64,000 nucleotides of DNA from Cellulophaga sp. 20_2_10 (GTDB lineage: Bacteria; Bacteroidota; Bacteroidia; Flavobacteriales; Flavobacteriaceae): contig NZ_JAMCOJ010000006.1 of NCBI RefSeq assembly GCF_023476645.1, forward strand, positions 62,001 through 126,000, in the 5' to 3' direction. Every line of letters begins with the position of its first letter. Position 1 is the stretch's first letter. Positions 1 to 64,000 of the stretch are shown here, one piece after another. The translations under genes were made by a program, and so were the position numbers. The notes below the pieces were generated by a model. The model was not told the DNA's origin, did not search any database, and saw only the letters and a list, made by a program, of their open reading frames with translations.

Positions 1-148
1 AGTAGAATTATTAGACGTTTTAAAAGCAGAAGGTGTTACCGTTATTGGCGAAATAGAAGAATACAGCTATGGTAAATTTGGATGGGTACTAGACCCTGAT
101 GGCAATAAGCTAGAATTATGGGAACCAAAAGACGAAGCTTTTAAGTAA
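1..148 (+). CDS. VOC (glyoxalase/bleomycin resistance) family protein, C-terminal part
   Basis: The open frame is already running at the window edge (first full codon at base 2) and stops with TAA at 146-148, giving the last 48 residues. The ending, with G-W-V-L-D-P-D-G-N-K-L-E-L-W-E-P, is the typical last beta strand of vicinal-oxygen-chelate proteins; the glutamate in LELWEP is the usual second-module metal ligand of that fold. Substrate cannot be told from the fragment: glyoxalase I-like, dioxygenase-like or resistance roles are all possible. The family call is secure, the function is open. Confidence 0.8.
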   Translation, partial: VELLDVLKAEGVTVIGEIEEYSYGKFGWVLDPDGNKLELWEPKDEAFK

Positions 149-208
149 TAATTAAAAAAAATTACTACATTTAACCCTCAATTAAATTAAACCAACACAC
201 ACAAAATT

Positions 209-592
209 ATGTCAGAAGAAAACAAAGATTTTGCTGATGAAGTAAAAGAAACAACAAACGAATTTTCAGAAGGAGCAAAAGAAACTGCAAATGAATTCTC
301 TGAAGGTCTAAATAATATGGCTGGTGGAGAAAACAAGAAAATGTTAGCAGGTCTTTTAGCACTTTTTCTAGGTTCTTTTGGAGTTCATAAATTTATTTTA
401 GGATACCAGAAAGAAGGTATTATTTTAGCAGTAACTACAGTGGTAGGTATTATTACAGCCTGCTTTTTAGTGGGGTATTTATTACTTATGGCTACTTGGG
501 TTATCGGTATCATAGAAGGTATTCTGTACCTAACAAAATCTGATGAAGAATTCTACAATACATACCAAGTAGGTAGAAAACCTTGGTTCTAG
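209..592 (+). CDS. TM2 domain membrane protein
   Basis: 127 residues. The first 45 residues are acidic and hydrophilic with two near-copies of KETxNEFSEG, predicted to be a soluble amphipathic tail. From about residue 45 a TM2 domain follows: a KKMLAGLLALFLGSFGVHKF helix ending in the family's G-x-H-x-F-Y/I-L-G signature, a short turn, then a second hydrophobic stretch. TM2 proteins sit in the inner membrane; their role in bacteria is poorly known. The gene stands alone and ends at a strong hairpin shared with the convergent neighbour. ATG start, with an A-rich leader typical of Bacteroidota. Confidence 0.85.
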   Translation: MSEENKDFADEVKETTNEFSEGAKETANEFSEGLNNMAGGENKKMLAGLLALFLGSFGVHKFILGYQKEGIILAVTTVVGIITACFLVGYLLLMATWVIGIIEGILYLTKSDEEFYNTYQVGRKPWF

Positions 593-617
593 AACCAAAA
601 AAAACAATACAATATAC

Positions 618-652
618 AAAAAGGCTATCTATTTTATAGATGGCCTTTTTTT
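618..652. terminator. Bidirectional hairpin terminator
   Basis: GGCTATCTA and TAGATGGCC pair around a short T-rich loop, flanked by A-tract on the left and T-tract on the right, so it can stop transcription from both the TM2 gene and the convergent gene on the other strand. Confidence 0.85.
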
Positions 653-1655
653 AGTTTACAGGCTCATAATTTAAGGGCAATGTATTTGCTATTCTAAGCA
701 ATCCCATATCTCCACCAAATAAAACAACGTCTACAGGAGAATGGTTGCCGTAAGCATCTATATAAAAAGGATTTTGAGTAACTACAACAAAAGAATTGCT
801 CCATCTGTTATACAATACATTTAGTCGTTCTAAAGTCTGCTCTACTTTAGTATTGTCATCTCCTATTTTTTCAACATTATAATACGCATAAGGGTCTACT
901 TCTAGACTTTCTTTAAAAATTCTAAAGTTTTCCTCGGTAAGTTTCTTTGTTGATAATGCCCTCATAAAATGCAATGTAGAACCAAAATAAGTGATTTTTC
1001 TATTTTTAATATACCGCTGCTTTACCTTACTATTTAACTCTTTAAACAATGCCGTACCAGCATAAAATACAGATCCTGTTAACCTAAAACCATTGATATT
1101 AGTTTTATATCGAACCTCAAAATCTTGTAAGTGATACTCCAAAACGTAACCCAGGAATTTATTTTGCACTAGTATTGGCTTTGATGCAAATGCATATAAA
1201 ACATCTTCTTTTTTACTGTAATACAATCGCACATCATCTTCATTTAAAATTTTACATTTTAATGCTGGTAATGTAGATCCTAAAAACTGATTTCTAAAGA
1301 TTCGTAATTTCTTTTCCCTACTCCAAGTGTCTGGCTCTAAAATAACCTCGTTTAATTGCTCTACAGCTTCTTGCAAATAAATAGTACCTAAAGAGGTTTT
1401 ACCAACCGCACTTACTACTTTATTCTTAAACCCAAAGTAAGTTATTACCAAGGATGCGGTTATATTCTTTTCTGTAGAAATACTAAAATAACCATCTGTA
1501 TTAGTAACCACACCAATAGTTGTACCATCATAAAAAACAGATGCTCCTTGCAATGGTTCTTTACTAACCTCATCTAAGATATAGCCAGTAACTGTATTTT
1601 GCGTAAATGCTTGTAAAAAAAGAAGTGCAAATAAAAAAAAGAAACTTGTTTTCAT
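651..1655 (-). CDS. Secreted carboxypeptidase-like regulatory domain protein
   Basis: 334 residues from the ATG at 1655; an upstream GTG is less likely because MKTSFFFLFALLFLQAFTQN is a complete signal peptide. Residues about 20-100 form a CarboxypepD_reg-like beta-sandwich (NTVTGYILDEVSKEPLQGAS, then Y-F-S-I), as found at the N-terminus of Bacteroidota outer-membrane proteins. The remainder is not recognised but resembles the long tail of such cell-surface proteins. It is the last gene of the reverse-strand run GNAT-lysC-olsF-this gene, only 11 bases behind olsF. Probably periplasmic or surface-exposed; function unknown. Confidence 0.75.
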   Translation of the reverse strand: MKTSFFFLFALLFLQAFTQNTVTGYILDEVSKEPLQGASVFYDGTTIGVVTNTDGYFSISTEKNITASLVITYFGFKNKVVSAVGKTSLGTIYLQEAVEQLNEVILEPDTWSREKKLRIFRNQFLGSTLPALKCKILNEDDVRLYYSKKEDVLYAFASKPILVQNKFLGYVLEYHLQDFEVRYKTNINGFRLTGSVFYAGTALFKELNSKVKQRYIKNRKITYFGSTLHFMRALSTKKLTEENFRIFKESLEVDPYAYYNVEKIGDDNTKVEQTLERLNVLYNRWSNSFVVVTQNPFYIDAYGNHSPVDVVLFGGDMGLLRIANTLPLNYEPVN

Positions 1656-1666
1656 TTGCACTCGTG

Positions 1667-3475
1667 TTATTCTGTTTGTCCGTTGTGTAGCTTCTGCTCC
1701 AATTCTGCCTGAAACTCTTCCATAACAGGCTTTACTGTACTCTCTGGTATATCTGCAATTTTAATATACATTAAACCATCTACAGAGTTATTAAAAAGAG
1801 GATCTACATTAAACGCTACAACTTTTGCATTTTGTTTAATGTATTTCTTAATTAAAACTGGCAGTCGTAAATTTCCTGGTTCCACTTCATCAATAAGTCT
1901 ATCAAACTTATTAAGATCCGCTTCTGTTTCATCAAAAATAAATTCTTTATCTGCGTCTTTTAATTTTACTTTAAATTCTTTTTTAGGTCTAATATATTGA
2001 GCCACATACGGGTCCCAGTAATTAGACTTCATAAACTCTATCATTAATGACTTAGAGAAATTAGAAAACTGATTACTTATACTAACACCACCAATTAAAT
2101 ATTTATATTCAGGGTGCCTAAGTGTTGTGTGCACAATACCTTTCCATAATAAAAATAAAGGCATTGGTTTTTGTTGGTATTCTTTTACAATATAAGCTCT
2201 ACCCATTTCTATGGTTTGCTGCATCATACCATATAATTCTGGTTCTAGTCTAAAAAGATCTTGAACATAAAAACCATCTATACCATATTTTTTAAAAATT
2301 TCTGCGCCCATACCCATACGGTATGCTCCTACAATAGCTTTACCATCATCATCCCAAAGAAATAAATGGTGGTAGTAATTATCAAACTCATCTAAATCTA
2401 TAGCCTTGTTTGTTCCCTCGCCAATAGCTCTAAAAGTAATTTCTCTTTGCCTGCCTATCTCTTGTAAAATGTAAGGCATATCCTCTGCTGTGGCTAAAAA
2501 CACCTCATAAGATTTACTTTGTAAAAGCCTACAGTCTTTTTTACGCAGTTCTTCAATTTCTTTTTCTATAAGGTCTCTGCTAATAGGAGTTGCTATTTTT
2601 TTTGGAGCCTTAGGAATTTTAAGTGTTGTTGGCACTTTATCTATAAGCCTTTCTTTTTCAAAAGCATTAGATAACATATATGTTTTTCTACGCAATAAAT
2701 CCGTAAAGTCTGCTAAACTCTCGTGCTCCTTCTGCGTTTTTACAGTTATAGGCTGACCAATTCTAACCTTTATAACTCTATTTTTTTGGGTTGTAACCTC
2801 AGATGGTAATTTAGCTGTTCTAAAAACATCACTAATTTTAGAAAGCCTGTAAAACAACCTACTATTTTTAGCGTGAAAGTATATTGGAACCACAGGCACT
2901 TCTGCTCTTTTAATAAGCTTTAACGCCGTTTCTTCCCAAGGTTTATCTACAATTAGTTTTCCGTCTCTATAAGTAGACACTTCACCAGCCGGAAAAATAC
3001 CCAATGGGTGTCCGCCTCTTAAGTGTAGCATCGCATTTTTAAATCCGGCTAAACTACTTTTTGCATCTTTTCTAGACTCAAAAGGGTTTACCGGAAGTAT
3101 GTAAGGAGACATTGGCTCTATTCTGTTTAACAGAAAGTTAGCCATTATTTTAAAATCTTCTCTGTGTTGCAGTAATAACTTTAACAACAAAACACCATCT
3201 ATACCACCCAACGGATGATTAGATATTGTTATGTATGCGCCATCTTTAGGTAGTCTTTTAAAATCTTCCTCCGGAATCTCAAATTTAATTTGAAAATGCT
3301 CTAAAATAGCGTCTAAAAAAACGGTTCCGCTAAGGTGCTTATGATCGTCATAAAAGCTATTAATACTAGATATTTTAGTCACTTTCATTAACAACCAGCC
3401 TATAAAAGTACCTATAAAGCCATACTTGTCTACTTTAATAGTTTTTGCAACTTCTTTTGCTGTAACTAATCCCAT
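1667..3475 (-). CDS. olsF: Bifunctional ornithine-lipid acyltransferase, OlsF type
   Basis: 602 residues from ATG 3475; a TTG 21 bases further upstream is possible but weaker. The N-terminal half is a PlsC-like lysophospholipid acyltransferase, with NHPLGGID at about residues 86-93 and FPAGEVS at about 161. The C-terminal half (about 320-510) is an OlsB/hemolysin-like N-acyltransferase of the GNAT superfamily (FRAIGEGTN, VGAYRMG, LGG-like YLIGGVSISNQFS). This two-domain order is that of OlsF, described in Flavobacterium johnsoniae and Serratia, which makes ornithine lipids by N-acylating ornithine and then O-acylating the lyso-lipid. The acyltransferase box has five rather than four residues between His and Asp. 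Inner-membrane-associated. The specific substrate is inferred from domain order. Confidence 0.75.
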   Translation of the reverse strand: MGLVTAKEVAKTIKVDKYGFIGTFIGWLLMKVTKISSINSFYDDHKHLSGTVFLDAILEHFQIKFEIPEEDFKRLPKDGAYITISNHPLGGIDGVLLLKLLLQHREDFKIMANFLLNRIEPMSPYILPVNPFESRKDAKSSLAGFKNAMLHLRGGHPLGIFPAGEVSTYRDGKLIVDKPWEETALKLIKRAEVPVVPIYFHAKNSRLFYRLSKISDVFRTAKLPSEVTTQKNRVIKVRIGQPITVKTQKEHESLADFTDLLRRKTYMLSNAFEKERLIDKVPTTLKIPKAPKKIATPISRDLIEKEIEELRKKDCRLLQSKSYEVFLATAEDMPYILQEIGRQREITFRAIGEGTNKAIDLDEFDNYYHHLFLWDDDGKAIVGAYRMGMGAEIFKKYGIDGFYVQDLFRLEPELYGMMQQTIEMGRAYIVKEYQQKPMPLFLLWKGIVHTTLRHPEYKYLIGGVSISNQFSNFSKSLMIEFMKSNYWDPYVAQYIRPKKEFKVKLKDADKEFIFDETEADLNKFDRLIDEVEPGNLRLPVLIKKYIKQNAKVVAFNVDPLFNNSVDGLMYIKIADIPESTVKPVMEEFQAELEQKLHNGQTE

Positions 3476-3554
3476 ATATTCTATTGTGATAAACAAATAT
3501 AACCCAATAGTTTTAATGTAGAACAGTGTCCGTTATTTTAATACAAACAAGCTG

Positions 3555-4805
3555 CTATTTTACTACTAATTGTACTGTTTCTTTAGCTCTTTGTTCTAGT
3601 AAAATTTCTTTTCCGTTTTGTATGCTAGCAATAGCCTCTGGCGTAAAATGACGAATTGTAAACAACGAGACACCCTCTTGGTGTACTACCTTAAATTTGC
3701 CCTTTAAAATGTTTAATAAATCCTGCAACCTATCAAACTTATTGTCTACACAAACAGAAAAACTAATAGCAGAATTCTGAATTAAATCTACCTTCATTTT
3801 ATGGTCGTGTAGCAACTTAAATAGTTCACTTATACTATCTTCTACAATAAAAGAAAAGTCTAACGAAGAAAGTTTCATCAACACTAAATCTCTCTTAATT
3901 ATAAAACAAGGAACTTTTGGTTCTATACCATTACCCTTACCAACAATAGTTCCTGTATCTAATGGGTTTAAAAAAGATTTTACACGCAACGGAATTTCCT
4001 TACGCTGTAATGGTTGTAATGTTTTAGGGTGAATTACGGACGCTCCATAAAAAGCAAGTTCTATTGCTTCTCTGTACGATATTTTGTTTAACAGCTGTGT
4101 TTCTTCAAAATACCTAGGATCTGCGTTTAAAACACCAGGCACATCTTTCCAAATAGTTACCTCTGTTGCATTTAGGCAATATGCCAAAATAGCTGCGGTA
4201 TAATCAGACCCTTCTCTACCTAAAGTAGTCGTAAAATTATTGTCATCACTACCTAAAAAACCCTGTGTTATGTTCAGTTTATTTTTGTCTATCCCAGCAG
4301 TAATTCTTTCTTGAGTTTTATCCCAATCTACAATTGCATCTCTGTAATTATCGCTAGTTTTTATAAAATCTCTAACATCTAACCAGTTACTTTTTATGTT
4401 TACTTCGTTTAAATAAGCATCTAAAATTGTGGTAGACAATAATTCTCCGTACCCCACAACTTGATCATATACAAAACTGCGTTTTGGAGACTTATTCCAA
4501 GCTAAAAAGCCTTGTACTTCATCAAACAAAACCTTAACTCTACCATAAACCTCGTGCTGCGTATTTTCAAAAAGATCGTTTAAAATTTTATTATGAAAAT
4601 CTACAACCTCTTGTATTGCTGCTGGCAAAGCCGTTTTATCTTTAAAATATGCATTTACAATACTTTCCATTGCATTTGTAGTTTTGCCCATTGCAGAAAC
4701 TACAACTAGTGTATTTGCATACCCAACTTGTTGCAACACATTTACAATATTCTTTACACCGGTAGCATCTTTTACAGAAGCGCCACCAAACTTAAAAATC
4801 TTCAT
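3555..4805 (-). CDS. lysC: Aspartate kinase
   Basis: 416 residues from ATG 4805. It phosphorylates aspartate as the first step towards lysine, threonine, methionine and diaminopimelate. The N-terminus reads MKIFKFGGASV (family K-F-G-G-T/A-S-V nucleotide motif), followed by VVVSAMGKTTNAM, the TTLGREGSDYTA amino-acid kinase motif and the VTIWKDVPGVLNADPR segment. The last 120 residues are a degenerate ACT region, probably for feedback control. It is shorter than ThrA-type fusions, so it is a monofunctional kinase. It lies 38 bases behind the GNAT gene and 79 ahead of olsF, which suggests cotranscription. Confidence 0.93.
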   Translation of the reverse strand: MKIFKFGGASVKDATGVKNIVNVLQQVGYANTLVVVSAMGKTTNAMESIVNAYFKDKTALPAAIQEVVDFHNKILNDLFENTQHEVYGRVKVLFDEVQGFLAWNKSPKRSFVYDQVVGYGELLSTTILDAYLNEVNIKSNWLDVRDFIKTSDNYRDAIVDWDKTQERITAGIDKNKLNITQGFLGSDDNNFTTTLGREGSDYTAAILAYCLNATEVTIWKDVPGVLNADPRYFEETQLLNKISYREAIELAFYGASVIHPKTLQPLQRKEIPLRVKSFLNPLDTGTIVGKGNGIEPKVPCFIIKRDLVLMKLSSLDFSFIVEDSISELFKLLHDHKMKVDLIQNSAISFSVCVDNKFDRLQDLLNILKGKFKVVHQEGVSLFTIRHFTPEAIASIQNGKEILLEQRAKETVQLVVK

Positions 4806-4843
4806 TCTATTTCTTGTATTAAAAACTTATGCAACCAAGGTTG

Positions 4844-5323
4844 TTATAAGTTTGCTATGTAATTTTCTATTCCTTTTTCGTTTAAATGTACAACGTCCCA
4901 ATCTCTTTTTACGTCTGCCCCTTTACTTTGGTAAAACTTAATGGCAGGCTCGTTCCAATCTAAAACCTCCCAACAAATACGTTTTACACCCTGCTTATGG
5001 CCGTATTTAACTACCTCATCTAACAATGAAGTTCCTAAACCAGTACCTCGCATTTTTTTAGTTACAATTAAATCTTCTAAATGTAAGACAGGGCCTTTCC
5101 AAGTAGAGTATCTATTGTACACTAAAGCTGTGCCAACGATAGCGTTATTTACTTGGGCTACAAAACAATGAAATAACTTATAATCGCCAAAACCGTCTAA
5201 AATTAAATCGTCTACAGTGACTTCTACCGCCTGTGGTTCTTTCTCAAACAGGGCCAATTCCTTAATTAAATCAAGGACTTGAGCCATATCTTCTTGCGTT
5301 GCTTCTCTTATTAAATATTCCAT
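4844..5323 (-). CDS. GNAT family N-acetyltransferase
   Basis: 159 residues from ATG 5323 (MEYLIREATQEDMAQVLDL); a longer frame extends upstream but without family similarity. The domain runs its full length: beta-1 with R-E-A-T, the LEDLIVTKKMRGTGLGTSLL motif A (R/Q-x-x-G-x-G/A acetyl-CoA loop), and WEVLDWNEPAIKFYQSKGA motif B. It resembles the diamine/thialysine acetyltransferase (SAT) branch, but the acceptor substrate is unknown. It is the first gene of the reverse-strand run, divergent from fbp across about 110 bases that must hold both promoters. Confidence 0.85.
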   Translation of the reverse strand: MEYLIREATQEDMAQVLDLIKELALFEKEPQAVEVTVDDLILDGFGDYKLFHCFVAQVNNAIVGTALVYNRYSTWKGPVLHLEDLIVTKKMRGTGLGTSLLDEVVKYGHKQGVKRICWEVLDWNEPAIKFYQSKGADVKRDWDVVHLNEKGIENYIANL

Positions 5324-5383
5324 TTTCTTTGTTCTAATAATCTGCAAAGTAACACGTTTAAGCGACTTTATATTGCGAAAACG

Positions 5384-5412
5384 TTGTAGTATCACAAAAT
5401 TATCGATATTTG
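5384..5412 (+). promoter_or_regulatory. Bacteroidota-type promoter of fbp
   Basis: TTG at 5384-5386 as the -33 element and GATATTTG at 5405-5412 as a one-mismatch TAnnTTTG -7 element, 18 bases apart. It points at the ATG at 5437, giving a leader of roughly 18 bases. Confidence 0.55.
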
Positions 5413-5436
5413 TACTTAAATAAAACACTACCATTA

Positions 5437-6447
5437 ATGGACAAGAGACATAAGACTTTAGGAGAGTTTATAATTGAGAATCAATCTTCATTTCAATACT
5501 CTTCTGGGGAGCTATCTAAACTAATAAATGCAATACGTTTAGCTGCTAAAGTGGTAAACCACGAGGTTAATAAAGCAGGACTAATAGACATTCTAGGAGC
5601 TGCAGGCGACACCAACATACAAGGTGAAGACCAGCAAAAACTAGACGTATTAGCTAATGAAAAGTTTATACAAACCTTAAAAAACAGAGAAATAGTTTGT
5701 GGTATTGCGTCAGAAGAAGAGGACGATTTTATTAGCATTAATAGTCAAGATGAGCAGCACCAAAACAAATACATTGTACTTATAGACCCACTAGATGGTT
5801 CGTCTAACATAGATGTAAACGTATCTGTAGGTACTATTTTTTCTATTTATCGCAGAGTAACTCCAGTAGGTACACCTGTAACAATAGATGACTTTTTGCA
5901 GCCAGGAGACAACCAAGTAGCAGCAGGTTATATTGTTTATGGTACCTCTACAATGTTGGTATATACAACCGGTGACGGTGTAAATGGTTTTACACTTAAC
6001 CCAGCAATTGGTACTTTTTACTTATCGCACCCAAACATGCAGTTTCCTGAAACAGGTAAAATTTACTCTGTAAACGAGGGGAACTACATACACTTTCCAC
6101 AAGGTGTAAAAGATTATATAAAATATTGTCAGCAAGAAGAAGGAGACAGACCATATACCTCTAGATACATTGGTTCATTGGTATCAGATTTTCATAGAAA
6201 TATGATAAAAGGAGGCATTTATATGTACCCTAAAAGTAGTAAGGCCTCTGAAGGTAAATTAAGATTGTTGTACGAGTGTAACCCAATGGCATTTTTAGCT
6301 GAACAAGCTAACGGTAAGGCTAGTGATGGTAAAGGTCGTATTATGGCGTTAAAACCAACCGAATTGCACCAACGTGTACCCTTTTTCTGCGGAAGTACTA
6401 AAATGGTAGAAAAAGCTGAAGAATTTATTGCAAACGCACTTAAATAA
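5437..6447 (+). CDS. fbp: Class 1 fructose-1,6-bisphosphatase
   Basis: 336 residues from ATG 5437; a TTG nine codons upstream would lie inside the promoter. It hydrolyses fructose 1,6-bisphosphate to fructose 6-phosphate in gluconeogenesis, in the cytosol. The metal and phosphate site [20 protein letters not shown] is at about residues 117-136, EEED acidic ligands are near residue 91, and [17 protein letters not shown] carries the sugar-phosphate-binding residues near 267. Length matches the class 1 family. The gene is single and ends in a strong hairpin. Confidence 0.95.
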
Positions 6448-6468
6448 GTACAAACACTATAAAAACAA

Positions 6469-6496
6469 AAAACGAGGCAATTGCCTCGTTTTTTTT
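6469..6496. terminator. Bidirectional hairpin terminator
   Basis: AACGAGGCAATTGCCTCGTT is a perfect palindrome flanked by A-run and T-run; it serves fbp and the convergent TerB-like gene. Confidence 0.9.
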
Positions 6497-6517
6497 ATAT
6501 CTAAAAAGTAACTATTT

Positions 6518-6940
6518 TTATTTTCTAACAAGCATAGCGTAATCTTCAAAATCTAATTTGCCACCAAAAATCACAATAGATCTAGAAATAACTATATCGG
6601 CAGAGTCATTAGAGTACCCTAAACCAATAGCATATTTTTTAATAAGCTGACGTTCATCATCATCAATATCGTGATCTGCAAAAACAATCTTAAACAAATC
6701 GAACATACGCTCTAAACGTCTGTCTAAACTACTTGGAGGATCAATTGGGTATTTCCCAGGGTTTTTCATTACCTCTTTATATTCCGCTTCAGTAATATCT
6801 AATTTACGAGCAAAACGATCTAAGACCACCTTTTCTGCTTCATTAATTTCACCATCTACACTCGCCAAAGACGCTATAGAAGCAAAGTGTGCAACATTTT
6901 TTCTATGTTCGCTATTACCGTATAAATCTACAAAAGACAT
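6518..6940 (-). CDS. TerB-like (tellurite resistance domain) protein
   Basis: 140 residues, ATG start at 6940. The protein is all-helical with two acidic loops, ASVDGEINEAE and ADHDIDDDERQ, that match the metal-binding loops of the TerB fold. TerB-domain proteins bind divalent metal and occur both in tellurite-resistance clusters and as lone cytosolic proteins of unknown role; no other ter gene is near, so a resistance role should not be assumed. It is monocistronic and shares a terminator with fbp. Confidence 0.75.
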   Translation of the reverse strand: MSFVDLYGNSEHRKNVAHFASIASLASVDGEINEAEKVVLDRFARKLDITEAEYKEVMKNPGKYPIDPPSSLDRRLERMFDLFKIVFADHDIDDDERQLIKKYAIGLGYSNDSADIVISRSIVIFGGKLDFEDYAMLVRK

Positions 6941-7020
6941 AATTTATTATTTAATTTAGATTGCAAATATAATTTATTGACTTATACAACCTCAAATTTT
7001 TAAAAAATATTTTGGACGTT

Positions 7021-7107
7021 CGTTAAAACCGCTGTTTTTAACGCCGTGCTATGCGTTACTAATCCTCGCAAAAAAAGCTGCGGGTTATGCACTGCTATCA
7101 CTAACGC
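7021..7107. repeat. Structured REP-like intergenic element
   Basis: Two hairpins lie side by side in the 313-base gap before mfd. The first is CGTTAAAA (7021-7028) pairing with TTTTAACG (7036-7043). The second has GCGTTA (7053-7058) pairing with TAACGC (7102-7107), with an inner stem of CCtCGCA against TGCGGG around an A-run. It is more GC-rich than its surroundings and non-coding, which suggests a dispersed REP/MITE-like repeat, though only one copy is in the window. The rest of the gap (6941-7020 and 7108-7208) shows nothing. Confidence 0.5.
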
Positions 7108-7208
7108 TGTACAAAGCAAATTGCAAGCAATAAAAATTAGATACATAATTCCCACCAACCTTTATTTTACCACGCATTATTCTTTTTAAAATTAACTACA
7201 AACTATAA

Positions 7209-7235
7209 TTGTTTAAAATTGTAGCTTTATATTTG
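7209..7235 (+). promoter_or_regulatory. Probable mfd promoter
   Basis: A perfect TATATTTG -7 box at 7228-7235 with a TTG at 7209-7211; the 16-base spacing is a little short for the Bacteroidota consensus. Transcription would begin about ten bases before the TTG start codon of mfd. Confidence 0.5.
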
Positions 7236-7253
7236 CAAAAAATGTATTGACTT

Positions 7254-10200
7254 TTGGGAAAATCTCTCATTTTAAAATCGTTGGCACAGCTTCCGCAAAT
7301 GCAGAAACTGCAAAATACTATTGCCAAAACTGAAAAAAACAATTCACTTACAGGTTTAACAGGCTCTGCCCTATCCTTTGTAATATCTGAAACTTTTAAA
7401 GAAGCAGACGTACCCTTTTTGGTTGTTTTTAGCGACAAAGAAGAGGCGGCTTATCATTTAAATGATTTAGAACAATTGGTAGGCGAAAAAGATGTGCTGT
7501 TTTATCCTGGCAGTTACCGTAGGCCTTACCAAATAGAAGAGGTAGATAATGCTAATGTACTACTACGTGCAGAGGTTTTAAACCGAATTAATTCGCGCAA
7601 AAAACCAGCATTACTAGTTACGTATCCAGATGCGTTGTTTGAGAAAGTGGTAACCCGTAAAGAACTAGATAAAAACACACTAAAAATTAAGGTTGATGAT
7701 ACCATTACCCTAGATTTTTTAAATGAGGTGTTGTTTGAGTATAAGTTTAAACGTGTAGACTTTGTTACCGAACCTGGAGAGTTTTCGGTTCGTGGTGGTA
7801 TTGTAGATGTTTTTTCGTTCTCTAATGATGTACCTTACAGAATAGAGTTTTTTGGTGATGAGGTAGATAGTATTAGAACTTTTGATGTAGAAACACAATT
7901 ATCTACAGACAAAGTCACTAAAATTACTATTGTACCCAATGTAGAAAACAAATTTTTAGACGAAACCAGGGAAAGCTTTTTAAAATATATTGCTTCTAAA
8001 ACTGTCATTTTTTCTAAAAACACGGAGCTTTTACACGACAGGTTAGACTCGCTTTACACAAAAGCAGAAGAAGCTTTTACAAAACTTACAGGCGAGCTAA
8101 AACACGCTCAACCCAATGAGTTGTTTGTAGATTCGGATCAATTAAAAAGAGAATTTGATGGGTTTACGGTTATAAGCATTCATCAAACAGCGACAGATGC
8201 AGATAAATCTATTGTTTTTCATTCTAAACCACAGCCGTCTTTTAATAAAAAGTTCGACTTACTAATTGAAAACCTAAATCAAAATCACGCTAATAAATAT
8301 ACCAATTATATCTTTTGTTCTACAGAACAGCAAGCAAAACGTTTTCACGACATTTTTGATGAAGTAGAACAAGATGTACATTACCAAACAGTAGTTCTTC
8401 CTCTTTTTCAGGGGTTTATTTTAGACGATATAAAAGTTGCTTGTTATACAGATCATCAAGTTTTTGAACGTTACCATAAATTCAACCTTAAAAATGGCTA
8501 TGCTAAAAAACAAGCTATTACGCTTAAAGAGCTTACCAAGTTAGACATTGGAGATTATGTTACACACATAGATCATGGTGTTGGTAAATTTGGCGGATTA
8601 CAGAAAATAGATGTAGAAGGCAAAAACCAAGAGGCTATAAAATTAATGTATAGTGAGCGAGATGTGCTCTACGTTAGTATACACTCGCTCTATAAAATAT
8701 CTAAGTTTGCCGGTAAAGATGGTAAGCCACCAAAAATATTTAAACTAGGTTCTGGTGCCTGGAAAAAACTGAAGCAGAAAACAAAAACCAGAGTTAAACA
8801 AATTGCGTTTGACCTTATTAAAGTGTACGCCAACCGTAGACTTAAAAAGGGCTTTAAATACGCTCCAGATAGTTATTTACAACACGAGTTAGAGGCTTCT
8901 TTTATTTATGAAGATACGCCAGACCAAAGTAAGGCCACCGAAGATCTTAAAAAAGATATGGAGAGTGACAGGCCAATGGATCGTCTTATTTGTGGCGATG
9001 TTGGTTTTGGTAAAACAGAGGTTGCCATACGTGCCGCTTTTAAAGCGGTAGATAATGGCAAACAAGTAGCTGTTTTAGTGCCTACAACTATATTGGCTTT
9101 TCAGCATCAAAAAACATTTGCAGAACGTTTAAAAGATATGCCAATTACGGTAGATTATGTAAACCGTTTTAGAACTGCAAAAGAGAAAAAAGAAACACTA
9201 CAACGCTTAGCAGAAGGCAAAGTAGATATTATAATTGGCACACACCAATTGGTTAATAAAAACGTAGTTTTTAAAGACTTAGGCTTGCTAATTGTAGATG
9301 AAGAACAAAAATTTGGCGTTGCCGTAAAAGACAAATTAAAATCTATTAAAGAAAATGTAGATGTACTTACATTAACTGCTACGCCCATACCAAGAACATT
9401 GCAATTTAGTTTAATGGCCGCGAGAGATTTATCTACAATAAATACGGCACCGCCAAACAGATACCCCATAGATAGTCACGTTGTACGTTTTAATGAAGAT
9501 ACCATTAGAGATGCCGTTTCTTACGAGATACAAAGAGGCGGACAAGTATTTTTTATACACAACCGTATAGAAAATATTAAAGAAGTCGCTGGGATGTTAC
9601 AACGTTTGGTTCCCGATGCAAAAATTGGCATTGGTCACGGACAAATGGAAGGTAAAAAACTAGAGACCTTAATGCTTGCTTTTATGAATGGTGAGTTTGA
9701 TGTTTTAGTATCTACCACCATTATAGAAAGTGGCTTAGACGTACCAAATGCCAACACTATATTTATAAACAACGCCAATAATTTTGGTTTAAGTGATTTA
9801 CACCAAATGCGTGGTCGTGTTGGGCGTAGTAATAAAAAGGCATTCTGTTACTTTATTACGCCTCCTTATGATTCTATGAGTAATGATGCCCGGAAACGTA
9901 TACAAGCATTAGAGCAATTTACAGAATTAGGTAGTGGCTTTAATATTGCTATGAAAGATTTAGAAATTCGTGGTGCAGGTGATATTTTAGGTGGCGAGCA
10001 AAGCGGATTTATTAATGAGATTGGGTTTGATGCTTACCAAAAAATATTAGCCGAAACCGTTGAAGAATTAAAAGAAAACGAGTTTAAAGATTTATACGAA
10101 GAAGTAGAAGGAAAAGAAAAAGTGTTTGTAAAAGAAACACAGATAGACTCGGATTTTGAGCTTCTATTTCCTGATGATTATGTAAATAATGTTACAGAAC

Positions 10201-10595
10201 GATTAAACTTATACACCCAATTAAACCTAATTACAACAGAAGAAGGTTTGGTTAGATATGAAAAGGAATTGATAGACCGTTTTGGAGAAATACCTAGTCC
10301 GGTTGAAGATTTACTAAACTCGGTTCGTATAAAATGGATTGCCAACAGTATTGGCTTGGAAAAAATTGTTCTTAAAAAAGGTAAAATGATTGGGTACTTT
10401 ATTGCCGACCAACAATCTGGTTTTTACCAAAGTCCAAAATTTACTAAAGTTTTACAGTTTGTACAAGCCTTTAATTCTATCTGTAAAATGAAAGAAAAAG
10501 AAACAAGAACTGGTTTGCGTTTATTATTGGTTTTTGATAAAATTACAACTGTAGAGAAAGCGTTAAAGAGTCTAGCACCTTTTAACGCAAATTAA
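7254..10595 (+). CDS. mfd: Transcription-repair coupling factor
   Basis: 1113 residues, probable TTG start (an ATG just upstream is followed at once by a stop). Mfd displaces RNA polymerase stalled at lesions and recruits UvrA. Domains in order: UvrB-like region (about 1-300), RNA-polymerase-interacting CarD/RID domain from about residue 425 (LDIGDYVTHIDHGVGKFGGL), and superfamily 2 translocase with Walker A GDVGFGKTE near 580, DEEQ box near 681, TATPIPRTL and the RGRVGRS motif VI. A TRCF C-terminal domain lies beyond about 960. Length is normal and all motifs are intact. Confidence 0.95.
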   Translation: MGKSLILKSLAQLPQMQKLQNTIAKTEKNNSLTGLTGSALSFVISETFKEADVPFLVVFSDKEEAAYHLNDLEQLVGEKDVLFYPGSYRRPYQIEEVDNANVLLRAEVLNRINSRKKPALLVTYPDALFEKVVTRKELDKNTLKIKVDDTITLDFLNEVLFEYKFKRVDFVTEPGEFSVRGGIVDVFSFSNDVPYRIEFFGDEVDSIRTFDVETQLSTDKVTKITIVPNVENKFLDETRESFLKYIASKTVIFSKNTELLHDRLDSLYTKAEEAFTKLTGELKHAQPNELFVDSDQLKREFDGFTVISIHQTATDADKSIVFHSKPQPSFNKKFDLLIENLNQNHANKYTNYIFCSTEQQAKRFHDIFDEVEQDVHYQTVVLPLFQGFILDDIKVACYTDHQVFERYHKFNLKNGYAKKQAITLKELTKLDIGDYVTHIDHGVGKFGGLQKIDVEGKNQEAIKLMYSERDVLYVSIHSLYKISKFAGKDGKPPKIFKLGSGAWKKLKQKTKTRVKQIAFDLIKVYANRRLKKGFKYAPDSYLQHELEASFIYEDTPDQSKATEDLKKDMESDRPMDRLICGDVGFGKTEVAIRAAFKAVDNGKQVAVLVPTTILAFQHQKTFAERLKDMPITVDYVNRFRTAKEKKETLQRLAEGKVDIIIGTHQLVNKNVVFKDLGLLIVDEEQKFGVAVKDKLKSIKENVDVLTLTATPIPRTLQFSLMAARDLSTINTAPPNRYPIDSHVVRFNEDTIRDAVSYEIQRGGQVFFIHNRIENIKEVAGMLQRLVPDAKIGIGHGQMEGKKLETLMLAFMNGEFDVLVSTTIIESGLDVPNANTIFINNANNFGLSDLHQMRGRVGRSNKKAFCYFITPPYDSMSNDARKRIQALEQFTELGSGFNIAMKDLEIRGAGDILGGEQSGFINEIGFDAYQKILAETVEELKENEFKDLYEEVEGKEKVFVKETQIDSDFELLFPDDYVNNVTERLNLYTQLNLITTEEGLVRYEKELIDRFGEIPSPVEDLLNSVRIKWIANSIGLEKIVLKKGKMIGYFIADQQSGFYQSPKFTKVLQFVQAFNSICKMKEKETRTGLRLLLVFDKITTVEKALKSLAPFNAN

Positions 10596-10677
10596 AAATA
10601 ATGTATGAAGTAAGTTTGGTTCGGTTTTTGAAATTAAACGAAGTAACTAAGCACTAACAATTGCTAAAAAGCAAACT

Positions 10678-11991
10678 ATGAAAAAATTACTACCACTTTT
10701 ACTTGTCCTTATCACCACAGTTATATCTGCGCAACATACAATTTCTGGTACATTTTCACCTGCCAAAGAGTATACGTGGCTTATTGCATACCAGCTTAAA
10801 CCTGGAACGCAAGTATATGTTGCAGACACTAAGATAGAAGATGGTAAGTTTAGCATAGAAATGCCAGCAAATGCTGCTCCTGGAACATACAGGTTGGTAT
10901 ATGCAGTACCACAAGAAGAGTTTAATTTTGATATTCTGTATAGTGGTAAAGAAGACATCGTTTTAAATTTTAATGCACAAGATGGCGCAACGTACACCAC
11001 ATCAGAAGAAAACAAAACACTAAACAGTTACTTTTTAGAAATTAACGCATTACAAAAACAAGTTATAGATTTTTATACCTCTAGCAGTACCGATAAAAAA
11101 GAGTTGGCCAAATTGTATTCTAAAATTGAAAGCACACAAGCTAAGTATGAAGCAGATGCTAAAGATTTAATTGCACTTCATTTTATTAAAGCCAACAAAC
11201 CATACATTGCAAAAAGCGATGAAACTATTTATGATTTTGTAGAAAACAAAAAACAAAACTATTTTACAGCGATAGACTTTAAAAATACAAACTTACAAGC
11301 ATCGTCTTTTTTAACGGATAAGACCTTAAACTACGTGTTTACTTCTTTGCCTTTAAATAAGATCACAAAAAGCGCTACAGAGTCTATTTTACAGCAAAAT
11401 ATAAAGACCGTAGCAAGCAAATTAGATGGTGTTCAGGAAACATTTAAGTTTAGTTTGTATTACGATTTATGGATCTATGCTGCGAGTGCGCAGTATGATG
11501 AAACATCGGATTTTATTTACGCCAATTATATAAAAAAATTAGGTGATATTACCAACAATCAAGAACTTATAAAAAGCATAGAAACACATTCTAGGTTAAG
11601 AATTGGCGCTAAAGCACCAGAAATTACTTGGAACAATGACAAAAACAGTTTAAGCAAATTAGAAGCTGCAGCTAATTATGTCGTTATTTTCTGGAGTAGT
11701 ACTTGTTCTCATTGTTTAAAAGAATTACCAGAATTAAACAAGGTAATGAAAGAATATCCTAATGTAAAAGTACTTGCCGTTGGCTTAGAAGACGAGTACA
11801 ATTACTGGGATACAGAGTCTGCAAAACTAGGTAATTTTACACACGCATTAGCCTTAGGTAAATGGGACAGTAAATATGCAGATTTATACAACGTATCTGC
11901 AACACCAAGTTATTACATTCTGGACAAGGATAAAAAAATTGTGAACAAACCAGAAACCTACAAAGACGTTATTGCCTATTTAAAAAAATAA
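10678..11991 (+). CDS. Secreted thioredoxin-like protein with DUF4369-type N-terminus
   Basis: 437 residues. An N-terminal signal peptide ends near SAQHTISG. Residues about 20-110 form the beta-rich DUF4369 module usual in Bacteroidota. Beyond about 310 there is an AhpC/TSA-thioredoxin fold with the active-site motif W-S-S-T-C-S-H-C near residue 338 and the cis-proline segment NVSATPSYYILDKDKKI. It probably acts as a periplasmic thiol-disulfide oxidoreductase of the TlpA/ResA group. C-S-H-C is a less common redox pair than C-P-P-C. It stands alone; the partner protein is unknown. Confidence 0.85.
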   Translation: MKKLLPLLLVLITTVISAQHTISGTFSPAKEYTWLIAYQLKPGTQVYVADTKIEDGKFSIEMPANAAPGTYRLVYAVPQEEFNFDILYSGKEDIVLNFNAQDGATYTTSEENKTLNSYFLEINALQKQVIDFYTSSSTDKKELAKLYSKIESTQAKYEADAKDLIALHFIKANKPYIAKSDETIYDFVENKKQNYFTAIDFKNTNLQASSFLTDKTLNYVFTSLPLNKITKSATESILQQNIKTVASKLDGVQETFKFSLYYDLWIYAASAQYDETSDFIYANYIKKLGDITNNQELIKSIETHSRLRIGAKAPEITWNNDKNSLSKLEAAANYVVIFWSSTCSHCLKELPELNKVMKEYPNVKVLAVGLEDEYNYWDTESAKLGNFTHALALGKWDSKYADLYNVSATPSYYILDKDKKIVNKPETYKDVIAYLKK

Positions 11992-12021
11992 GCAAACAAT
12001 CCTCTTTTTAAAATTTAGATT

Positions 12022-12681
12022 TTATAAAGCCTTTAGATCTTTTATAGTTTTAAAGGCTACATCTACCTGCTCATCATTTACTAAAATAGTAAACTCATTT
12101 GTAGTAGAAATAACTTCATACAAAACAATACCTTCCCAAGCTAAACGCTGAAAAATAAAATAGTAAATACCCGGTACAGAAACATTCTCTGCTGGTAACT
12201 TTACAGTTATAGAAGATAAGTTTTCAGCTTTTTGCGTACATCTTTCGTGCTTAAACAACTCTTCAACCGTAGCGTCTAGTGAATTATTTACAACAATATT
12301 TAGCTCATTTACACCTCTAGAAGACGTATAAAAAATATCCTTGTTTTTATTTACTTCGCGCAATAAGTGTGTTTGATTGTCTAAAATAGAATCTGATACT
12401 AAAAAAGTAAAATCTGTTAAAGAAGAACGCACAGTAATCTCGCCTATATTTTTAAGAACCTTTATTATTTTATGTGTAGCTCTAAATTCAAGATCGTCAG
12501 ACAATCTTTTTAAAGCCATAACTATAGCTCCGTTTCTAATGTCCTTACCTAATTCAGATTCAATTTCTGGCTTAATTATTCTAGACAAGGAAGTTAAGTT
12601 AATAATACTCTGTGCTAAAGCGCTTTGTAGAAAGGGTTTCTTTTTAATGTACTCTTCTACTACTGATGATATTGTTTTCAT
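12022..12681 (-). CDS. ACT domain-containing protein
   Basis: 219 residues, ATG start. The N-terminal 80 residues are helical and look like a winged-helix or HTH segment (SALAQSIINLTSLSRIIKP). The C-terminal part carries two ACT-like beta-alpha-beta units (SSITVKLPAENVSVPGIYYF and EVISTTNEFTILVNDEQVD), the second resembling aspartate-kinase ACT domains. There is no kinase domain, so this is not an aspartate kinase, although such proteins are often mislabelled that way. It is plausibly a small amino-acid-sensing regulator. Its neighbours give no further clue. Confidence 0.6.
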   Translation of the reverse strand: MKTISSVVEEYIKKKPFLQSALAQSIINLTSLSRIIKPEIESELGKDIRNGAIVMALKRLSDDLEFRATHKIIKVLKNIGEITVRSSLTDFTFLVSDSILDNQTHLLREVNKNKDIFYTSSRGVNELNIVVNNSLDATVEELFKHERCTQKAENLSSITVKLPAENVSVPGIYYFIFQRLAWEGIVLYEVISTTNEFTILVNDEQVDVAFKTIKDLKAL

Positions 12682-12848
12682 CTCGTTCGTGGGGTTTGGT
12701 TAAACGTTTTGGTTGTTTGTTCTTAATTTGGTTAAAAAACTATTCTTAATTGACCTAATAGAATAAAAAATGTTTTTTGAAAGTTCAAAAATAACAAATT
12801 GTTTTAAATATAACAATCGTAATTTATTAAAAATACCCCCTGTAGATT

Positions 12849-13208
12849 TTAAAAATGATAAAAAGCGTCTTTTAAATGCTCAATTTTTAAACTATCATCA
12901 TTTTTAAGAATTGTAATAATATCAAAACGCACATCTACATCTAAATCATACTCAGTTACATAATGGTCTGCCGCCAACACTAGAAGCTGAATTTTTTTTG
13001 GCGTAACAGTTTCTGCGATGTACTGTAAAGCTTCGCTTCTTCTAGCTTTTACCTCAACAATTGCCAAAGTATTATTTAATTGTGCAATTATATCTACCTC
13101 AGCTTTTAAATACCTGTAATTAATATGCCTTATGGTATATCCATTTTTCTCTAAATGCTGTACAGCAAGCCGTTCCCCTTCTTTACCAAATTCGTTATGA
13201 GCTCCCAC
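12849..13208 (-). CDS. YraN family (UPF0102) putative endonuclease
   Basis: 119 residues from a GTG at 13208 (MGAHNEFGKEGERLAVQHLEK), which matches the usual family N-terminus, so GTG is preferred over any internal start. The core is a small restriction-endonuclease-like fold: E in GKEGE, then D in AEVDIIAQ, and VEVKAR (the D-ExK motif). The biochemical role is not established for the family. Cytosolic, monocistronic. Confidence 0.85.
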   Translation of the reverse strand: MGAHNEFGKEGERLAVQHLEKNGYTIRHINYRYLKAEVDIIAQLNNTLAIVEVKARRSEALQYIAETVTPKKIQLLVLAADHYVTEYDLDVDVRFDIITILKNDDSLKIEHLKDAFYHF

Positions 13209-13403
13209 TTTTTAAAAGTTTAGCAAACAAAATACGGTATTTCGTCGAAAAAAAATGCTTTTCATCATCTAAAATTGCAAATTGTACGTAGTTAATAAAG
13301 TTAACTATGTTAAAATTTTTAACCATTAATATACTGCGCGCTACATTTTAGCGTTAAAAGTTAACACGACCTAATAACCAACAATACTAATGCAACAATA
13401 ATT

Positions 13404-14894
13404 ATGGCATATTTTGTGAATTGCAACACTGCATCGCTAAACCCCATAGGTGGTTCACTAGACAAGCAAAAGGCAGAACACCTGTATAGAAGACTAGGTT
13501 TTAGTGCCTCTGTTGATACTATAAATACTGCTATTGGACTACCAGTTTCTGCATATATAGATAACTTAATAGCCCAGGCAGTTAGTATGCCTGAAATTGC
13601 TGCTCCTGTTTGGGGCAATTGGACGGGTGCAGATTACCCTGAGGATAGTGAGGATAGAAATCCTATATTAAATCAGCAAAAAAACGAATTTTACAATTTA
13701 TATATATCAAGTTTAGTAACCAATAACCTTAGAGATCGTTTAAGTTTCTTTTGGAGCAATCATTTTGTTACAGAATATAGAAACTATAGAGCTGCTCCTT
13801 TACTATATCGTTATGTAGATTGTTTACAACGCAATTCTATTGGTAACTTTAAAACATTTGTTAGCGAAATAGGCCTAACAGATGCCATGTTGTATTACCT
13901 AGATGGTGTTTACAACAACGGGAACAACCCCAATGAAAATTACGGTCGTGAATTATACGAACTGTTTACCTTGGGCGAAGGAAACAACTATACCGAAGAA
14001 GATATTATAGAAACAGCAAGAGCACTTACGGGATATGTAGAAAGAGGTGATGAAAGTTATACTCCAGTTACGTTTAACCCAGAAAAGCATGATGCTGAAA
14101 GTAAGACCATATTAGGCCAAACTGCTAATTTTGATTATGATGGTGTTATAGACAATCTATTTACACAAAGACCAAATGAGATTAGCTGGTTTATCTGCAA
14201 AAAGCTGTATGAATTCTTTGTACATCCAGATTCAGATGATGCAACAGGCAGCAATGCAGAAGAAATAATACAAGGTCTAGCAGCTACTTTTAGAGCTAAT
14301 AATTTTGACATAGCACCTGTGCTAGCTCAACTTTTTAAAAGTGAACACTTTTTTGACGAAGAAGCTATTGGTGTTATTATTAAGAGTCCGTTTGACATTT
14401 ATATTAATTTGATAAACGAAACCAAATTTTCTTACGATGATGATACCCTGGCAAGTATTGAAAATATCTGTAGGTTAATAGGTCAAGAATTATTTAACCC
14501 ACCAGGAGTAGAAGGTTGGTACAGAGACAGGTATTGGATTAACACCAACTTTATGATTGGTCGTTGGTTATCATCAGAATTGTTTTTACAAAACGCCTGG
14601 AATGCTGACACTGAACAATTTAGAACATTTGCTCTAGACGCTACTGGCCCAAGTGGTATGACTACAAATGACCCTGACGAAGTAAGCAAAGCTATTTTAG
14701 ACAAACTATTGCCTAAAGGCATTGCAGACGACGAACTACAAAATGCGCTAGATGTATTTAGAAGTGATATTCAAGATCAATATTATGCTGGCGGGATATT
14801 TGGCACATGGAATCTTTATTATCCAGGAGCAGAAAACCAAGTCTATTTATTACTATTACACATTATTAGACAACCAGAATTCCAATTAAAATAA
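13404..14894 (+). CDS. DUF1800 family protein
   Basis: 496 residues, ATG start. The DUF1800 hallmarks are present: the early AEHLYRRLGF segment, RDRLSFFWSNHFV, NYGRELYELFTLG, and FNPPGVEGW near residue 370. No signal peptide is obvious, although relatives are thought to be exported. It is followed after 9 bases by a DUF1501 gene; this pair recurs across Bacteroidota and Planctomycetota and is presumed to form one unit. The function is unknown; a role in surface or polysaccharide-related processes has only been inferred from gene neighbourhoods. Confidence 0.85.
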   Translation: MAYFVNCNTASLNPIGGSLDKQKAEHLYRRLGFSASVDTINTAIGLPVSAYIDNLIAQAVSMPEIAAPVWGNWTGADYPEDSEDRNPILNQQKNEFYNLYISSLVTNNLRDRLSFFWSNHFVTEYRNYRAAPLLYRYVDCLQRNSIGNFKTFVSEIGLTDAMLYYLDGVYNNGNNPNENYGRELYELFTLGEGNNYTEEDIIETARALTGYVERGDESYTPVTFNPEKHDAESKTILGQTANFDYDGVIDNLFTQRPNEISWFICKKLYEFFVHPDSDDATGSNAEEIIQGLAATFRANNFDIAPVLAQLFKSEHFFDEEAIGVIIKSPFDIYINLINETKFSYDDDTLASIENICRLIGQELFNPPGVEGWYRDRYWINTNFMIGRWLSSELFLQNAWNADTEQFRTFALDATGPSGMTTNDPDEVSKAILDKLLPKGIADDELQNALDVFRSDIQDQYYAGGIFGTWNLYYPGAENQVYLLLLHIIRQPEFQLK

Positions 14895-14903
14895 CCATTT
14901 ATT

Positions 14904-16622
14904 ATGTGCAATACAAATTCTAACGTACACCATGAAGACAAGGAAGCTCATGACTTAGAGCATAAAAAATGGAACAGACGTTCTTTTTTACAAGCAATGG
15001 GTATGGCGGGTACTGGATCTATGATGTTGGGTAGCAATGTGCTTAACGCATCTGCTAAATCGCCTTTAGCAACAGCTATAGCCGATGCTGAGTCAGACGG
15101 AAAAATATTAATTTTAATAAGACTTGCAGGAGGTAATGACGGTTTAAGTACCGTTATACCAATAGAGCAATACGATACGTATGCCAATGCAAGACCAAAC
15201 ATATATATACCAGAAAGTAAAGTATTAAAACTGACAGATAATTTTGGCGTACCCTCTTACATGACCTCTTTAGAGCGTATGTGGGGAGAAGGCCAGTTTA
15301 AAGCTGTACACGGTGTTGGGTATGAAGGACAAAGTCTTTCTCACTTTACAGGATCTGATATTTTTGCAAATACAGACCCCGAAAACACTACAGGTTTTAG
15401 TGGAGAGCGAACAGGTTGGATGGGCAGACATTTTGAAAACTGTTACCCTGATTATTTAATGGATCCACCAGAAGCGCCTGCAGCTATACAAATAGGACAA
15501 TATGGTAGTTTGGTTTTTCAAGGAGAAGAAACAAATTATGCTTTTGTTACTAGTAATATAAACCAATTGGAAAAAATTGCAGAAACAGGTGATAATTTCG
15601 CTTTAGACCCTGCTCTTTTTGATGGTTGTATGTACGACGATCAACTAAGATTTTTAAGAGGTGTAGCAAATACAACTTATGAATATTCTGGAAAAATTCA
15701 CGAAGCTTACAAAAGAGGTGAAGCATTAGCTTGCGGTATAGAATACCAAGACAATAGCTTTGCAAAGCAATTAGCTGTTTTAGCCAAGCTTATAAAAGGT
15801 AATTTAGGCACAAAGGTATATATGATTTCTATGGGTGGTTTTGATACCCACGGAAATCAGCCATTGGCACACGAAAAATTAATGACCAACTTATCTGTAG
15901 CTATTAGTGATTTTTACAAAGATTTAGCGTGTACAGACCAAGACGATAAGGTTTTAAGTATGACCTTCTCTGAGTTTGGACGTAGAATATATGAAAACGG
16001 ATCTAACGGTACAGATCACGGTAAAGCTAGTCCTACATTATTTTTTGGATCGGCATTAAATGGGAGCGCCTTTGTAGGTGACCACCCATCTTTAGAAGAT
16101 CCTGACGGAAGAGGGAACCTAGAGTACACAATGGACTTTAGAGATTTATACGGTACGGTTTTAGCAGAATGGTTATGTGTACCAAGGAATTTAGTAGAAC
16201 AGCACCTTTTAGGGCGTACGTACGTACCTGTTAATTTAGGATTTAGCTGTAGCGGAGAAGATTTTCCTGATATTGCTATAGACAATGAAGACCCTGTATT
16301 ACCCGGACCAGGAGGTACAGACCCAACGGACCCTACAGATCCTGAGCCATTGCCAGAAAATGTTATTGTACACAAACCGTATTACCCAACAAAAGGAAAT
16401 CCTTCTATACATTTAGAGATGCCTTTTACAGCACACGTAGATATACAGATTTACAATATACTAGGTCAGAACCTAGGTACTGTTTACAATGCTATGACTA
16501 CAGAAGGGCAACAAGAAATTAATATTAGAGAACGTTTACCTGTAAACCTTGCTACTGGTAAATATATTTATAGAATAAGTGTTCAAAATCAGAAAATGAG
16601 CAAGTCCGTAATGGTATCCTAA
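14904..16622 (+). CDS. DUF1501 family protein with Tat signal and T9SS sorting domain
   Basis: 572 residues. The N-terminus carries a twin-arginine signal (N-R-R-S-F-L-Q, then a hydrophobic stretch ending near NASA), so it is exported folded. The central domain is DUF1501, a sulfatase/alkaline-phosphatase-like fold (LILIRLAGGNDGLS, GGFDTHG, TFSEFGRR, DHGKASPTLFFG). A Gly/Pro/Thr/Asp linker at about 465-490 leads to a C-terminal type A sorting domain (VDIQIYNILGQNLG ... LATGKYIYRI) for the type IX secretion system. So the predicted route is Tat across the inner membrane, then T9SS to the surface. It is paired with the DUF1800 gene. Confidence 0.85.
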   Translation: MCNTNSNVHHEDKEAHDLEHKKWNRRSFLQAMGMAGTGSMMLGSNVLNASAKSPLATAIADAESDGKILILIRLAGGNDGLSTVIPIEQYDTYANARPNIYIPESKVLKLTDNFGVPSYMTSLERMWGEGQFKAVHGVGYEGQSLSHFTGSDIFANTDPENTTGFSGERTGWMGRHFENCYPDYLMDPPEAPAAIQIGQYGSLVFQGEETNYAFVTSNINQLEKIAETGDNFALDPALFDGCMYDDQLRFLRGVANTTYEYSGKIHEAYKRGEALACGIEYQDNSFAKQLAVLAKLIKGNLGTKVYMISMGGFDTHGNQPLAHEKLMTNLSVAISDFYKDLACTDQDDKVLSMTFSEFGRRIYENGSNGTDHGKASPTLFFGSALNGSAFVGDHPSLEDPDGRGNLEYTMDFRDLYGTVLAEWLCVPRNLVEQHLLGRTYVPVNLGFSCSGEDFPDIAIDNEDPVLPGPGGTDPTDPTDPEPLPENVIVHKPYYPTKGNPSIHLEMPFTAHVDIQIYNILGQNLGTVYNAMTTEGQQEINIRERLPVNLATGKYIYRISVQNQKMSKSVMVS

Positions 16623-16650
16623 TTAGATAGCAGTACACTATAACACAACT

Positions 16651-16687
16651 AAAAACACCTAATACTTTTGTATTAGGTGTTTTTTTT
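16651..16687 (+). terminator. Terminator after the DUF1800/DUF1501 operon
   Basis: ACACCTAATAC and GTATTAGGTGT pair around TTTT, followed by a run of T. Confidence 0.9.
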
Positions 16688-16892
16688 ATGCCAACTTAGA
16701 ATTGTTCTTCTTTGTCTTAAAACTTAATTCCTTTTTTACTCTAGAGTTTTTGTCTTTATACACTCTAGTTACATCATCTTCAATTTTAGAGTTCTCTTCA
16801 ACTTTAGAGTTCTCTTCAACTTTAGAATTCTCTTCAACTGCATCTAATTTTACAGACTTTAAAATATCTTCATGTACTGGTTTACCGCTCAT
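16686..16892 (-). CDS. Small hydrophilic protein with VEENSK repeats
   Basis: 68 residues from the ATG at 16890-16892. It is entirely hydrophilic, acidic in the middle and very Lys-rich at the end, with three tandem copies of the six-residue unit VEENSK/IEENSK-like encoded by an 18-base repeat. No family is recognised; predicted disordered and cytosolic. It begins in a divergent gap before metG and ends at the DUF1501 terminator. It may be a true small protein or a fortuitous frame; its clean start and terminator favour the first. Confidence 0.45.
   Translation of the reverse strand: MSGKPVHEDILKSVKLDAVEENSKVEENSKVEENSKIEDDVTRVYKDKNSRVKKELSFKTKKNNSKLA
16779..16832. repeat. 18-bp tandem repeat, three units
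   Basis: Three units of TTCAAYTTTAGARTTCTC, differing at two positions, lie inside the small reverse-strand gene and keep its frame. Unit number could vary by slippage. Confidence 0.85.
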
Positions 16893-17036
16893 AACTTTAT
16901 GTTTTATACTATAACAACTAAAAAATAACTCATATATTTTAAATTATCGTTGTTCTACCATCCGTTTTCAAACAAAACCGACACTACTCCTTTTATTTAT
17001 TTCATTCTTTTTCTTTAGTACTGAGGGCTAAAAATG

Positions 17037-17044
17037 TATTTTTG
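17037..17044 (+). promoter_or_regulatory. -7 box of metG
   Basis: TATTTTTG matches TAnnTTTG exactly and lies 18 bases before the metG ATG; no convincing TTG was found about 20 bases upstream. Confidence 0.5.
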
Positions 17045-17062
17045 TAGCTTAATTCAATTTAA

Positions 17063-19141
17063 ATGGCACAGGAAACTAAAACACCAAGCAGATATACAAT
17101 TACAGCGGCATTACCCTATACAAACGGACCAATACATATTGGCCATTTGGCAGGTGTTTATGTTCCTGCAGATATTTATGCACGTTATTTAAGAGGCACA
17201 AACAAAGATGTTGCTTTTGTTTGTGGTAGTGATGAGCACGGTGTTGCCATTTCTATGAAAGCAAAAAAAGAAGGTATTACACCTAAAGAGGTTATAGATA
17301 AGTATCATGCAATTATTAAACAATCTTTCTTAGATTTTGGTATTACGTTTGATAATTACTCGCGTACCTCTGCAAAAATACACCATGATACAGCTTCTGA
17401 GTTTTTTAAGAATTTGTATGATAAAGGTGATTTTATAGAAGAAACAACAGAACAGTTGTATGATGCCGATGCGAAACAATTTTTAGCAGATAGATTTGTA
17501 ATTGGTACGTGTCCAAAATGTGGGCATGAAGAAGCTTATGGCGATCAGTGCGAAAATTGTGGATCTACCTTAAATGCAACCGAATTAATAAATCCAAAAT
17601 CTACCATATCTGGTGCTGTACCATCTTTAAAAGAAACAAAACACTGGTTTTTACCTTTAGATAGATACGAGGACTTTTTAAAGGAGTGGATTCTTGAAGG
17701 TCATAAAAACGATTGGAAACCTAACGTATACGGACAATGTAAATCTTGGATAGACGATGGTTTAAAACCACGTGCTGTAACCAGAGATTTAGATTGGGGA
17801 ATTCCTGTTCCTGTTCCTGGAGGAGAAGGCAAAGTACTTTATGTTTGGTTTGATGCGCCTATTGGTTACATCTCATCTACAAAAGAATGGGCTGCCAGAG
17901 AAGGTAAAGACTGGGAACCATACTGGAAAGACGAGAATACAAAAATGCTTCATTTTATTGGTAAAGATAATATTGTGTTTCACTGTATCATTTTTCCTAG
18001 TATGCTAAAAGCACACGGAGATTTTATTCTACCTGAAAACGTACCTGCAAATGAGTTTTTAAATTTAGAAGGCAATAAATTATCGACCTCTAAAAACTGG
18101 GCTGTTTGGTTGCATGAGTATTTAGAAGATTTCCCAGATATGCAAGATGTATTGCGTTATACACTAACTGCAAATGCACCAGAAACTAAGGATAACGATT
18201 TTACTTGGAAAGATTTTCAGGCGCGTAACAACAATGAGCTGGTTGCTATTTTTGGTAACTTTATAAATAGAGTTGTTGTATTAACAAATAAATATTACGA
18301 AGGTGTTTTACCTACACCTGCTGCATTTACAGATATAGACAAGGCTACCTTAGCTGAGGTTAAAAAATACCCAGGTATAATTTCTAGTTCTTTAGAACGC
18401 TATAGATTTAGAGAAGCCGGACAAGAATTGATGAATTTAGCTAGACTTGGTAACAAGTACTTGGCAGATGAAGAACCTTGGAAAGTTATAAAACAAGATG
18501 AAGAACGTGTAAAAACCATAATGTATGTTGCTTTGCAAATAGCATCTGCTTTAGCGGTGTTAAGTGAGCCTTTTTTACCGTTTACATCAACAAAACTTAA
18601 ACATATTTTAAACATAGATGCTGCAGATACAAGGGTGCAATGGGACACCGTTTCTACCTTAGATGTATTATTACCAGCCGGACATACAATTAACAAAGCA
18701 GAGTTGTTGTTTAGAAAAGTTGAAGACCAAGAAATTGAGGCACAACTGGCAAAATTAGAAGCTACTAAAAAAGCAAACCTACAGATGAACAAAGAGGTTA
18801 CTCCGCAAAAAGACACCATTACTTTTGACGATTTTACAAAGTTAGATATGCGTGTTGGTACTATTATAGAAGCAGAGAAAATGCCAAAAGCCAAAAAATT
18901 ATTGGTTTTAAAGGTCGATACTGGTCTAGATACACGCACCATAGTTTCTGGTATAGCAGAAAGCTTTACTCCAGAAGAAATTGTGGGCAAAAAAGTAACC
19001 GTATTGGTAAACTTAGCACCAAGAGCTTTACGTGGTGTAGAGAGTGAAGGAATGATTTTAATGACAGAAAATGCAGATGGTAAATTAGTTTTTGTGAATC
19101 CAGATGAAGATGGCGTAAATAGCGGAGAAACAATTAATTAA
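17063..19141 (+). CDS. metG: Methionyl-tRNA synthetase
   Basis: 692 residues. It charges tRNA-Met in the cytosol. The class I signature [13 protein letters not shown] is at the N-terminus, a four-cysteine zinc knuckle (C-P-K-C ... C-E-N-C) near 149-166, and the KMSKS-type loop KLSTSKN near residue 335. A C-terminal tRNA-binding OB domain ([20 protein letters not shown]) starts near 590, giving the dimeric long form. The ferritin gene follows 28 bases downstream and may be cotranscribed. Confidence 0.96.
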
Positions 19142-19169
19142 TTTGTAATTTTATAAAAAGCGGAAAATT

Positions 19170-19688
19170 ATGGTATCAAAAAATATAGAAAAGGCACTTA
19201 ACAATCAGATAAAAATAGAAGCAGAATCTTCTCAGATTTATTTAGCAATGGCTTGTTGGGCAGAAGTTAAAGGTCTAGAAGGTGTTGCTGGTTTTATGTA
19301 CGACCAGTCTAATGAAGAGCGCGACCATATGCTTAAACTTATTAAGTTTGTTAATGAACGTGGCGGACACGCACAAATATCTGAACTGGCTGCACCAAAC
19401 GTTACGTTTACTTCCTTTAAAGAAATGTTCGAGAAATTATTTGAGCACGAAGTTTTTGTATCTAACAGTATAAACGAATTGGTACACACTAGCCTACAAG
19501 AAAAAGATTATGCTACGCACAACTTTTTACAGTGGTATGTATCTGAACAGATAGAAGAAGAAGCAATGGCACGTTCTATTCTAGATAAAATAAACCTTAT
19601 TGGCGACGATAAAGGTGGTTTGTATTTGTTTGATAGAGATATACAGCAAATAACTGTTTCTACAGCTGCTACAAATAACCCTCAATAA
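19170..19688 (+). CDS. Ferritin
   Basis: 172 residues. A four-helix bundle protein that oxidises and stores iron as a 24-subunit cage. The ferroxidase ligands are visible: E in IKIEAESSQIYLAM, EERDHM in helix B, and E/Q in WYVSEQIEEEAMA. There is no haem-binding methionine pattern, which points to FtnA type rather than bacterioferritin. It starts 28 bases after metG with an ATG and GGAAAA leader. Confidence 0.93.
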   Translation: MVSKNIEKALNNQIKIEAESSQIYLAMACWAEVKGLEGVAGFMYDQSNEERDHMLKLIKFVNERGGHAQISELAAPNVTFTSFKEMFEKLFEHEVFVSNSINELVHTSLQEKDYATHNFLQWYVSEQIEEEAMARSILDKINLIGDDKGGLYLFDRDIQQITVSTAATNNPQ

Positions 19689-19763
19689 GTTTAACATAAT
19701 AATCTTATTTAGATTAATTTAAAATAACTACTTTTGCCTTACTATTTTTAGGCATAAGTAGTT

Positions 19764-19937
19764 ATGGGCAAAAAGAAGGACAAGAAAAAAGAAAAAAAGG
19801 CATTAAAAAAATTACAAAAGGCTACTCCTAAAGTCGCTAATAAAGTAAAAAGTAAATGCTGTGATAAATACAAGAAATCTGAAAACAAGCGTTGTAAGAA
19901 ATGTCCTTGTTTTGATTTGCTTAAAAAAGTAGCATAA
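19764..19937 (+). CDS. Small Lys/Cys-rich protein
   Basis: 57 residues from ATG 19764 to TAA 19935-19937. The first 30 residues are almost all Lys, Asp and Ala (M-G-K-K-K-D-K-K-K-E-K-K). The end holds five cysteines in the pattern CC(x11)C(x2)CxC, within KSKCCDKY and RCKKCPCFDLLKK. That spacing suggests a metal-binding knuckle and the basic tail suggests nucleic-acid contact, but neither is shown. Similar very short proteins are, to my recollection, common in Bacteroidota. It follows ferritin by 75 bases, so a metal-related link is possible. Confidence 0.7.
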   Translation: MGKKKDKKKEKKALKKLQKATPKVANKVKSKCCDKYKKSENKRCKKCPCFDLLKKVA

Positions 19938-20111
19938 AGCTGTGCATTTTATCTAATTTACCTTTTTATTTACACACAGTTACTACTTCTTCAAGTATCT
20001 TTACCCAAAAAATTAGACTCCCTTTTATTTGCATTACTTTTTATTGCGTATGAGTTACGGTATGGTCTGGTTTTTGATTTATTTCGTACATACACAAAAC
20101 AATTAAATATT

Positions 20112-20588
20112 ATGAAACAATTAATAGTATTACTATTTGCAGTAAGTTTAGTTTCTTGCGGGGCATCTAAAACCGTTAGAACATCTAAAAAAGTAATTAA
20201 AGGAGAATGGACACTTAGTACCATTTCTTACAGTGAAGCGGGTGAATACAACGTTACACTTTTAAACGATGTATCTAAAGACTGTTTTGAGGGTAGTGCT
20301 TGGTCTTTTATCCCAAACAATAATACTGGTAAATACAGCATAAACAGTGCTAGTTGTGCAACAGGAGAGCGCGACTTTATTTTTACGATTCAAGAAATTG
20401 ACGAAACTACAGGTTTATACGACTTTTTACTTAAGCCAACAGACGCTAAGGGTAAAAGTCAAAACAATGTTGGTTTTAGATTATCACTTACATTATTAAC
20501 AGAGTCTAATATGAGCTGGACACAGACATTATCTGTAGATGGCAAACCATTTACGATTACAATGAATTTTACCAAAGGAAACTGGTAA
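20112..20588 (+). CDS. Lipocalin-like lipoprotein
   Basis: 158 residues with a lipobox ending in V-S-C-G, so it is a lipid-anchored envelope protein. The mature part begins GEWTLSTISY, the usual opening of Bacteroidota lipocalin-like (DUF4923/5004-type) beta-barrels, and continues with alternating beta strands; two mature cysteines may bridge. No ligand can be inferred. It lies 43 bases upstream of the OmpA gene, which suggests one transcript serving the outer membrane. Confidence 0.75.
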   Translation: MKQLIVLLFAVSLVSCGASKTVRTSKKVIKGEWTLSTISYSEAGEYNVTLLNDVSKDCFEGSAWSFIPNNNTGKYSINSASCATGERDFIFTIQEIDETTGLYDFLLKPTDAKGKSQNNVGFRLSLTLLTESNMSWTQTLSVDGKPFTITMNFTKGNW

Positions 20589-20631
20589 CAAACACAACCC
20601 ATTAATTATTAAATAATTTTAAAAAAAACAC

Positions 20632-21336
20632 ATGAAAACAACAATAAAAAAATTAACATTAGGTGCTTTTGCATTGGTATTAATGGCGAATTTTACAAGC
20701 TGTGATGCTGTACAAAACGCAAACAACAAACAAAAAGGTGGTGCAATAGGTGTTGCTGGTGGTGCGCTTTTAGGAGCTATAATTGGTAACAACGTTGGTA
20801 AAGGTAATAGCGAATTAGGTGCTGTTATTGGTGGTGTTGTTGGTGGTGGTGCTGGTGTACTTATTGGTAACAGAATGGACAAACAAGCTCAAAAAATCGA
20901 GAACGAAATTCCAGGTGCACAAGTAGAACGTGTAGACAACGGTATTGTTATTACTTTTGATGAGAACAGTGGTGTATTTTTTGACACAGCTAAATACAAT
21001 GTAAATACAGCTTCTAAAGCATCTTTAGATAAATTAGCAAATGTATTTAATGAGTATCCAGATACAAACATATTAGTTGTTGGCCATACAGATAGTTCTG
21101 GTGCTGCAGATTACAACATGACGTTGTCTAAAAACAGAGCAAATGCGGTAACATCTTACTTGCAAACAAAAGGTTTAGCTTCTAGTAGATTTACAACACA
21201 GTGGTTTGGAGAAGAGCAACCAACTAATGATAATACTACTGCAGAAGGTAGAGCAAAAAACAGAAGAGTTAACGTTGCTATTTTACCTAATGAGAAAATG
21301 ATAAATGATGCTAAAATGCAGTCTGGCGAAAACTAG
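20632..21336 (+). CDS. OmpA family lipoprotein with glycine zipper
   Basis: 234 residues. The N-terminal signal ends in T-S-C-D, a lipobox. A glycine-zipper membrane segment follows (GGAIGVAGGALLGAIIGNNV, then GAVIGGVVGGGAGVLIGNRM) at about 40-85. The C-terminal OmpA domain (about 105-225) has the peptidoglycan-binding motif VVGHTDSSGAADYNMTLSKN with Asp and Arg ligands and ends in AKNRRVNVAI. It anchors the outer membrane to peptidoglycan. It resembles YiaD-type lipoproteins. Confidence 0.9.
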   Translation: MKTTIKKLTLGAFALVLMANFTSCDAVQNANNKQKGGAIGVAGGALLGAIIGNNVGKGNSELGAVIGGVVGGGAGVLIGNRMDKQAQKIENEIPGAQVERVDNGIVITFDENSGVFFDTAKYNVNTASKASLDKLANVFNEYPDTNILVVGHTDSSGAADYNMTLSKNRANAVTSYLQTKGLASSRFTTQWFGEEQPTNDNTTAEGRAKNRRVNVAILPNEKMINDAKMQSGEN

Positions 21337-21387
21337 AAAATTTATAGCATAGAAATTCGATTAAATCAATTGAGTTAAATATATTAG

Positions 21388-21424
21388 AGACCTTATAAAA
21401 CTAAATTTTATAAGGTCTTTTTTA
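21388..21424 (+). terminator. Terminator or regulatory hairpin abutting the tex start codon
   Basis: GACCTTATAAAA pairs with TTTTATAAGGTC around CTAAA and is followed by TTTTTTT; the T-run ends two bases before the ATG of tex at 21425. Confidence 0.85.
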
Positions 21425-23548
21425 ATGATAAAATATATACTTAAACACACGCAGTTACCAGAACTAAGTGTAAAAAATACTATAGAGCTTTTAAATCAAG
21501 ATTGCACCATTCCTTTTATATCTAGATACCGTAAAGAAAAAACCGGAAACTTAGACGAGGTTCAAATTGGTGACATTGTGACCTACAAAACACAATTTGA
21601 GGCTTTAGAAAAAAGAAAAATTGCCATTACTAAGGCATTGCAAGAGCAAGATGTTCTAACTCCAGAGCTCCAAGCTAAAATTAACGCTACAGACAACCTT
21701 ACTACCTTAGAAGATCTTTACTTGCCTTTTAAGAAAAAGCGTAAGACAAAGGCCGAAACCGCTATTAAGAACGGTTTAGAACCTTTGGCTAAAATAATAA
21801 TGGCACAGCGTAATGATGAAATTGAATATACTGCTTCTAAATATTTAAATGATGAAATTAGCAATGAAGATTTGGCTTTGGAAGGCGCCAGACATATTAT
21901 TGCTGAATGGATTAATGAGCGTAGCGATATTAGAAACGGATTGCGGTACCAGCTCGAAAATTATGCACTAATTACCACTAAAGTAATTGGCACCAAAAAG
22001 GACGACGAAAAAGCACAAAAATTTAGAGATTATTTTGATTGGAGCGAAGCGCTAAAACGATCTCCATCTCACAGGCTTTTAGCCATTTTAAGAGCAGAGA
22101 AAGAAGGTTTTATTCGTGTTAAAATAGAAATAGATACAGAACGTGCTTTAGAAAAAATTGAAAGTCGCATTATAAAAAGTCATAATGCCTGTGGCAAACA
22201 AATAGAACTTGCCATACAAGATGCTTATAAAAGGCTACTACTCCCCTCTTTGTCTAACGAGCTTTTAAAAAATGCCAAAGAAAAAGCAGATGCAGAAGCT
22301 ATAGCTGTATTTTCTAAAAACTTAAAGCAATTACTATTAGGTTCTCCTTTAGGCGAAAAAAGAATTTTAGCCTTAGATCCTGGTTTTAGATCTGGTTGTA
22401 AATTGGTGTGTTTAGATGCGCAAGGAGATTTAATACACAACGAAACTATTTACCCGCACGCACCACAAAATAAAAGTACAGAAGCTATTGAAAAAATTAG
22501 TTTTTTAGTAGACAAATTTAAAATTGAAGCTATTGCGATTGGTAATGGTACAGCCTCTAGAGAAACAGAGCAATTGGTAAACGGCATACCGTTTAAAAAC
22601 CCAGTAGAAGTTTTTGTGGTAAGCGAGGCAGGCGCATCTATATACTCGGCTTCTAAAATAGCTAGGGACGAGTTTCCAGATTATGATGTTACCGTACGTG
22701 GCGCCGTTTCTATTGGCCGTAGATTGGCAGACCCCTTAGCAGAATTGGTTAAAATAGATGCCAAATCTATTGGTGTTGGGCAATACCAACATGATGTAGA
22801 CCAAAGCAAACTAAAACAATCTTTAGATACCGTTGTAGAGAGTTGTGTAAACTCGGTTGGTGTAAATATAAACACTGCAAGCACATCTTTACTTAGCTAT
22901 GTGTCTGGTATTGGCCCAAAACTTGCCGAAAATATTGTTGCTTACCGTAATGAAAACGGTGCATTTACGAACCGAACAGCCATAAAAAAAGTACCGCGAT
23001 TGGGCGGAAAAGCCTACGAGCAAGGAGCTGCTTTTTTACGAATTAAAAATGCCAAAAATCCCTTAGACAATTCTGCCGTACACCCAGAAAGTTATAGCAT
23101 AGTACAGCAAATAACTAAAGATGCTAAAATTAGTATTTCGGAGTTAATTGGGAACAAAGAAGTTTTGCAAAAAGTAGATCTTCAAAACTATTGTACAGAC
23201 ACCGTTGGCTTACCTACATTACAAGATATTGTAAAAGAGCTAGAAAAACCAGGATTGGATATTAGAGAAAAAGCCAAGGCATTTTCTTTTAATCAAGATA
23301 TACGGTCTATAACAGATCTTGTTGTTGGGCAGTTGCTACCTGGTATTGTAAATAACATTACCAATTTTGGTTGCTTTGTAGATGTTGGTATTAAAGAAAG
23401 TGGCTTAATACACATTTCTAATATGTCTACTACTTTTGTAAAAGACGTAAATGAACACGTTAGTTTACAACAACAAATTATAGTAAAAGTGTTAGAGGTA
23501 GATGTGGCACGCAAACGCATACAATTAGCGTTGCACAAAAATATGTAA
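21425..23548 (+). CDS. tex: Tex family RNA-binding protein
   Basis: 707 residues, ATG start giving the usual family N-terminus (ELSVKNTIELL ... TIPFISRYRKEKTGNLDE). Domains in order: Tex N-terminal helical region, YqgF/RuvX-like RNase H fold (about 320-450, with ILALDPGFRSGCK), helix-hairpin-helix repeats near 490-560 (VSGIGPKLAENIV), and a C-terminal S1 RNA-binding domain (GIVNNITNFGCFVDVGIKES). Tex binds nucleic acid and is linked to transcription quality control. The upstream hairpin leaves no room for an ordinary leader. Confidence 0.94.
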   Translation: MIKYILKHTQLPELSVKNTIELLNQDCTIPFISRYRKEKTGNLDEVQIGDIVTYKTQFEALEKRKIAITKALQEQDVLTPELQAKINATDNLTTLEDLYLPFKKKRKTKAETAIKNGLEPLAKIIMAQRNDEIEYTASKYLNDEISNEDLALEGARHIIAEWINERSDIRNGLRYQLENYALITTKVIGTKKDDEKAQKFRDYFDWSEALKRSPSHRLLAILRAEKEGFIRVKIEIDTERALEKIESRIIKSHNACGKQIELAIQDAYKRLLLPSLSNELLKNAKEKADAEAIAVFSKNLKQLLLGSPLGEKRILALDPGFRSGCKLVCLDAQGDLIHNETIYPHAPQNKSTEAIEKISFLVDKFKIEAIAIGNGTASRETEQLVNGIPFKNPVEVFVVSEAGASIYSASKIARDEFPDYDVTVRGAVSIGRRLADPLAELVKIDAKSIGVGQYQHDVDQSKLKQSLDTVVESCVNSVGVNINTASTSLLSYVSGIGPKLAENIVAYRNENGAFTNRTAIKKVPRLGGKAYEQGAAFLRIKNAKNPLDNSAVHPESYSIVQQITKDAKISISELIGNKEVLQKVDLQNYCTDTVGLPTLQDIVKELEKPGLDIREKAKAFSFNQDIRSITDLVVGQLLPGIVNNITNFGCFVDVGIKESGLIHISNMSTTFVKDVNEHVSLQQQIIVKVLEVDVARKRIQLALHKNM

Positions 23549-23550
23549 TA

Positions 23551-23589
23551 CAAAAAAGGCTTTCTAGTTTTACCCAGAAAGCCTTTTTA
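23551..23589. terminator. Bidirectional hairpin terminator between tex and ssb
   Basis: AAAAAGGCTTTCT and AGAAAGCCTTTTT pair around a 10-base loop. Confidence 0.9.
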
Positions 23590-23612
23590 TTTGGTTAGCG
23601 TTTATTTAATTC

Positions 23613-23948
23613 TTATCCTTTACCAAGCATTAAAATCTCATTACAATTAATTTCTGTAGTGTATTTTTTTTCACCTTCTTTGGTCTCGTAAGATCTATTT
23701 ACCAATTTGCCCTCTAAGGCAATTTCTTTTCCTTTAGTTAGGTAGTTTTCTACAATTTCTGCGGTTTTACCCCAAGCAACAACATTGTGCCATTGGGTAT
23801 CTGTTACTTTTTCGCCAGCAGCGTTTTTATACGTCTCGTTGGTAGCTACAGAAAAGCGTGCAAGCTTTTTACCGCCATCTAAGTTCATAATTTCTGGATC
23901 GTTACCTAAGTTCCCAATTAACTGTACTCTGTTTCTAAGTGCGTTCAT
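23613..23948 (-). CDS. ssb: Single-stranded DNA-binding protein, short form
   Basis: 111 residues, ATG start. It is an OB fold over its full length (RNRVQLIGNLGNDPE, FSVATNETY, WHNVVAWGKTAEIVENYLTKG, EGKLVNRSYE). The disordered linker and acidic D-D-I-P-F tip that recruit partner proteins in housekeeping SSB are absent, so this is likely a paralogue. It is the last core gene before the plus-strand accessory island and is divergently arranged from it. Confidence 0.9.
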   Translation of the reverse strand: MNALRNRVQLIGNLGNDPEIMNLDGGKKLARFSVATNETYKNAAGEKVTDTQWHNVVAWGKTAEIVENYLTKGKEIALEGKLVNRSYETKEGEKKYTTEINCNEILMLGKG

Positions 23949-24116
23949 ACTATGTGTGTTTTAATGTTTAACAGTTATTACTACCAAAGCACTATTGCAA
24001 TGGCACTGCAAACCTAAAACCGCAACCAAACTTTATACGGTTACAAAGCGCTTACTTTCGGTTGTAACTATTTGTAGTCGTTTAAAAGTGATAAAAAAAA
24101 CAGAATAAATGTACCG
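23949..24116. other. Gap between ssb and the first direct repeat
   Basis: Non-coding, 168 bases. It must hold the ssb promoter and marks the left edge of the island. No convincing TAnnTTTG box or known repeat was identified here; GGTTACAAAG-like and GGTTGTAACT stretches at about 24039-24068 suggest a weak inverted repeat only. Confidence 0.4.
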
Positions 24117-24309
24117 CAGATTTCACCTATTCTAGAGCATAGTATACATAAAATTGGGCCAATTACACATTTCCGTAATTGTGGTACAGAAAATAGTTTT
24201 AAATTGTGAGAAAAATAGAAACCAAACAAACAACTAGAAATGTAAAACGTGCGTTTACATAGCCCTATGGGTGGAATAAACGCAATACATTGCGGTTACT
24301 GACTAGTTA
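24117..24309 (+). repeat. 193-bp direct repeat, left copy (DR1)
   Basis: The same 193 bases recur at 29124-29316 with nine substitutions and no gaps by direct alignment (about 95 percent). Near its right end are two inverted repeats: GCGTTTA (24251-24257) with TAAACGC (24277-24283), and CGCAAT-AC-ATTGCG directly after. It ends about 30 bases before the start codon of the SH3 gene. With DR2 it bounds a 5.0-kb segment that carries the SH3 gene and the OLD nuclease/helicase pair. Confidence 0.95.
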
Positions 24310-24338
24310 AGGGCAATACGAAAAAAACATAACGCACA

Positions 24339-25304
24339 ATGAAACAATTATTTACACTTATATTTTTCTTTACTTTTCTATTCTCATTTGCTCAAACGAA
24401 TTCAAACCACGTTTACGTAAGTGGCTATTATCGAAGTAACGGTACTTATGTAAAAGGTCATTATAGAACAGCGCCAAATAGTACGAATAGAGATAATTTT
24501 TCAACTCGTGGAAACACCAATCCTTACACAAGTCAAGCCGGTTATATAACACCTGACAGTAATACATCTTCGACATATACACAAAGCTCATATTCAAGTC
24601 CAACTTATTCAAGTTCTTCTTATAACAGAACAAATAATTCATCATCTAATACAACCTATTCGACTAATTCGTCAAACAATTCAAATACTACAACAGCAGA
24701 AACGACTACTGTTAATGAAATCTTTGATATTGATGTTTCAAAAATCTATGCGCTACCCAGTAAATATGTTTCAGCACGCAATGCGAATTTGAGATTAGGT
24801 CCAACTACAATAACAAATGTTCTCACTACGATTGAGCGTAATCATAAAATAAGAATAATTGATAATTCAACATATAGTTCTTGGACAAAAATAATTGTTG
24901 AAGTCGATGATGGTTTTTATATCGGATTTTTAAGTAATAGTTTAATTACTGATAATAAAATTAAGGACGATGAACAAGAAAATGGCCCGACTTCGATAGT
25001 AAAAAGTTTCTTGAAACATTTAGGAGATGAAGAATTTTATAGTGCATTTTCATTAACAAATAATCCGAGTTGGAATAAAAATGGTGGCTACAGTTGGTTT
25101 TCGTCAACTGATGCATATGGCGGAATTGATGATGTAACTATCTATGAAGTTAGGCTTGAGAATGCTTATGATGACCAAGCAGTTGTGTTTGCAGATTATT
25201 ATGCAAGCGACCCATTGCACACTTCTCGTCGCTGGAAACAGATTGTGATTTTAGAATATCAATACGGAAAATGGAAAATAGTTCGGACAAAGCTGGCGGA
25301 GTAG
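24339..25304 (+). CDS. Secreted SH3-domain protein with Ser/Thr/Asn-rich region
   Basis: 321 residues with a signal peptide ending SFAQ. Residues 25-60 (VYVSGYYRSNGTYVKGHYRT) match a short motif common in Bacteroidota secreted proteins. Residues about 70-125 are a low-complexity Ser/Thr/Asn/Tyr stretch, probably a flexible linker. An SH3b-like domain follows (YVSARNANLRLGPTTITNVL) and then an unknown C-terminal alpha-beta domain with two Trp-rich strands. It is probably periplasmic or surface-bound and may bind peptidoglycan. First gene of the island, directly behind DR1. Confidence 0.75.
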   Translation: MKQLFTLIFFFTFLFSFAQTNSNHVYVSGYYRSNGTYVKGHYRTAPNSTNRDNFSTRGNTNPYTSQAGYITPDSNTSSTYTQSSYSSPTYSSSSYNRTNNSSSNTTYSTNSSNNSNTTTAETTTVNEIFDIDVSKIYALPSKYVSARNANLRLGPTTITNVLTTIERNHKIRIIDNSTYSSWTKIIVEVDDGFYIGFLSNSLITDNKIKDDEQENGPTSIVKSFLKHLGDEEFYSAFSLTNNPSWNKNGGYSWFSSTDAYGGIDDVTIYEVRLENAYDDQAVVFADYYASDPLHTSRRWKQIVILEYQYGKWKIVRTKLAE

Positions 25305-25310
25305 TACTGC

Positions 25311-25510
25311 CCTAACAACGTATAAAAATAATAGGGTCATAAGTGCTTAACCCAATGGCATAGGCACTTTCACGAGGTCGCCAAATTTTTAAATTTGGCT
25401 TTTGAAAAAAATAAGATAAAAAGAAAAATTTAAAAATTCGGCTCGTGTATAATCCGAAACGATAGCGTCTTTTTACAAGCTACGTTTCATATACGGAGAC
25501 GTTGTGCTTC
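25311..25510 (+). repeat. attC-like junction palindrome, site 1
   Basis: The left arm TAACAACGTATAAAAAT starts at 25313, nine bases after the SH3 stop. The right arm CATATACGGAGACGTTGTGC is at 25488-25507, 33 bases before the next start. ACAACGT pairs perfectly with ACGTTGT and GTATA with TATAC, with a four-base asymmetry on the right side. The middle holds a GCCAAATTT/AAATTTGGC stem. Of the sites in the island this one is the most regular. Confidence 0.6.
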
Positions 25511-25539
25511 ATGCAAAAAAACACTAAAAACGAAATAAA

Positions 25540-27258
25540 TTGATAGTTAAAGAAATCGGAATAAATAATTATAGAAATCTTGATTCATGTTCGATTTATT
25601 TTGAAGATGATTGCAATTTTATAGTTGGAGAAAACAATATTGGAAAGTCTAATTCACTTCGCCTTTTAAATACTTTATTTAATTTCCGTGCTTTTAATTT
25701 TGAGGATTTTACCAACATTAATAATCCTATAGAAATAAAATTAAAATTAAAACTTGCAGAAGTAGAAATTGGACACTTTGAAGACCTTTTCGATATAGAA
25801 GACTCTTCCATTATCAATATAAAATGCATACAACTTTCGCCTGATGACAATTTAGATTTTTATCATTTAGAAACAGACACATACATTTTACCATCTCTTA
25901 TCAAAAATATAAATTATGTTTTTTATGATTCAATAAGAAATCCTATTTCAGAAATATCATTTGATAAAGGAAAGGGAGCCGGTAAATTCCTAGTTTCTTT
26001 AGTAAAGATTTATTTAAATAATAAAGAGCAATCTTCTTCAGATTTTATTGATGAATCAAAATTAACTGACCTACTTGGAGATGTTAACTCAAAAATTAAA
26101 AAAATAAAAGGATTTGAAGAATATGGTATTAATGCTGTAATAGATGAAGATTTAGAAAGACTGCTTCCAAACATGATTGCGCTAAAAGATTTGAATGGCA
26201 ACTTATTGAATAAAAGTGGATATGGAATTCAGTTTTTGATTCTTGTTACTCTTTCTATTTTAGAGAAAATACAATTTATTATTGAAAAAAGAGGTGATAA
26301 AGGAATTTTTGAAAATGAAGAAAATGGTAATAAAGAAATCTCTCTATTAATTGGTTTAGATGAACCAGAGATACATCTTCACCCCTATATGCAGAGGTCA
26401 TTGGTTAAATACTTAAAATCGATAATTAACAATAAAAATCAACAATTTAATGAATTAATCAAAGAACTATTTGGAATTGATAAAATCAATGGGCAAATAA
26501 TTATAGCAACTCATTCGCCAAGTATTCTTCTTAATGATTACAAGCAGATAATAAGGTTTTACGTAGATGAAAATCTTAAAACAAAAGTAATTTCTGGACA
26601 AGAATTAAGCTTATCTGCACAACATTCAAATCATTTATTATTAAGCTTTCCGTTTATTAAAGAAGCTTTTTTTTCAAAAGCCGTTATTTTTGTTGAAGGA
26701 GTATCCGAAGAAGGGAGCTTTGATAATTTTTCAACCAAAATAAATATAAATTTAGATGATTTAGGTATTGGAGTAATTCAATCTCGAGGGGGCAAAATAA
26801 GAACAATAGAAATATTGGTTGAACTTGCTTCAAAATTCATGATTAAAGCTATAGGTATTGGAGATAGAGATAATACTTCATCTGTTAATCATCCAATCTA
26901 TATTACAAATAAGAGAGATTTTGAAGATGAAATAGTTTCTCTATTAGATATTGGAAAAGAAAGTATTTTAAGAGAGTTAGTAATCCAATATGAAAATGAA
27001 AATGCAACAGTTCAATTTACAAAATTGAATAAATGTATTAGAACTTACGCATTAGAAGTTACAGAATATACTCAAAACATAAGACTTTCAGATTTACAGA
27101 ATACAGATTTAACAAACCTTAAACCATTTTATTTAGCTTGGTTCAGTAGTAATAAAGGTTATCCATTAGGTAAATTAATAAGTGAAAAGTTAGACGGTTC
27201 AGAAATACCTTCTATCTATAAAACTGTAATTAATCAAGCCAAAGAACTCTTAAGCTAA
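25540..27258 (+). CDS. Class 2 OLD family ATP-dependent nuclease (GajA-like)
   Basis: 572 residues from a TTG; an in-frame stop lies 15 bases upstream so no other start fits. N-terminal ABC-type ATPase: Walker A G-E-N-N-I-G-K-S near residue 30, Walker B LIGLDEPEIHLHP near 271, and switch histidine IIATHSPS near 321. C-terminal TOPRIM nuclease: V-I-F-V-E-G near 382 and G-D-R-D-N near 440, supplying the metal-binding Glu and Asp residues. Length is close to GajA of the Gabija anti-phage system, where the protein nicks or cuts DNA when nucleotide pools fall. It overlaps the helicase gene by one base, the defining neighbourhood of class 2 OLD proteins. Family sure; defence role inferred from the pair. 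Confidence 0.85.
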   Translation: MIVKEIGINNYRNLDSCSIYFEDDCNFIVGENNIGKSNSLRLLNTLFNFRAFNFEDFTNINNPIEIKLKLKLAEVEIGHFEDLFDIEDSSIINIKCIQLSPDDNLDFYHLETDTYILPSLIKNINYVFYDSIRNPISEISFDKGKGAGKFLVSLVKIYLNNKEQSSSDFIDESKLTDLLGDVNSKIKKIKGFEEYGINAVIDEDLERLLPNMIALKDLNGNLLNKSGYGIQFLILVTLSILEKIQFIIEKRGDKGIFENEENGNKEISLLIGLDEPEIHLHPYMQRSLVKYLKSIINNKNQQFNELIKELFGIDKINGQIIIATHSPSILLNDYKQIIRFYVDENLKTKVISGQELSLSAQHSNHLLLSFPFIKEAFFSKAVIFVEGVSEEGSFDNFSTKININLDDLGIGVIQSRGGKIRTIEILVELASKFMIKAIGIGDRDNTSSVNHPIYITNKRDFEDEIVSLLDIGKESILRELVIQYENENATVQFTKLNKCIRTYALEVTEYTQNIRLSDLQNTDLTNLKPFYLAWFSSNKGYPLGKLISEKLDGSEIPSIYKTVINQAKELLS

Positions 27259-29069
27259 TGGATAGTTCTTTAGAAATAATAAAAAGCGAAATTGAAAAAC
27301 GTCATCAAGGTGACGTTAAACAATTAGCTGTAGTCTTCGATACAAACAATCGACTTTTGGTAGAAGCCCCAGCTGGTTACGGAAAAACCAATACAATGGT
27401 TAGTAAAATAGCTTACATGTTAGCTACAAATGAAATCCCATATCCTAAAAGACTGCTAGCTTTAACTTTTAGTGTAAATGCTGCGTATAAAATAAAAAAA
27501 GATGTAAGTCTGAAAGTTCCAGAATTACTAAAGGATTCGAATTTAAATATTAAAATATCAGATAAAATATTTGTATCAAACTATCATGGGTTTTGTAGGA
27601 GAATATTAAAAAAATACGGCTATTTACTTCATTCTAATCTACTGAATATAGACAACTTACAATCTATTGATGATAGCAAGCCTCGAAATACAATGCGAGA
27701 TGTAACTGGATTGAGTTACGAAAACGCTATGTTTCTTTCTGAGTACAACACTTCTTTGAAAGAACTCAAATATGACTTCGTAAAAGATAATATTATTAAA
27801 TATAATCAAATTATAATTGATGAATTAATTTCAAGAGAAGTTATCCCTTATAATGCAATTTTGACACTTACAATTAAACTTTTTAATGATTATCCAAAAA
27901 TATTGAGTTTCTATCAAAATTTTTTTACTTCAATATTAGTTGATGAATATCAAGATACAAATACATTAAGTTATTGGATATTAAACAAACTAATTACCGA
28001 AAAAACTAATGTTCTATTGCTTGGAGATTCACTACAAAGGATTTATGGATTTATTGGAGCGATACCTAACCTTTTAAATCTTTCAGCTGAAAAATTTAAT
28101 CTTCAAAAAATAGAACTCGATAAAAATTATAGGTTTGCACAAAACCCAAGTATGCTTTTGTTAGATAAGAACATTAGAAGCAATGCAGAAAATCCAAAGA
28201 ATCCTCAAATCTTAGAAGAAGCGAATATTGAATTTGAAATTCTTGAAGACCAAAATGAGGAGTCTCTTTATGTTATAAACAAGGCGATAAAATTAATAAG
28301 AGAAGACCCAGAAGCAAAAGTAGCAATATTAGTAAAGCAGAGAGGGGCTAATATTACTAGAATAATTGATACTTTTAATCTTAATAATGTTCCCTTTTTT
28401 TATGGTTTATATTCAGACGAAGACCCAATCTACACTAAATTTCATAGAACTTGTTTATTTGAATTTATTGAGATTTTAAAAGTAAATAATCGTGTTTCAA
28501 AAAAAATGGGGAAATCTCACCAATTGAAAATCAAATCTTTGTATGAGGAGAATAATTCACCATTAATAGAAGCTATATCGAATTTATTGAGTCTTTTTTG
28601 GGAAAGAATATTTATTGACTTTGCTTTTGTTAGTAACGAAGAAAAAATAATTTTAGTTAAAGATACTTTTGAAAATTATGGACTTAAACAATATGTGGAA
28701 TTTGTGAATTCTAGTATAATTATTTCTACAGTTCATGGAGCAAAAGGTCTTGAGTGGGATTATGTTATTATCCCTGATATGGAGAAAGATTCATTTCCAA
28801 ATTTTTGGGGATTATGTAATGGATGCTCTAGCAATTCAGATTGTATTTTAGAAATTAAAGACGAAAATGAATCTAAATTTCTTGAAGAGCTCAGTGTTTT
28901 TTATGTTGCCGTGACAAGAGGAAGAAAACAAGTGTATTTTTCTGCAAGTAAGAAGCAACTTGATAATAGTGGAAATTATCGAGTAAAAAACAGTAGTTGT
29001 TTTATGAATTTAAAAGGAATAAATAAAAGCACGAAAGCACAACAAAGTACTGTGGTAAAAAACAAGTAA
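27258..29069 (+). CDS. UvrD/Rep-type superfamily 1 helicase (GajB-like)
   Basis: 603 residues; the ATG overlaps the stop of the OLD gene by one base (TAATG), so translation is coupled. Helicase motifs in order: Walker A V-E-A-P-A-G-Y-G-K-T near 35, motif II ILVDEYQDTN near 227, motif III GDSLQRIYGF near 256, motif V STVHGAKGLEWD near 490, and motif VI VAVTRGRKQVYFS near 549. Three cysteines in CNGCSSNSDC near 520 could bind metal. It is longer than the roughly 500-residue GajB I recall, so this may be a divergent Gabija subtype. GajB is thought to activate the nuclease or sense DNA ends. Confidence 0.83.
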   Translation: MDSSLEIIKSEIEKRHQGDVKQLAVVFDTNNRLLVEAPAGYGKTNTMVSKIAYMLATNEIPYPKRLLALTFSVNAAYKIKKDVSLKVPELLKDSNLNIKISDKIFVSNYHGFCRRILKKYGYLLHSNLLNIDNLQSIDDSKPRNTMRDVTGLSYENAMFLSEYNTSLKELKYDFVKDNIIKYNQIIIDELISREVIPYNAILTLTIKLFNDYPKILSFYQNFFTSILVDEYQDTNTLSYWILNKLITEKTNVLLLGDSLQRIYGFIGAIPNLLNLSAEKFNLQKIELDKNYRFAQNPSMLLLDKNIRSNAENPKNPQILEEANIEFEILEDQNEESLYVINKAIKLIREDPEAKVAILVKQRGANITRIIDTFNLNNVPFFYGLYSDEDPIYTKFHRTCLFEFIEILKVNNRVSKKMGKSHQLKIKSLYEENNSPLIEAISNLLSLFWERIFIDFAFVSNEEKIILVKDTFENYGLKQYVEFVNSSIIISTVHGAKGLEWDYVIIPDMEKDSFPNFWGLCNGCSSNSDCILEIKDENESKFLEELSVFYVAVTRGRKQVYFSASKKQLDNSGNYRVKNSSCFMNLKGINKSTKAQQSTVVKNK

Positions 29070-29123
29070 AAACTCATTAATTTTCAGCTAAAATACTTCT
29101 GTAAGAACCATCTATTAACACCA

Positions 29124-29316
29124 CAGATTTCACCTATTCTAGAGCATAGTATACATAAAATTAGGTCAATTACACATTTCCGTAATTGTGGTACAGAAAA
29201 TAGTTTTAAATTGTGAGAAAAATAGCAACCAAACAAACAACTAGAATTGTAAAGCTTGCGTTTACACAGCCCTATAGGCGGAATAAACGCAATACATTGC
29301 GGTTACTGACTAGTTA
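29124..29316 (+). repeat. 193-bp direct repeat, right copy (DR2)
   Basis: Partner of the repeat at 24117-24309. It keeps both inverted repeats (GCGTTTA 29258-29264 with TAAACGC 29284-29290, then the CGCAAT/ATTGCG pair). It ends 20 bases before the next start codon. The gap of 54 bases from the helicase stop (29070-29123) holds nothing recognisable. Confidence 0.95.
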
Positions 29317-29336
29317 CCAGCAATAAAAAATAAATA

Positions 29337-30326
29337 ATGAGCTCAGAAAGAAATGATTTAAATAGACAGCTTCGAGAAAAAAAAGTTGAAGTAAGTAGAC
29401 TAGAATCTAAGATATCTGACCTTACTGAATTAACCGCACAAAGAGACAGTATTCTTACTGAAGTTGGTACTTTGAATGAATCAAAAGTAGAACTTGAAGA
29501 ATTCATTGCTACAAATAATACCCAAAAGCAAACATTAACAACTGAAATCGGAACCTTAACAGGACAAAAGACAGAGCTTGACACATACATTCAAACTAAT
29601 ACACCTACAAAAGAAACCCTTACTAATGACCTTGTTACATTACAAACTCAGAAAGCTAATTTGGAAGGTGAAATTGAAGAATTAGAATCAAACAAATCAA
29701 ATACTGAATCGGAAATTGATAAAATAAATCACGAAAAAAGCAAACTGGATGATTTAATAATTGAATTGAGAGACAAATTCGGATTGTATTCAAAAGATAT
29801 GCGAGATATGTCTTTAGATTCAATCACCCAACTAAAAAAATATTCTTGGTCAGCGGTGGCTGCAATAATAGGAGCTGTAGCATTAATGATTATTCTACTC
29901 TGTATCCTAACAACATCTAATCCATTTTCTGAAAAGCTTTTAAAATTTTTCTACCACGAACCCAACTTAAGATTCTATTCAATTTTAACCATCCGGATAT
30001 CAATATCAGCGGCATTTATTTTTTTAATAATAATCTTTCTAAATCTAGCGAGAGGTTTTGTATCTCAATATATTAAAGCCAGAAATCGTCTGACAGCATT
30101 ACGGGTTACTGATTTTCTAATTGGTCGTATTCAAAGCAAGAAAAATACAGTAACTACGGATGAAGATAAACTGAAAGTAGAAATTGAACGAATAAAAGAG
30201 CAAGTAACTCTTTTAAACACCCATATTCCAAAAATAATGGATTTGGGGAATTCTTCATTTGACAAGGATAGTAAAACCAAAGATCCTATTGAACAATTGA
30301 AAAAAATGAAAGAAATATTAAAATAA
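29337..30326 (+). CDS. Coiled-coil membrane protein of unknown function
   Basis: 329 residues. Residues 1-150 are a long coiled coil built of degenerate repeats of about 28 residues (L-T-x-E-I-G-T-L-x-x-Q-K). Two transmembrane helices follow at about 175-200 (AAIIGAVALMIILLCIL) and 225-250 (AAFIFLIIIFLNLA), then a second shorter coiled coil. No catalytic motif is seen and no family is recognised. It sits directly behind DR2 next to the OLD/helicase pair, so a link to defence is conceivable, but the repeat and its own junction suggest an independent unit. Confidence 0.65.
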   Translation: MSSERNDLNRQLREKKVEVSRLESKISDLTELTAQRDSILTEVGTLNESKVELEEFIATNNTQKQTLTTEIGTLTGQKTELDTYIQTNTPTKETLTNDLVTLQTQKANLEGEIEELESNKSNTESEIDKINHEKSKLDDLIIELRDKFGLYSKDMRDMSLDSITQLKKYSWSAVAAIIGAVALMIILLCILTTSNPFSEKLLKFFYHEPNLRFYSILTIRISISAAFIFLIIIFLNLARGFVSQYIKARNRLTALRVTDFLIGRIQSKKNTVTTDEDKLKVEIERIKEQVTLLNTHIPKIMDLGNSSFDKDSKTKDPIEQLKKMKEILK

Positions 30327-30334
30327 AAAGCTGG

Positions 30335-30556
30335 TAACAGTGTATATAGCAAATAGGGCGTTCGGTGGTTTACGAAAGTTCATTGCTATTTACCAATACC
30401 GCCAAATCGTTGATTTGGCTTTTAACAATGAATAAATTAAAAACAAAATACAACGTTTTGGCTCAGTGCAAACTTGAAAGGATATTGCTTTCTTCTGCCC
30501 TACTTGCCATATACTAAAAATTGTGCACAAACTACCAAAAACCAACCTTGGCATTA
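30335..30556 (+). repeat. attC-like junction palindrome, site 2
   Basis: The left arm TAACAGTGTATATAGC starts at 30335, eight bases after the stop. Bases 30342-30358 (GTATATAGCAAATAGGG) pair with 30498-30514 (CCCTACTTGCCATATAC) at 15 of 17 positions. Both mismatches are A opposite C on this strand and become T.G wobbles on the other, so the bottom strand folds better. The loop holds the conserved CGCCAAATCGTTGATTTGGC stem, and CCTTGGCATT lies at about 30546-30555. Confidence 0.6.
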
Positions 30557-30597
30557 AAATTGATTTCTATTCAAAATTAACTTAAAAACATAATATT

Positions 30598-30981
30598 ATG
30601 AAAAAAGCAACATTATTATTAGCACTTTTATTTATTACAAATTTTGGCTTTTCTCAAAATAAAGATAAAATTGGTCAGGAATTATTAGATGTTCCTATGG
30701 GAGAAATGACTAGAAACATAAAAAACCCCGAAAAGAACCCTTTAATTGACCAAATTAGCGAACTTGAATTTGAATATCTGGATCTAAAAGCGAATGAAAT
30801 TCAGAATAGTTTTGCGAAGCAAGATTTGTCTAAAATGAAAACAAAGGAGGAAGTTTATAAAGCGTATATCGCTTACTTGAAAAAGAAAATTACGGAAGTA
30901 AAACCAGTAATGCAAAAAGCGAAACAAGAGAAGAAAGAAAAAGTCGAAAGAAAGATAAATATGCAAATTAAAAAACAATAA
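30598..30981 (+). CDS. Small secreted protein, unknown function
   Basis: 127 residues. A signal peptide (MKKATLLLALLFITNFGFSQ) is followed by a helical, very Lys/Glu-rich mature chain of about 107 residues that ends in a basic tail. No cysteine or recognised domain. It is a single-gene unit between two attC-like junctions. Likely periplasmic. The high charge and helicity are all that can be said. Confidence 0.6.
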   Translation: MKKATLLLALLFITNFGFSQNKDKIGQELLDVPMGEMTRNIKNPEKNPLIDQISELEFEYLDLKANEIQNSFAKQDLSKMKTKEEVYKAYIAYLKKKITEVKPVMQKAKQEKKEKVERKINMQIKKQ

Positions 30982-30991
30982 AGTCAGTGCA

Positions 30992-31140
30992 TAACACCTT
31001 ATGTAATTAATTGCTTGCTTGTTGCCTACTTACGATTCCCAAAGCGTAGGAACTAACAGAATTTCTATCTGGGATTTATTTGCTAAATTAGGTGCTTACA
31101 CGCGTAACAAACCATATACAAGAATATTGGCAGTAATTAA
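30992..31140 (+). repeat. attC-like junction palindrome, site 3
   Basis: The left arm TAACACCTTATGTAATTAA starts at 30992, ten bases after the stop. The right arm CATATACAAGAATATTGGCA at 31113-31132 ends 12 bases before the next ATG. The middle carries the block GCCTACTTACGATTCCCAAA followed by GCGTAGGAACTAACAG, shared with sites 4, 6, 8 and 9. Confidence 0.55.
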
Positions 31141-31144
31141 AAAA

Positions 31145-31708
31145 ATGAGGAACTACATACAAACATTTAATATTTTAACCGAAAAAGAAATTGACCTTTT
31201 TGAAAGTAAGGTTCAGGTTAAAAAATTAAAAAAAGGCGATTTTTTTATCAAAGAAAATAGAGTATCTAAAGAAGTAGCATTTGTGGTTTCTGGCTTGTTT
31301 AGGTCATTCTATTATTCGTCATCTGAAGAGGAAGTTACTTATTGTTTTACCTTTTCAAATTCATTTGTTAGCGCCTACTCTTCTTTTTTATCTCAGACAG
31401 AAACAATAGAAAACATACAAGCATTAACAGATATAGAGTTATTAACTATATCTAGAGAAGAAATATTAGTTTTAGAGAAATCTAGTACAAATTGGCTTAA
31501 ATTTTTCAAATTAATTACTGAACAAGAATACATTAAAATGGAAAAAAGAGTTTTCTTGTTGCAAAAAGAATCCGCAGAAAAAAAATACAAAGATTTACTT
31601 CTACATCAACCTGAATATTTACAATCTATTCCTTTAAATTACCTGTCTTCTTATTTAGGAATTACCCAAAGACATTTAAGTAGAATAAGAAAAACGATTA
31701 CGAATTAG
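31145..31708 (+). CDS. Crp/Fnr family transcriptional regulator
   Basis: 187 residues from the ATG at 31145. The frame is open 42 codons further up, but that part lies inside the junction palindrome and has no family similarity. It has a cyclic-nucleotide-binding-like beta barrel (VKKLKKGDFFIKENRVSKEV, FVVSGLFRSFYY) and a C-terminal helix-turn-helix (LNYLSSYLGITQRHLSRIRK). The phosphate-cassette residues for cAMP are not conserved, as usual for the Bacteroidota branch. The next gene starts 60 bases on and is the likely target. This is one of the few two-gene units in the island. Confidence 0.85.
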   Translation: MRNYIQTFNILTEKEIDLFESKVQVKKLKKGDFFIKENRVSKEVAFVVSGLFRSFYYSSSEEEVTYCFTFSNSFVSAYSSFLSQTETIENIQALTDIELLTISREEILVLEKSSTNWLKFFKLITEQEYIKMEKRVFLLQKESAEKKYKDLLLHQPEYLQSIPLNYLSSYLGITQRHLSRIRKTITN

Positions 31709-31768
31709 ACAAATGTCCTTTTAGAAAAGTGCCCAAGTATTGTTCTTTGCTATAAACAAAGAGCAAAT

Positions 31769-32347
31769 ATGAAACAAGTATTAATAATAAACGGGCATCC
31801 AGACAAAGAGAGTTTTAATTACGCATTATCGGAAGCTTACATAAAAGGAGCTGATAAAACAAATTCTATAATTTCTTTAATTAACATTGCAGAATTAGAT
31901 TTTAATCCTAATCTACAATTTGGCTACCGAAAACGTATGGAACTGGAGCCTGATTTGGTTAAAGCCATCGAGAAAATAAAAAAGGCAGACCATATTGTTT
32001 GGGTATTTCCTATGTGGTGGTATGGTTACCCTGCACTTATGAAAGGATTTATAGACAGAACATTTTTACCGTCAATTACATATCAACCAATTGAGGGAAA
32101 AGCATTACCTGAAAAACTACTGAAAGGAAAATCTGCACGTTTAATTATTACAGCAGATACACCAAAATGGTATGATTTTCTAATAATGAAAAGCCCAACC
32201 ATAAACCAATTTAAAAATGGAACATTAAAATTTTGCGGAATAAGTCCTGTAAAAACAACTTATATTGCCTCAATAAAAAATTCAACTTTAGGTTTTAGAG
32301 AAAAGTGGTTAAAAAAAGTAATACTACTAGGTGAAAATCTGAAATAA
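31769..32347 (+). CDS. NAD(P)H-dependent oxidoreductase, flavodoxin-like fold
   Basis: 192 residues, ATG start. It begins KQVLIINGHPDKESFNYAL (FMN phosphate loop) and contains the family signature VWVFPMWWYGYPALMKGFID near residue 75, as in KefF, MdaB and YwrO quinone/nitro reductases. It probably reduces quinones or electrophilic nitro compounds with FMN in the cytosol. It is controlled, by position, by the Crp/Fnr gene 60 bases upstream, a pairing often seen for quinone- or stress-responsive reductases in Bacteroidota. Confidence 0.87.
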   Translation: MKQVLIINGHPDKESFNYALSEAYIKGADKTNSIISLINIAELDFNPNLQFGYRKRMELEPDLVKAIEKIKKADHIVWVFPMWWYGYPALMKGFIDRTFLPSITYQPIEGKALPEKLLKGKSARLIITADTPKWYDFLIMKSPTINQFKNGTLKFCGISPVKTTYIASIKNSTLGFREKWLKKVILLGENLK

Positions 32348-32354
32348 CTACTGT

Positions 32355-32497
32355 TAATAACGTTTATAATCTACTGTTGGTCCTCATCTGCCTAAGAACA
32401 CCAAAGCGTAGGAACTAACAGATTTTCTATTAGGTTTTTATTTACTAAATTAGGTGCTTAAACACGGAACAAGCCAGATACAACAACCTTGTAATGT
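32355..32497 (+). repeat. attC-like junction palindrome, site 4
   Basis: The left arm TAATAACGTTTATAATCTA is at 32355, seven bases after the stop. The right arm GATACAACAACCTTGTAAT ends about 15 bases before the next ATG. The middle AAAGCGTAGGAACTAACAGA and ACTAAATTAGGTGCTTA are near-copies of site 3. Confidence 0.5.
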
Positions 32498-32509
32498 ATT
32501 TAACAAAAA

Positions 32510-32902
32510 ATGAAATATAAGATACATTTAGTTTTAAGCATACTACTTCTTTTAGTTTTAGGCTGTGGAAACAGAAAAACAAAAATCCTAGATTATTATT
32601 ACATCTATGATTATGTTGATTTCGATAATAATAGAAACCGAATCGATGGGAAAAATGTTTTGATGTGCAATCCTGCTTTCAAAAACGACCCATTTATAAA
32701 GGATTTGCAATATGTTGAATGGAATGAATCCGTAATAATTGCTACAACAAATGATGGCCATTTTATTATCGAAGCCAATTCAAATGGCCTTTGTTGTGGA
32801 TGTGGAAATGAAACAAAAGGACCATTAACATCTAATGAATTGGACATCTTTAAAATCAAAAATAATTTCCATTATATTGAAAAAATAAAGATAAATCAGT
32901 AA
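32510..32902 (+). CDS. Small lipoprotein, unknown function
   Basis: 130 residues with a lipobox (LLLLVLGCGN). The mature part is a short alpha-beta domain with SNGLCCGCGNE near residue 100, where the three clustered cysteines could bind metal or form disulfides. No family is recognised. The single-gene unit lies between sites 4 and 5. Lipid-anchored in the envelope by prediction. Confidence 0.6.
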   Translation: MKYKIHLVLSILLLLVLGCGNRKTKILDYYYIYDYVDFDNNRNRIDGKNVLMCNPAFKNDPFIKDLQYVEWNESVIIATTNDGHFIIEANSNGLCCGCGNETKGPLTSNELDIFKIKNNFHYIEKIKINQ

Positions 32903-32910
32903 TCTATGCT

Positions 32911-33050
32911 GCGTATAAAACGCATTACAGCAAAACCTATAATTAATACGGGTTTTAGTACTAAACCAAAAGTTTAGTGCTTTAAACTAAGTCCGTTAAA
33001 TTTTTATCCCGAATTTTGGAGGTAGTTTTGCACAATAAAAAATAAAGCAA
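32911..33050 (+). repeat. attC-like junction palindrome, site 5 (degenerate)
   Basis: GCGTATAAAACGC at 32911-32923 lies eight bases after the stop and resembles the left-arm core. A central TTAAATTTTTATCCCGAA block resembles the CCAAATTTTTATGCCGAA block of sites 7, 10 and 11. No convincing right arm was found before the next gene, so this site is decayed or partial. Confidence 0.35.
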
Positions 33051-33140
33051 AACATTAAGCTTTAGCTTCATGCTCAGACAGAAACGAAAAGTTTCCTTGT
33101 CTCAGTACTACTCATAGCTTAAACGTCACCATACATACAA

Positions 33141-33875
33141 ATGAACATTTTCGGATTTAACAAAAAACAGGAATATTCATCAAAGGATATTTTAAAACAA
33201 CTTGACAAATGTGCGGAAGATTATACATTTCCGATGCTTGACAATGGATATGTTTATCCTGTCCATTCTAAATTGAGTGTTTATCGAGATGAAAAACGTT
33301 GGACTTTAATAATTGAAGTTATCGGATTTAATTATCGTGGTGGCGGACACAATGGAATAAGTAATTGTTTGCACGTATTTGGAAATTGTATTGACACAAA
33401 ACCAGGAACTGATAATGCAAATTTTCTTTACTTAACTGATAACAGTTCTGACTTCCCAACTTTCGATGAAGAATATGAAGAGAGTTTGAACCCAAAAGCA
33501 GAATCTATGATATTGCGAAATAAAGAAATCGCTATTAATCATAATCGAGAATTTTACATAAAAAAAGAAATTAAATTAGAAGAAGCGGACAAAATTTTCG
33601 TTTGGGAATTTTTGAGAGGTTTAGAACCAGAATACAATAAAGAGTTTGAGGCAACTGAAAAAGAAATCAGAGAACGAATTCCAACGGACTTGCCAAAGAT
33701 TATGGAATTGACGAAATGGAATCATCCTGACTGTGCTGATTCTGAAATCCCAAGTAAAAACGAAACATTTAGACAAATAGCAAAGGTTCTAGAAACTGGA
33801 AAAACAGAATTTTACAAACCGAATAAACAGCCAAATAATCATTGGAAAAACTGGCCAGATGGAGGAACATTATAA
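33141..33875 (+). CDS. Conserved hypothetical protein, possibly DUF7003-like
   Basis: 244 residues, ATG start, no signal peptide or membrane helix, so cytosolic. The N-terminal half is a beta-rich domain (GYVYPVHSKLSVYRDEKRWT, EVIGFNYRGGGHNGISNCLH). The C-terminal half is acidic and helical with PTDLPKIMELTKWNHPDCAD and ends in NNHWKNWPDGGTL. I associate this pattern tentatively with the uncharacterised DUF7003 family of Bacteroidota. No catalytic residues can be named. It is a single-gene unit between junctions. Confidence 0.6.
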   Translation: MNIFGFNKKQEYSSKDILKQLDKCAEDYTFPMLDNGYVYPVHSKLSVYRDEKRWTLIIEVIGFNYRGGGHNGISNCLHVFGNCIDTKPGTDNANFLYLTDNSSDFPTFDEEYEESLNPKAESMILRNKEIAINHNREFYIKKEIKLEEADKIFVWEFLRGLEPEYNKEFEATEKEIRERIPTDLPKIMELTKWNHPDCADSEIPSKNETFRQIAKVLETGKTEFYKPNKQPNNHWKNWPDGGTL

Positions 33876-33889
33876 AAAAGTACGTATGG

Positions 33890-34017
33890 TAACACCGTAT
33901 ATAATTTATTGCTTGGTCCTCGCCTACTTACGAATCTTAAAGCGTAGGGCCTAACGGACTTTCTATTCGGTTTTAATGTGAACCACCCAACAGACCAGAT
34001 ACAAGAACCTTGGCAGC
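33890..34017 (+). repeat. attC-like junction palindrome, site 6
   Basis: The left arm TAACACCGTATATAATTTA starts at 33890, fourteen bases after the stop. The right arm CAGATACAAGAACCTTGGCA is at 33996-34015. The loop block TTGCTTGGTCCTCGCCTACT is identical at site 8. Confidence 0.6.
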
Positions 34018-34028
34018 GATTAGCGTTA

Positions 34029-34166
34029 CAAAACAGAAGAAGAAGATCTATAAAACAACTAACATTTTTTGATGTTGAATATGACTTAAAAACTAACGAA
34101 TATAGGTTGGTTGTACCATTAGACTTAAATAATTCTAATATTTGGAGTATTAGAAATTTCTACTAA
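34029..34166 (+). pseudogene. Recurrent reading-frame remnant, copy A
   Basis: About 131 bases here recur at 36085 and 42200. Only this copy is open, encoding NRRRRSIKQLTFFDVEYDLK and then VVPLDLNNSNIWSIRN; the open frame reaches back to a GTG at 33978 inside site 6, so it lacks a credible start. It looks like the 3' end of a gene whose front has been lost, kept as a dead unit right behind a junction. Confidence 0.5.
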
Positions 34167-34236
34167 AGGAAATGGACTGAATAAATCTATGTTTTAAACT
34201 TGACCTTGAATATACAGCTAACACCCTAAAAAAATA

Positions 34237-35052
34237 ATGAAGAAAATAATTTGTTTTTTAATATTGACCATACTTTTTAGTTGTAAAACTGAAAACAAAA
34301 AAGAGAAAGAGAATCAAGACGTAATCGAAAATAAACAAGATTGGATATTTATTGAAAATCTGAAAAACAGAAAAAAAATAGATGTAACTGAACTAAAATT
34401 AATAAAAAGTAATATTATTTCAGATGAAATAAAAGGAATTATATCAAATGATTCTGTTCAAATACTAGAATATAGAAAAGTAGGAAGTGACGAATACCAA
34501 GAAGAAAACTGCTCTGTTATAGATTATAGAACCAATACAGATCTTAAATCAGTGATGCGTTCTTATACGTTGTCTTATCTAGACAATGAAATAGAAAATG
34601 GGGAATATGTTTACAAACATGATATAAAGAATAAAGCCGAAAACACATACAAATTATTAGAGAATACCTATTTTAGAATTAGTTCTTACAAGGATACTCC
34701 TATTGTTGCTTCTGGAGGTATTTATTATCCCATTTATTTAAATAATAACTCCATAACTTTTACATATATGGATGGTATTGATGTAAATTATTTTTCTAAA
34801 ATTGAAAAAACAAAAAATGAAACTTTTATGTATCATTTAGACGAAAACAAGTTTTATGAAATAAAAATTCTTGACAACAACTCTATGCTTCAAATCTGGA
34901 AAGACCAAGATAATTCTTATACCCTTTTGGCGCCACTAAAAACTGTTTTAAAATTACCTTTATTAGAAACAATATACACAGAAATGGACTATTCTTTTGA
35001 AGGATTTGACACGATAAATTTAGAAAAAATATTTAATTCAGATACAAACTAG
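34237..35052 (+). CDS. Lipoprotein, unknown function
   Basis: 271 residues. The signal peptide ends ILFSCKTEN, a lipobox. The mature chain is polar with alternating beta-strand segments and several Asn/Lys/Glu runs; a single extra cysteine occurs in EENCSVIDY. No family is recognised. The start codon follows the copy-A remnant by 70 bases, in which a TATACAGCTAACACCC motif again recalls a junction arm. Envelope location is inferred from the lipobox. Confidence 0.6.
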   Translation: MKKIICFLILTILFSCKTENKKEKENQDVIENKQDWIFIENLKNRKKIDVTELKLIKSNIISDEIKGIISNDSVQILEYRKVGSDEYQEENCSVIDYRTNTDLKSVMRSYTLSYLDNEIENGEYVYKHDIKNKAENTYKLLENTYFRISSYKDTPIVASGGIYYPIYLNNNSITFTYMDGIDVNYFSKIEKTKNETFMYHLDENKFYEIKILDNNSMLQIWKDQDNSYTLLAPLKTVLKLPLLETIYTEMDYSFEGFDTINLEKIFNSDTN

Positions 35053-35124
35053 AAAGCTTATCGCTTATCTGACCCCTACTAAGCATAGCCTAAGCATTAG
35101 CACTAATATAAACAACATTAACTA

Positions 35125-35886
35125 ATGAACGAAAATTTGAAAACAGCGTATATTTTATCAAGTAGAAAAAGAAGAATAGCAGCGTTTATAATTGATCATT
35201 TTACATTTACATTTCTGATAGTAGGAATTGTATTCTTGTCACTTGGAACAGGTTTTATGGACGAAAGTAATTTCATTAACCTACTAACCAAAATGTTGCC
35301 ACCAATAATTATTGGCCTTCTACTCTATTTTGCAAAAGATGCAATAAAAGGAATTAGTCCTGGAAAATGGGTTATGGGAATTATGGTTAGAAATGAAAAT
35401 AACCCGACTGAAGCTCCTTCTTTTGTTAAGTTGTTTATCCGAAATTTATTTTTAATAATTTGGCCAATAGAATTTATAGTTCTTAGTTCGAGTCCCGAGA
35501 AAAAAAGATTTGGAGATAAAACTGCAAAAGCAATTGTAGTTAAGAATCCGAATAAACCGAAAAAACTTCCGAGAATTTTAGCATTAGTTGGTATAGGAAT
35601 TGCCTTTTTTACATTTACTTTCTTGTTTGCTGGTTCTGCGATGAAAAGCTCTGATGCTTATAAAGTAGCAATATCGAAAATTGAACAAAATGAAGAAATA
35701 GTAACAGAAATTGGCGGTATCAAAAAGTACGGAATGATGCCAACTGGAAGTGTTTCTATATCAAATGGATATGGAGAAGCACAATTGGAAATAAAAGTTA
35801 TTGGAAATGATAAGGATTTGAATGTTGCTGTTTATCTAACAAAAGAACCACAAGGAGAATGGAAATTGATAGAACTGAACAAATAA
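35125..35886 (+). CDS. RDD family membrane protein fused to a Coa1-like domain
   Basis: 253 residues. The N-terminal RDD domain (RKRRIAAFIIDHFTFTFLIV with its Arg/Asp signature, helices at about 15-40 and 50-68, and GISPGKWVMGI) is followed by a third and fourth helix near 110 and 155. The C-terminal 90 residues form a cytochrome c oxidase assembly factor 1 (Coa1/Tim21-like) domain: SSDAYKVAISKIEQNEEIVT, then beta strands with GxGEAQLEIKV. Such fusions occur in Bacteroidota; the role is unknown and oxidase assembly should not be assumed. Only 72 bases separate it from the preceding lipoprotein, with no full palindrome between. Confidence 0.75.
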   Translation: MNENLKTAYILSSRKRRIAAFIIDHFTFTFLIVGIVFLSLGTGFMDESNFINLLTKMLPPIIIGLLLYFAKDAIKGISPGKWVMGIMVRNENNPTEAPSFVKLFIRNLFLIIWPIEFIVLSSSPEKKRFGDKTAKAIVVKNPNKPKKLPRILALVGIGIAFFTFTFLFAGSAMKSSDAYKVAISKIEQNEEIVTEIGGIKKYGMMPTGSVSISNGYGEAQLEIKVIGNDKDLNVAVYLTKEPQGEWKLIELNK

Positions 35887-35896
35887 ACACTATTGT

Positions 35897-36280
35897 TTAC
35901 ACCGTATAAAAATAATTACGGTTTAGTGCTTTTAACAACATCCGCCAAATTTTTATGCCAAATCGTTGGGAGGCTTTTAGAATAGAAAAAACTATTTATA
36001 TTTAACTAAGTAATAAACCGAAGCGAAAGTGCTTATCACCTGCCTTGCGTGTCTTACACTAACCGCAGACAGTAATTAGTTCTACAAAACAGAAGAAGAT
36101 CTATAAAACAACTAACATTTTTTTGATTTTGAATATGAATTAAAAACTAACGAATATAAGTTGGTGGTACCATTAGACTTAAATATTTCTAATATTTGGA
36201 GTATTAGAAATTTGACTGGTGCTAAACCCATAAACTTAGCTACTTTTTACACGCTACGTTTTATACACAAGACCGTTAGC
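35897..36280 (+). repeat. attC-like junction palindrome, site 7, with nested remnant
   Basis: The left arm TTACACCGTATAAAAATAA starts at 35897, ten bases after the stop. The right arm TTATACACAAGACCGTTAGC is at 36261-36280, 12 bases before the next ATG. A CCGCCAAATTTTTATGCC stem block follows the left arm. A second right-arm-like TTACACTAACCGCAGACAG near 36051 precedes a 129-base remnant, so two units appear nested here. Confidence 0.55.
36085..36213 (+). pseudogene. Recurrent reading-frame remnant, copy B
   Basis: Near-copy of 34029-34159. A T-run of seven instead of six shifts the frame and meets stop codons at once, so nothing is encoded. It is preceded by CAGTAATTAGTTCTAC, matching the base context of copies A and C. 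Confidence 0.55.
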
Positions 36281-36292
36281 AAACATTAAAAA

Positions 36293-37369
36293 ATGAATAG
36301 AAGAATAGTATTTATATTTATTTTAGTTGGAATATGCACCTTATTTCAGTGTACTCTAAATGAAAATAAAAAAGATAAAATTGGTGTCTTTGGTCATCTA
36401 CAAGATGATTTAGGAAACCCCTTGGGCAACGTATCTATTTCCTATAAGAGCAATTTAACTTCTGTACAAACAGATACCTTAGGGAATTATACAATAGATA
36501 CCCCAAGAACAGTTTTTATAGAGTTTAAAAAAGAAGGGTATCAAACAATAGCCACTAAAATTGATAATTTCTCAGAAGTAGGTTCTTATAATCTAAAAAC
36601 AGTGGTACTAAAAAAAACCAATTCTACAGAAGTTAAAGAAAAAGACCTTTACCATACTCCAAAACCTAAACAAAAAAGTTTAAAATTGTCTGGTAACGTA
36701 CTAACTATTTTTAATGAGCCCATAAAAAATACAAAAGTTACTTTAATGGATAGTACCCAACACAGTACAACCTCGGAAACACAAGAATACAATAGAGGTT
36801 TTTTCTCTTTTAGAAAATACAATCACGAGCTTTTATTCCAGAAAAAGGGATTTAGAGCCTTAAAAATAAGCCTATATACCTATAAAGAAAATAATCCGAA
36901 AATAAAATTGTTAGAAAAATCAAATAGAAAAGGAGTAGCTGTAATTAAATCTGGGAACTATATTTCTTTACCCAAAACTAACCTTTTACAGAAATCTGAA
37001 AGTAAAGAAACTACTTACTTATTGGTATTTGCAGGTCGTTCTACAACAACCGATTTTTTCTACCCAAACAACAAACATCAATTTAAAATAGAGAAAGATA
37101 CCTTAATTCGTTTTGCGATTTTTAATGAAGGCAATACCAAGCTGTGTAAAGTAATAGACACGAGCAATTATTTATGTACAGTAAAACATAAATATGGATC
37201 TAGTTTTACAAAAGGAAATTTTGTAGAAGAAAAGGTGATTTACCCTTCAGAATTATGCATAGATTGTTATGATGAGCCTTCAATTGTAGAATTAAAATTG
37301 GATACAATTGGTGGTAATTATGTATTTGCAAATACAAAGAATAAAAAAGGATATTATTTTACATATTAA
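36293..37369 (+). CDS. Lipoprotein with carboxypeptidase-like regulatory domains
   Basis: 358 residues. The signal peptide ends CTLFQCTLNE (lipobox Q-C is atypical; F-Q-C). Two CarboxypepD_reg-like beta sandwiches follow: about 30-105 (GVFGHLQDDLGNPLGNVSIS, TDTLGNYTI) and about 125-205 (LSGNVLTIFNEPIKNTKVTL). The C-terminal 150 residues are not recognised and contain a C-x-x-C-Y motif (ELCIDCYDE) near 324. Probably surface-exposed. Single-gene unit. Confidence 0.65.
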   Translation: MNRRIVFIFILVGICTLFQCTLNENKKDKIGVFGHLQDDLGNPLGNVSISYKSNLTSVQTDTLGNYTIDTPRTVFIEFKKEGYQTIATKIDNFSEVGSYNLKTVVLKKTNSTEVKEKDLYHTPKPKQKSLKLSGNVLTIFNEPIKNTKVTLMDSTQHSTTSETQEYNRGFFSFRKYNHELLFQKKGFRALKISLYTYKENNPKIKLLEKSNRKGVAVIKSGNYISLPKTNLLQKSESKETTYLLVFAGRSTTTDFFYPNNKHQFKIEKDTLIRFAIFNEGNTKLCKVIDTSNYLCTVKHKYGSSFTKGNFVEEKVIYPSELCIDCYDEPSIVELKLDTIGGNYVFANTKNKKGYYFTY

Positions 37370-37466
37370 TTAAGAGAAAATTATAGAAAGAATAACATTT
37401 ATTAAGTAAGGTGCTTAAAAACCCAAACTTTGCTAGATAAATACGCTCCCTTTAATAAATTAGAAA

Positions 37467-37973
37467 ATGACCTTAAGAATAATCATCACCCTTCTTTTTA
37501 CTGTTTTTTCATCTACACTAGTTGCGCAAGCAAGTTGGGGTTATTCAGTAAAGTTTAAGCTAATATCTAAAGAGAATGATACTATTTCTATTGATCATTT
37601 TAAAAGTGGAAAAATAAAATTATTAAGTGCTCCATTTGGATCTCATTCAAATAATAAACTAGAATTTGATTACTCTAGCAACTCCTTCATTTTTAGCCAA
37701 CACACTATTGCTACAGGTTCAATTTTGGTTTTCGAAACTTTAAAGGACAAGACAATACTTAACGTACAAACGATCAATTTAGACCTAAAAACTATAAAAC
37801 TAACAGGAAAAAATTATTCTATTCACGTGTGGAATAATGAAGAAAAATTTATCAAAATTGAAGAAAAAGATACGTATTGGAAATTGAAACACCCATTTGA
37901 AACTTATTTTGAAAACAACAAAAAATTTATTCCTAAAAACTTAGACGTGTTAGTTGAAGTTAAAATAAAATAA
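37467..37973 (+). CDS. Secreted protein, unknown function
   Basis: 168 residues. The signal peptide MTLRIIITLLFTVFSSTLVA is followed by a beta-rich mature chain (WGYSVKFKLISKENDTISID) with no cysteine and no recognised family. It lies 97 bases after the preceding gene without a clear palindrome, so the two could share a transcript. Periplasmic or exported by prediction only. Confidence 0.6.
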   Translation: MTLRIIITLLFTVFSSTLVAQASWGYSVKFKLISKENDTISIDHFKSGKIKLLSAPFGSHSNNKLEFDYSSNSFIFSQHTIATGSILVFETLKDKTILNVQTINLDLKTIKLTGKNYSIHVWNNEEKFIKIEEKDTYWKLKHPFETYFENNKKFIPKNLDVLVEVKIK

Positions 37974-38665
37974 CTATTGCCAATAAGGTCTAAAACAATA
38001 AGGATTAAGTGGCCAAGCAAAAGTTAGTGCAGAGTAACAAAGTCTCCCAAACCTATTTAGCTTGGTGTTTAAACCAGAGAAATAAAAAGGTAAAACAAAA
38101 GTTTTGACTGCGAGCCTAATCGCAAACTTTTGATATGCTAAACATTGTAATCAATAGCTAAAAAAAAAAAAAACAATCCTCAGGCAACGATTTCAAAATT
38201 TCTTACGTCTACATAATTAGTAGTAAATAACTAATATTTGCTCGTTACTACAAACCAATAAATAAAAACTAATTATGAAATTAAAAATTGTTTTAAGCAT
38301 TTATGGCAATAATACTGATATTTTAAAGCTGTTCAGTTTAAAATATTGACACAGTAGTAAAGCGAGAGAAGGTGTTACAAAAAGATTTTAAAACTACCAT
38401 TCTATTTACATATGTTAATGGTGTATGGTTTTAGAAGCCGAAATTCAAGATAAAGACTATAGTTTTTTTTAGGCACAGGTCATTAGATCTAATTGACCAA
38501 AGAATTAGCAACCTAACTCAAAAGTGAAGTAATAGGCAAAATACAAGAGGTTTGACGTGTCTCTATACCTGCATAAATAGTTTGTATTCTGATCAACTTC
38601 CGATATATATAATGTTACCAGTAATTTAACTAAGAATTAATTAAAATTTTAATAGTACCCTACAA
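37974..38665 (+). other. 692-bp gap with a degenerate junction and a dead small frame
   Basis: The first 200 bases hold a worn junction (GGTCTAAAACAATAAGG and a CCCAAACCTATTTAGCTTGG block). A 14-base A-run lies at 38160-38173. ATG 38275 opens MKLKIVLSIYGNNTDILK but stops after 24 codons, and further short coding-like stretches in shifting frames reach about 38600. This looks like a decayed lipoprotein-type gene. No intact gene was found. Confidence 0.4.
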
Positions 38666-41062
38666 ATGAAAAACATTTTAACTCTAATTTTTTGTCTTTT
38701 TTTGACAATCGGCTCTTCACAAGAATTAAAAACAATAGAACTTCTTCCGCCAGAATCAACAGAAATAAAAGATTTAGCATTCCTAAAAGATGAATTAAAG
38801 GAAAAACAACTGATAATGCTTGGCGAACAAACTCATATGTATGGAAATATATTTGAGATGAAAGCAAGAATTATAGAATATCTTCATCAAGAGCTGGGGT
38901 TTACCACCATAGCGATGGAATCTTCTATGTATGATATTTGGAAAATGAATAAAAGCGGATTTAATCCCGATGAATTTAATAACGCTATTTTTGGAGTTTG
39001 GTCTAGTGCACTTGAGTTTCAGAGATTGGTAAATTACATCGATAAAAATAATTTAAAGGTAATTGGTTTTGATTCTCAACTATTTAATTCTTCGCAATTT
39101 ATAGAAGACTTTTATGATTATTGCGAAAGTCAACATATAACTTTTAAATTAGATGAAGATGATTTAGGTATTGTAATAGAAGGTATTTTAGAAAATTTAA
39201 CTGTTGAGGAAGATGACATTACATATCAAAATTACGAAAAAGAGCTTACTAGAATTCTAGCGCAAATAGAAAAGTTAAAAGACAACGAGACTAATTATTA
39301 TTGGAAACAGTTTACAAAAAATCTTTTGGCCTCTTCGCAAGACGCATATTATAATAAAGCGGAAATTATGACAACAGATTTAGGTGATAAAAATCACAAT
39401 ATCCGAGATAAACAAATGGCTGATAATTTGTTGAGCTACATTAAAAGAAATCCGAATGAAAAAATTATTTGCTGGGCAGATAACATCCATATTATAAATG
39501 ATAATTCAAGCATTACAAAACCGATTGCAAAAGATTTTATTTCAATGGGTTCCTACATTCATACAGCCTTAAAAGACAAGTCATATAGTTTAGCAACCAT
39601 ACACGCAAATGATTCACTATTTGAATCCAGAATAAAAAAATGGGCTTTAACCCCTGTAAAAAGCAATTCTTTTGAAAATGAATTGAGTGGTTTAGGTAAG
39701 CCGTATCTATTTATAACCTCAAACCAAGAGAAAATGCATTCCTTGCAGGAAACCAGATTATTAAATTTTATCGATTTCACAACAGCACGGTTAGATCAAT
39801 TACATGATGGTTATATCTTTTTTCAAAATGCAACCATACCCAGGCCGCAAACCACAACAGATAGCTTAAAAGTTTCTGATAAACAATTAGATATAGCTAA
39901 AAATATTGCACAAATTGAAGTAGATGACAATGTTATTCTTAACGGTCAGGTACTAGACAAGGAAAGCAGCGAACCAATACCATTTGCAACCTTAATTTTA
40001 AAAAAGGAAGAAATTTATCGAGTAGCAGACGAAAATGGATTTTATGAATTACCTGTAAAAAAAACAATACTACAAAACTCATCGGTTCTTATTTCATCAA
40101 TGGGTTATGATTCAAATACAATTACCTTAAAAGAACTAAAGGATAAAAGTTATTTAAAACCGAAGTTTGAAGAATTATCTGAAGTTGTCATAACTGGATA
40201 TTTATTGCCGAAGACCGTATTAAAGAAAGCGGTTTTAAACAAGAAACTAAATCACCCCACAGCGCCATTTAATTTTCACAGGTATGGTACTATTTTAGTA
40301 AATAAAAATGACACTACCAAATTGGATTTAGAGTTAATAACTAAAGACTATGATGCTGGTTATTTATCTCCTTTTGTTATATCACAAAGAGTAGAACAAA
40401 TTAAATGGAATAAAAATAGTACTCCTAAAAAGTATAAATTATCATCTCAATTTTTCTCATATAGACAAAATGCGATTCGTTACGCCAATATTCTAGATAA
40501 GCGAAAGTATAAGAAATTTGAACTAAAATTTGTAAAGTCATATGACAGTAATGATGACGGAGTATATATAATAGCATTTGAAACAACAAGGAATAAATGG
40601 AATTATACGAACCGAGTATATCCTACAAAGTATTCTGGAAGAGTTTATATTGATAAAGAAAATTTTGCTATAGTAAAAGTTATTGAAAACTGGGAAACTA
40701 GTCTAAACAAAGTAGAGATTGAAAATCATTATAAAGGATATGAAAATTATAAAAATGTTGTTCAAATGACCATTAAGGAAGAAAATATTTGTGACTATGC
40801 AGATATTTTAGATACTGGTAAATTCTATGCTACAAGATATTTTAATAGGTCCTACGAGGAATACACGTATAATCATGGTAAAACTAAAAATAACGTTTAC
40901 GAACGCGATTCCTATTTGTTTGACTTTGAGTTAAAGAATGTAGAAGAAATTGAATATTATGAATCTAATAATAAAAAAGAAAACTCATTAAATAGGGTTA
41001 ACTACGATGAATCTTTTTGGGATTCATTTTACAAGCGAGAAATAACAAAGCCATCTAAATAA
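38666..41062 (+). CDS. Erythromycin-esterase-like protein fused to a carboxypeptidase-like regulatory domain
   Basis: 798 residues, signal peptide ending IGSSQ. Residues about 30-400 are an erythromycin-esterase/EreA-like (Tiki-fold) domain: IMLGEQTHMYGNIFEMKARI with the catalytic-site Glu and His, FTTIAMESSMYD, and WADNIHI with a late His. Residues about 425-490 are a CarboxypepD_reg sandwich (NGQVLDKESSEPIPFATLIL). The remaining 300 residues resemble the beta-rich tail of Bacteroidota surface proteins. This family is wide and most members do not hydrolyse macrolides, so resistance cannot be claimed. It is the largest gene in the island. Confidence 0.75.
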   Translation: MKNILTLIFCLFLTIGSSQELKTIELLPPESTEIKDLAFLKDELKEKQLIMLGEQTHMYGNIFEMKARIIEYLHQELGFTTIAMESSMYDIWKMNKSGFNPDEFNNAIFGVWSSALEFQRLVNYIDKNNLKVIGFDSQLFNSSQFIEDFYDYCESQHITFKLDEDDLGIVIEGILENLTVEEDDITYQNYEKELTRILAQIEKLKDNETNYYWKQFTKNLLASSQDAYYNKAEIMTTDLGDKNHNIRDKQMADNLLSYIKRNPNEKIICWADNIHIINDNSSITKPIAKDFISMGSYIHTALKDKSYSLATIHANDSLFESRIKKWALTPVKSNSFENELSGLGKPYLFITSNQEKMHSLQETRLLNFIDFTTARLDQLHDGYIFFQNATIPRPQTTTDSLKVSDKQLDIAKNIAQIEVDDNVILNGQVLDKESSEPIPFATLILKKEEIYRVADENGFYELPVKKTILQNSSVLISSMGYDSNTITLKELKDKSYLKPKFEELSEVVITGYLLPKTVLKKAVLNKKLNHPTAPFNFHRYGTILVNKNDTTKLDLELITKDYDAGYLSPFVISQRVEQIKWNKNSTPKKYKLSSQFFSYRQNAIRYANILDKRKYKKFELKFVKSYDSNDDGVYIIAFETTRNKWNYTNRVYPTKYSGRVYIDKENFAIVKVIENWETSLNKVEIENHYKGYENYKNVVQMTIKEENICDYADILDTGKFYATRYFNRSYEEYTYNHGKTKNNVYERDSYLFDFELKNVEEIEYYESNNKKENSLNRVNYDESFWDSFYKREITKPSK

Positions 41063-41092
41063 AGAACTAAAGGAAACACTTGGTATAATTTG

Positions 41093-41136
41093 AAAAATAT
41101 TTGTGGATAGTACTAGTACTATCCACAAATATTTTT
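41093..41136. repeat. Perfect 44-bp palindrome
   Basis: Bases 41093-41114 (AAAAATATTTGTGGATAG, TACT) are exactly complementary to 41115-41136, centred on CTAG with no loop. It overlaps the start and signal-peptide codons of the SH3 gene and could act as a cruciform, a terminator for the upstream gene, or a translation-blocking hairpin. Confidence 0.97.
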
Positions 41137-41727
41137 GCTCAAGAATATATTGTGACTGCAAAAAGTGGTTTGTCAATTAGGAGTGAAGCTAATATTGAAA
41201 GTGATAAAATAGGTAAATTAAACTATGGACAGACTGTTGATGTCTTAAAAGAAACGATAGAACCCTTTGAAATCATAGATAGTAACAACACAATATCAAA
41301 ATATTGGGTTAAAATAAAGATGAATAACTCTAATTATGATTATGTCTTTAATGGATATTTAGAATTTAAAAAAAAATACACCAGTTATAAAGTGGCTAAG
41401 CAGTTTTTTAACGCTCACGTAAGAAGTAGTATTCTAGAGCAAAGATATCTTACTACTAAGAATTTCAAAGAAATATATGCAAAAACATTAGAGCAAGATT
41501 ATTATTACGAGCCAGAAACAGGACACCATATAGGAGTTGATGCTGACCTTATCCTTGATGCTCAAGACTACCCTGATGATGGATTTAAAATCTCTAGTTT
41601 TGATTCAAAATCTGGATATGTTATATTAGAGGGAATTGGATGGGAATCATTTAAAGTTTCGGTAAAAGTTGTGAATAAAAATGGACTTTATTTAGTAGAT
41701 GGTCTAATAAAGATTTCATTGTGTTAA
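41101..41727 (+). CDS. Secreted SH3-domain protein with a damaged start
   Basis: 208 residues from a TTG at 41101 in the middle of a perfect palindrome. The signal peptide in this frame is too short and lacks a basic start (MWIVLVLSTNIFAQ). Eleven bases upstream, TTGAAAAATATTTG would give M-K-K-Y-L and then this frame if it had one more A, so a one-base loss in the A-run has probably disabled or weakened the gene. The mature part opens with an SH3b domain (VTAKSGLSIRSEANIESDKI) and has an unknown C-terminal domain. Resembles the SH3 protein at 24.3-25.3 kb in layout. Confidence 0.55.
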   Translation: MWIVLVLSTNIFAQEYIVTAKSGLSIRSEANIESDKIGKLNYGQTVDVLKETIEPFEIIDSNNTISKYWVKIKMNNSNYDYVFNGYLEFKKKYTSYKVAKQFFNAHVRSSILEQRYLTTKNFKEIYAKTLEQDYYYEPETGHHIGVDADLILDAQDYPDDGFKISSFDSKSGYVILEGIGWESFKVSVKVVNKNGLYLVDGLIKISLC

Positions 41728-41876
41728 CTACTCTGGTTATTCAAAAAGAAAATGATATTGACTCATATTACAATTCAAATTATTTCTTAATAAAGAGAAG
41801 CGAATCAAACAAATTAAAAATACATTTTCCAAAGATTTCTGGATATTGGAATATAGACTGGAACTTAGTTTTGTAA
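41724..41876 (+). pseudogene. Orphan coding remnant after the SH3 gene
   Basis: A frame without start codon runs from 41724, just before the SH3 stop but in another phase, to TAA 41874-41876. It reads ESNKLKIHFPKISGYWNIDW, which has protein-like composition. It is either the true C-terminus lost by a frameshift or the tail of another broken gene. Confidence 0.35.
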
Positions 41877-42064
41877 AAATCTATGGCAACATAATAACAT
41901 AAAATTGCGATCTAGGTCTAACAGAGCTGAAGCTGATTCTTAATAGCACGGAGAGTCCATTATAAATGTTGTAGAAGTCTAAAAGCTACACCTTGGAAAG
42001 TAACATTAACTTTCTCTTTTATTCTTGCTGCTTAATATCAACATTTAAAAAAAATAAACTTAAG

Positions 42065-42187
42065 CGGTATATAATTTATTGCTTGGTCCTCGCCTACTTA
42101 CGTATCCCAAAGCGTTGGGACTTTCGAATTTTCTATTCGTTTTTAATGTTTAAACCACCCAACGAACCCTATACAACAATCTTGGCG
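42065..42187 (+). repeat. attC-like junction palindrome, site 8
   Basis: The left arm CGGTATATAATTTATTGC starts at 42065 and the right arm CCTATACAACAATCTTGGCG is at 42168-42187. The loop (TTGGTCCTCGCCTACTTACG, AAGCGTTGGGA) is nearly that of site 6. The preceding 41877-42064 holds nothing recognisable. Confidence 0.6.
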
Positions 42188-42199
42188 TAATTAGTTTAA

Positions 42200-42327
42200 C
42201 AAAACGGAAGAAGGTCTATAAAAAAATAACATTTTTTTGATGTTGAATATTGATTAAAAACTAACGAATATATGTTGGTGCTACCATTAGTATTAAATAA
42301 TTCTAATATTTGGAGTATTAGAAATTT
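42200..42327 (+). pseudogene. Recurrent reading-frame remnant, copy C
   Basis: Third copy of the element at 34029 and 36085, again directly behind a right arm and with a seven-T run that breaks the frame, plus a second shift. Bases 42328-42421 up to the next gene show nothing else. Confidence 0.55.
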
Positions 42328-42421
42328 GACGCTGTATTTATAAAAAAATAAACTTCTTATTTACGTGCTACTTTTAAAATGAAAGAGAATTAGCTTTAAT
42401 AACTAAGTGAACTAAAAAAAA

Positions 42422-43081
42422 ATGAAGCAATTACTTATAGTAATACTAATTATAATTTTCTACTCTTGTTCTTTTAATAACAAAAAGACAACTACTAAAC
42501 GAGAGATTGTTTATGATACAATAAAAGTGACTCATACAGAAATAGTTTACGACACAATTATAATAGCTGAAAGAGTTATAGATTCTACAAAAGTTGTGAG
42601 AATATTAAATGTGAATTCTAAAAATAAACCGGATGGAATTCCGCAGGACTATTTTGAGTCAGATTCATTTATTAGACTAAAGTCTAATTTTAATTATGAG
42701 ATTGATAGTAAATTAAATACGGCTTCTCTTGAAGATGATTTTAACGGTGATGGATACTTGGATATTATATATTCGATTCAACATATAGAAACTAAAAAAA
42801 AGGGCTGGTTAGTAATCCATGGAAATACCAAGGAGGCCTTTATACTTGCCGTCGGAAAAGGAATAAAAAATAGAGGAATAATTTGCGTTGACAATTCGGT
42901 TGAAAGCTGGAATATTAACAAAGAAAAAATTAATGAGCCTGGATTAGAAGAATATTCTGGACAAGGAAAAAATGGAGAATTAATTTTAGAAACTTCATCA
43001 ATTTTTTTAAGAACAGCATGCGGTTGTGGACTAATATATTGGGATGGCGAGGAATATGCTTATTTTAACCAATGTGCCTAA
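42422..43081 (+). CDS. Lipoprotein with a calcium-loop-like motif
   Basis: 219 residues. The signal ends IIIFYSCSFN, a lipobox. The mature part begins with two similar stretches, REIVYDTIKVTHTEIVYDTI, perhaps an internal repeat, and carries LEDDFNGDGYLDIIYSI near residue 106, a D-x-N-x-D-G loop as in FG-GAP/EF-hand-like surface proteins. Five cysteines occur near the end (CGCGL, QC). No wider family is recognised. Envelope-anchored. Confidence 0.6.
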   Translation: MKQLLIVILIIIFYSCSFNNKKTTTKREIVYDTIKVTHTEIVYDTIIIAERVIDSTKVVRILNVNSKNKPDGIPQDYFESDSFIRLKSNFNYEIDSKLNTASLEDDFNGDGYLDIIYSIQHIETKKKGWLVIHGNTKEAFILAVGKGIKNRGIICVDNSVESWNINKEKINEPGLEEYSGQGKNGELILETSSIFLRTACGCGLIYWDGEEYAYFNQCA

Positions 43082-43096
43082 AAGTTAATAACAAAA

Positions 43097-43240
43097 GCTA
43101 ACACGTATAAAATGTATTTTTTTGGCTATAGCCTACTTACCAATTCCGAAGCGTCTAGATTATCACAAATTTTATTCGACTTATATTTATGAAATCAAGT
43201 ACTTAAACGGATAATAAACAAGGTACCGACACGTTCACAA
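43097..43240 (+). repeat. attC-like junction palindrome, site 9
   Basis: GCTAACACGTATAAAATG starts at 43097, with the core at 43099, 17 bases after the stop. A middle block GCCTACTTACCAATTCCGAA and GCGTCTAGA matches sites 3, 6 and 8. A weak right arm AGGTACCGACACGTTCACAA is at 43221-43240. The remaining 150 bases to the next gene contain a further TTGCTACGTTAGTTGCAC stretch, again arm-like. Confidence 0.5.
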
Positions 43241-43391
43241 TAGGTTATAAACCCAACTCAATTTGCTACGTTAGTTGCACCACGTTTGACAAGCGTACAT
43301 TGTAAAACTGAATTTATAAAGTTAACGAATACATTAAAAAAAACTAAAAACCCAGAGCTTAACTACGTTTTGCCCTGCCTTAACAAACATT

Positions 43392-44519
43392 ATGAAAAAA
43401 ACAGTATTAACCATTACACTTTTAGTATTAATTATTAGCTGTGTGGAAAAAAAAACCAAGGATGAGAACATTTCTTTAGAGGAAGATAAAGCTTTAACTT
43501 ACAATGAAGGTGCTTTAGATGCTGCGTATACAAAAGATTTTTTTCAAAAAGACATAATTAGATACAACGCGCCATTAGAAGGATATAACTTTAACTTACC
43601 TTTTAATTACAGATTAGAATACTATCCAATAGATAACACTTCTGGAAGTACTTTTTTGCTAAAATGGAAAATTACTGATAGCCTTATAATAGATAGTGAA
43701 ATGGAAGGTTTTAAGCATTTTACTGCAAAAAACTTTATAGAATATCTACCAACAAATGACGAAGGAAACTTTTTCATTTTTAAAAGTGAAGATTCTAGTT
43801 TAACAATAGATAAAGTTTTAAATGTAGTAGACAATGTTTCTTATCAGGATGAAAACACTGTTATATTTGAACAACATCAAAAATTACGTGCTTTCTATTT
43901 TGAATATTTACAAGAAACAAAAGAATATATTATTTATTTGAGTGACACACATTTTTTTAATAAAAGACCAGAACCTTCTAAATCTGAAAAAATTGAACAA
44001 TTGTTAAGTCAGCTTCGTATGGCTAAAAATATTTTTAAACCAATAAACAATCCAGATAAAAACTGGAATACCTATAAAAAACAATTAACAATATTAGAAA
44101 AAGGTTTCTTTGATAATTTAAATAAAGAGACAATAGACAACTTAGTTTCTGATAGTGAAACCATGTCATACTCACCAAAAACTCAAGGAAATATTAAATA
44201 CTATACAGCTTTTAAAGAAAGTCCGGAACTTACTACTGCTTGGAAAAAATTGCAATCAGTAAAGAAAAATGGAATACTTACCATTACAGAAACTGATAAT
44301 AATTCATTTCCTTTCTTTCGTGAGTCTCAATACAAACAAGTTTATAAAAGTGATGTAAGCATGGTCTATAAGAGAGATACAAAAGAATCTTATTGTTTAG
44401 TAAGCAAAAGCGATAATTACATCTTATATAAAGAATTTTCAGAATTATATAAAATGAGTAAAGATCATTACAAGAACGAAATTGAATTTTACAGAGAATT
44501 ATTTGAAAATTATAAATAA
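43392..44519 (+). CDS. Lipoprotein, unknown function
   Basis: 375 residues. The lipobox is LLVLIISCVE. The mature chain has an N-terminal alpha-beta region and a C-terminal helical region rich in Lys, Glu and Tyr that ends in KNEIEFYRELFENYK. No cysteine beyond the lipid anchor except one in SYCLVSK. No family is recognised. It begins directly after site 9 and is a single-gene unit. Confidence 0.6.
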   Translation: MKKTVLTITLLVLIISCVEKKTKDENISLEEDKALTYNEGALDAAYTKDFFQKDIIRYNAPLEGYNFNLPFNYRLEYYPIDNTSGSTFLLKWKITDSLIIDSEMEGFKHFTAKNFIEYLPTNDEGNFFIFKSEDSSLTIDKVLNVVDNVSYQDENTVIFEQHQKLRAFYFEYLQETKEYIIYLSDTHFFNKRPEPSKSEKIEQLLSQLRMAKNIFKPINNPDKNWNTYKKQLTILEKGFFDNLNKETIDNLVSDSETMSYSPKTQGNIKYYTAFKESPELTTAWKKLQSVKKNGILTITETDNNSFPFFRESQYKQVYKSDVSMVYKRDTKESYCLVSKSDNYILYKEFSELYKMSKDHYKNEIEFYRELFENYK

Positions 44520-44786
44520 CAAGTATACCCCCAAGTAAAGACTTAAAAAGCGCCATATTACAAATGCATCACGATTTTGGAAGTAACAAAATCTATTATA
44601 ATCAGGACAGCGAAAAAGGTATTTGACACCGTCAAGAATTTGATGAATGGAGTGTTAACTAGCATTTAGCAGTATTAAAACAATAGTCAGTTATTGCCAA
44701 ACCACATTTTTATGCCGAAGCGTAGGGAGGTTTTAAGGCAAAAAAGGTGAATGTAAAATATTGAAAATATGATTAATTTTAATTAG
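44520..44786 (+). other. Junction with site-10 core block
   Basis: The 267-base gap contains TTGCCAAACCACATTTTTAT, GCCGAAGCGTAGGGAGG and GGCAAAAAAGG at about 44694-44748, nearly identical to the block at 46103-46160, but left and right arms are not clear. A short frame around 44600 reads HQEFDEW-like residues, too short to call. Confidence 0.4.
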
Positions 44787-46022
44787 ATGGATACTACTCT
44801 TAGACAAATTATCTCATTCGTTGTTTTCTTTAGTATCTGTAAGGTTACAATAGCTCAAACATATATCAAAAACAAAAGTTCAGAATCAATTTGGACTTAT
44901 ACTCTTTATAAAGCTAGTATAGATAGTACTATACAACAAAATATAAACGAATATAAAAATGATAGATATGGATATGCTATAGCTGAATCGGGTTTAGGTT
45001 TTATTTCTAAAAAACTAAATTATAACACACAACAGAAAAGAATAGATACCACCTTTTTTCCTTCTTACTTAGCAGAGAACCCAAACTCTAAGCTATCTGA
45101 AAATAAGGTGACATTATTAAAAACAGCTAACAATAGGTATAAACATTTTATAGTTTTTAATACGCTTGGTCATCATGACTATGGCGGACTTGATCCAAAT
45201 TCTCCAAAAGACTCTATACCCATATATGGGTATTTTAAAATTATTGACAAATTAAAACCTCATTTGGGTGGGGGTTATGAAGCACCTTCTGGCCAATTAC
45301 CGGATGTTTATTTTTACGAAAAATACGAGAAAAATTATGAGCCAATGAATAATTGGTGTACAGTGGTTTACCCCATTAAAAACCTACAAAATAGTGTTGG
45401 TTTTTTTAACAATGGTTTTAAAACAGGTACATGGGTTTTTTATGGAGAAGGCTTTTCAAAAGTGAAAGAACAGTATAAAGATGGACTTAGAAATGGTTTA
45501 TATACCGTTTATGATGAGCATGAAAACATCTTGTATAAGACAACTTTTAAAGATGGAACAGGAATAGAAAAAATGTATCGTGATGGAAGTTTATATCACA
45601 TAAAGCATTTTAAAAATGGTTTAGTAGATTTTACAAATAGTCATAAAGTTTATCATTCTAATGGCAAACTTGCTGTTCTTTATGATTACCCAAATAACAC
45701 TGTTACCAAATATTACAGCAATGGTTATTTATCTAGTACACAACAAATTATAACAACAGCTACTAAAATAAAATATAGTGGATATTATGAAGGATATAGT
45801 TCTGAAAAACCAGGAGAACTAAGAGAGAAGGCCTTATATAAAAACAACCAGCTTATTTATAGTTTTAGATATGATTATCTGGGCAAGCTAAGAGAAATAC
45901 ATAAAGGAAAAACAATACAGTATTTTCACAAAGGTAAACTAGTAAAACTTATTGAAAAGGGTAAGGATGCTAATTTTAGCTTAATGTTTAAAAAAGAGAT
46001 TAGTAGTACCCCTTTAAATTAA
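44787..46022 (+). CDS. Secreted YwqK/MORN-variant repeat protein
   Basis: 411 residues, signal peptide ending in IAQ. The N-terminal 190 residues are unknown. From about residue 210 there are at least six MORN-2-type repeats with the pattern G-x-x-x-G-x-W-x-x-Y-x-x-x-G (FNNGFKTGTWVFYGEG, YKDGLRNGLYTVYDEH, HSNGKLAVLYDY). Proteins of this kind are often annotated as YwqK-family antitoxins, a name that comes from a Bacillus locus and need not apply here. The repeats make a beta-meander scaffold, likely in the envelope. Confidence 0.8.
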   Translation: MDTTLRQIISFVVFFSICKVTIAQTYIKNKSSESIWTYTLYKASIDSTIQQNINEYKNDRYGYAIAESGLGFISKKLNYNTQQKRIDTTFFPSYLAENPNSKLSENKVTLLKTANNRYKHFIVFNTLGHHDYGGLDPNSPKDSIPIYGYFKIIDKLKPHLGGGYEAPSGQLPDVYFYEKYEKNYEPMNNWCTVVYPIKNLQNSVGFFNNGFKTGTWVFYGEGFSKVKEQYKDGLRNGLYTVYDEHENILYKTTFKDGTGIEKMYRDGSLYHIKHFKNGLVDFTNSHKVYHSNGKLAVLYDYPNNTVTKYYSNGYLSSTQQIITTATKIKYSGYYEGYSSEKPGELREKALYKNNQLIYSFRYDYLGKLREIHKGKTIQYFHKGKLVKLIEKGKDANFSLMFKKEISSTPLN

Positions 46023-46099
46023 CACAATTGAATTGTAATTTTCTAATATCAATACGATATAAACAGAACAGAGAATTAGTGCTAAACTAACAATTTTGT

Positions 46100-46252
46100 T
46101 GTTTTTGCAAGGTCACCACATTTTTATGCCGAAGCGTAGGGAGACTTTAGGACAAAAAAGCAAATGCAAAATATTTAGCTTTAGCCAAGTAATAAACCAA
46201 AAATGTAGTATCTTTTTACTCCCTACGTTATTTATACGGCAACGTAGTAAGC
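46100..46252 (+). repeat. attC-like junction palindrome, site 11
   Basis: Block GGTCACCACATTTTTATGCC then GAAGCGTAGGGAG at about 46110-46143 matches site 10. The right arm ATTTATACGGCAACGTAGTA is at 46230-46249; CTCCCTACGTT (46220-46229) can pair with the AGCGTAGGGAG on the left, forming a long stem. Confidence 0.5.
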
Positions 46253-46283
46253 CATTTAAGAAAACATCTCGCTATAAATTAGA

Positions 46284-47546
46284 ATGAACAATCTCAAGGA
46301 CTTAAAGATCGAAAAAGAGATCTTGCCAGTATTTAACTATTCTTTAAATGCGTACGCGAAGGAAAAAATTATTGAGATTTTAAAAACGCCTTTAGACTCA
46401 ATTGCGGAAATTGTAGCGCGCCAAAATATTTTAAAAGGATTTACGGCCAACAATCAAATTCTTAAAGACTACTCATATACCGTTTTATACTTAAATGAAG
46501 TCCATTATTTTTTAAAGGATGAAAAAATTGAGGACTTATCTCAAAAAAAACTGAAGTATAAATTATTTGCATCTAAACAAGAAAAAATTCGGTATATAAG
46601 TAAGTTCAATCAACTAATATTATTCTTCCATCGCTTAGAGTCAAGATACTTTACAAGGATAAAATTAAATCAGTTTCCTGAAGAATATGCTACAAAAATA
46701 AGAGCAATTTTAAAATTCTTATCAGATTTTGAACTTTCTAAATACGAGTATATTATCCGAGAAAAAAGATTAAAAGACAATCACGTTATAGAGCTAACAG
46801 AAAAAATTAACACCCTTAAAGATGCTGGTAAAATTATTCCTTTTTGGGAGAATTTATTTCTATTTGAGGCTTATTTATCCATCAATTTAGGGATTCAAAA
46901 AAACAATTTTACCTTTCCTCATTTTAACAAGAAACACATTAAACTAAAAGACTTTTATCATCCTTTAATTAATAAACCCGTAAAGAATGATTTTGAGACC
47001 CAGAGTAATGTAATTTTATTGAACGGACCAAATATGTCTGGCAAATCTACTTTTCTAAAAGCGGTTGGACTTTGTGTTTATTTAGGTCATTTAGGAATAG
47101 GAATACCTGCGTCTTTTGGAGAACTTCCGTTTTGCAACAACTTTTCAATAGAGATTAATAGACGTGATGATATCTTAAATGGTTACAGTCATTTTATGAC
47201 AGAAGTTATGAATCTAAAAAGTGTTGTTCAAAAAGCTTCAAGTGGAAAACAATGTTTTGCTATTTTTGATGAACTATTTAGTGGTACAAATGTGGAAGAT
47301 GCATTTGAGATTTGCCAAACAACAATAAATGGTCTGAGTAAATTTAAAAATTCATTTTTTTTAATATCAACGCACATTCAAGAATTGAAAAATGTTTCTA
47401 ATGACCAAGTCTCAAATTATTATATAGATTGCGAACTTATAGAAGACAAACCAACATTTACTTACAAACTAAAAAAGGGTTGGTCTGATATCAAAGTAGG
47501 TCGAATTTTATTTGATAAAGAAGGGTTAAATGAATTATTGAAATGA
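46284..47546 (+). CDS. MutS-like ATPase, short form
   Basis: 420 residues, ATG start. The C-terminal MutS ATPase is complete: Walker A GPNMSGKST near residue 249, ABC-like signature region INRRDDILNGYSHFMTEVMN, Walker B CFAIFDELFSGTN, and switch LISTHIQEL. A shortened helical core/lever domain precedes it. The mismatch-recognition and connector domains of true MutS are missing, as in a group of MutS-related proteins common in Bacteroidota. It probably dimerises around DNA, but mismatch repair is unlikely. It sits alone between two junctions, unusual for a DNA-repair-like gene. Confidence 0.85.
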   Translation: MNNLKDLKIEKEILPVFNYSLNAYAKEKIIEILKTPLDSIAEIVARQNILKGFTANNQILKDYSYTVLYLNEVHYFLKDEKIEDLSQKKLKYKLFASKQEKIRYISKFNQLILFFHRLESRYFTRIKLNQFPEEYATKIRAILKFLSDFELSKYEYIIREKRLKDNHVIELTEKINTLKDAGKIIPFWENLFLFEAYLSINLGIQKNNFTFPHFNKKHIKLKDFYHPLINKPVKNDFETQSNVILLNGPNMSGKSTFLKAVGLCVYLGHLGIGIPASFGELPFCNNFSIEINRRDDILNGYSHFMTEVMNLKSVVQKASSGKQCFAIFDELFSGTNVEDAFEICQTTINGLSKFKNSFFLISTHIQELKNVSNDQVSNYYIDCELIEDKPTFTYKLKKGWSDIKVGRILFDKEGLNELLK

Positions 47547-47566
47547 ATAAAAATATAGAAAAACGG

Positions 47567-47707
47567 CTTACAACAATGGGTATAATAAATACGCGTATTG
47601 GCTTTTTAATACAACGCTCTATGTTTGTTTACAAAATTAACGAAGTAATAAACCAAAAGGATAGTGCTTATCTACGACCAAATGTTTCTTACACATAACC
47701 GTGGGCA
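47567..47707 (+). repeat. attC-like junction palindrome, site 12
   Basis: The left arm CTTACAACAATGGGTATAAT starts at 47567, about 20 bases after the stop. The right arm CTTACACATAACCGTGGGCA is at 47688-47707, 33 bases before the next start. TACAACAATGGGTATAA is a variant of the arm used at other sites, so at least two subfamilies exist. Confidence 0.5.
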
Positions 47708-47739
47708 TTTAGTAAGCAAAACTGCTGAAAATTATAATT

Positions 47740-47991
47740 ATGAGTAATTTAAAAGACATTAAATCAGAAATTGAAAAATACGCGAATGAGTCAAATCTAA
47801 CTGAGTTACAAATTGTTGAAAAGCTAGAAATACACTACTTTGACAAAAAAGTAAATGAGAATTTAAAACTGTATAAAAAAGGGAAGAAAAAAGTGAGCGA
47901 AATAACAAAAGACCTAAAAATCTCGCCACGAAAATTTTATGCAATTTTAGAAAAGAAGAAAATAGTTTATACAAAATACAAAAAAGATTAA
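47740..47991 (+). CDS. Small basic protein, possible helix-turn-helix
   Basis: 83 residues, Lys-rich, no signal peptide. The C-terminal half (KKVSEITKDLKISPRKFYAI) has the spacing of a helix-turn-helix and could bind DNA. The N-terminal half is an acidic amphipathic helix. No family is recognised. It lies 11 bases ahead of the next lipoprotein gene and is likely cotranscribed with it; a regulator-target or coupled pair is possible. Confidence 0.5.
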   Translation: MSNLKDIKSEIEKYANESNLTELQIVEKLEIHYFDKKVNENLKLYKKGKKKVSEITKDLKISPRKFYAILEKKKIVYTKYKKD

Positions 47992-48002
47992 TTAAAAAAA
48001 TT

Positions 48003-48539
48003 ATGAAAAAACAGATTCTAATAGCAACAGTATTTATTAGCCTTTTATTTATATCATGTGGTTCTGGAGGAGAACTTCTTTGGTTAGACAACCCAACAGA
48101 TGAACCAATTTCTGTTGAAATTGACGGAAAAAAATACGACATAGCTCCTGGTGAATTAAAAAGAGTTCCGGATGGAACAAGTGGAAAACAAAAATTTAAA
48201 GGAACTGATGGTAAAGAAGTAGAAATAGAGATTAATGGCGTTTCATTTATAAACTGCACAAACTCTACCTATATAGAATGTGCAATAGAGTATGCTATTA
48301 GCCCTAACACCCCAACTAAACTACCCGAACCAGTAGAAGTAGAAATAGCTGGAGATACATACACGGGCAACTTTAAAGTCCATACCGATATTGTTATACC
48401 ACATGATAATATTAACTATAAAGTAACTGACCCATTAAAAGATGAGATGACAATTTCTCAGAACAGTACTATTATAAATAAAATGTACAGAATTAAAGAC
48501 TTTTTAGCAGATTCTGATATGAAAGATTATAAAAACTAA
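48003..48539 (+). CDS. Lipoprotein, unknown function
   Basis: 178 residues with a lipobox LLFISCGSGG. A short beta domain follows (LLWLDNPTDEPISVEIDGKK, then GTDGKEVEIEINGVSF) and a second similar stretch (PVEVEIAGDTYTGNF). Two mature cysteines (NCTN and ECAI) may form a disulfide. Starts 11 bases after the small basic protein, so the two form one unit. Envelope-anchored by prediction; family not recognised. Confidence 0.6.
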   Translation: MKKQILIATVFISLLFISCGSGGELLWLDNPTDEPISVEIDGKKYDIAPGELKRVPDGTSGKQKFKGTDGKEVEIEINGVSFINCTNSTYIECAIEYAISPNTPTKLPEPVEVEIAGDTYTGNFKVHTDIVIPHDNINYKVTDPLKDEMTISQNSTIINKMYRIKDFLADSDMKDYKN

Positions 48540-48742
48540 TTTTCAGGTTCTAAGAATTGATAAAAACAGTTTAAGACCTACATATTCCAGGTAAGGTATG
48601 TGGGTTTTAATGCTTTTAGAAATGAATTGAAAAGCATAATCTTTAACAATCGTTAGAAAAGTCCTAAATAGAAAATTAGGAGTTTTAAAATAACACACGA
48701 ACCATAGCCAAGACGCTAACTATACTATAACAAGACACTAAA

Positions 48743-49249
48743 ATGAAAAAAACAAGCTTTAACGCACTGTGTATATTCTCCTTAATTCTATTCACTTCTT
48801 TTACACCAAATAGCAAAAAAACACCAAAGCAGATTGGCGAACAGGTTTTTGAAATATTAAAAAACATAAACACAAAAAGTAAAGCCGATTATGTTGCTAG
48901 TTTTATAGCAATAGAAGCTATACATGAACTTGCGAAAAATAAAAATATAGTTACAGAAGATAGCGCAAGAAACCAAATGACCTCAATGGAAAAAGAAGAT
49001 TGGGTGCATCTGATTGAAAAACATTAGTACCGCACAAAAGAAAAAGGAGAAGAACACGGAATTAATTGGAAGAAAATTAAATATATAAATTTTGACTACA
49101 AAATAGAAACTATTGACGGAATTAAAGGATGCATAGGGTATCTGCACATTAAACATAAGGATCAATTATTTAAGGTTATGGTAATGTCCTTTTTTGATGG
49201 TTCAGAATATATTCTTGTTAGAATAAAGAGCCTCCAAGAACAAAACTAA
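48743..49249 (+). pseudogene. Secreted protein gene with an in-frame TAG
   Basis: ATG 48743 opens a signal peptide and 94 residues ending L-I-E-K-H, where TAG at 49025-49027 stops it. The same frame continues with good protein composition for 73 more codons (YRTKEKGEEHGINWKKIKYI, then YLHIKHKDQLFKVMVMSFFD) to TAA 49247-49249. So the original gene encoded about 168 residues and is probably interrupted by one substitution. Read-through or a truncated functional product cannot be excluded. No family is recognised. Confidence 0.65.
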
Positions 49250-49509
49250 ATACCGTTATTGCATTAAATAATATGCAACAAGCCATATAAAAAGACCTAT
49301 TCATAAAACATATTTAATTTAAAAGGCAAGACTTTTATACACCAGTAATGATAGCATAGGAATTGAATACACCATACTAAACAAAGTAAAGTTAATCTAT
49401 CATAAACTTAATACTGATGATGGGTACTAAATAGTTTCACCTAACAGGAACTATAATAAAAAGCTTGTACACCTTATGAGTTAAAGCATATAAAACTCCG
49501 ATTAAAAAA

Positions 49510-49911
49510 ATGAAATATACCATTAAAGTGTGGCTATTTACCATAATTACTTCACCGCTATTAATAGCATTCCTTTTTGGCACCATATTAAATGATTCTA
49601 ACTCTACCAGCATATTAAATTCTTACGAAATAATAGTTGTAATGATTATTGTTGGTTTCCTTTTATCAATACCTGCAATGGTTATTTTTTGGCTGATAAA
49701 AAGAAGTTTGAAAAATAAATATTCACACTTGACAGAAAAAACTATAGTATCAATTTATTCCTTTTTATCTGTCTGGACTACATTTTACATCGTGGATAAT
49801 GCATTTATTACGAAACCCTCCGAACAGACAATCTGGGCTTTACTATATTCACTAACCATAGTTATAGGGATATGGATTTTCAAATTAAACAGAAAAGAAA
49901 TAATTGAATAA
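49510..49911 (+). CDS. Small integral membrane protein, unknown
   Basis: 133 residues with four predicted transmembrane helices at about 5-28, 40-63, 80-100 and 107-127 and short Lys-rich loops between (KRSLKNKYS). No catalytic motif or family is recognised. The 260-base gap before it (49250-49509) shows no clear junction arms. Last intact gene of the plus-strand island. Confidence 0.6.
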   Translation: MKYTIKVWLFTIITSPLLIAFLFGTILNDSNSTSILNSYEIIVVMIIVGFLLSIPAMVIFWLIKRSLKNKYSHLTEKTIVSIYSFLSVWTTFYIVDNAFITKPSEQTIWALLYSLTIVIGIWIFKLNRKEIIE

Positions 49912-49918
49912 AAAACCA

Positions 49919-50014
49919 GTGTACAATAAAGATTTTCCTCATGAATGCCATAAAGATTATGATGCAGATGGTACTCTTGACAAATACACTCAGGAGCTAA
50001 CAAGAAGAAATTAA
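49919..50014 (+). pseudogene. C-terminal gene fragment at the island's right edge
   Basis: A frame from GTG 49919 to TAA 50012-50014 encodes 31 residues including HKDYDADGTLDKYTQE, with a D-x-D-x-D-G calcium-loop pattern. It has no signal or full domain and looks like the leftover end of a secreted-protein gene at the boundary with core genome. Confidence 0.35.
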
Positions 50015-50020
50015 AACACA

Positions 50021-50060
50021 AAAAACCACAACAAGCATATAGTGCCTGTTGTGGTTTTTT
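50021..50060. terminator. Bidirectional hairpin terminator at island edge
   Basis: AAAAACCACAACA pairs with TGTTGTGGTTTTT around a 13-base loop. It separates the plus-strand island from the reverse-strand lipoprotein gene. Confidence 0.9.
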
Positions 50061-50080
50061 ACTGTATCAGGTTTAAAGTC

Positions 50081-50674
50081 CTAATTCACTTTATCAAAAC
50101 TTAAGAAAACCCTATTATCTTTATTAGCTGTAATATCTAGATTTCCGTGTACATACCCCATAGACGTTTGCGATAATGATGATATTGGCCAACTATTATT
50201 TAATGAAGAAAACTCTGATGTATTGTTATTAAAATCTAACATTACCAGTAAGCCTTGCTTTTCATCACCCGTTATGGTCCAACTACCATCTATAACAGTA
50301 TTATCTGCTTCAGCAATTACTTCACCAGAATCTTTAAAAACAAATGTAAAACCAGAGAATTTAGCCGATCTATTAATATAATCTGTTACCCCTTTCTTTT
50401 CTGTTAAGTTTTTTAAACTCCATGAGTTTTTTAGAAGTATACTAGTTAAAAGTGTTTTAGTTATTCCACTCTCTTCACTATTTTGATTGCCTTGATCATC
50501 GTCGCTATCATCATCATCATCATCATCATCATCATTAGTCTGGTCGTCATTAGTCTCCACTTCCTCTACCACTGTAGTAGCTTCAGCTTGCTCCTCAGGG
50601 CTCTGAAACTCCTCTTCTGTCTGGCAAGATGTTAAGGCAAAAGTTAAGAGTAAACTTAAAAGTAATTGTTTCAT
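50081..50674 (-). CDS. Lipoprotein with poly-Asp tract and lipocalin-like domain
   Basis: 197 residues. The lipobox is LTFALTSCQT. Residues about 40-70 are an acidic linker with a run of nine Asp, Ser and more Asp, encoded by an ATC/CAT microsatellite. The C-terminal 120 residues open with LLKNSWSLKNLTEKKGVTDY and continue in beta strands (SGFTFVFKDSGEV, GSWTITGDEKQGL), matching lipocalin-like lipoproteins of Bacteroidota. The acidic tail may bind calcium or act as spacer. Monocistronic. Confidence 0.75.
   Translation of the reverse strand: MKQLLLSLLLTFALTSCQTEEEFQSPEEQAEATTVVEEVETNDDQTNDDDDDDDDDSDDDQGNQNSEESGITKTLLTSILLKNSWSLKNLTEKKGVTDYINRSAKFSGFTFVFKDSGEVIAEADNTVIDGSWTITGDEKQGLLVMLDFNNNTSEFSSLNNSWPISSLSQTSMGYVHGNLDITANKDNRVFLSFDKVN
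50507..50535. repeat. Trinucleotide (ATC)n microsatellite
   Basis: Nine to ten ATC/CAT units encode an Asp run in the lipoprotein. Changes in unit number keep the frame and alter linker length. Confidence 0.9.
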
Positions 50675-50763
50675 GTTTTAATTGTATTAAGGTTAAATTC
50701 ATATATCAACCTTATAACAACTAAAAACCAAAATTCCCTACTGTTAAATATTTCCCTACACTC

Positions 50764-53700
50764 TTAATTCAGTTTAAAAATAATATCCTGCGCTTCTAAC
50801 TCTGCTAACAACTTCGTAGTTATATTTATTTTCTGCTTACGGCTCGCTAAATCTACTTTTATCTGTTCTGCCATTTCATAAACCTCGAACTTTAAAGGGT
50901 GTTTGCCCTCTATTTCATCAGAAGTAAGCGTTCGCTTTAAGCTGTGTACATCTTCTTCTTTAAGCGTATCTATATTCAGTTTTATAGTTAGTTTTTTAGC
51001 ATATTGTTCCATCACATCTTGTAGCAACATAAAGCTATTAAACTGCAATCTAGGGTCTCCTTTTTTACCTGTATCTTTATTTGTCCACCCCTCTCTAATG
51101 TATACTTTTAAATACACAAAAGAGCTTATCATTAAAAAGTGACGAAATTTTAGGTACTCTTCTCCAAAAATTCTAAACTCATAGGAGTCCGTATAATCTT
51201 CCATAGAGAACATTGCCCATCCTTTTCCGTTTTTAGAAACTCTATGTTGCACGTCTGTAATTACACCTGCTATAGACAGTTCTTTATTTACAAATTGCTC
51301 CATATTATGTATTGCAGCAATTCCTGAGTTACAAAACGATTTTATTTCCGATTTAAAATCATCTAAGGGGTGACCAGAAATATAAATACCTACAACTTCT
51401 TTCTCTTTTCTAAGTTTTTCCATTGTGCCCCACTCCTCACAAGGTGGCACAATAGGTTCTGGAATTTGTACATCACTAGCCTCTCCAAATAAACTTACTT
51501 GAGACGAGTTCTGACTTTCTTGAAACTTAGAGCCATACCTCATCACCTTTTCTAAAAACGTAATTCCGTCTCCTTCATCATGAATATATTGTGCTCTGTG
51601 TGCATCTCCAAAAGAATCAAAACCACCAGCATAGGTTAGGTTTTCAAAGGCTCTTTTGTTTGCCGCACGCAAGTCTATTCGTTTTGCTAAATCAAAAACC
51701 GATTTATAGGGACCCTCTTCTTTTCTATTTTCTACTATTGTTTCTACTGCACCACGACCAACACCTTTTACCGCTCCCATACCAAAACGTACAGCTCCGG
51801 CATCATTCACCGCAAATTTGTAGTAAGATTCGTTTACATCTGGGCCCAAAACCTCTAAGCCCATACGCTTACATTCTTCCATAAAAAAGGTAACCGTTTT
51901 AATATCGTTCATGTTATTAGACAGTACTGCAGCCATATATTCTGCTGGGTAATGCGCTTTACAATATGCTGTTTGGTACGCAATCCAAGCGTAACATGTA
52001 GAGTGAGACTTGTTAAAGGCGTAAGCTGCAAAGGCTTCCCAATCTTTCCAGATCTTCTCTAATTTATCTACTGCATGTCCTTTTGCTGAAGCCTGTTCTA
52101 TAAACTTAGGCTTCATCTTATCTAGAACGTGCTTTTGTTTTTTACCCATTGCCTTACGCAAAACATCGGCTTCACCCTTTGTAAAGTCGGCCAACTTTTG
52201 CGATAAAAGCATCACCTGCTCTTGGTACACCGTAATACCATAGGTTTCTGCTAAATACTCTTCTGTAGCATCTAAATCGTAAATAATTTCTTCGGTACCA
52301 TGTTTACGGGCAATAAAACTAGGTATGTATTCCATTGGCCCAGGACGGTACAAGGCATTCATAGCAATTAAATCTGCGAACACTGTTGGTTTTAGCGATC
52401 GCATGTGTTTTTGCATCCCCGGAGATTCATACTGGAAAACCCCTACTGTTTCTCCTCTTTGGAAAAGTTCGTACGTTTTTACATCATCTAACGGAAAATT
52501 CTCTGGGTCTAACTCTACACCGTGTTTTGCTTTTACAATTTTAACGGTGTCTTTAATTAAGGTTAATGTTTTTAACCCCAAGAAATCCATTTTTAATAAG
52601 CCCGCATCTTCTACAACAGAGTTATCAAACTGGGTACAATACATTTCAGAGTCCTTTGCCAAAGCAACAGGAACGAATTTGGTAATATCATCTGGCGTAA
52701 TAATTACACCACAGGCGTGTATCCCTGTATTACGTACAGACCCTTCTAAAATATAAGCTTGATTTAAGGTTTCGGACTCTAAATCGTCACCTTCAGAAAT
52801 TTGTATAAGCTCATGTATTTTGGCAAGCTCTTCACTATTAAATTTAGTTTTTAGGATTTTCTCATCAATCCCTATAATTTTTTTAAGCTTAGACATGTTC
52901 GGTATAAGCTTTGCCATACGGTCTGCATCACCCAACGGTAAATCTAAAGCACGTGCTGTATCTCTAATTGAAGATTTAGCGGCCATAGTACCGTAGGTAA
53001 TAATCTGTGCTACTTGGTTGGCGCCATACTTATTAATTACATAGTCCATAACACGGCCACGACCTTCATCATCAAAATCGATATCAATATCTGGCATAGA
53101 TACACGATCTGGATTTAAGAAACGCTCAAAAAGTAAATCGTACTTAATAGGATCCAAATTGGTAATCCACAAACAATAAGCAACCGCAGAACCCGCAGCA
53201 GAACCCCGCCCTGGTCCTACAGATACATCCATTGCTCTGGCAGCCCTAATAAAATCTTCAACAATTAGGAAATACCCTGGATAACCCGTTTTTTCAATTA
53301 CCTGAAGCTCAAAATCTAAACGTTCATCAATCTCTGGTGTAATTTCACCATATCTCTTTTTAGCACCTTCATATGTTAAGTGCCTTAAAAATTTATTCTC
53401 ACCTCGCTTACCATTATCAACCTTATCTTCCTCAAAAACAAATTCTTCTGGAATATCAAAAGCAGGTAACAGTACATCCCGCGCAAGCGTAAACGTTTCT
53501 ATTTTATCTACAACCTCTTGTATGTTTGTTATGGCTTCTGGAATATCTTTAAAAAGCTCCTTCATTTCATCAGGAGACTTAAAGTAATATTCTTGATTTG
53601 GTAAACCATAACGGTAACCACGACCACGACCTATTGGCGTAGCTTGTTTTTCACCATCTTTTACACACAGTAATATATCATGTGCATGTGCATTTTCTTT

Positions 53701-55203
53701 ATCTACGTAATAGGTGTTATTGGTTGCCACCAACTTAACACTATGTTTTTTAGCAAACTGAAGCAACACTTGGTTTACACGATCTTCATCTTCCTGACCG
53801 TGACGCATAATCTCTATATACAGATCCTCACCAAATTGCTCTTTCCACCAAAGTAAGGCTTCTTCTGCTTGTTTTTCACCTACGTTAAGCACTAAGTTTG
53901 GCACCTCACCATACAAGTTACCTGTAAGCACTATAATATCTTCTTTGTACTGCTCTATTACCTTTTTATCTATACGCGGCACATAATACTTACCATCTAC
54001 AAAGGCAATAGAAGACATTTTTGCTAGGTTGTGGTATCCGTTTTTATTTTTTGCAAACAGTACTACTTGGTAACCATTATCTTTCTGAGACTTATTTGTA
54101 TGATCCTCACACACCTGAAACTCGCACCCAATTATTGGTGTTATTTCTTGCTCAGGAACAAATTCATGTAAAGGTTCTTCCCCTTCTTCTAAACGGTTTT
54201 CCTTAGTAGCCTCAAAACGTATTTCATTAGCATCATTACGAGATTTTACACCTTTATTATGATTAAGAACACCGTTAACAAAATGGAAAGCTCCCATCAT
54301 GTTCGCATGATCTGTCATTGCAACAGCTGGCATATTATATTTTACTGCCGCTTGTATTAAAGCAGGAATACTAATGGTAGATTGCAATATAGAAAACTGC
54401 GTATGGTTGTGTAAATGCGAAAACTGAGCCGACTCTAAGGTCGCTAAATTTTCTTTTATTTCTTCTTTACTAACGCCACCAGTATCTTTGGCCCAAAGTG
54501 CATCTGCTATTTTTTTAGAAGCCTTTTTTAGGTTGATGTGTTTTAAACCAATAAGTTTAATTGGCTGAGGATTTACCTCTGAGAAATTTTTAAAATAATC
54601 TGCCTGAACATCTAACTGCTCTACAGTATATTGTTGCTTACGTACAAGCTCTAAAAAACAACGCGTAGTTGCCTCTACATCGGCAGTTGCGTTGTGCGCT
54701 TCTCCAAAAGGTTCTCCAAATAAAAATTGATGCAATTCTGTTAGTGTTGGCAACTTAAATTTACCACCACGACCACCAGGAATCTGACATAGAGTTGCAG
54801 TATGCTCTGTACACGTATCTAAAACAGGCAGCTCTTGTAATTGGTTTTCTACTTGAAGACGATGAAACTCGGCTCCCATTATGTTAAGGTCAAACCCAAC
54901 ATTTTGTCCAACTACAAATTTTGTTTTCCCTAATGCCTCATTAAATTTTTCTAAAACCTCTGCTAATGGTATTCCGTCTTGTTCTGCCAAAGCAGTAGAA
55001 ATACCGTGAATTTTTTCAGCATCATACGGAATGTTAAATCCGTCTGGTTTTACTAAATAATCTTGATGCTCTATAACATTACCCATATCATCATGCAATT
55101 GCCATGCAATCTGTATACACCTAGGCCAGTTGTCAGTATCCGTAAAAGGAACATCCCAACGCTTAGGTAATCCGGTAGTTTCAGTATCAAAAATTAAGTA
55201 CAT
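50764..55203 (-). CDS. dnaE: DNA polymerase III alpha subunit with N-terminal exonuclease
   Basis: 1479 residues, ATG start; about 300 longer than enterobacterial DnaE. The extra N-terminus is a DnaQ-like 3'-5' exonuclease: ExoI DTETTGLP, ExoII VGQNVGFDLN, ExoIII HNATADVEAT. Next come a PHP domain from about residue 259 (HLHNHTQFSILQ, MTDHAN) and the polymerase palm with catalytic P-D-I-D-I-D-F near 703, MDFLGLKTL, fingers (LYRPGPMEYIPSF), helix-hairpin-helix region and an OB fold (ELSIAGVITDVQHRVSKNG). Replicates the chromosome with in-chain proofreading. This exonuclease-DnaE order is known in Bacteroidota. It differs from PolC, where the exonuclease is inserted in the PHP domain. Confidence 0.95.
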   Translation of the reverse strand: MYLIFDTETTGLPKRWDVPFTDTDNWPRCIQIAWQLHDDMGNVIEHQDYLVKPDGFNIPYDAEKIHGISTALAEQDGIPLAEVLEKFNEALGKTKFVVGQNVGFDLNIMGAEFHRLQVENQLQELPVLDTCTEHTATLCQIPGGRGGKFKLPTLTELHQFLFGEPFGEAHNATADVEATTRCFLELVRKQQYTVEQLDVQADYFKNFSEVNPQPIKLIGLKHINLKKASKKIADALWAKDTGGVSKEEIKENLATLESAQFSHLHNHTQFSILQSTISIPALIQAAVKYNMPAVAMTDHANMMGAFHFVNGVLNHNKGVKSRNDANEIRFEATKENRLEEGEEPLHEFVPEQEITPIIGCEFQVCEDHTNKSQKDNGYQVVLFAKNKNGYHNLAKMSSIAFVDGKYYVPRIDKKVIEQYKEDIIVLTGNLYGEVPNLVLNVGEKQAEEALLWWKEQFGEDLYIEIMRHGQEDEDRVNQVLLQFAKKHSVKLVATNNTYYVDKENAHAHDILLCVKDGEKQATPIGRGRGYRYGLPNQEYYFKSPDEMKELFKDIPEAITNIQEVVDKIETFTLARDVLLPAFDIPEEFVFEEDKVDNGKRGENKFLRHLTYEGAKKRYGEITPEIDERLDFELQVIEKTGYPGYFLIVEDFIRAARAMDVSVGPGRGSAAGSAVAYCLWITNLDPIKYDLLFERFLNPDRVSMPDIDIDFDDEGRGRVMDYVINKYGANQVAQIITYGTMAAKSSIRDTARALDLPLGDADRMAKLIPNMSKLKKIIGIDEKILKTKFNSEELAKIHELIQISEGDDLESETLNQAYILEGSVRNTGIHACGVIITPDDITKFVPVALAKDSEMYCTQFDNSVVEDAGLLKMDFLGLKTLTLIKDTVKIVKAKHGVELDPENFPLDDVKTYELFQRGETVGVFQYESPGMQKHMRSLKPTVFADLIAMNALYRPGPMEYIPSFIARKHGTEEIIYDLDATEEYLAETYGITVYQEQVMLLSQKLADFTKGEADVLRKAMGKKQKHVLDKMKPKFIEQASAKGHAVDKLEKIWKDWEAFAAYAFNKSHSTCYAWIAYQTAYCKAHYPAEYMAAVLSNNMNDIKTVTFFMEECKRMGLEVLGPDVNESYYKFAVNDAGAVRFGMGAVKGVGRGAVETIVENRKEEGPYKSVFDLAKRIDLRAANKRAFENLTYAGGFDSFGDAHRAQYIHDEGDGITFLEKVMRYGSKFQESQNSSQVSLFGEASDVQIPEPIVPPCEEWGTMEKLRKEKEVVGIYISGHPLDDFKSEIKSFCNSGIAAIHNMEQFVNKELSIAGVITDVQHRVSKNGKGWAMFSMEDYTDSYEFRIFGEEYLKFRHFLMISSFVYLKVYIREGWTNKDTGKKGDPRLQFNSFMLLQDVMEQYAKKLTIKLNIDTLKEEDVHSLKRTLTSDEIEGKHPLKFEVYEMAEQIKVDLASRKQKINITTKLLAELEAQDIIFKLN

Positions 55204-55325
55204 AGTGTATTGTTTGTAGTCTTAAAAAAGCAGTGTATAAAAATACCAAAAACTTATTGCTTTTTAAAGGCTTTTAAAGAAGAGTTATCAACGGAAAAAC
55301 AAAGCCACCAAACACTATAAAAAAC

Positions 55326-55362
55326 AAAAAAACCAAAGAAGCGGGCTTCTTTGGTTTTTTTA
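55326..55362. terminator. Hairpin terminator
   Basis: AAACCAAAGAAGC pairs with GCTTCTTTGGTTT around GG, with A and T runs outside. It lies between dnaE and hemD, both reverse-strand, so it ends the hemD transcript and isolates dnaE. Confidence 0.9.
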
Positions 55363-55402
55363 TAATTTTATAAAGACTTGCCACACAAAGTAGCATTGTT
55401 TT

Positions 55403-56155
55403 TTATTTTTTATTTGCAGTAGTAATATACTTCTGTAATGCCATTGTCATAGATGGCGTTTCTGGCGTTGGCGCAAGAATATCTATACGTAAACCTGCCT
55501 CTGTAGCAGCATTTACTGTTGTGTTTCCGTACACAGCAATTCTAGTGTCATTCTGTTCAAAGTTTGGAAAGTTCTTTAATAAAGACTCTATCCCAGACGG
55601 ACTAAAGAAAACAAGTATATCATAATACACATCTCTTAAGTCAGATAAATCACTAATGACAGTTTTATAAAAAATTGCTCTTTTCCAGTCTAAACCAAGA
55701 CTATCTAAAGTTTCAGGTACTATTGGCTTTAAAACATCCGAAGAAGGTAAAAGAAACTTTTCTGTTTTATACTTTTTTAATAAAGGAATTAAATCTGCAA
55801 ACATTCTTTTACCAACATATATTTTACGCTTACGGTAAACTACATATTTCTGAAGATAGTAAGCTACTGCCTCTGATTGGCAAAAGTACTTCATAGAATC
55901 TGGCACTTTAAAACGCATTTCTTCTGCTATTCTAAAAAAGTGATCTACAGAATTTCTACTTGTAAGTACTATCGCTGTAAAATTGTTTAGATCTATTTTT
56001 TGCTGACGCACTGTTTTTGCATCAACTCCCTCTACATGTATAAACGGTCTAAAATCTACTTTTAACTTCTCCTTTTCAATAAGTCTTGAATAGGGAGAGT
56101 TCTCCATTTTAGGTTCTGGTTGAGAAACCAAAATCGTTTTTATCTTCATAGACAT
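55403..56155 (-). CDS. hemD: Uroporphyrinogen-III synthase
   Basis: 250 residues from ATG 56155 (MSMKIKTILVSQPEP); the A of this ATG is shared with the stop TGA of the upstream gene, which favours it over the next ATG. It closes hydroxymethylbilane to uroporphyrinogen III in haem and sirohaem synthesis. The HemD fold is diverse, but VLTSRNSVDHFF, CQSEAVAYYLQ, LLPSSDV and the late VFFSPSGIESLL are typical of the Bacteroidota branch. Cytosolic. Coupled to a DUF4271 gene. Confidence 0.87.
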   Translation of the reverse strand: MSMKIKTILVSQPEPKMENSPYSRLIEKEKLKVDFRPFIHVEGVDAKTVRQQKIDLNNFTAIVLTSRNSVDHFFRIAEEMRFKVPDSMKYFCQSEAVAYYLQKYVVYRKRKIYVGKRMFADLIPLLKKYKTEKFLLPSSDVLKPIVPETLDSLGLDWKRAIFYKTVISDLSDLRDVYYDILVFFSPSGIESLLKNFPNFEQNDTRIAVYGNTTVNAATEAGLRIDILAPTPETPSMTMALQKYITTANKK

Positions 56156-56808
56156 CAATATTTTAGGTAACTACCTATTATCACAAAAGGTGAAATTTCG
56201 AGTGCGCAAAGGTACAAAATAAAATAGAAAAAATTGATTGTAATAAATTTTCGATGAATTCTTAGTAGATTAACCCATCCTATGCACAGTACAACGAGAA
56301 ACAAAACCAGCGCCAAATAAGCAACTAGCTCAGAATCTGGCGTAATATATGTAAGAAAAATATTAGCTATAAATAGTACTAAACCACTATAATTCTGATA
56401 AGAAATCTTATTGAAAACGATATGAACAATAGCCGTTTCTGCATTAAAAATAAAACCATTTACAAACTGTAACAATAACTTTACAATAACAAATAAGCTT
56501 ATAATTCCGAAAACAAAAAGGTAATCTATAGGTGTAAGTGTATCTCCTAGTTTAAAAATGGTTAGCACGTAATAAAGAAATAACGCTACGTTTAACCACA
56601 GAAAAACACCCCATAGCACATTAAACCAGTTAAATAAGATATGCTTTTTACTGTGTAAAAAAATGTATTTGTTATTAAATGGTAATACTACAAAATTTAC
56701 AAACTTATTGTAAAAAAAAGTTTTACTTAAAACCAATACAAAAAGACTAACCACAAATATGGCTGTTATCCAATCTACATCGTTAAAAACCCTAGCAATA
56801 GATTCCAT
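56155..56808 (-). CDS. DUF4271 integral membrane protein
   Basis: 217 residues from ATG 56808; a TTG ten codons upstream is less likely. About six transmembrane helices are visible with aromatic-rich loops (FNWFNVLWGVFLWLNVALFL). The order DUF4271-hemD with a one-base overlap recurs in Flavobacteriia, to my recollection. The function is unknown; haem or membrane assembly links rest on position only. Confidence 0.8.
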   Translation of the reverse strand: MESIARVFNDVDWITAIFVVSLFVLVLSKTFFYNKFVNFVVLPFNNKYIFLHSKKHILFNWFNVLWGVFLWLNVALFLYYVLTIFKLGDTLTPIDYLFVFGIISLFVIVKLLLQFVNGFIFNAETAIVHIVFNKISYQNYSGLVLFIANIFLTYITPDSELVAYLALVLFLVVLCIGWVNLLRIHRKFITINFFYFILYLCALEISPFVIIGSYLKY

Positions 56809-56962
56809 TCTTCTTTTATATACGTATAAGCGGTGCAAAACTACAAATTAATACTTAGACCAACTTTATTAATTAATACGTGTTAAACCATAAAAAAGAT
56901 GCAATACTATTGTAAATAAATCATAAAACGCTTTTTAGGTTTTACCAGTAAAATTTAAATAG

Positions 56963-56970
56963 TACTTTTG
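56963..56970 (+). promoter_or_regulatory. -7 box before the glycosyltransferase gene
   Basis: TACTTTTG fits TAnnTTTG exactly and lies 22 bases before the ATG at 56993; it would drive the run glycosyltransferase-pyrC-DUF4296. Confidence 0.5.
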
Positions 56971-56992
56971 TGCATTCAATACTAAAAAAAGA

Positions 56993-57721
56993 ATGACAGA
57001 TAGCTTAGTTATAATTCCTACTTTTAATGAGATAGAAAATATAGAAGCTATTATTAATGCTGTTTTTGCATTAGAAAAAGAATTTCATGTTCTTATTGTA
57101 GACGACAACTCACCAGACGGTACTTCACAAAAAGTAGTAGAGTTACAAGAGCAATTTCCTGAAAAATTATTTTTAGAAGTACGTAAAGAAAAGGCTGGCT
57201 TAGGTACAGCATACATTCACGGTTTTAAATGGGCAATTGCTAAAAAATACAACTATATTTTTGAAATGGATGCAGATTTTTCTCATCCTCCTAAAGATTT
57301 AATCAACCTATACAACGCCTGTGTTAATGGCGCAGATTTATCTATTGGCTCTAGATATGTAAAGGGAATTAATGTAGTAAATTGGCCCCTGTTTAGAATA
57401 TTACTTTCGTACGGAGCATCGTTCTACGTAAAAATGATAACAGGCATGCATGTAGATGACCCAACAGCTGGTTTTATTTGCTACAAAAGAAAAGTATTAG
57501 AAAACCTTAGTTTAGATACGGTTCGTTTTATAGGCTATGCTTTTCAAATAGAAATGAAATTTAGAGCCCATCTAAAAGGTTTTAAGATAAAAGAAGTTCC
57601 TATTGTTTTTACAGACAGGGTTCGCGGAAAATCTAAAATGAGTTCTTCAATTATTGGCGAAGCAGTTTTTGGAGTGATAAAAATGAAATACATAAGCTTG
57701 TTTCAAAAAAACAAATTTTAA
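56993..57721 (+). CDS. Polyprenol-monophosphomannose synthase-like glycosyltransferase (GT2)
   Basis: 242 residues. GT2/GT-A fold: SLVIIPTFNEIENIEAIINA at the start, VDDNSPDGT, D-x-D-like FEMDADFSHPP near residue 95, and DDPTAGFICYKRKVLE. No membrane anchor, as in Dpm1-type enzymes that load mannose or a related sugar on polyprenyl phosphate at the inner face of the membrane. It is one base ahead of pyrC. Sugar donor not provable from sequence. Confidence 0.85.
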   Translation: MTDSLVIIPTFNEIENIEAIINAVFALEKEFHVLIVDDNSPDGTSQKVVELQEQFPEKLFLEVRKEKAGLGTAYIHGFKWAIAKKYNYIFEMDADFSHPPKDLINLYNACVNGADLSIGSRYVKGINVVNWPLFRILLSYGASFYVKMITGMHVDDPTAGFICYKRKVLENLSLDTVRFIGYAFQIEMKFRAHLKGFKIKEVPIVFTDRVRGKSKMSSSIIGEAVFGVIKMKYISLFQKNKF

Positions 57722-57722
57722 A

Positions 57723-59057
57723 ATGAAAAAGACACTAATAAAAAACGCTAAAGTTGTAAACGAAGGTACAATTACGATGTTCGACATATTGTTGAACGGT
57801 AATTATATTGAAAAAATAAGTAGTTCTATTAGTGATGATACCGCTACGGTTATAGATGCAAAGGGTAATTATGTATTGCCTGGCATCATAGATGACCAAG
57901 TGCATTTTAGAGAACCCGGCCTTACGCATAAAGGCACTATTGCCACTGAAAGTAGAGCGGCAGTTGCTGGTGGTGTTACTACGTTTATGGAGCAACCAAA
58001 CACAAATCCGCAGACAACAACAATAGAAAAATTAGAAGAAAAATTTGCGGTTGCTAAAGACAGTTCTTATGCTAATTATTCATTTTTATTTGGCGGTACT
58101 AATGACAACTTAGAGGAACTAAAAAAGCTAGACAAAAATGCATGTTCTGGTGTTAAACTATTTTTAGGTTCTTCTACCGGAAATATGTTAGTAGACAATG
58201 AGGAGGTTATAGAAAAGATTTTTAGAAATACAGAAATGGTAATATCTACACATTGTGAAGATGAAACTACCATACGCCATAATATGGCTATCTACCAAGA
58301 AAAATTTGGAGACGACATCCCTATAGAGTACCACCCAATTATTAGAAGTACAGAGGCGTGTTACCTCTCTTCTTCTAAAGCAATTGCCTTGGCTAAAAAA
58401 ACAGATGCTAGATTACACGTTTTTCATTTATCTACAGGTAAAGAAACGAGTCTTTTTAGAAACGATATTCCGTTAAAAGATAAAAAAATTACAGCAGAGG
58501 TTTGTGTACATCACCTATGGTTTTCTGATGAAGATTACAAAGAAAAAGGAACACTTATAAAGTGGAATCCTGCGGTTAAAACTGCTGAAGACAGATCTAT
58601 GCTTTGGGATGCTCTTTTAGACGACCGCATAGATGTTATTGCTACAGACCATGCACCACATACTTTTGAAGAAAAAGATAACGTTTACACTAAAGCCCCA
58701 TCTGGCGGACCATTAGTACAACACGTTTTACCTGCTATGTTAGAAAAAGTTTTAGATGGCACCATTACTATAGAACGTATGGTAGAAAAAATGTGTCACA
58801 ACCCAGCTATCTTATTTCAGATTGAAAAAAGAGGCTATATAAAAGAAGGCTATTTTGCAGATTTAGTTATCGTTGACACAAACAACGCTTGGCAAGTGAG
58901 CAAGTCCAACATTTTATACAAATGTGGATGGTCTCCTTTTGAAGGGAATACGTTTTCATCTAAAATTTCTCATACATTTGTAAATGGTCATTTGGCATAT
59001 GCAAATGGTGAAGTTTCAGAAAAAAGAAACGCACACAGATTAACGTTTAATAGATAG
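57723..59057 (+). CDS. pyrC: Dihydroorotase
   Basis: 444 residues. It closes carbamoyl-aspartate to dihydroorotate in pyrimidine synthesis. An amidohydrolase barrel with GVKLFLGSSTGNM (carbamylated Lys), STHCEDE, HVFHLST and ATDHAPHT (catalytic Asp) is present. The first metal motif reads DDQVHFREPG, so Gln replaces the first His of the usual H-x-H pair, which I recall as common in the Bacteroidota branch. It begins one base after the glycosyltransferase stop and precedes DUF4296 by 31 bases. Confidence 0.9.
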   Translation: MKKTLIKNAKVVNEGTITMFDILLNGNYIEKISSSISDDTATVIDAKGNYVLPGIIDDQVHFREPGLTHKGTIATESRAAVAGGVTTFMEQPNTNPQTTTIEKLEEKFAVAKDSSYANYSFLFGGTNDNLEELKKLDKNACSGVKLFLGSSTGNMLVDNEEVIEKIFRNTEMVISTHCEDETTIRHNMAIYQEKFGDDIPIEYHPIIRSTEACYLSSSKAIALAKKTDARLHVFHLSTGKETSLFRNDIPLKDKKITAEVCVHHLWFSDEDYKEKGTLIKWNPAVKTAEDRSMLWDALLDDRIDVIATDHAPHTFEEKDNVYTKAPSGGPLVQHVLPAMLEKVLDGTITIERMVEKMCHNPAILFQIEKRGYIKEGYFADLVIVDTNNAWQVSKSNILYKCGWSPFEGNTFSSKISHTFVNGHLAYANGEVSEKRNAHRLTFNR

Positions 59058-59088
59058 TTAAACAACTTACGCATCAATACATAAGAAA

Positions 59089-59508
59089 ATGAAAAGAATT
59101 TTTGGTTTATTTTTAGTGATTGCTACTATGGCTTCTTGTGCAGAAAAAACTATAGAAGAGCCAGAGAATCTTATTCCCGAATCTAAAATGGTTGCTATTT
59201 TGTATGATTTAGCTATTATAAATGCCGCTAAACAAACAAATTCAAATGTACTCGTAGAAAACAACGTAAGAACAATGCCGTATCTTTTTACTAAATATAA
59301 AATAGATAGCGTACAATTTGCGGACAGTAACATTTACTATGCTGCTGACCCAATTGCTTACGAAGCTCTTTATAAAGAGGTACAAACCAAATTAGATACT
59401 ATTAAAACACAGTTTGAACGCAAAAATCTATTTAAAGCAGATAGCATTGCCATAAGCAAAGAAAAAAAGAAACCTAAAACTACTCCTTTAAAAGAACCTC
59501 AGAAGTAA
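59089..59508 (+). CDS. DUF4296 lipoprotein
   Basis: 139 residues; lipobox ATMASCAEK. The mature part (LIPESKMVAILYDLAIINAA, then KYKIDSVQFADSNIYYAADP) is the DUF4296 signature, a helical domain common in Bacteroidota lipoproteins next to pyrC. A Lys/Pro-rich tail ends it. Its last 29 bases overlap, tail to tail, the epimerase gene on the other strand. Function unknown. Confidence 0.85.
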   Translation: MKRIFGLFLVIATMASCAEKTIEEPENLIPESKMVAILYDLAIINAAKQTNSNVLVENNVRTMPYLFTKYKIDSVQFADSNIYYAADPIAYEALYKEVQTKLDTIKTQFERKNLFKADSIAISKEKKKPKTTPLKEPQK

Positions 59509-60481
59509 ACTTTAAAACACTATCTATATCTGTAAAAGTAAAAGCTAGTGCTGTAGTAACTTTAGTATTATCATAAATATCCTGACTTTTTAATCCGTTT
59601 ACCTGCATTTTAGAAAGTTTTCTTCCCCTTCTAGTAATTAAGTGTACCAGCCAATCTAATCTATAAAAAATATGTAGTTGCCATATTTTAAGTTCTTTGT
59701 GTGGTGCAGGCTTTCCTAAAAACCCAGCTATTTTACCCAACACCTCTTTAAAGGTTCTATTTTTAGCAACAACAATATAGCGTTCATTTTTTAGGGCAGA
59801 ATTCATTAATCCAACACAAATGTCTACTACATCGTTAACACCTACAAAGCCACTACCATTTGGCGGATAATAGGCTAAACCACCTGCTGTTTTACTAAAA
59901 AACTGACCACTCCCAGAGTCCCAATAACCTGGGCCTAAAATAACACCTGGATTTACAATAACAGCATCTAAACCCTCTTGCGTACCGCGCCAAACTTCCA
60001 TTTCTGCAGCATACTTGGTAAGCGCATACACATTTACATTTACATCATTCCACTCCGTTTCTTCTGTCACATTTGGCGAGGCTTCATTTTTGCCCATTGT
60101 TGCTATAGAACTTATATATGCCAGTTTTTTTATATTAAAAGCCAGACATAGATTTACAATATTAGCCGTGCCATTGGTATTTATTCGCCTTAACTTAAAA
60201 TAATCATTAGGATCAAAAGAAATTAATGCTGCACAATGGTATACGTGTGTAACTCCAATAAAAGCAAGTTCTAAAGAAGGTACATCTGTTATATCTGCAA
60301 CAAACCAGTTTATTTTTGCATACAACTCATCTGCATTATCTACATAATAAGAAAAAACTTTTTTAACCTGTTTTAAGTCGCTTGTCTGCCTATGTATAGC
60401 CGTCACAACTTCTTCTTTTTTTAGTAGCTGCAATAAAAGATGTGCACCTACTAAACCTGTGCCTCCTGTTACCAATATCAT
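59480..60481 (-). CDS. NAD-dependent epimerase/dehydratase (extended SDR)
   Basis: 333 residues. Rossmann start MILVTGGTGLVGAHLLLQLL (G-x-x-G-x-x-G), ADITD, YHCAALISFDPNDY, and the catalytic Y-A-L-T-K near residue 150 after a Ser in ISSIATMG. The closest look is to dihydroflavonol-4-reductase-like proteins; substrate unknown. Cytosolic. Convergent with the DUF4296 gene, overlapping it by 29 bases, and divergent from tyrS. Confidence 0.87.
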   Translation of the reverse strand: MILVTGGTGLVGAHLLLQLLKKEEVVTAIHRQTSDLKQVKKVFSYYVDNADELYAKINWFVADITDVPSLELAFIGVTHVYHCAALISFDPNDYFKLRRINTNGTANIVNLCLAFNIKKLAYISSIATMGKNEASPNVTEETEWNDVNVNVYALTKYAAEMEVWRGTQEGLDAVIVNPGVILGPGYWDSGSGQFFSKTAGGLAYYPPNGSGFVGVNDVVDICVGLMNSALKNERYIVVAKNRTFKEVLGKIAGFLGKPAPHKELKIWQLHIFYRLDWLVHLITRRGRKLSKMQVNGLKSQDIYDNTKVTTALAFTFTDIDSVLKFTSEVLLKE

Positions 60482-60539
60482 AATTCAAATTTAGGAATTT
60501 AATTTACCATAGACTACTGCCTAAGCTCTCTATTTCTTT

Positions 60540-60547
60540 TATATTTG
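60540..60547 (+). promoter_or_regulatory. -7 box of tyrS
   Basis: TATATTTG matches the Bacteroidota -7 consensus and lies 27 bases before the tyrS ATG; no TTG is found at the expected upstream distance. Confidence 0.5.
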
Positions 60548-60574
60548 CATCTACTATTACAAAATTGAAATACA

Positions 60575-61870
60575 ATGGCTTCTAATTTTATCGCAGAATT
60601 AAAATGGAGAGGGATGATACACGATGTCATGCCCGACACAGAAGAACACTTACTAGAACAAATGCGTGCTGCATATGTGGGTATAGACCCTACTGCAGAC
60701 TCCTTACATATTGGCCACTTGGTTAGTGTAATGATGTTGCGTCATTTTCAACTAGCAGGTCACAAACCTTATGCGCTTATTGGTGGTGCAACCGGAATGA
60801 TTGGAGATCCTTCTGGAAAATCTGCAGAGCGTAATTTGTTAGATGAAAAAACACTTAGACACAACCAAAATGCTATAAAAAATCAATTATCTCGTTTTTT
60901 AGACTTTAATAGTGATGCAGAAAATGCAGCTATTTTAGTTAACAATTACGATTGGATGAAAGATTTCTCTTTTCTAGATTTTATACGTGATGTAGGTAAA
61001 CATATTACCGTTAATTATATGATGGCTAAAGATTCTGTAAAAAAACGTTTAACTTCTGAAGCCAAAGAAGGAATGTCTTTTACAGAGTTTACATACCAGT
61101 TGGTGCAAGGGTACGATTTTTACCACTTGTTTAAAGAACACAACTGTACATTACAAATGGGTGGTAGTGACCAATGGGGAAACATTACGACCGGTACAGA
61201 GATGATACGTAGAATTGGTAGTGGCAAAGGCTACGCACTTACTTGCCCATTAATTACAAAAGCAGATGGCACTAAATTTGGTAAAACTGAAGGCGGTAAC
61301 ATTTGGCTAGATGCGGAACGCACTTCTCCTTATAAATTTTACCAATACTGGCTAAATACATCTGATGAGGATGCTGAAAAGTTTATTAAAATCTTTACTT
61401 TTTTAACTAAAGAAGAGATAGACACTTTAATTACAGAGCATAAAGAAGCACCACATATGCGTGCTTTACAGAAAAAATTAGCTGAAGAGATTACAATAAG
61501 TGTACACTCTAAAGAAGATTTAGACAACGCCATAAAAGCGAGTAATATCTTATTTGGAAAATCTACTTCTGATGATTTAAAAACCCTAGACGAAAAAACA
61601 TTTTTAGATGTTTTTGAAGGTGTACCACAAGCAGAAGTTACTGCTGCAGATATTGAAGAAGGTTTAGATATGATTGGTGCATTAGCAGCTAAAACTCAGT
61701 TTTTAGATTCTAATGGAGCTGCACGTAGAGAACTAAAACAAAATGCTATTTCTGTAAACAAAGAAAAAGTAAAAGAAGATTATATTATTACTAGTAAAGA
61801 CTTAATTAATAACAAGTTTGTTTTACTACAACGTGGTAAAAAGAACTATTTTGTATTGGTTGTAAATTAA
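60575..61870 (+). CDS. tyrS: Tyrosyl-tRNA synthetase
   Basis: 431 residues. Class I catalytic core with [20 protein letters not shown] (HIGH near residue 45), [23 protein letters not shown] and the KMSKS loop in the form K-F-G-K-T near 233, as in TyrRS. A C-terminal S4-like RNA-binding domain begins near 360 ([19 protein letters not shown]). Charges tRNA-Tyr in the cytosol. Single gene with its own terminator. Confidence 0.95.
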
Positions 61871-61894
61871 AGTTATACCTAAGAAAATATCGCA

Positions 61895-61931
61895 AGCGTC
61901 ATTCTACTCATTATTAGGATGACGTTTTTTT
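61895..61931 (+). terminator. tyrS terminator
   Basis: CGTCAT pairs with ATGACG, with extra CT/AG pairs inside the stem, followed by seven T. Confidence 0.8.
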
Positions 61932-62022
61932 ATACTTAAAAAGCACACTTTAACTCAAAATTAACAACACAAAATTACCGCTTGGTATAATATTAGCGTT
62001 CAAGGATAAAAACATTACTACT

Positions 62023-63012
62023 ATGAAAATTATGAACTCTAAATTTTATTACCTACTACTCTTTGTTTCACTATTTGTAACCTCTTGTAATTCTGATGAT
62101 GACAATAAAACAGACAACCAAGAAGTTCCCGAATACGTAACAGAAACGAAAGCAAGCCTCACCGGAGAATGGCGACTTGTAAGCAGTAAAATTGACGAAA
62201 AAAACGTTTCTTCAGCCGATTTTGAATGTTTAAAAAATTCATTAGCCGAATTTAAAGATGACAACACCTATAAATTAAACTTTAAAAAAAGAGGTTCTAG
62301 TACATCTACACTGTGTACCGAAACAAGCTCACAATCTGGAACCTATACTGTTACTGCTTTAAATAATGTAACTTTTTTTAACTCTACTTCAGAAATTGAA
62401 TTAATAGACGATACTTTAAAAATTACAACTGTTATTACTGGGGCTGATTCTAAAACCCAAACTCAGGTTGATGTTTTTGTAAGATCTGACAATGATGAAT
62501 TTGAAGAACCTAAAACTGCTGAAGAACCTAATGACGTAGAAGTAACCGAAGATGAAACCACAGACAACACTAGTACTTATGATGGCTCTGCTGTTGTAGC
62601 TAAACTTTTAGGAAAATGGAAAATAGATGGCGCATCTGATGATTGCCTACAAAAAAACACTATTGAGTTTACATCTGGTTCTATTTTAGAATTTATACAA
62701 CACCAGAAAAACTTTACTAGAAATGACTTATTAAAAAACAATGCAAATGTTAGCTACCCAATGCCAAAACAATTTAAAATTGTAGTAAACTCGGGCAGAC
62801 ACAATGTAACTTTTGACACAGAAGCAGATTGCAAGTTTATTAAAAAGAGTACTGTAGAATATACTGTCACAGATGAAAAAACTGTGCTATTTAAAAACAG
62901 TCCTAACGTTAAAATTTTAGTAGAGGACGATTCTACCATAAAGCTTAACTACGAGTACACTGATAAAGACGCTAACAAACAAACCATTGAGTTTACGTAT
63001 ATAAAAATATAA
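62023..63012 (+). CDS. Lipoprotein with two lipocalin-like domains
   Basis: 329 residues. The lipobox ends FVTSCNSDDDN. Two related domains follow: about 45-155 (LTGEWRLVSSKIDEKNVSSA) and about 190-325 (LLGKWKIDGASDDCLQKNTI), each opening with L-x-G-x-W and each with Cys pairs. They are joined by an acidic Glu/Asp/Thr linker. This is the common Bacteroidota lipocalin-like lipoprotein layout, here duplicated. Ligand unknown. Single gene. Confidence 0.8.
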   Translation: MKIMNSKFYYLLLFVSLFVTSCNSDDDNKTDNQEVPEYVTETKASLTGEWRLVSSKIDEKNVSSADFECLKNSLAEFKDDNTYKLNFKKRGSSTSTLCTETSSQSGTYTVTALNNVTFFNSTSEIELIDDTLKITTVITGADSKTQTQVDVFVRSDNDEFEEPKTAEEPNDVEVTEDETTDNTSTYDGSAVVAKLLGKWKIDGASDDCLQKNTIEFTSGSILEFIQHQKNFTRNDLLKNNANVSYPMPKQFKIVVNSGRHNVTFDTEADCKFIKKSTVEYTVTDEKTVLFKNSPNVKILVEDDSTIKLNYEYTDKDANKQTIEFTYIKI

Positions 63013-63044
63013 TTCTAGTTTTATTAAAACTAATATAACGATCT

Positions 63045-63072
63045 AAAGGCTGGTTTTTACCAGCCTTTTTTA
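63045..63072 (+). terminator. Hairpin terminator
   Basis: AAAGGCTGGT pairs with ACCAGCCTTT around TTTT and a T-run follows. Confidence 0.9.
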
Positions 63073-63332
63073 TGCGCTAAATTTAGGTTTGCTATCACTT
63101 TTAACATTATTATTCGTCCTAAATTAAAGCAATAAATTCTACCATCACAAAGCACACCTCAACTACTCTAGAACCTCATAAATAGAAGCCGTTAAACCAT
63201 ACACTCCTTTACAGACCAAACAGATACTTGGAATATATTATTATGGAATTATAAATAATGTTAACTTTAGTGCATTAAACAAATTACAGATACTGACCTA
63301 GTCTAGAAATCATCAGAAAGAACCAAAAGAAA
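63073..63332. other. Gap before the S9 peptidase gene
   Basis: The 260 bases after the terminator hold no frame of note. A TTATGGAATT region near 63240 and A/T-rich stretches probably contain the promoter, but no exact TAnnTTTG was found. Confidence 0.4.
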
Positions 63333-64000
63333 ATGAAAAAAAATCTACTTTTAAGCGTAAGCATTCTGCTTTGCTCGTTATCAGTCTTTGCTCAAGAAAA
63401 TAACACATCAACCCTAACCATTAAAGAAATTATGCAGGGTGATGCTTTTATTGGCCACTTGCCTTCTAGTCCAAAATGGTCATCAGATAGTAAAAACATT
63501 TATTTTAACTGGAATACGGAAAATGCTTTTAGCGACTCTTTATATGTGTACAACCTTAATAACACAAAGACTAACAAAGTAGATTTTGAAGAAGAATACA
63601 ACCTACCTTCTTCACCTACTTTTAATTCTAAACGAACAAAAAAAGTATACGAAAAAAGAGGTGATCTTTTTTTAGTTGATATCACCACCAACAAAACCAT
63701 ACAAATTACCCAAACTGAAGATCGCGAAAGGAACGCCAAATTTATAGAAAACAACGGCAAAATAGCATATCAGAAAGGGCAAGATATTTTTACTTGGGAT
63801 ATAGCAACAGGAGCAACTACTCAAATTACAAACTTTACAGATAAAAAAGATAGGGAAGAACGTTTAAGCGACAAAGATGAGTGGCTACGCAACGACCAAC
63901 TTGCATTGTTTGATGTTTTAAGAGAACGCAAAGCCAAAGAAGATGCACGTAAAAAACAGATGGATCGCTACAAAGAAAAAGAGTTATTTTCTATATATAC
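63333..64000 (+). CDS. S9 family (dipeptidyl-peptidase IV-like) peptidase, N-terminal part
   Basis: 222 residues to the window edge. The signal peptide ends SVFAQENN. The visible part is the start of a beta-propeller as in DPP IV/prolyl oligopeptidase-like S9 enzymes (FIGHLPSSPKWSSDSKNIYF, then VYEKRGDLFLVDITTNKTIQ and YQKGQDIFTWDIATG). The catalytic Ser/Asp/His domain would lie beyond the window, so family depends on the propeller only. Periplasmic peptide processing is the likely role. Confidence 0.75.
   Translation, partial: MKKNLLLSVSILLCSLSVFAQENNTSTLTIKEIMQGDAFIGHLPSSPKWSSDSKNIYFNWNTENAFSDSLYVYNLNNTKTNKVDFEEEYNLPSSPTFNSKRTKKVYEKRGDLFLVDITTNKTIQITQTEDRERNAKFIENNGKIAYQKGQDIFTWDIATGATTQITNFTDKKDREERLSDKDEWLRNDQLALFDVLRERKAKEDARKKQMDRYKEKELFSIY

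What the first reader, a model, noticed from the sequence alone, without database searches (positions are those of the whole stretch)
24117..29316. Gabija-like defence pair on a 5-kb segment bounded by 193-bp direct repeats
A class 2 OLD nuclease (ATPase plus TOPRIM) overlaps by one base a UvrD-type helicase, the arrangement of Gabija (GajAB). The pair and an SH3 gene lie between two 95-percent-identical 193-bp repeats exactly 5007 bases apart. Recombination between the repeats would excise the segment as a circle or duplicate it, making defence a gain/loss module.
Basis: partly seen in the sequence, partly recalled or inferred. Interest (0 to 1): 0.75.

Follow-up and report, generated by a model that had tools for sequence, protein, structure and literature searches.

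The report
Gabija inside a Bacteroidota integron-like array
The anti-phage gene pair is one unit in a long row of swappable gene cassettes built like an integron, but the linked recombinase lacks the part that defines known integron recombinases, so this kind of gene-capture system in Bacteroidota bacteria may have been overlooked.

Summary
Observation confirmed: full-length GajA and GajB overlap by one base and lie, with an SH3-like gene, between two repeats (184/193 identical, 5007 bp apart). The interpretation changes. The repeat ('R1') has 29 matches in this genome and is no Gabija border. An attC-like element separates SH3 from GajAB, in a 26-kb same-strand array between ssb and dnaE. In other arrays of this genome, cassettes begin GTTRN6A and their downstream elements begin with the complement, with one fixed wobble position; the window's own array is decayed and has no strict pair. 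In five genomes of the genus the same R1 sits beside ssb, followed by mostly different cassettes; in a sixth, one gene separates ssb and dnaE. R1 ends like the site directly after a tyrosine recombinase gene; both occur in the same 5 of 18 genomes. Related Bacteroidota recombinases lack the ~42-residue IntI additional domain and have strict cassettes downstream (50 pairs versus 0 upstream, same strand, 80 loci). Best reading: GajAB was captured by an integron-type system with a non-canonical integrase; it has no attC of its own and ends at the second R1. Recombination and defence are inferred, not shown. New variant of a known kind.

The parts
24113..24308 (+). R1 copy 1: possible promoter plus attI-like 3' end (..ACTA|GTT), first element of the array beside ssb
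   Evidence: same place in 5 genomes
24306..25304 (+). cassette 1: starts GTTAAGGGCAATA (24306); gene 24339-25304, SH3_3-like (sub-threshold)
25304..25513 (+). attC-like site 1: R'' ..CTGCCCTAAC (AAC 25314-25316), by eye complementary to the cassette 1 start with one inserted base; R' GTTGTGC at 25501
   Evidence: pairing by eye, at chance level in the scored tests
25501..29312 (+). GajAB unit: starts GTTGTGCTTCATG (25501), ends at the GTT of R1 copy 2; no attC of its own found
25540..27258 (+). gajA: AAA ATPase + OLD-like TOPRIM, 572 aa
27258..29069 (+). gajB: UvrD-type helicase, 603 aa
29120..29315 (+). R1 copy 2: 3' boundary of the GajAB unit and leader of the next cassette
29313..30338 (+). 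cassette: start GTTACCAGCAATA, gene 29337-30326 (coiled-coil, probably membrane), own R'' AAAGCTGGTAAC at 30327-30338 (not a strict pair)
30326..30532 (+). attC-like site; R' reads ATT instead of GTT (30520)
30520..30995 (+). cassette: start ATTGTGCACAAAC, gene 30598-30981, R'' GTCAGTGCATAAC (pairing by eye)
30983..31138 (+). attC-like site (30 matches of this element in the genome)
31126..32361 (+). cassette: start ATTGGCAGTAATT; cNMP-binding (Crp-like) gene with probable ATG at 31145, and flavodoxin-fold gene; degenerate R'' at 32346-32361
32346..32500 (+). attC-like site, degenerate
33125..33893 (+). cassette: start GTCACCATACATAC, gene 33141-33875 (DUF7003), R'' GTACGTATGGTAAC (pairing by eye)
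33878..34005 (+). attC-like site
24113..50000 (+). whole array, between a gene recognised as ssb (23613-23948, minus) and one recognised as dnaE (50764-55203, minus)
   Evidence: the two names are recognised by me, from no call

Best explanation
GajAB is cargo of a chromosomal integron-type array. Cassettes begin with G|TTRN6A and end in a foldable attC-like site whose R'' arm is complementary to that cassette's own start. A XerA-like tyrosine recombinase encoded elsewhere in the genome (297 aa, G000:C6) probably joins folded, bottom-strand attC sites to R1, an attI-like site preceded by a possible promoter, so that new cassettes enter next to R1 and are read from it. The recombinase lacks the additional domain of known integron integrases. 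The SH3 and GajAB units are the R1-proximal ones in this strain. The GajAB unit has lost, or never had, its own attC and now ends at a second R1, so it could leave only with R1 as an end (attC x R1, 3.8 kb; or R1 x R1, 5.0 kb). GajAB presumably defends against phage as known Gabija does. Shown: sequence anatomy, complementarity in the genome's other arrays, synteny, turnover, co-occurrence. Inferred: recombinase action on these sites, circles, expression, defence.
For: (1) In 18 of 19 aligned R1 rows (by eye; ACTAGTT exactly in 12) a GTT stands where the copies diverge into different gene leaders. (2) Own start/end complementarity: 14 of 177 array genes score >=11 against 0.2% of 2643 permuted pairings and 0 of 75 control genes. 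Under a stricter rule, base 11 is A at the start and G in the reverse-complemented end in 29 of 30 own pairs (no pair on the opposite strand), 22 of 25 in congeners, 50 of 54 in named loci (opposite strand 3 of 10). (3) 41 complete sites from such pairs have complementary inner arms (19.6 against 9.9 permuted). (4) ssb-R1-variable genes-dnaE in 5 genomes; G012 has one gene there. Shared genes lie away from R1: 6 of 53 in proximal and 24 of 54 in distal halves, p=2e-4. (5) R1 and the P0002-type recombinase occur in the same 5 of 18 genomes; in all 5 the R1 3' end follows the recombinase stop. (6) In 80 named loci, 50 strict same-strand pairs lie downstream and 0 upstream of the recombinase; 14 loci have one within 260 nt. 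(7) The window's elements are relatives of those in the other arrays.
Against: No recombination product, circle or strain pair was seen. The window's own array contains none of the 29 strict pairs; its best pair (29313) scores 9, a score 11.8% of permuted pairings reach, and the others are at chance level in scored tests and rest on inspection. Most array genes show no intact pair. GajAB has no partner end: the two one-mismatch hits elsewhere lie in unrelated sequence. Bottom-strand folding is better in 37 of 41 circle-form and 33 of 41 integrated sites, but the sites were chosen with the base-11 wobble that favours this strand. The recombinase lacks the domain that PMC9668308 calls necessary for integron recombination (passages). 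Co-occurrence in 5 genomes may be shared descent. Only 21 of 80 named loci held a strict pair. Some genes in the arrays point the other way. Why R1 is dispersed is not explained.
Confidence: 0.75

Rival explanations
1. One reading: the 5-kb segment is lost, circularised or duplicated by homologous recombination between the two R1 copies; no site-specific system is needed.
For: Two direct repeats, 184 of 193 identical; R1 copies abundant; the window array shows no strict cassette pair.
Against: Does not explain the attC-like elements between genes, the start/end complementarity in the sister arrays, the sharp GTT edge of R1 or turnover behind a fixed R1 in congeners.
Confidence: 0.13
2. R1 is only a repeated promoter or intergenic repeat, and the array is ordinary accessory DNA with dispersed repeats.
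For: 14 of 19 R1 copies hold TTG-N17-20-TAnnTTG against 35 of 950 shuffles (the pattern was framed after seeing R1 and the copies are related), near the Bacteroidota promoter consensus (recalled); R1 usually directly precedes a gene in the same direction.
Against: The 3' end of R1 alone recurs behind the recombinase gene in 5 of 5 genomes, and cassette starts after R1 obey the same GTTRN6A rule as those after attC.
Confidence: 0.08
3. A CALIN-like relic: cassettes were assembled by a canonical IntI elsewhere or in the past, and the resident recombinase is unrelated to them.
For: The window array is decayed; R..H spacing shows the resident enzyme is not IntI.
Against: The strict signature was found in 21 loci with the short recombinase, downstream of it, and in 0 of 11 true-IntI loci on either strand (82 kb). 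Of the 7 PF00589 matches of this genome the 4 scanned are none of them above the IntI cut-off; 3 were not examined.
Confidence: 0.1

Closest known systems
Chromosomal (sedentary) integron
   Same: Recombinase gene next to an insertion site, same-strand cassettes, each closed by a foldable attC with R and L boxes; joint at G|TT; large arrays; defence genes among the cargo.
   Different: Recombinase lacks the ~42-residue additional domain and points the same way as the cassettes; cassette ends carry a fixed A/G wobble at base 11; R1 (possible promoter plus attI-like end) is present in many copies and leads arrays far from the recombinase.
Gabija (GajAB)
   Same: GajA ATPase+TOPRIM and GajB UvrD-like helicase, adjacent, one-base overlap, catalytic motifs present.
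   Different: No defence tested; no solved-structure sequence match for GajA at E<=0.001; carried in a cassette array.
XerA / archaeal Xer recombinases
   Same: Closest solved structures to P0002 by sequence (4a8e 1.7e-36) and by fold (4a8e Z 23.1, rmsd 8.7 over 257; IntI4 2a3v Z 17.9, rmsd 6.5 over 254); no IntI insertion.
   Different: Gene lies at the head of a cassette array; the genome also has enzymes that match XerD and XerC best.
CALIN (clusters of attC lacking an integrase)
   Same: The window array itself has no recombinase beside it.
   Different: A recombinase followed by the same R1 3' end lies elsewhere in the genome.

Membership tests
Gabija | GajA: ATPase plus TOPRIM, full length | tested here: met
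   PDLC00085 3.5e-191 over 1-570; Pfam AAA_15 and OLD-like_TOPRIM
Gabija | GajB: UvrD-like helicase directly downstream | tested here: met
   PDLC00107 1.2e-219; one-base overlap
Gabija | protects against phage | not testable with these tools
   no experiment
[quoted passage not shown]
   for arrays of this genome and relatives; in the window by homologous elements and inspection only
Integron | cassette start complementary to its own attC R'' arm | tested here: inconclusive
   met in other arrays; 0 strict pairs in the window array, none for GajAB
Integron | recombinase gene with adjacent attI-like site followed by cassettes | tested here: met
   (elsewhere in the genome and in relatives, not in the window)
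Integron (canonical) | integrase carries the IntI additional domain | tested here: not met
   GLR..HxLRH spacing 91 against 133 aa in true IntI; gap against IntI4 2a3v; TIGR02249 205.7 bits under its cut-off of 265, two stretches
Integron | recombinase joins attI and attC | not testable with these tools
   no experiment
XerA/XerC/XerD-type equivalogs | P0002 scores above the curated cut-off | tested here: not met
   NF040815 208.6 against 220; XerD 170.7 against 329.6; XerC 166 against 335.15. The second enzyme, P0001, does pass NF040815 (238.8).

The most novel reading that the evidence does not exclude
Bacteroidota carry a widespread, overlooked class of integrons whose XerA-like integrase works on folded attC sites without the additional domain held to be essential; in one clade the attI site, fused to a promoter, has itself become a dispersed element (R1) that seeds expressed cassette arrays in many chromosomal places and can serve as a cassette's end, as for Gabija.
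Probability: 0.45. Interest if true: 0.88.

Novelty: new variant of a known kind. Interest (0 to 1): 0.75.

Why it matters
Surveys select integrases by the IntI domain (PMC9668308 and PMC2426708, passages). IntegronFinder 2.0 reports for Bacteroidetes integrase-only elements earlier and one complete integron, in Salinibacter (PMC9024848, passages); two further papers merely list Bacteroidota among phyla with integrons (PMC8618304, PMC9668308, passages). If the enzymes described here recombine attC sites without that domain, the accepted requirement is not general, and Bacteroidota arrays that hold Gabija-, PARIS- and Mokosh-like genes are an uncounted store of defence cassettes. The claim is directly testable with small reporter cassettes.

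Tried and rejected
No tRNA in the window. No Rfam family at gathering score in 23900-50700. No GajA relative in viral contigs, none at 1e-80 in 298 other family genomes, no GajB at 1e-60 in 197 relatives; the best listed plasmid GajA match has 31% identity. A first complementarity test by plain local alignment gave a weaker excess (>=22: 25 of 196 own against 4.0% permuted; control 3 of 53 against 5.0%) and was replaced by the anchored test, whose means differ little (7.93 against 7.48) and whose excess lies in the high scores. One search's looser pair list holds chance pairs, among them both window entries, which lie outside the array. Automatic inverted-repeat calls behind recombinases include chance hits and are not counted. 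The 80 named loci are the best 80 of 577, and only same-strand pairs were counted as up- or downstream; three opposite-strand pairs lie in L173 and L181. Two of the 50 pairs share an end with another (48 distinct ends). The tree took 57 of the 80; my pattern mislabelled L140 (short, called IntI) and L199 (IntI, called short); support for the Bacteroidota-type group is modest (84). No paper on this arrangement was found in 10 searches, which cover open-licence PMC papers only; papers were seen as search listings, and as passages for PMC9024848, PMC2426708, PMC8618304 and PMC9668308. Messier and Roy 2001 was seen only as a citation.
Full report
Observation. The two repeats, the spacing of 5007 and the Gabija pair are present as described. 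GajA and GajB match PADLOC models over nearly their full length (3.5e-191 and 1.2e-219). The SH3 call is below the Pfam cut-off.

The repeat is not a Gabija border. Searching the own genome (4.17 Mb, 58 contigs) gives 29 matches of R1, 15 of the element after the SH3 gene and 30 of a third element at 30985-31160. They cluster on the same islands; within each fetched island the matched elements point one way, mostly that of the neighbouring genes, with some genes reversed. Several short contigs consist largely of such DNA. Aligned R1 copies share up to about 150 bp; in 18 of 19 rows (by eye) a GTT stands at the point where they diverge into different gene leaders, with ACTAGTT exactly in 12.

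Cassette logic. In the sister arrays a minority of genes begin with GTTRN6A and are followed by an element that begins with the reverse complement of that start. In an anchored test 14 of 177 array genes score >=11 against 0.2% of 2643 permuted pairings; of 75 control genes none does. Under a stricter rule that ignored base 11, base 11 proved to be A at the start and G in the reverse-complemented end in 29 of 30 pairs in own loci, with no pair on the opposite strand; 22 of 25 in congeners; 50 of 54 in named loci against 3 of 10 on the opposite strand. That mismatch is a G.T wobble on the bottom strand and C.A on the top. Forty-one sites with both ends known have complementary inner arms (19.6 against 9.9 permuted). 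The bottom strand folds better in 37 of 41 circle-form and 33 of 41 integrated sites, though the choice of sites with this wobble favours that result. This is attC architecture as I know it.

The window array is weaker. It holds none of the 29 strict pairs. The cassette at 29313 pairs with its own end at score 9, which 11.8% of permuted pairings reach. The pairings of the SH3 cassette (24306, with one inserted base) and of those at 30520 and 33125 rest on inspection. That the window belongs to the same kind of array rests on R1, on its elements being relatives of those in the other arrays and on synteny. The GajAB unit starts properly at 25501, but no matching end lies near it; two one-mismatch hits elsewhere in the genome lie in unrelated sequence. 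Its right boundary is R1 copy 2.

Turnover. In five genomes of the genus (G000, G004, G005, G006, G008) the order is ssb, R1, an array with 16-32 same-strand genes, dnaE. No first gene is shared. GajAB occurs at this place only in G000, and GajB has no match at 1e-60 in the other 17 genomes of the genus. Genes shared at >=60% lie mostly away from R1: 6 of 53 in the proximal halves and 24 of 54 in the distal halves (p=2e-4); G008 is an exception, with 3 of its 5 shared genes in the proximal half. In G012, which has no R1 match, one gene separates ssb and dnaE. This is the pattern expected if cassettes enter at R1.

Recombinase. The genome has two recombinases near a family that NCBI names 'site-specific tyrosine recombinase/integron integrase' (NF040815, cut-off 220: P0001 238.8, P0002 208.6). 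P0002-type enzymes (82% or more; G008 broken by stops, in two pieces of 75 and 82%; G006 with an intact and a split copy) occur in exactly the five genomes with solid R1 matches among 18 (G016 has one weak 29-nt R1 match). In all five the R1 3' end follows within about 30 nt of the recombinase stop, and then a cassette-like start. The other 13 genomes have enzymes 37-51% identical at best; in 11 of them I see by eye an inverted repeat and a GTT after the stop. P0001 has its own such site and a first cassette with perfect ends (L044:6064-7700).

Not a canonical IntI. P0002 aligns with IntI4 (2a3v) in two pieces with a 43-residue shortfall between them. The spacing from the catalytic GLR to HxLRH is about 91 residues in the Bacteroidota enzymes and 133 in true IntI. 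In a tree of 63 rows true IntI form a supported group (11 rows, SH-aLRT 100) apart from the Bacteroidota-type enzymes (36 rows, 84). The best fold matches are archaeal Xer (Z 23.1, rmsd 8.7, 257 aligned) and XerA (Z 20.6, rmsd 14.7, 243 aligned), with IntI4 at rank 5 (Z 17.9, rmsd 6.5, 254 aligned) (model pLDDT 75.8).

Wider occurrence. Among 80 named loci, the best of 577 found with the recombinase alignment, 21 hold at least one strict pair. All 50 same-strand pairs (48 distinct ends) lie downstream of the recombinase and none upstream (293 kb against 368 kb); in 14 loci the first starts within 260 nt. They include Arundinibacter, Winogradskyella, Seonamhaeicola, Algibacter, Algoriphagus, Rufibacter and Bacteroidales MAGs. 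Eleven true-IntI loci (82 kb) show none on either strand.

Mechanism. I think it most likely that the resident recombinase inserts folded bottom-strand cassettes at R1 or attI-like sites and that R1 supplies a promoter: 14 of 19 copies hold TTG-N17-20-TAnnTTG against 35 of 950 shuffles (consensus recalled, pattern framed after seeing R1, copies related). GajAB then sits in a favoured, R1-proximal place. Because it ends at R1, it should be able to leave only with R1 as an end, as a 3.8-kb (attC x R1) or 5.0-kb (R1 x R1) circle.

Known and new. Gabija is known, and defence genes in integrons are known to me from recall and from listings. The IntegronFinder 2.0 paper reports for Bacteroidetes integrase-only elements earlier and one complete integron in Salinibacter (PMC9024848, passages), and that method requires the IntI-specific domain (PMC9668308, passages). 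Ten searches of the held library found no account of this arrangement (calls listed under Tried and rejected); preprints and subscription papers were not searched.

Noticed in passing
L044:6064-7700 (G000:C1:876064-877700): First cassette behind the second recombinase has perfect ends and encodes an AriAB-like protein (PARIS; system name recalled), PDLC02982 1.4e-140.
   Followed up: partly
L045:3815-9217 (G000:C1): Behind another R1 lie a ThsA-like gene (2.5e-17) and a MkoC-like gene (Mokosh; name recalled; 4e-295).
   Followed up: partly
41 attC-like sites: The AAC-to-GTT spacing, sought from 45 to 330 nt, is stepped: 57 (2), 114-124 (20), 179-196 (19), none between; steps of about 64 nt, i.e. 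about 32 bp of folded stem. Unexplained.
   Followed up: no
L048:2299-2715 and L044:4369-4770: Both recombinase genes have a small divergent gene with a cysteine-rich start beside them; no Pfam or NCBIfam match at 0.001.
   Followed up: no
G008:C1:1345000-1400000 (L117-L119): One stretch holds 9 R1 copies, some of which by eye replace the right end of an attC-like site, while that genome's P0002-type gene is broken by stops.
   Followed up: partly
array genes of the own genome (118 scanned): Pfam matches include beta-lactamase fold (2 members), erythromycin esterase (1) and MutS domain V (1); function not examined.
   Followed up: no
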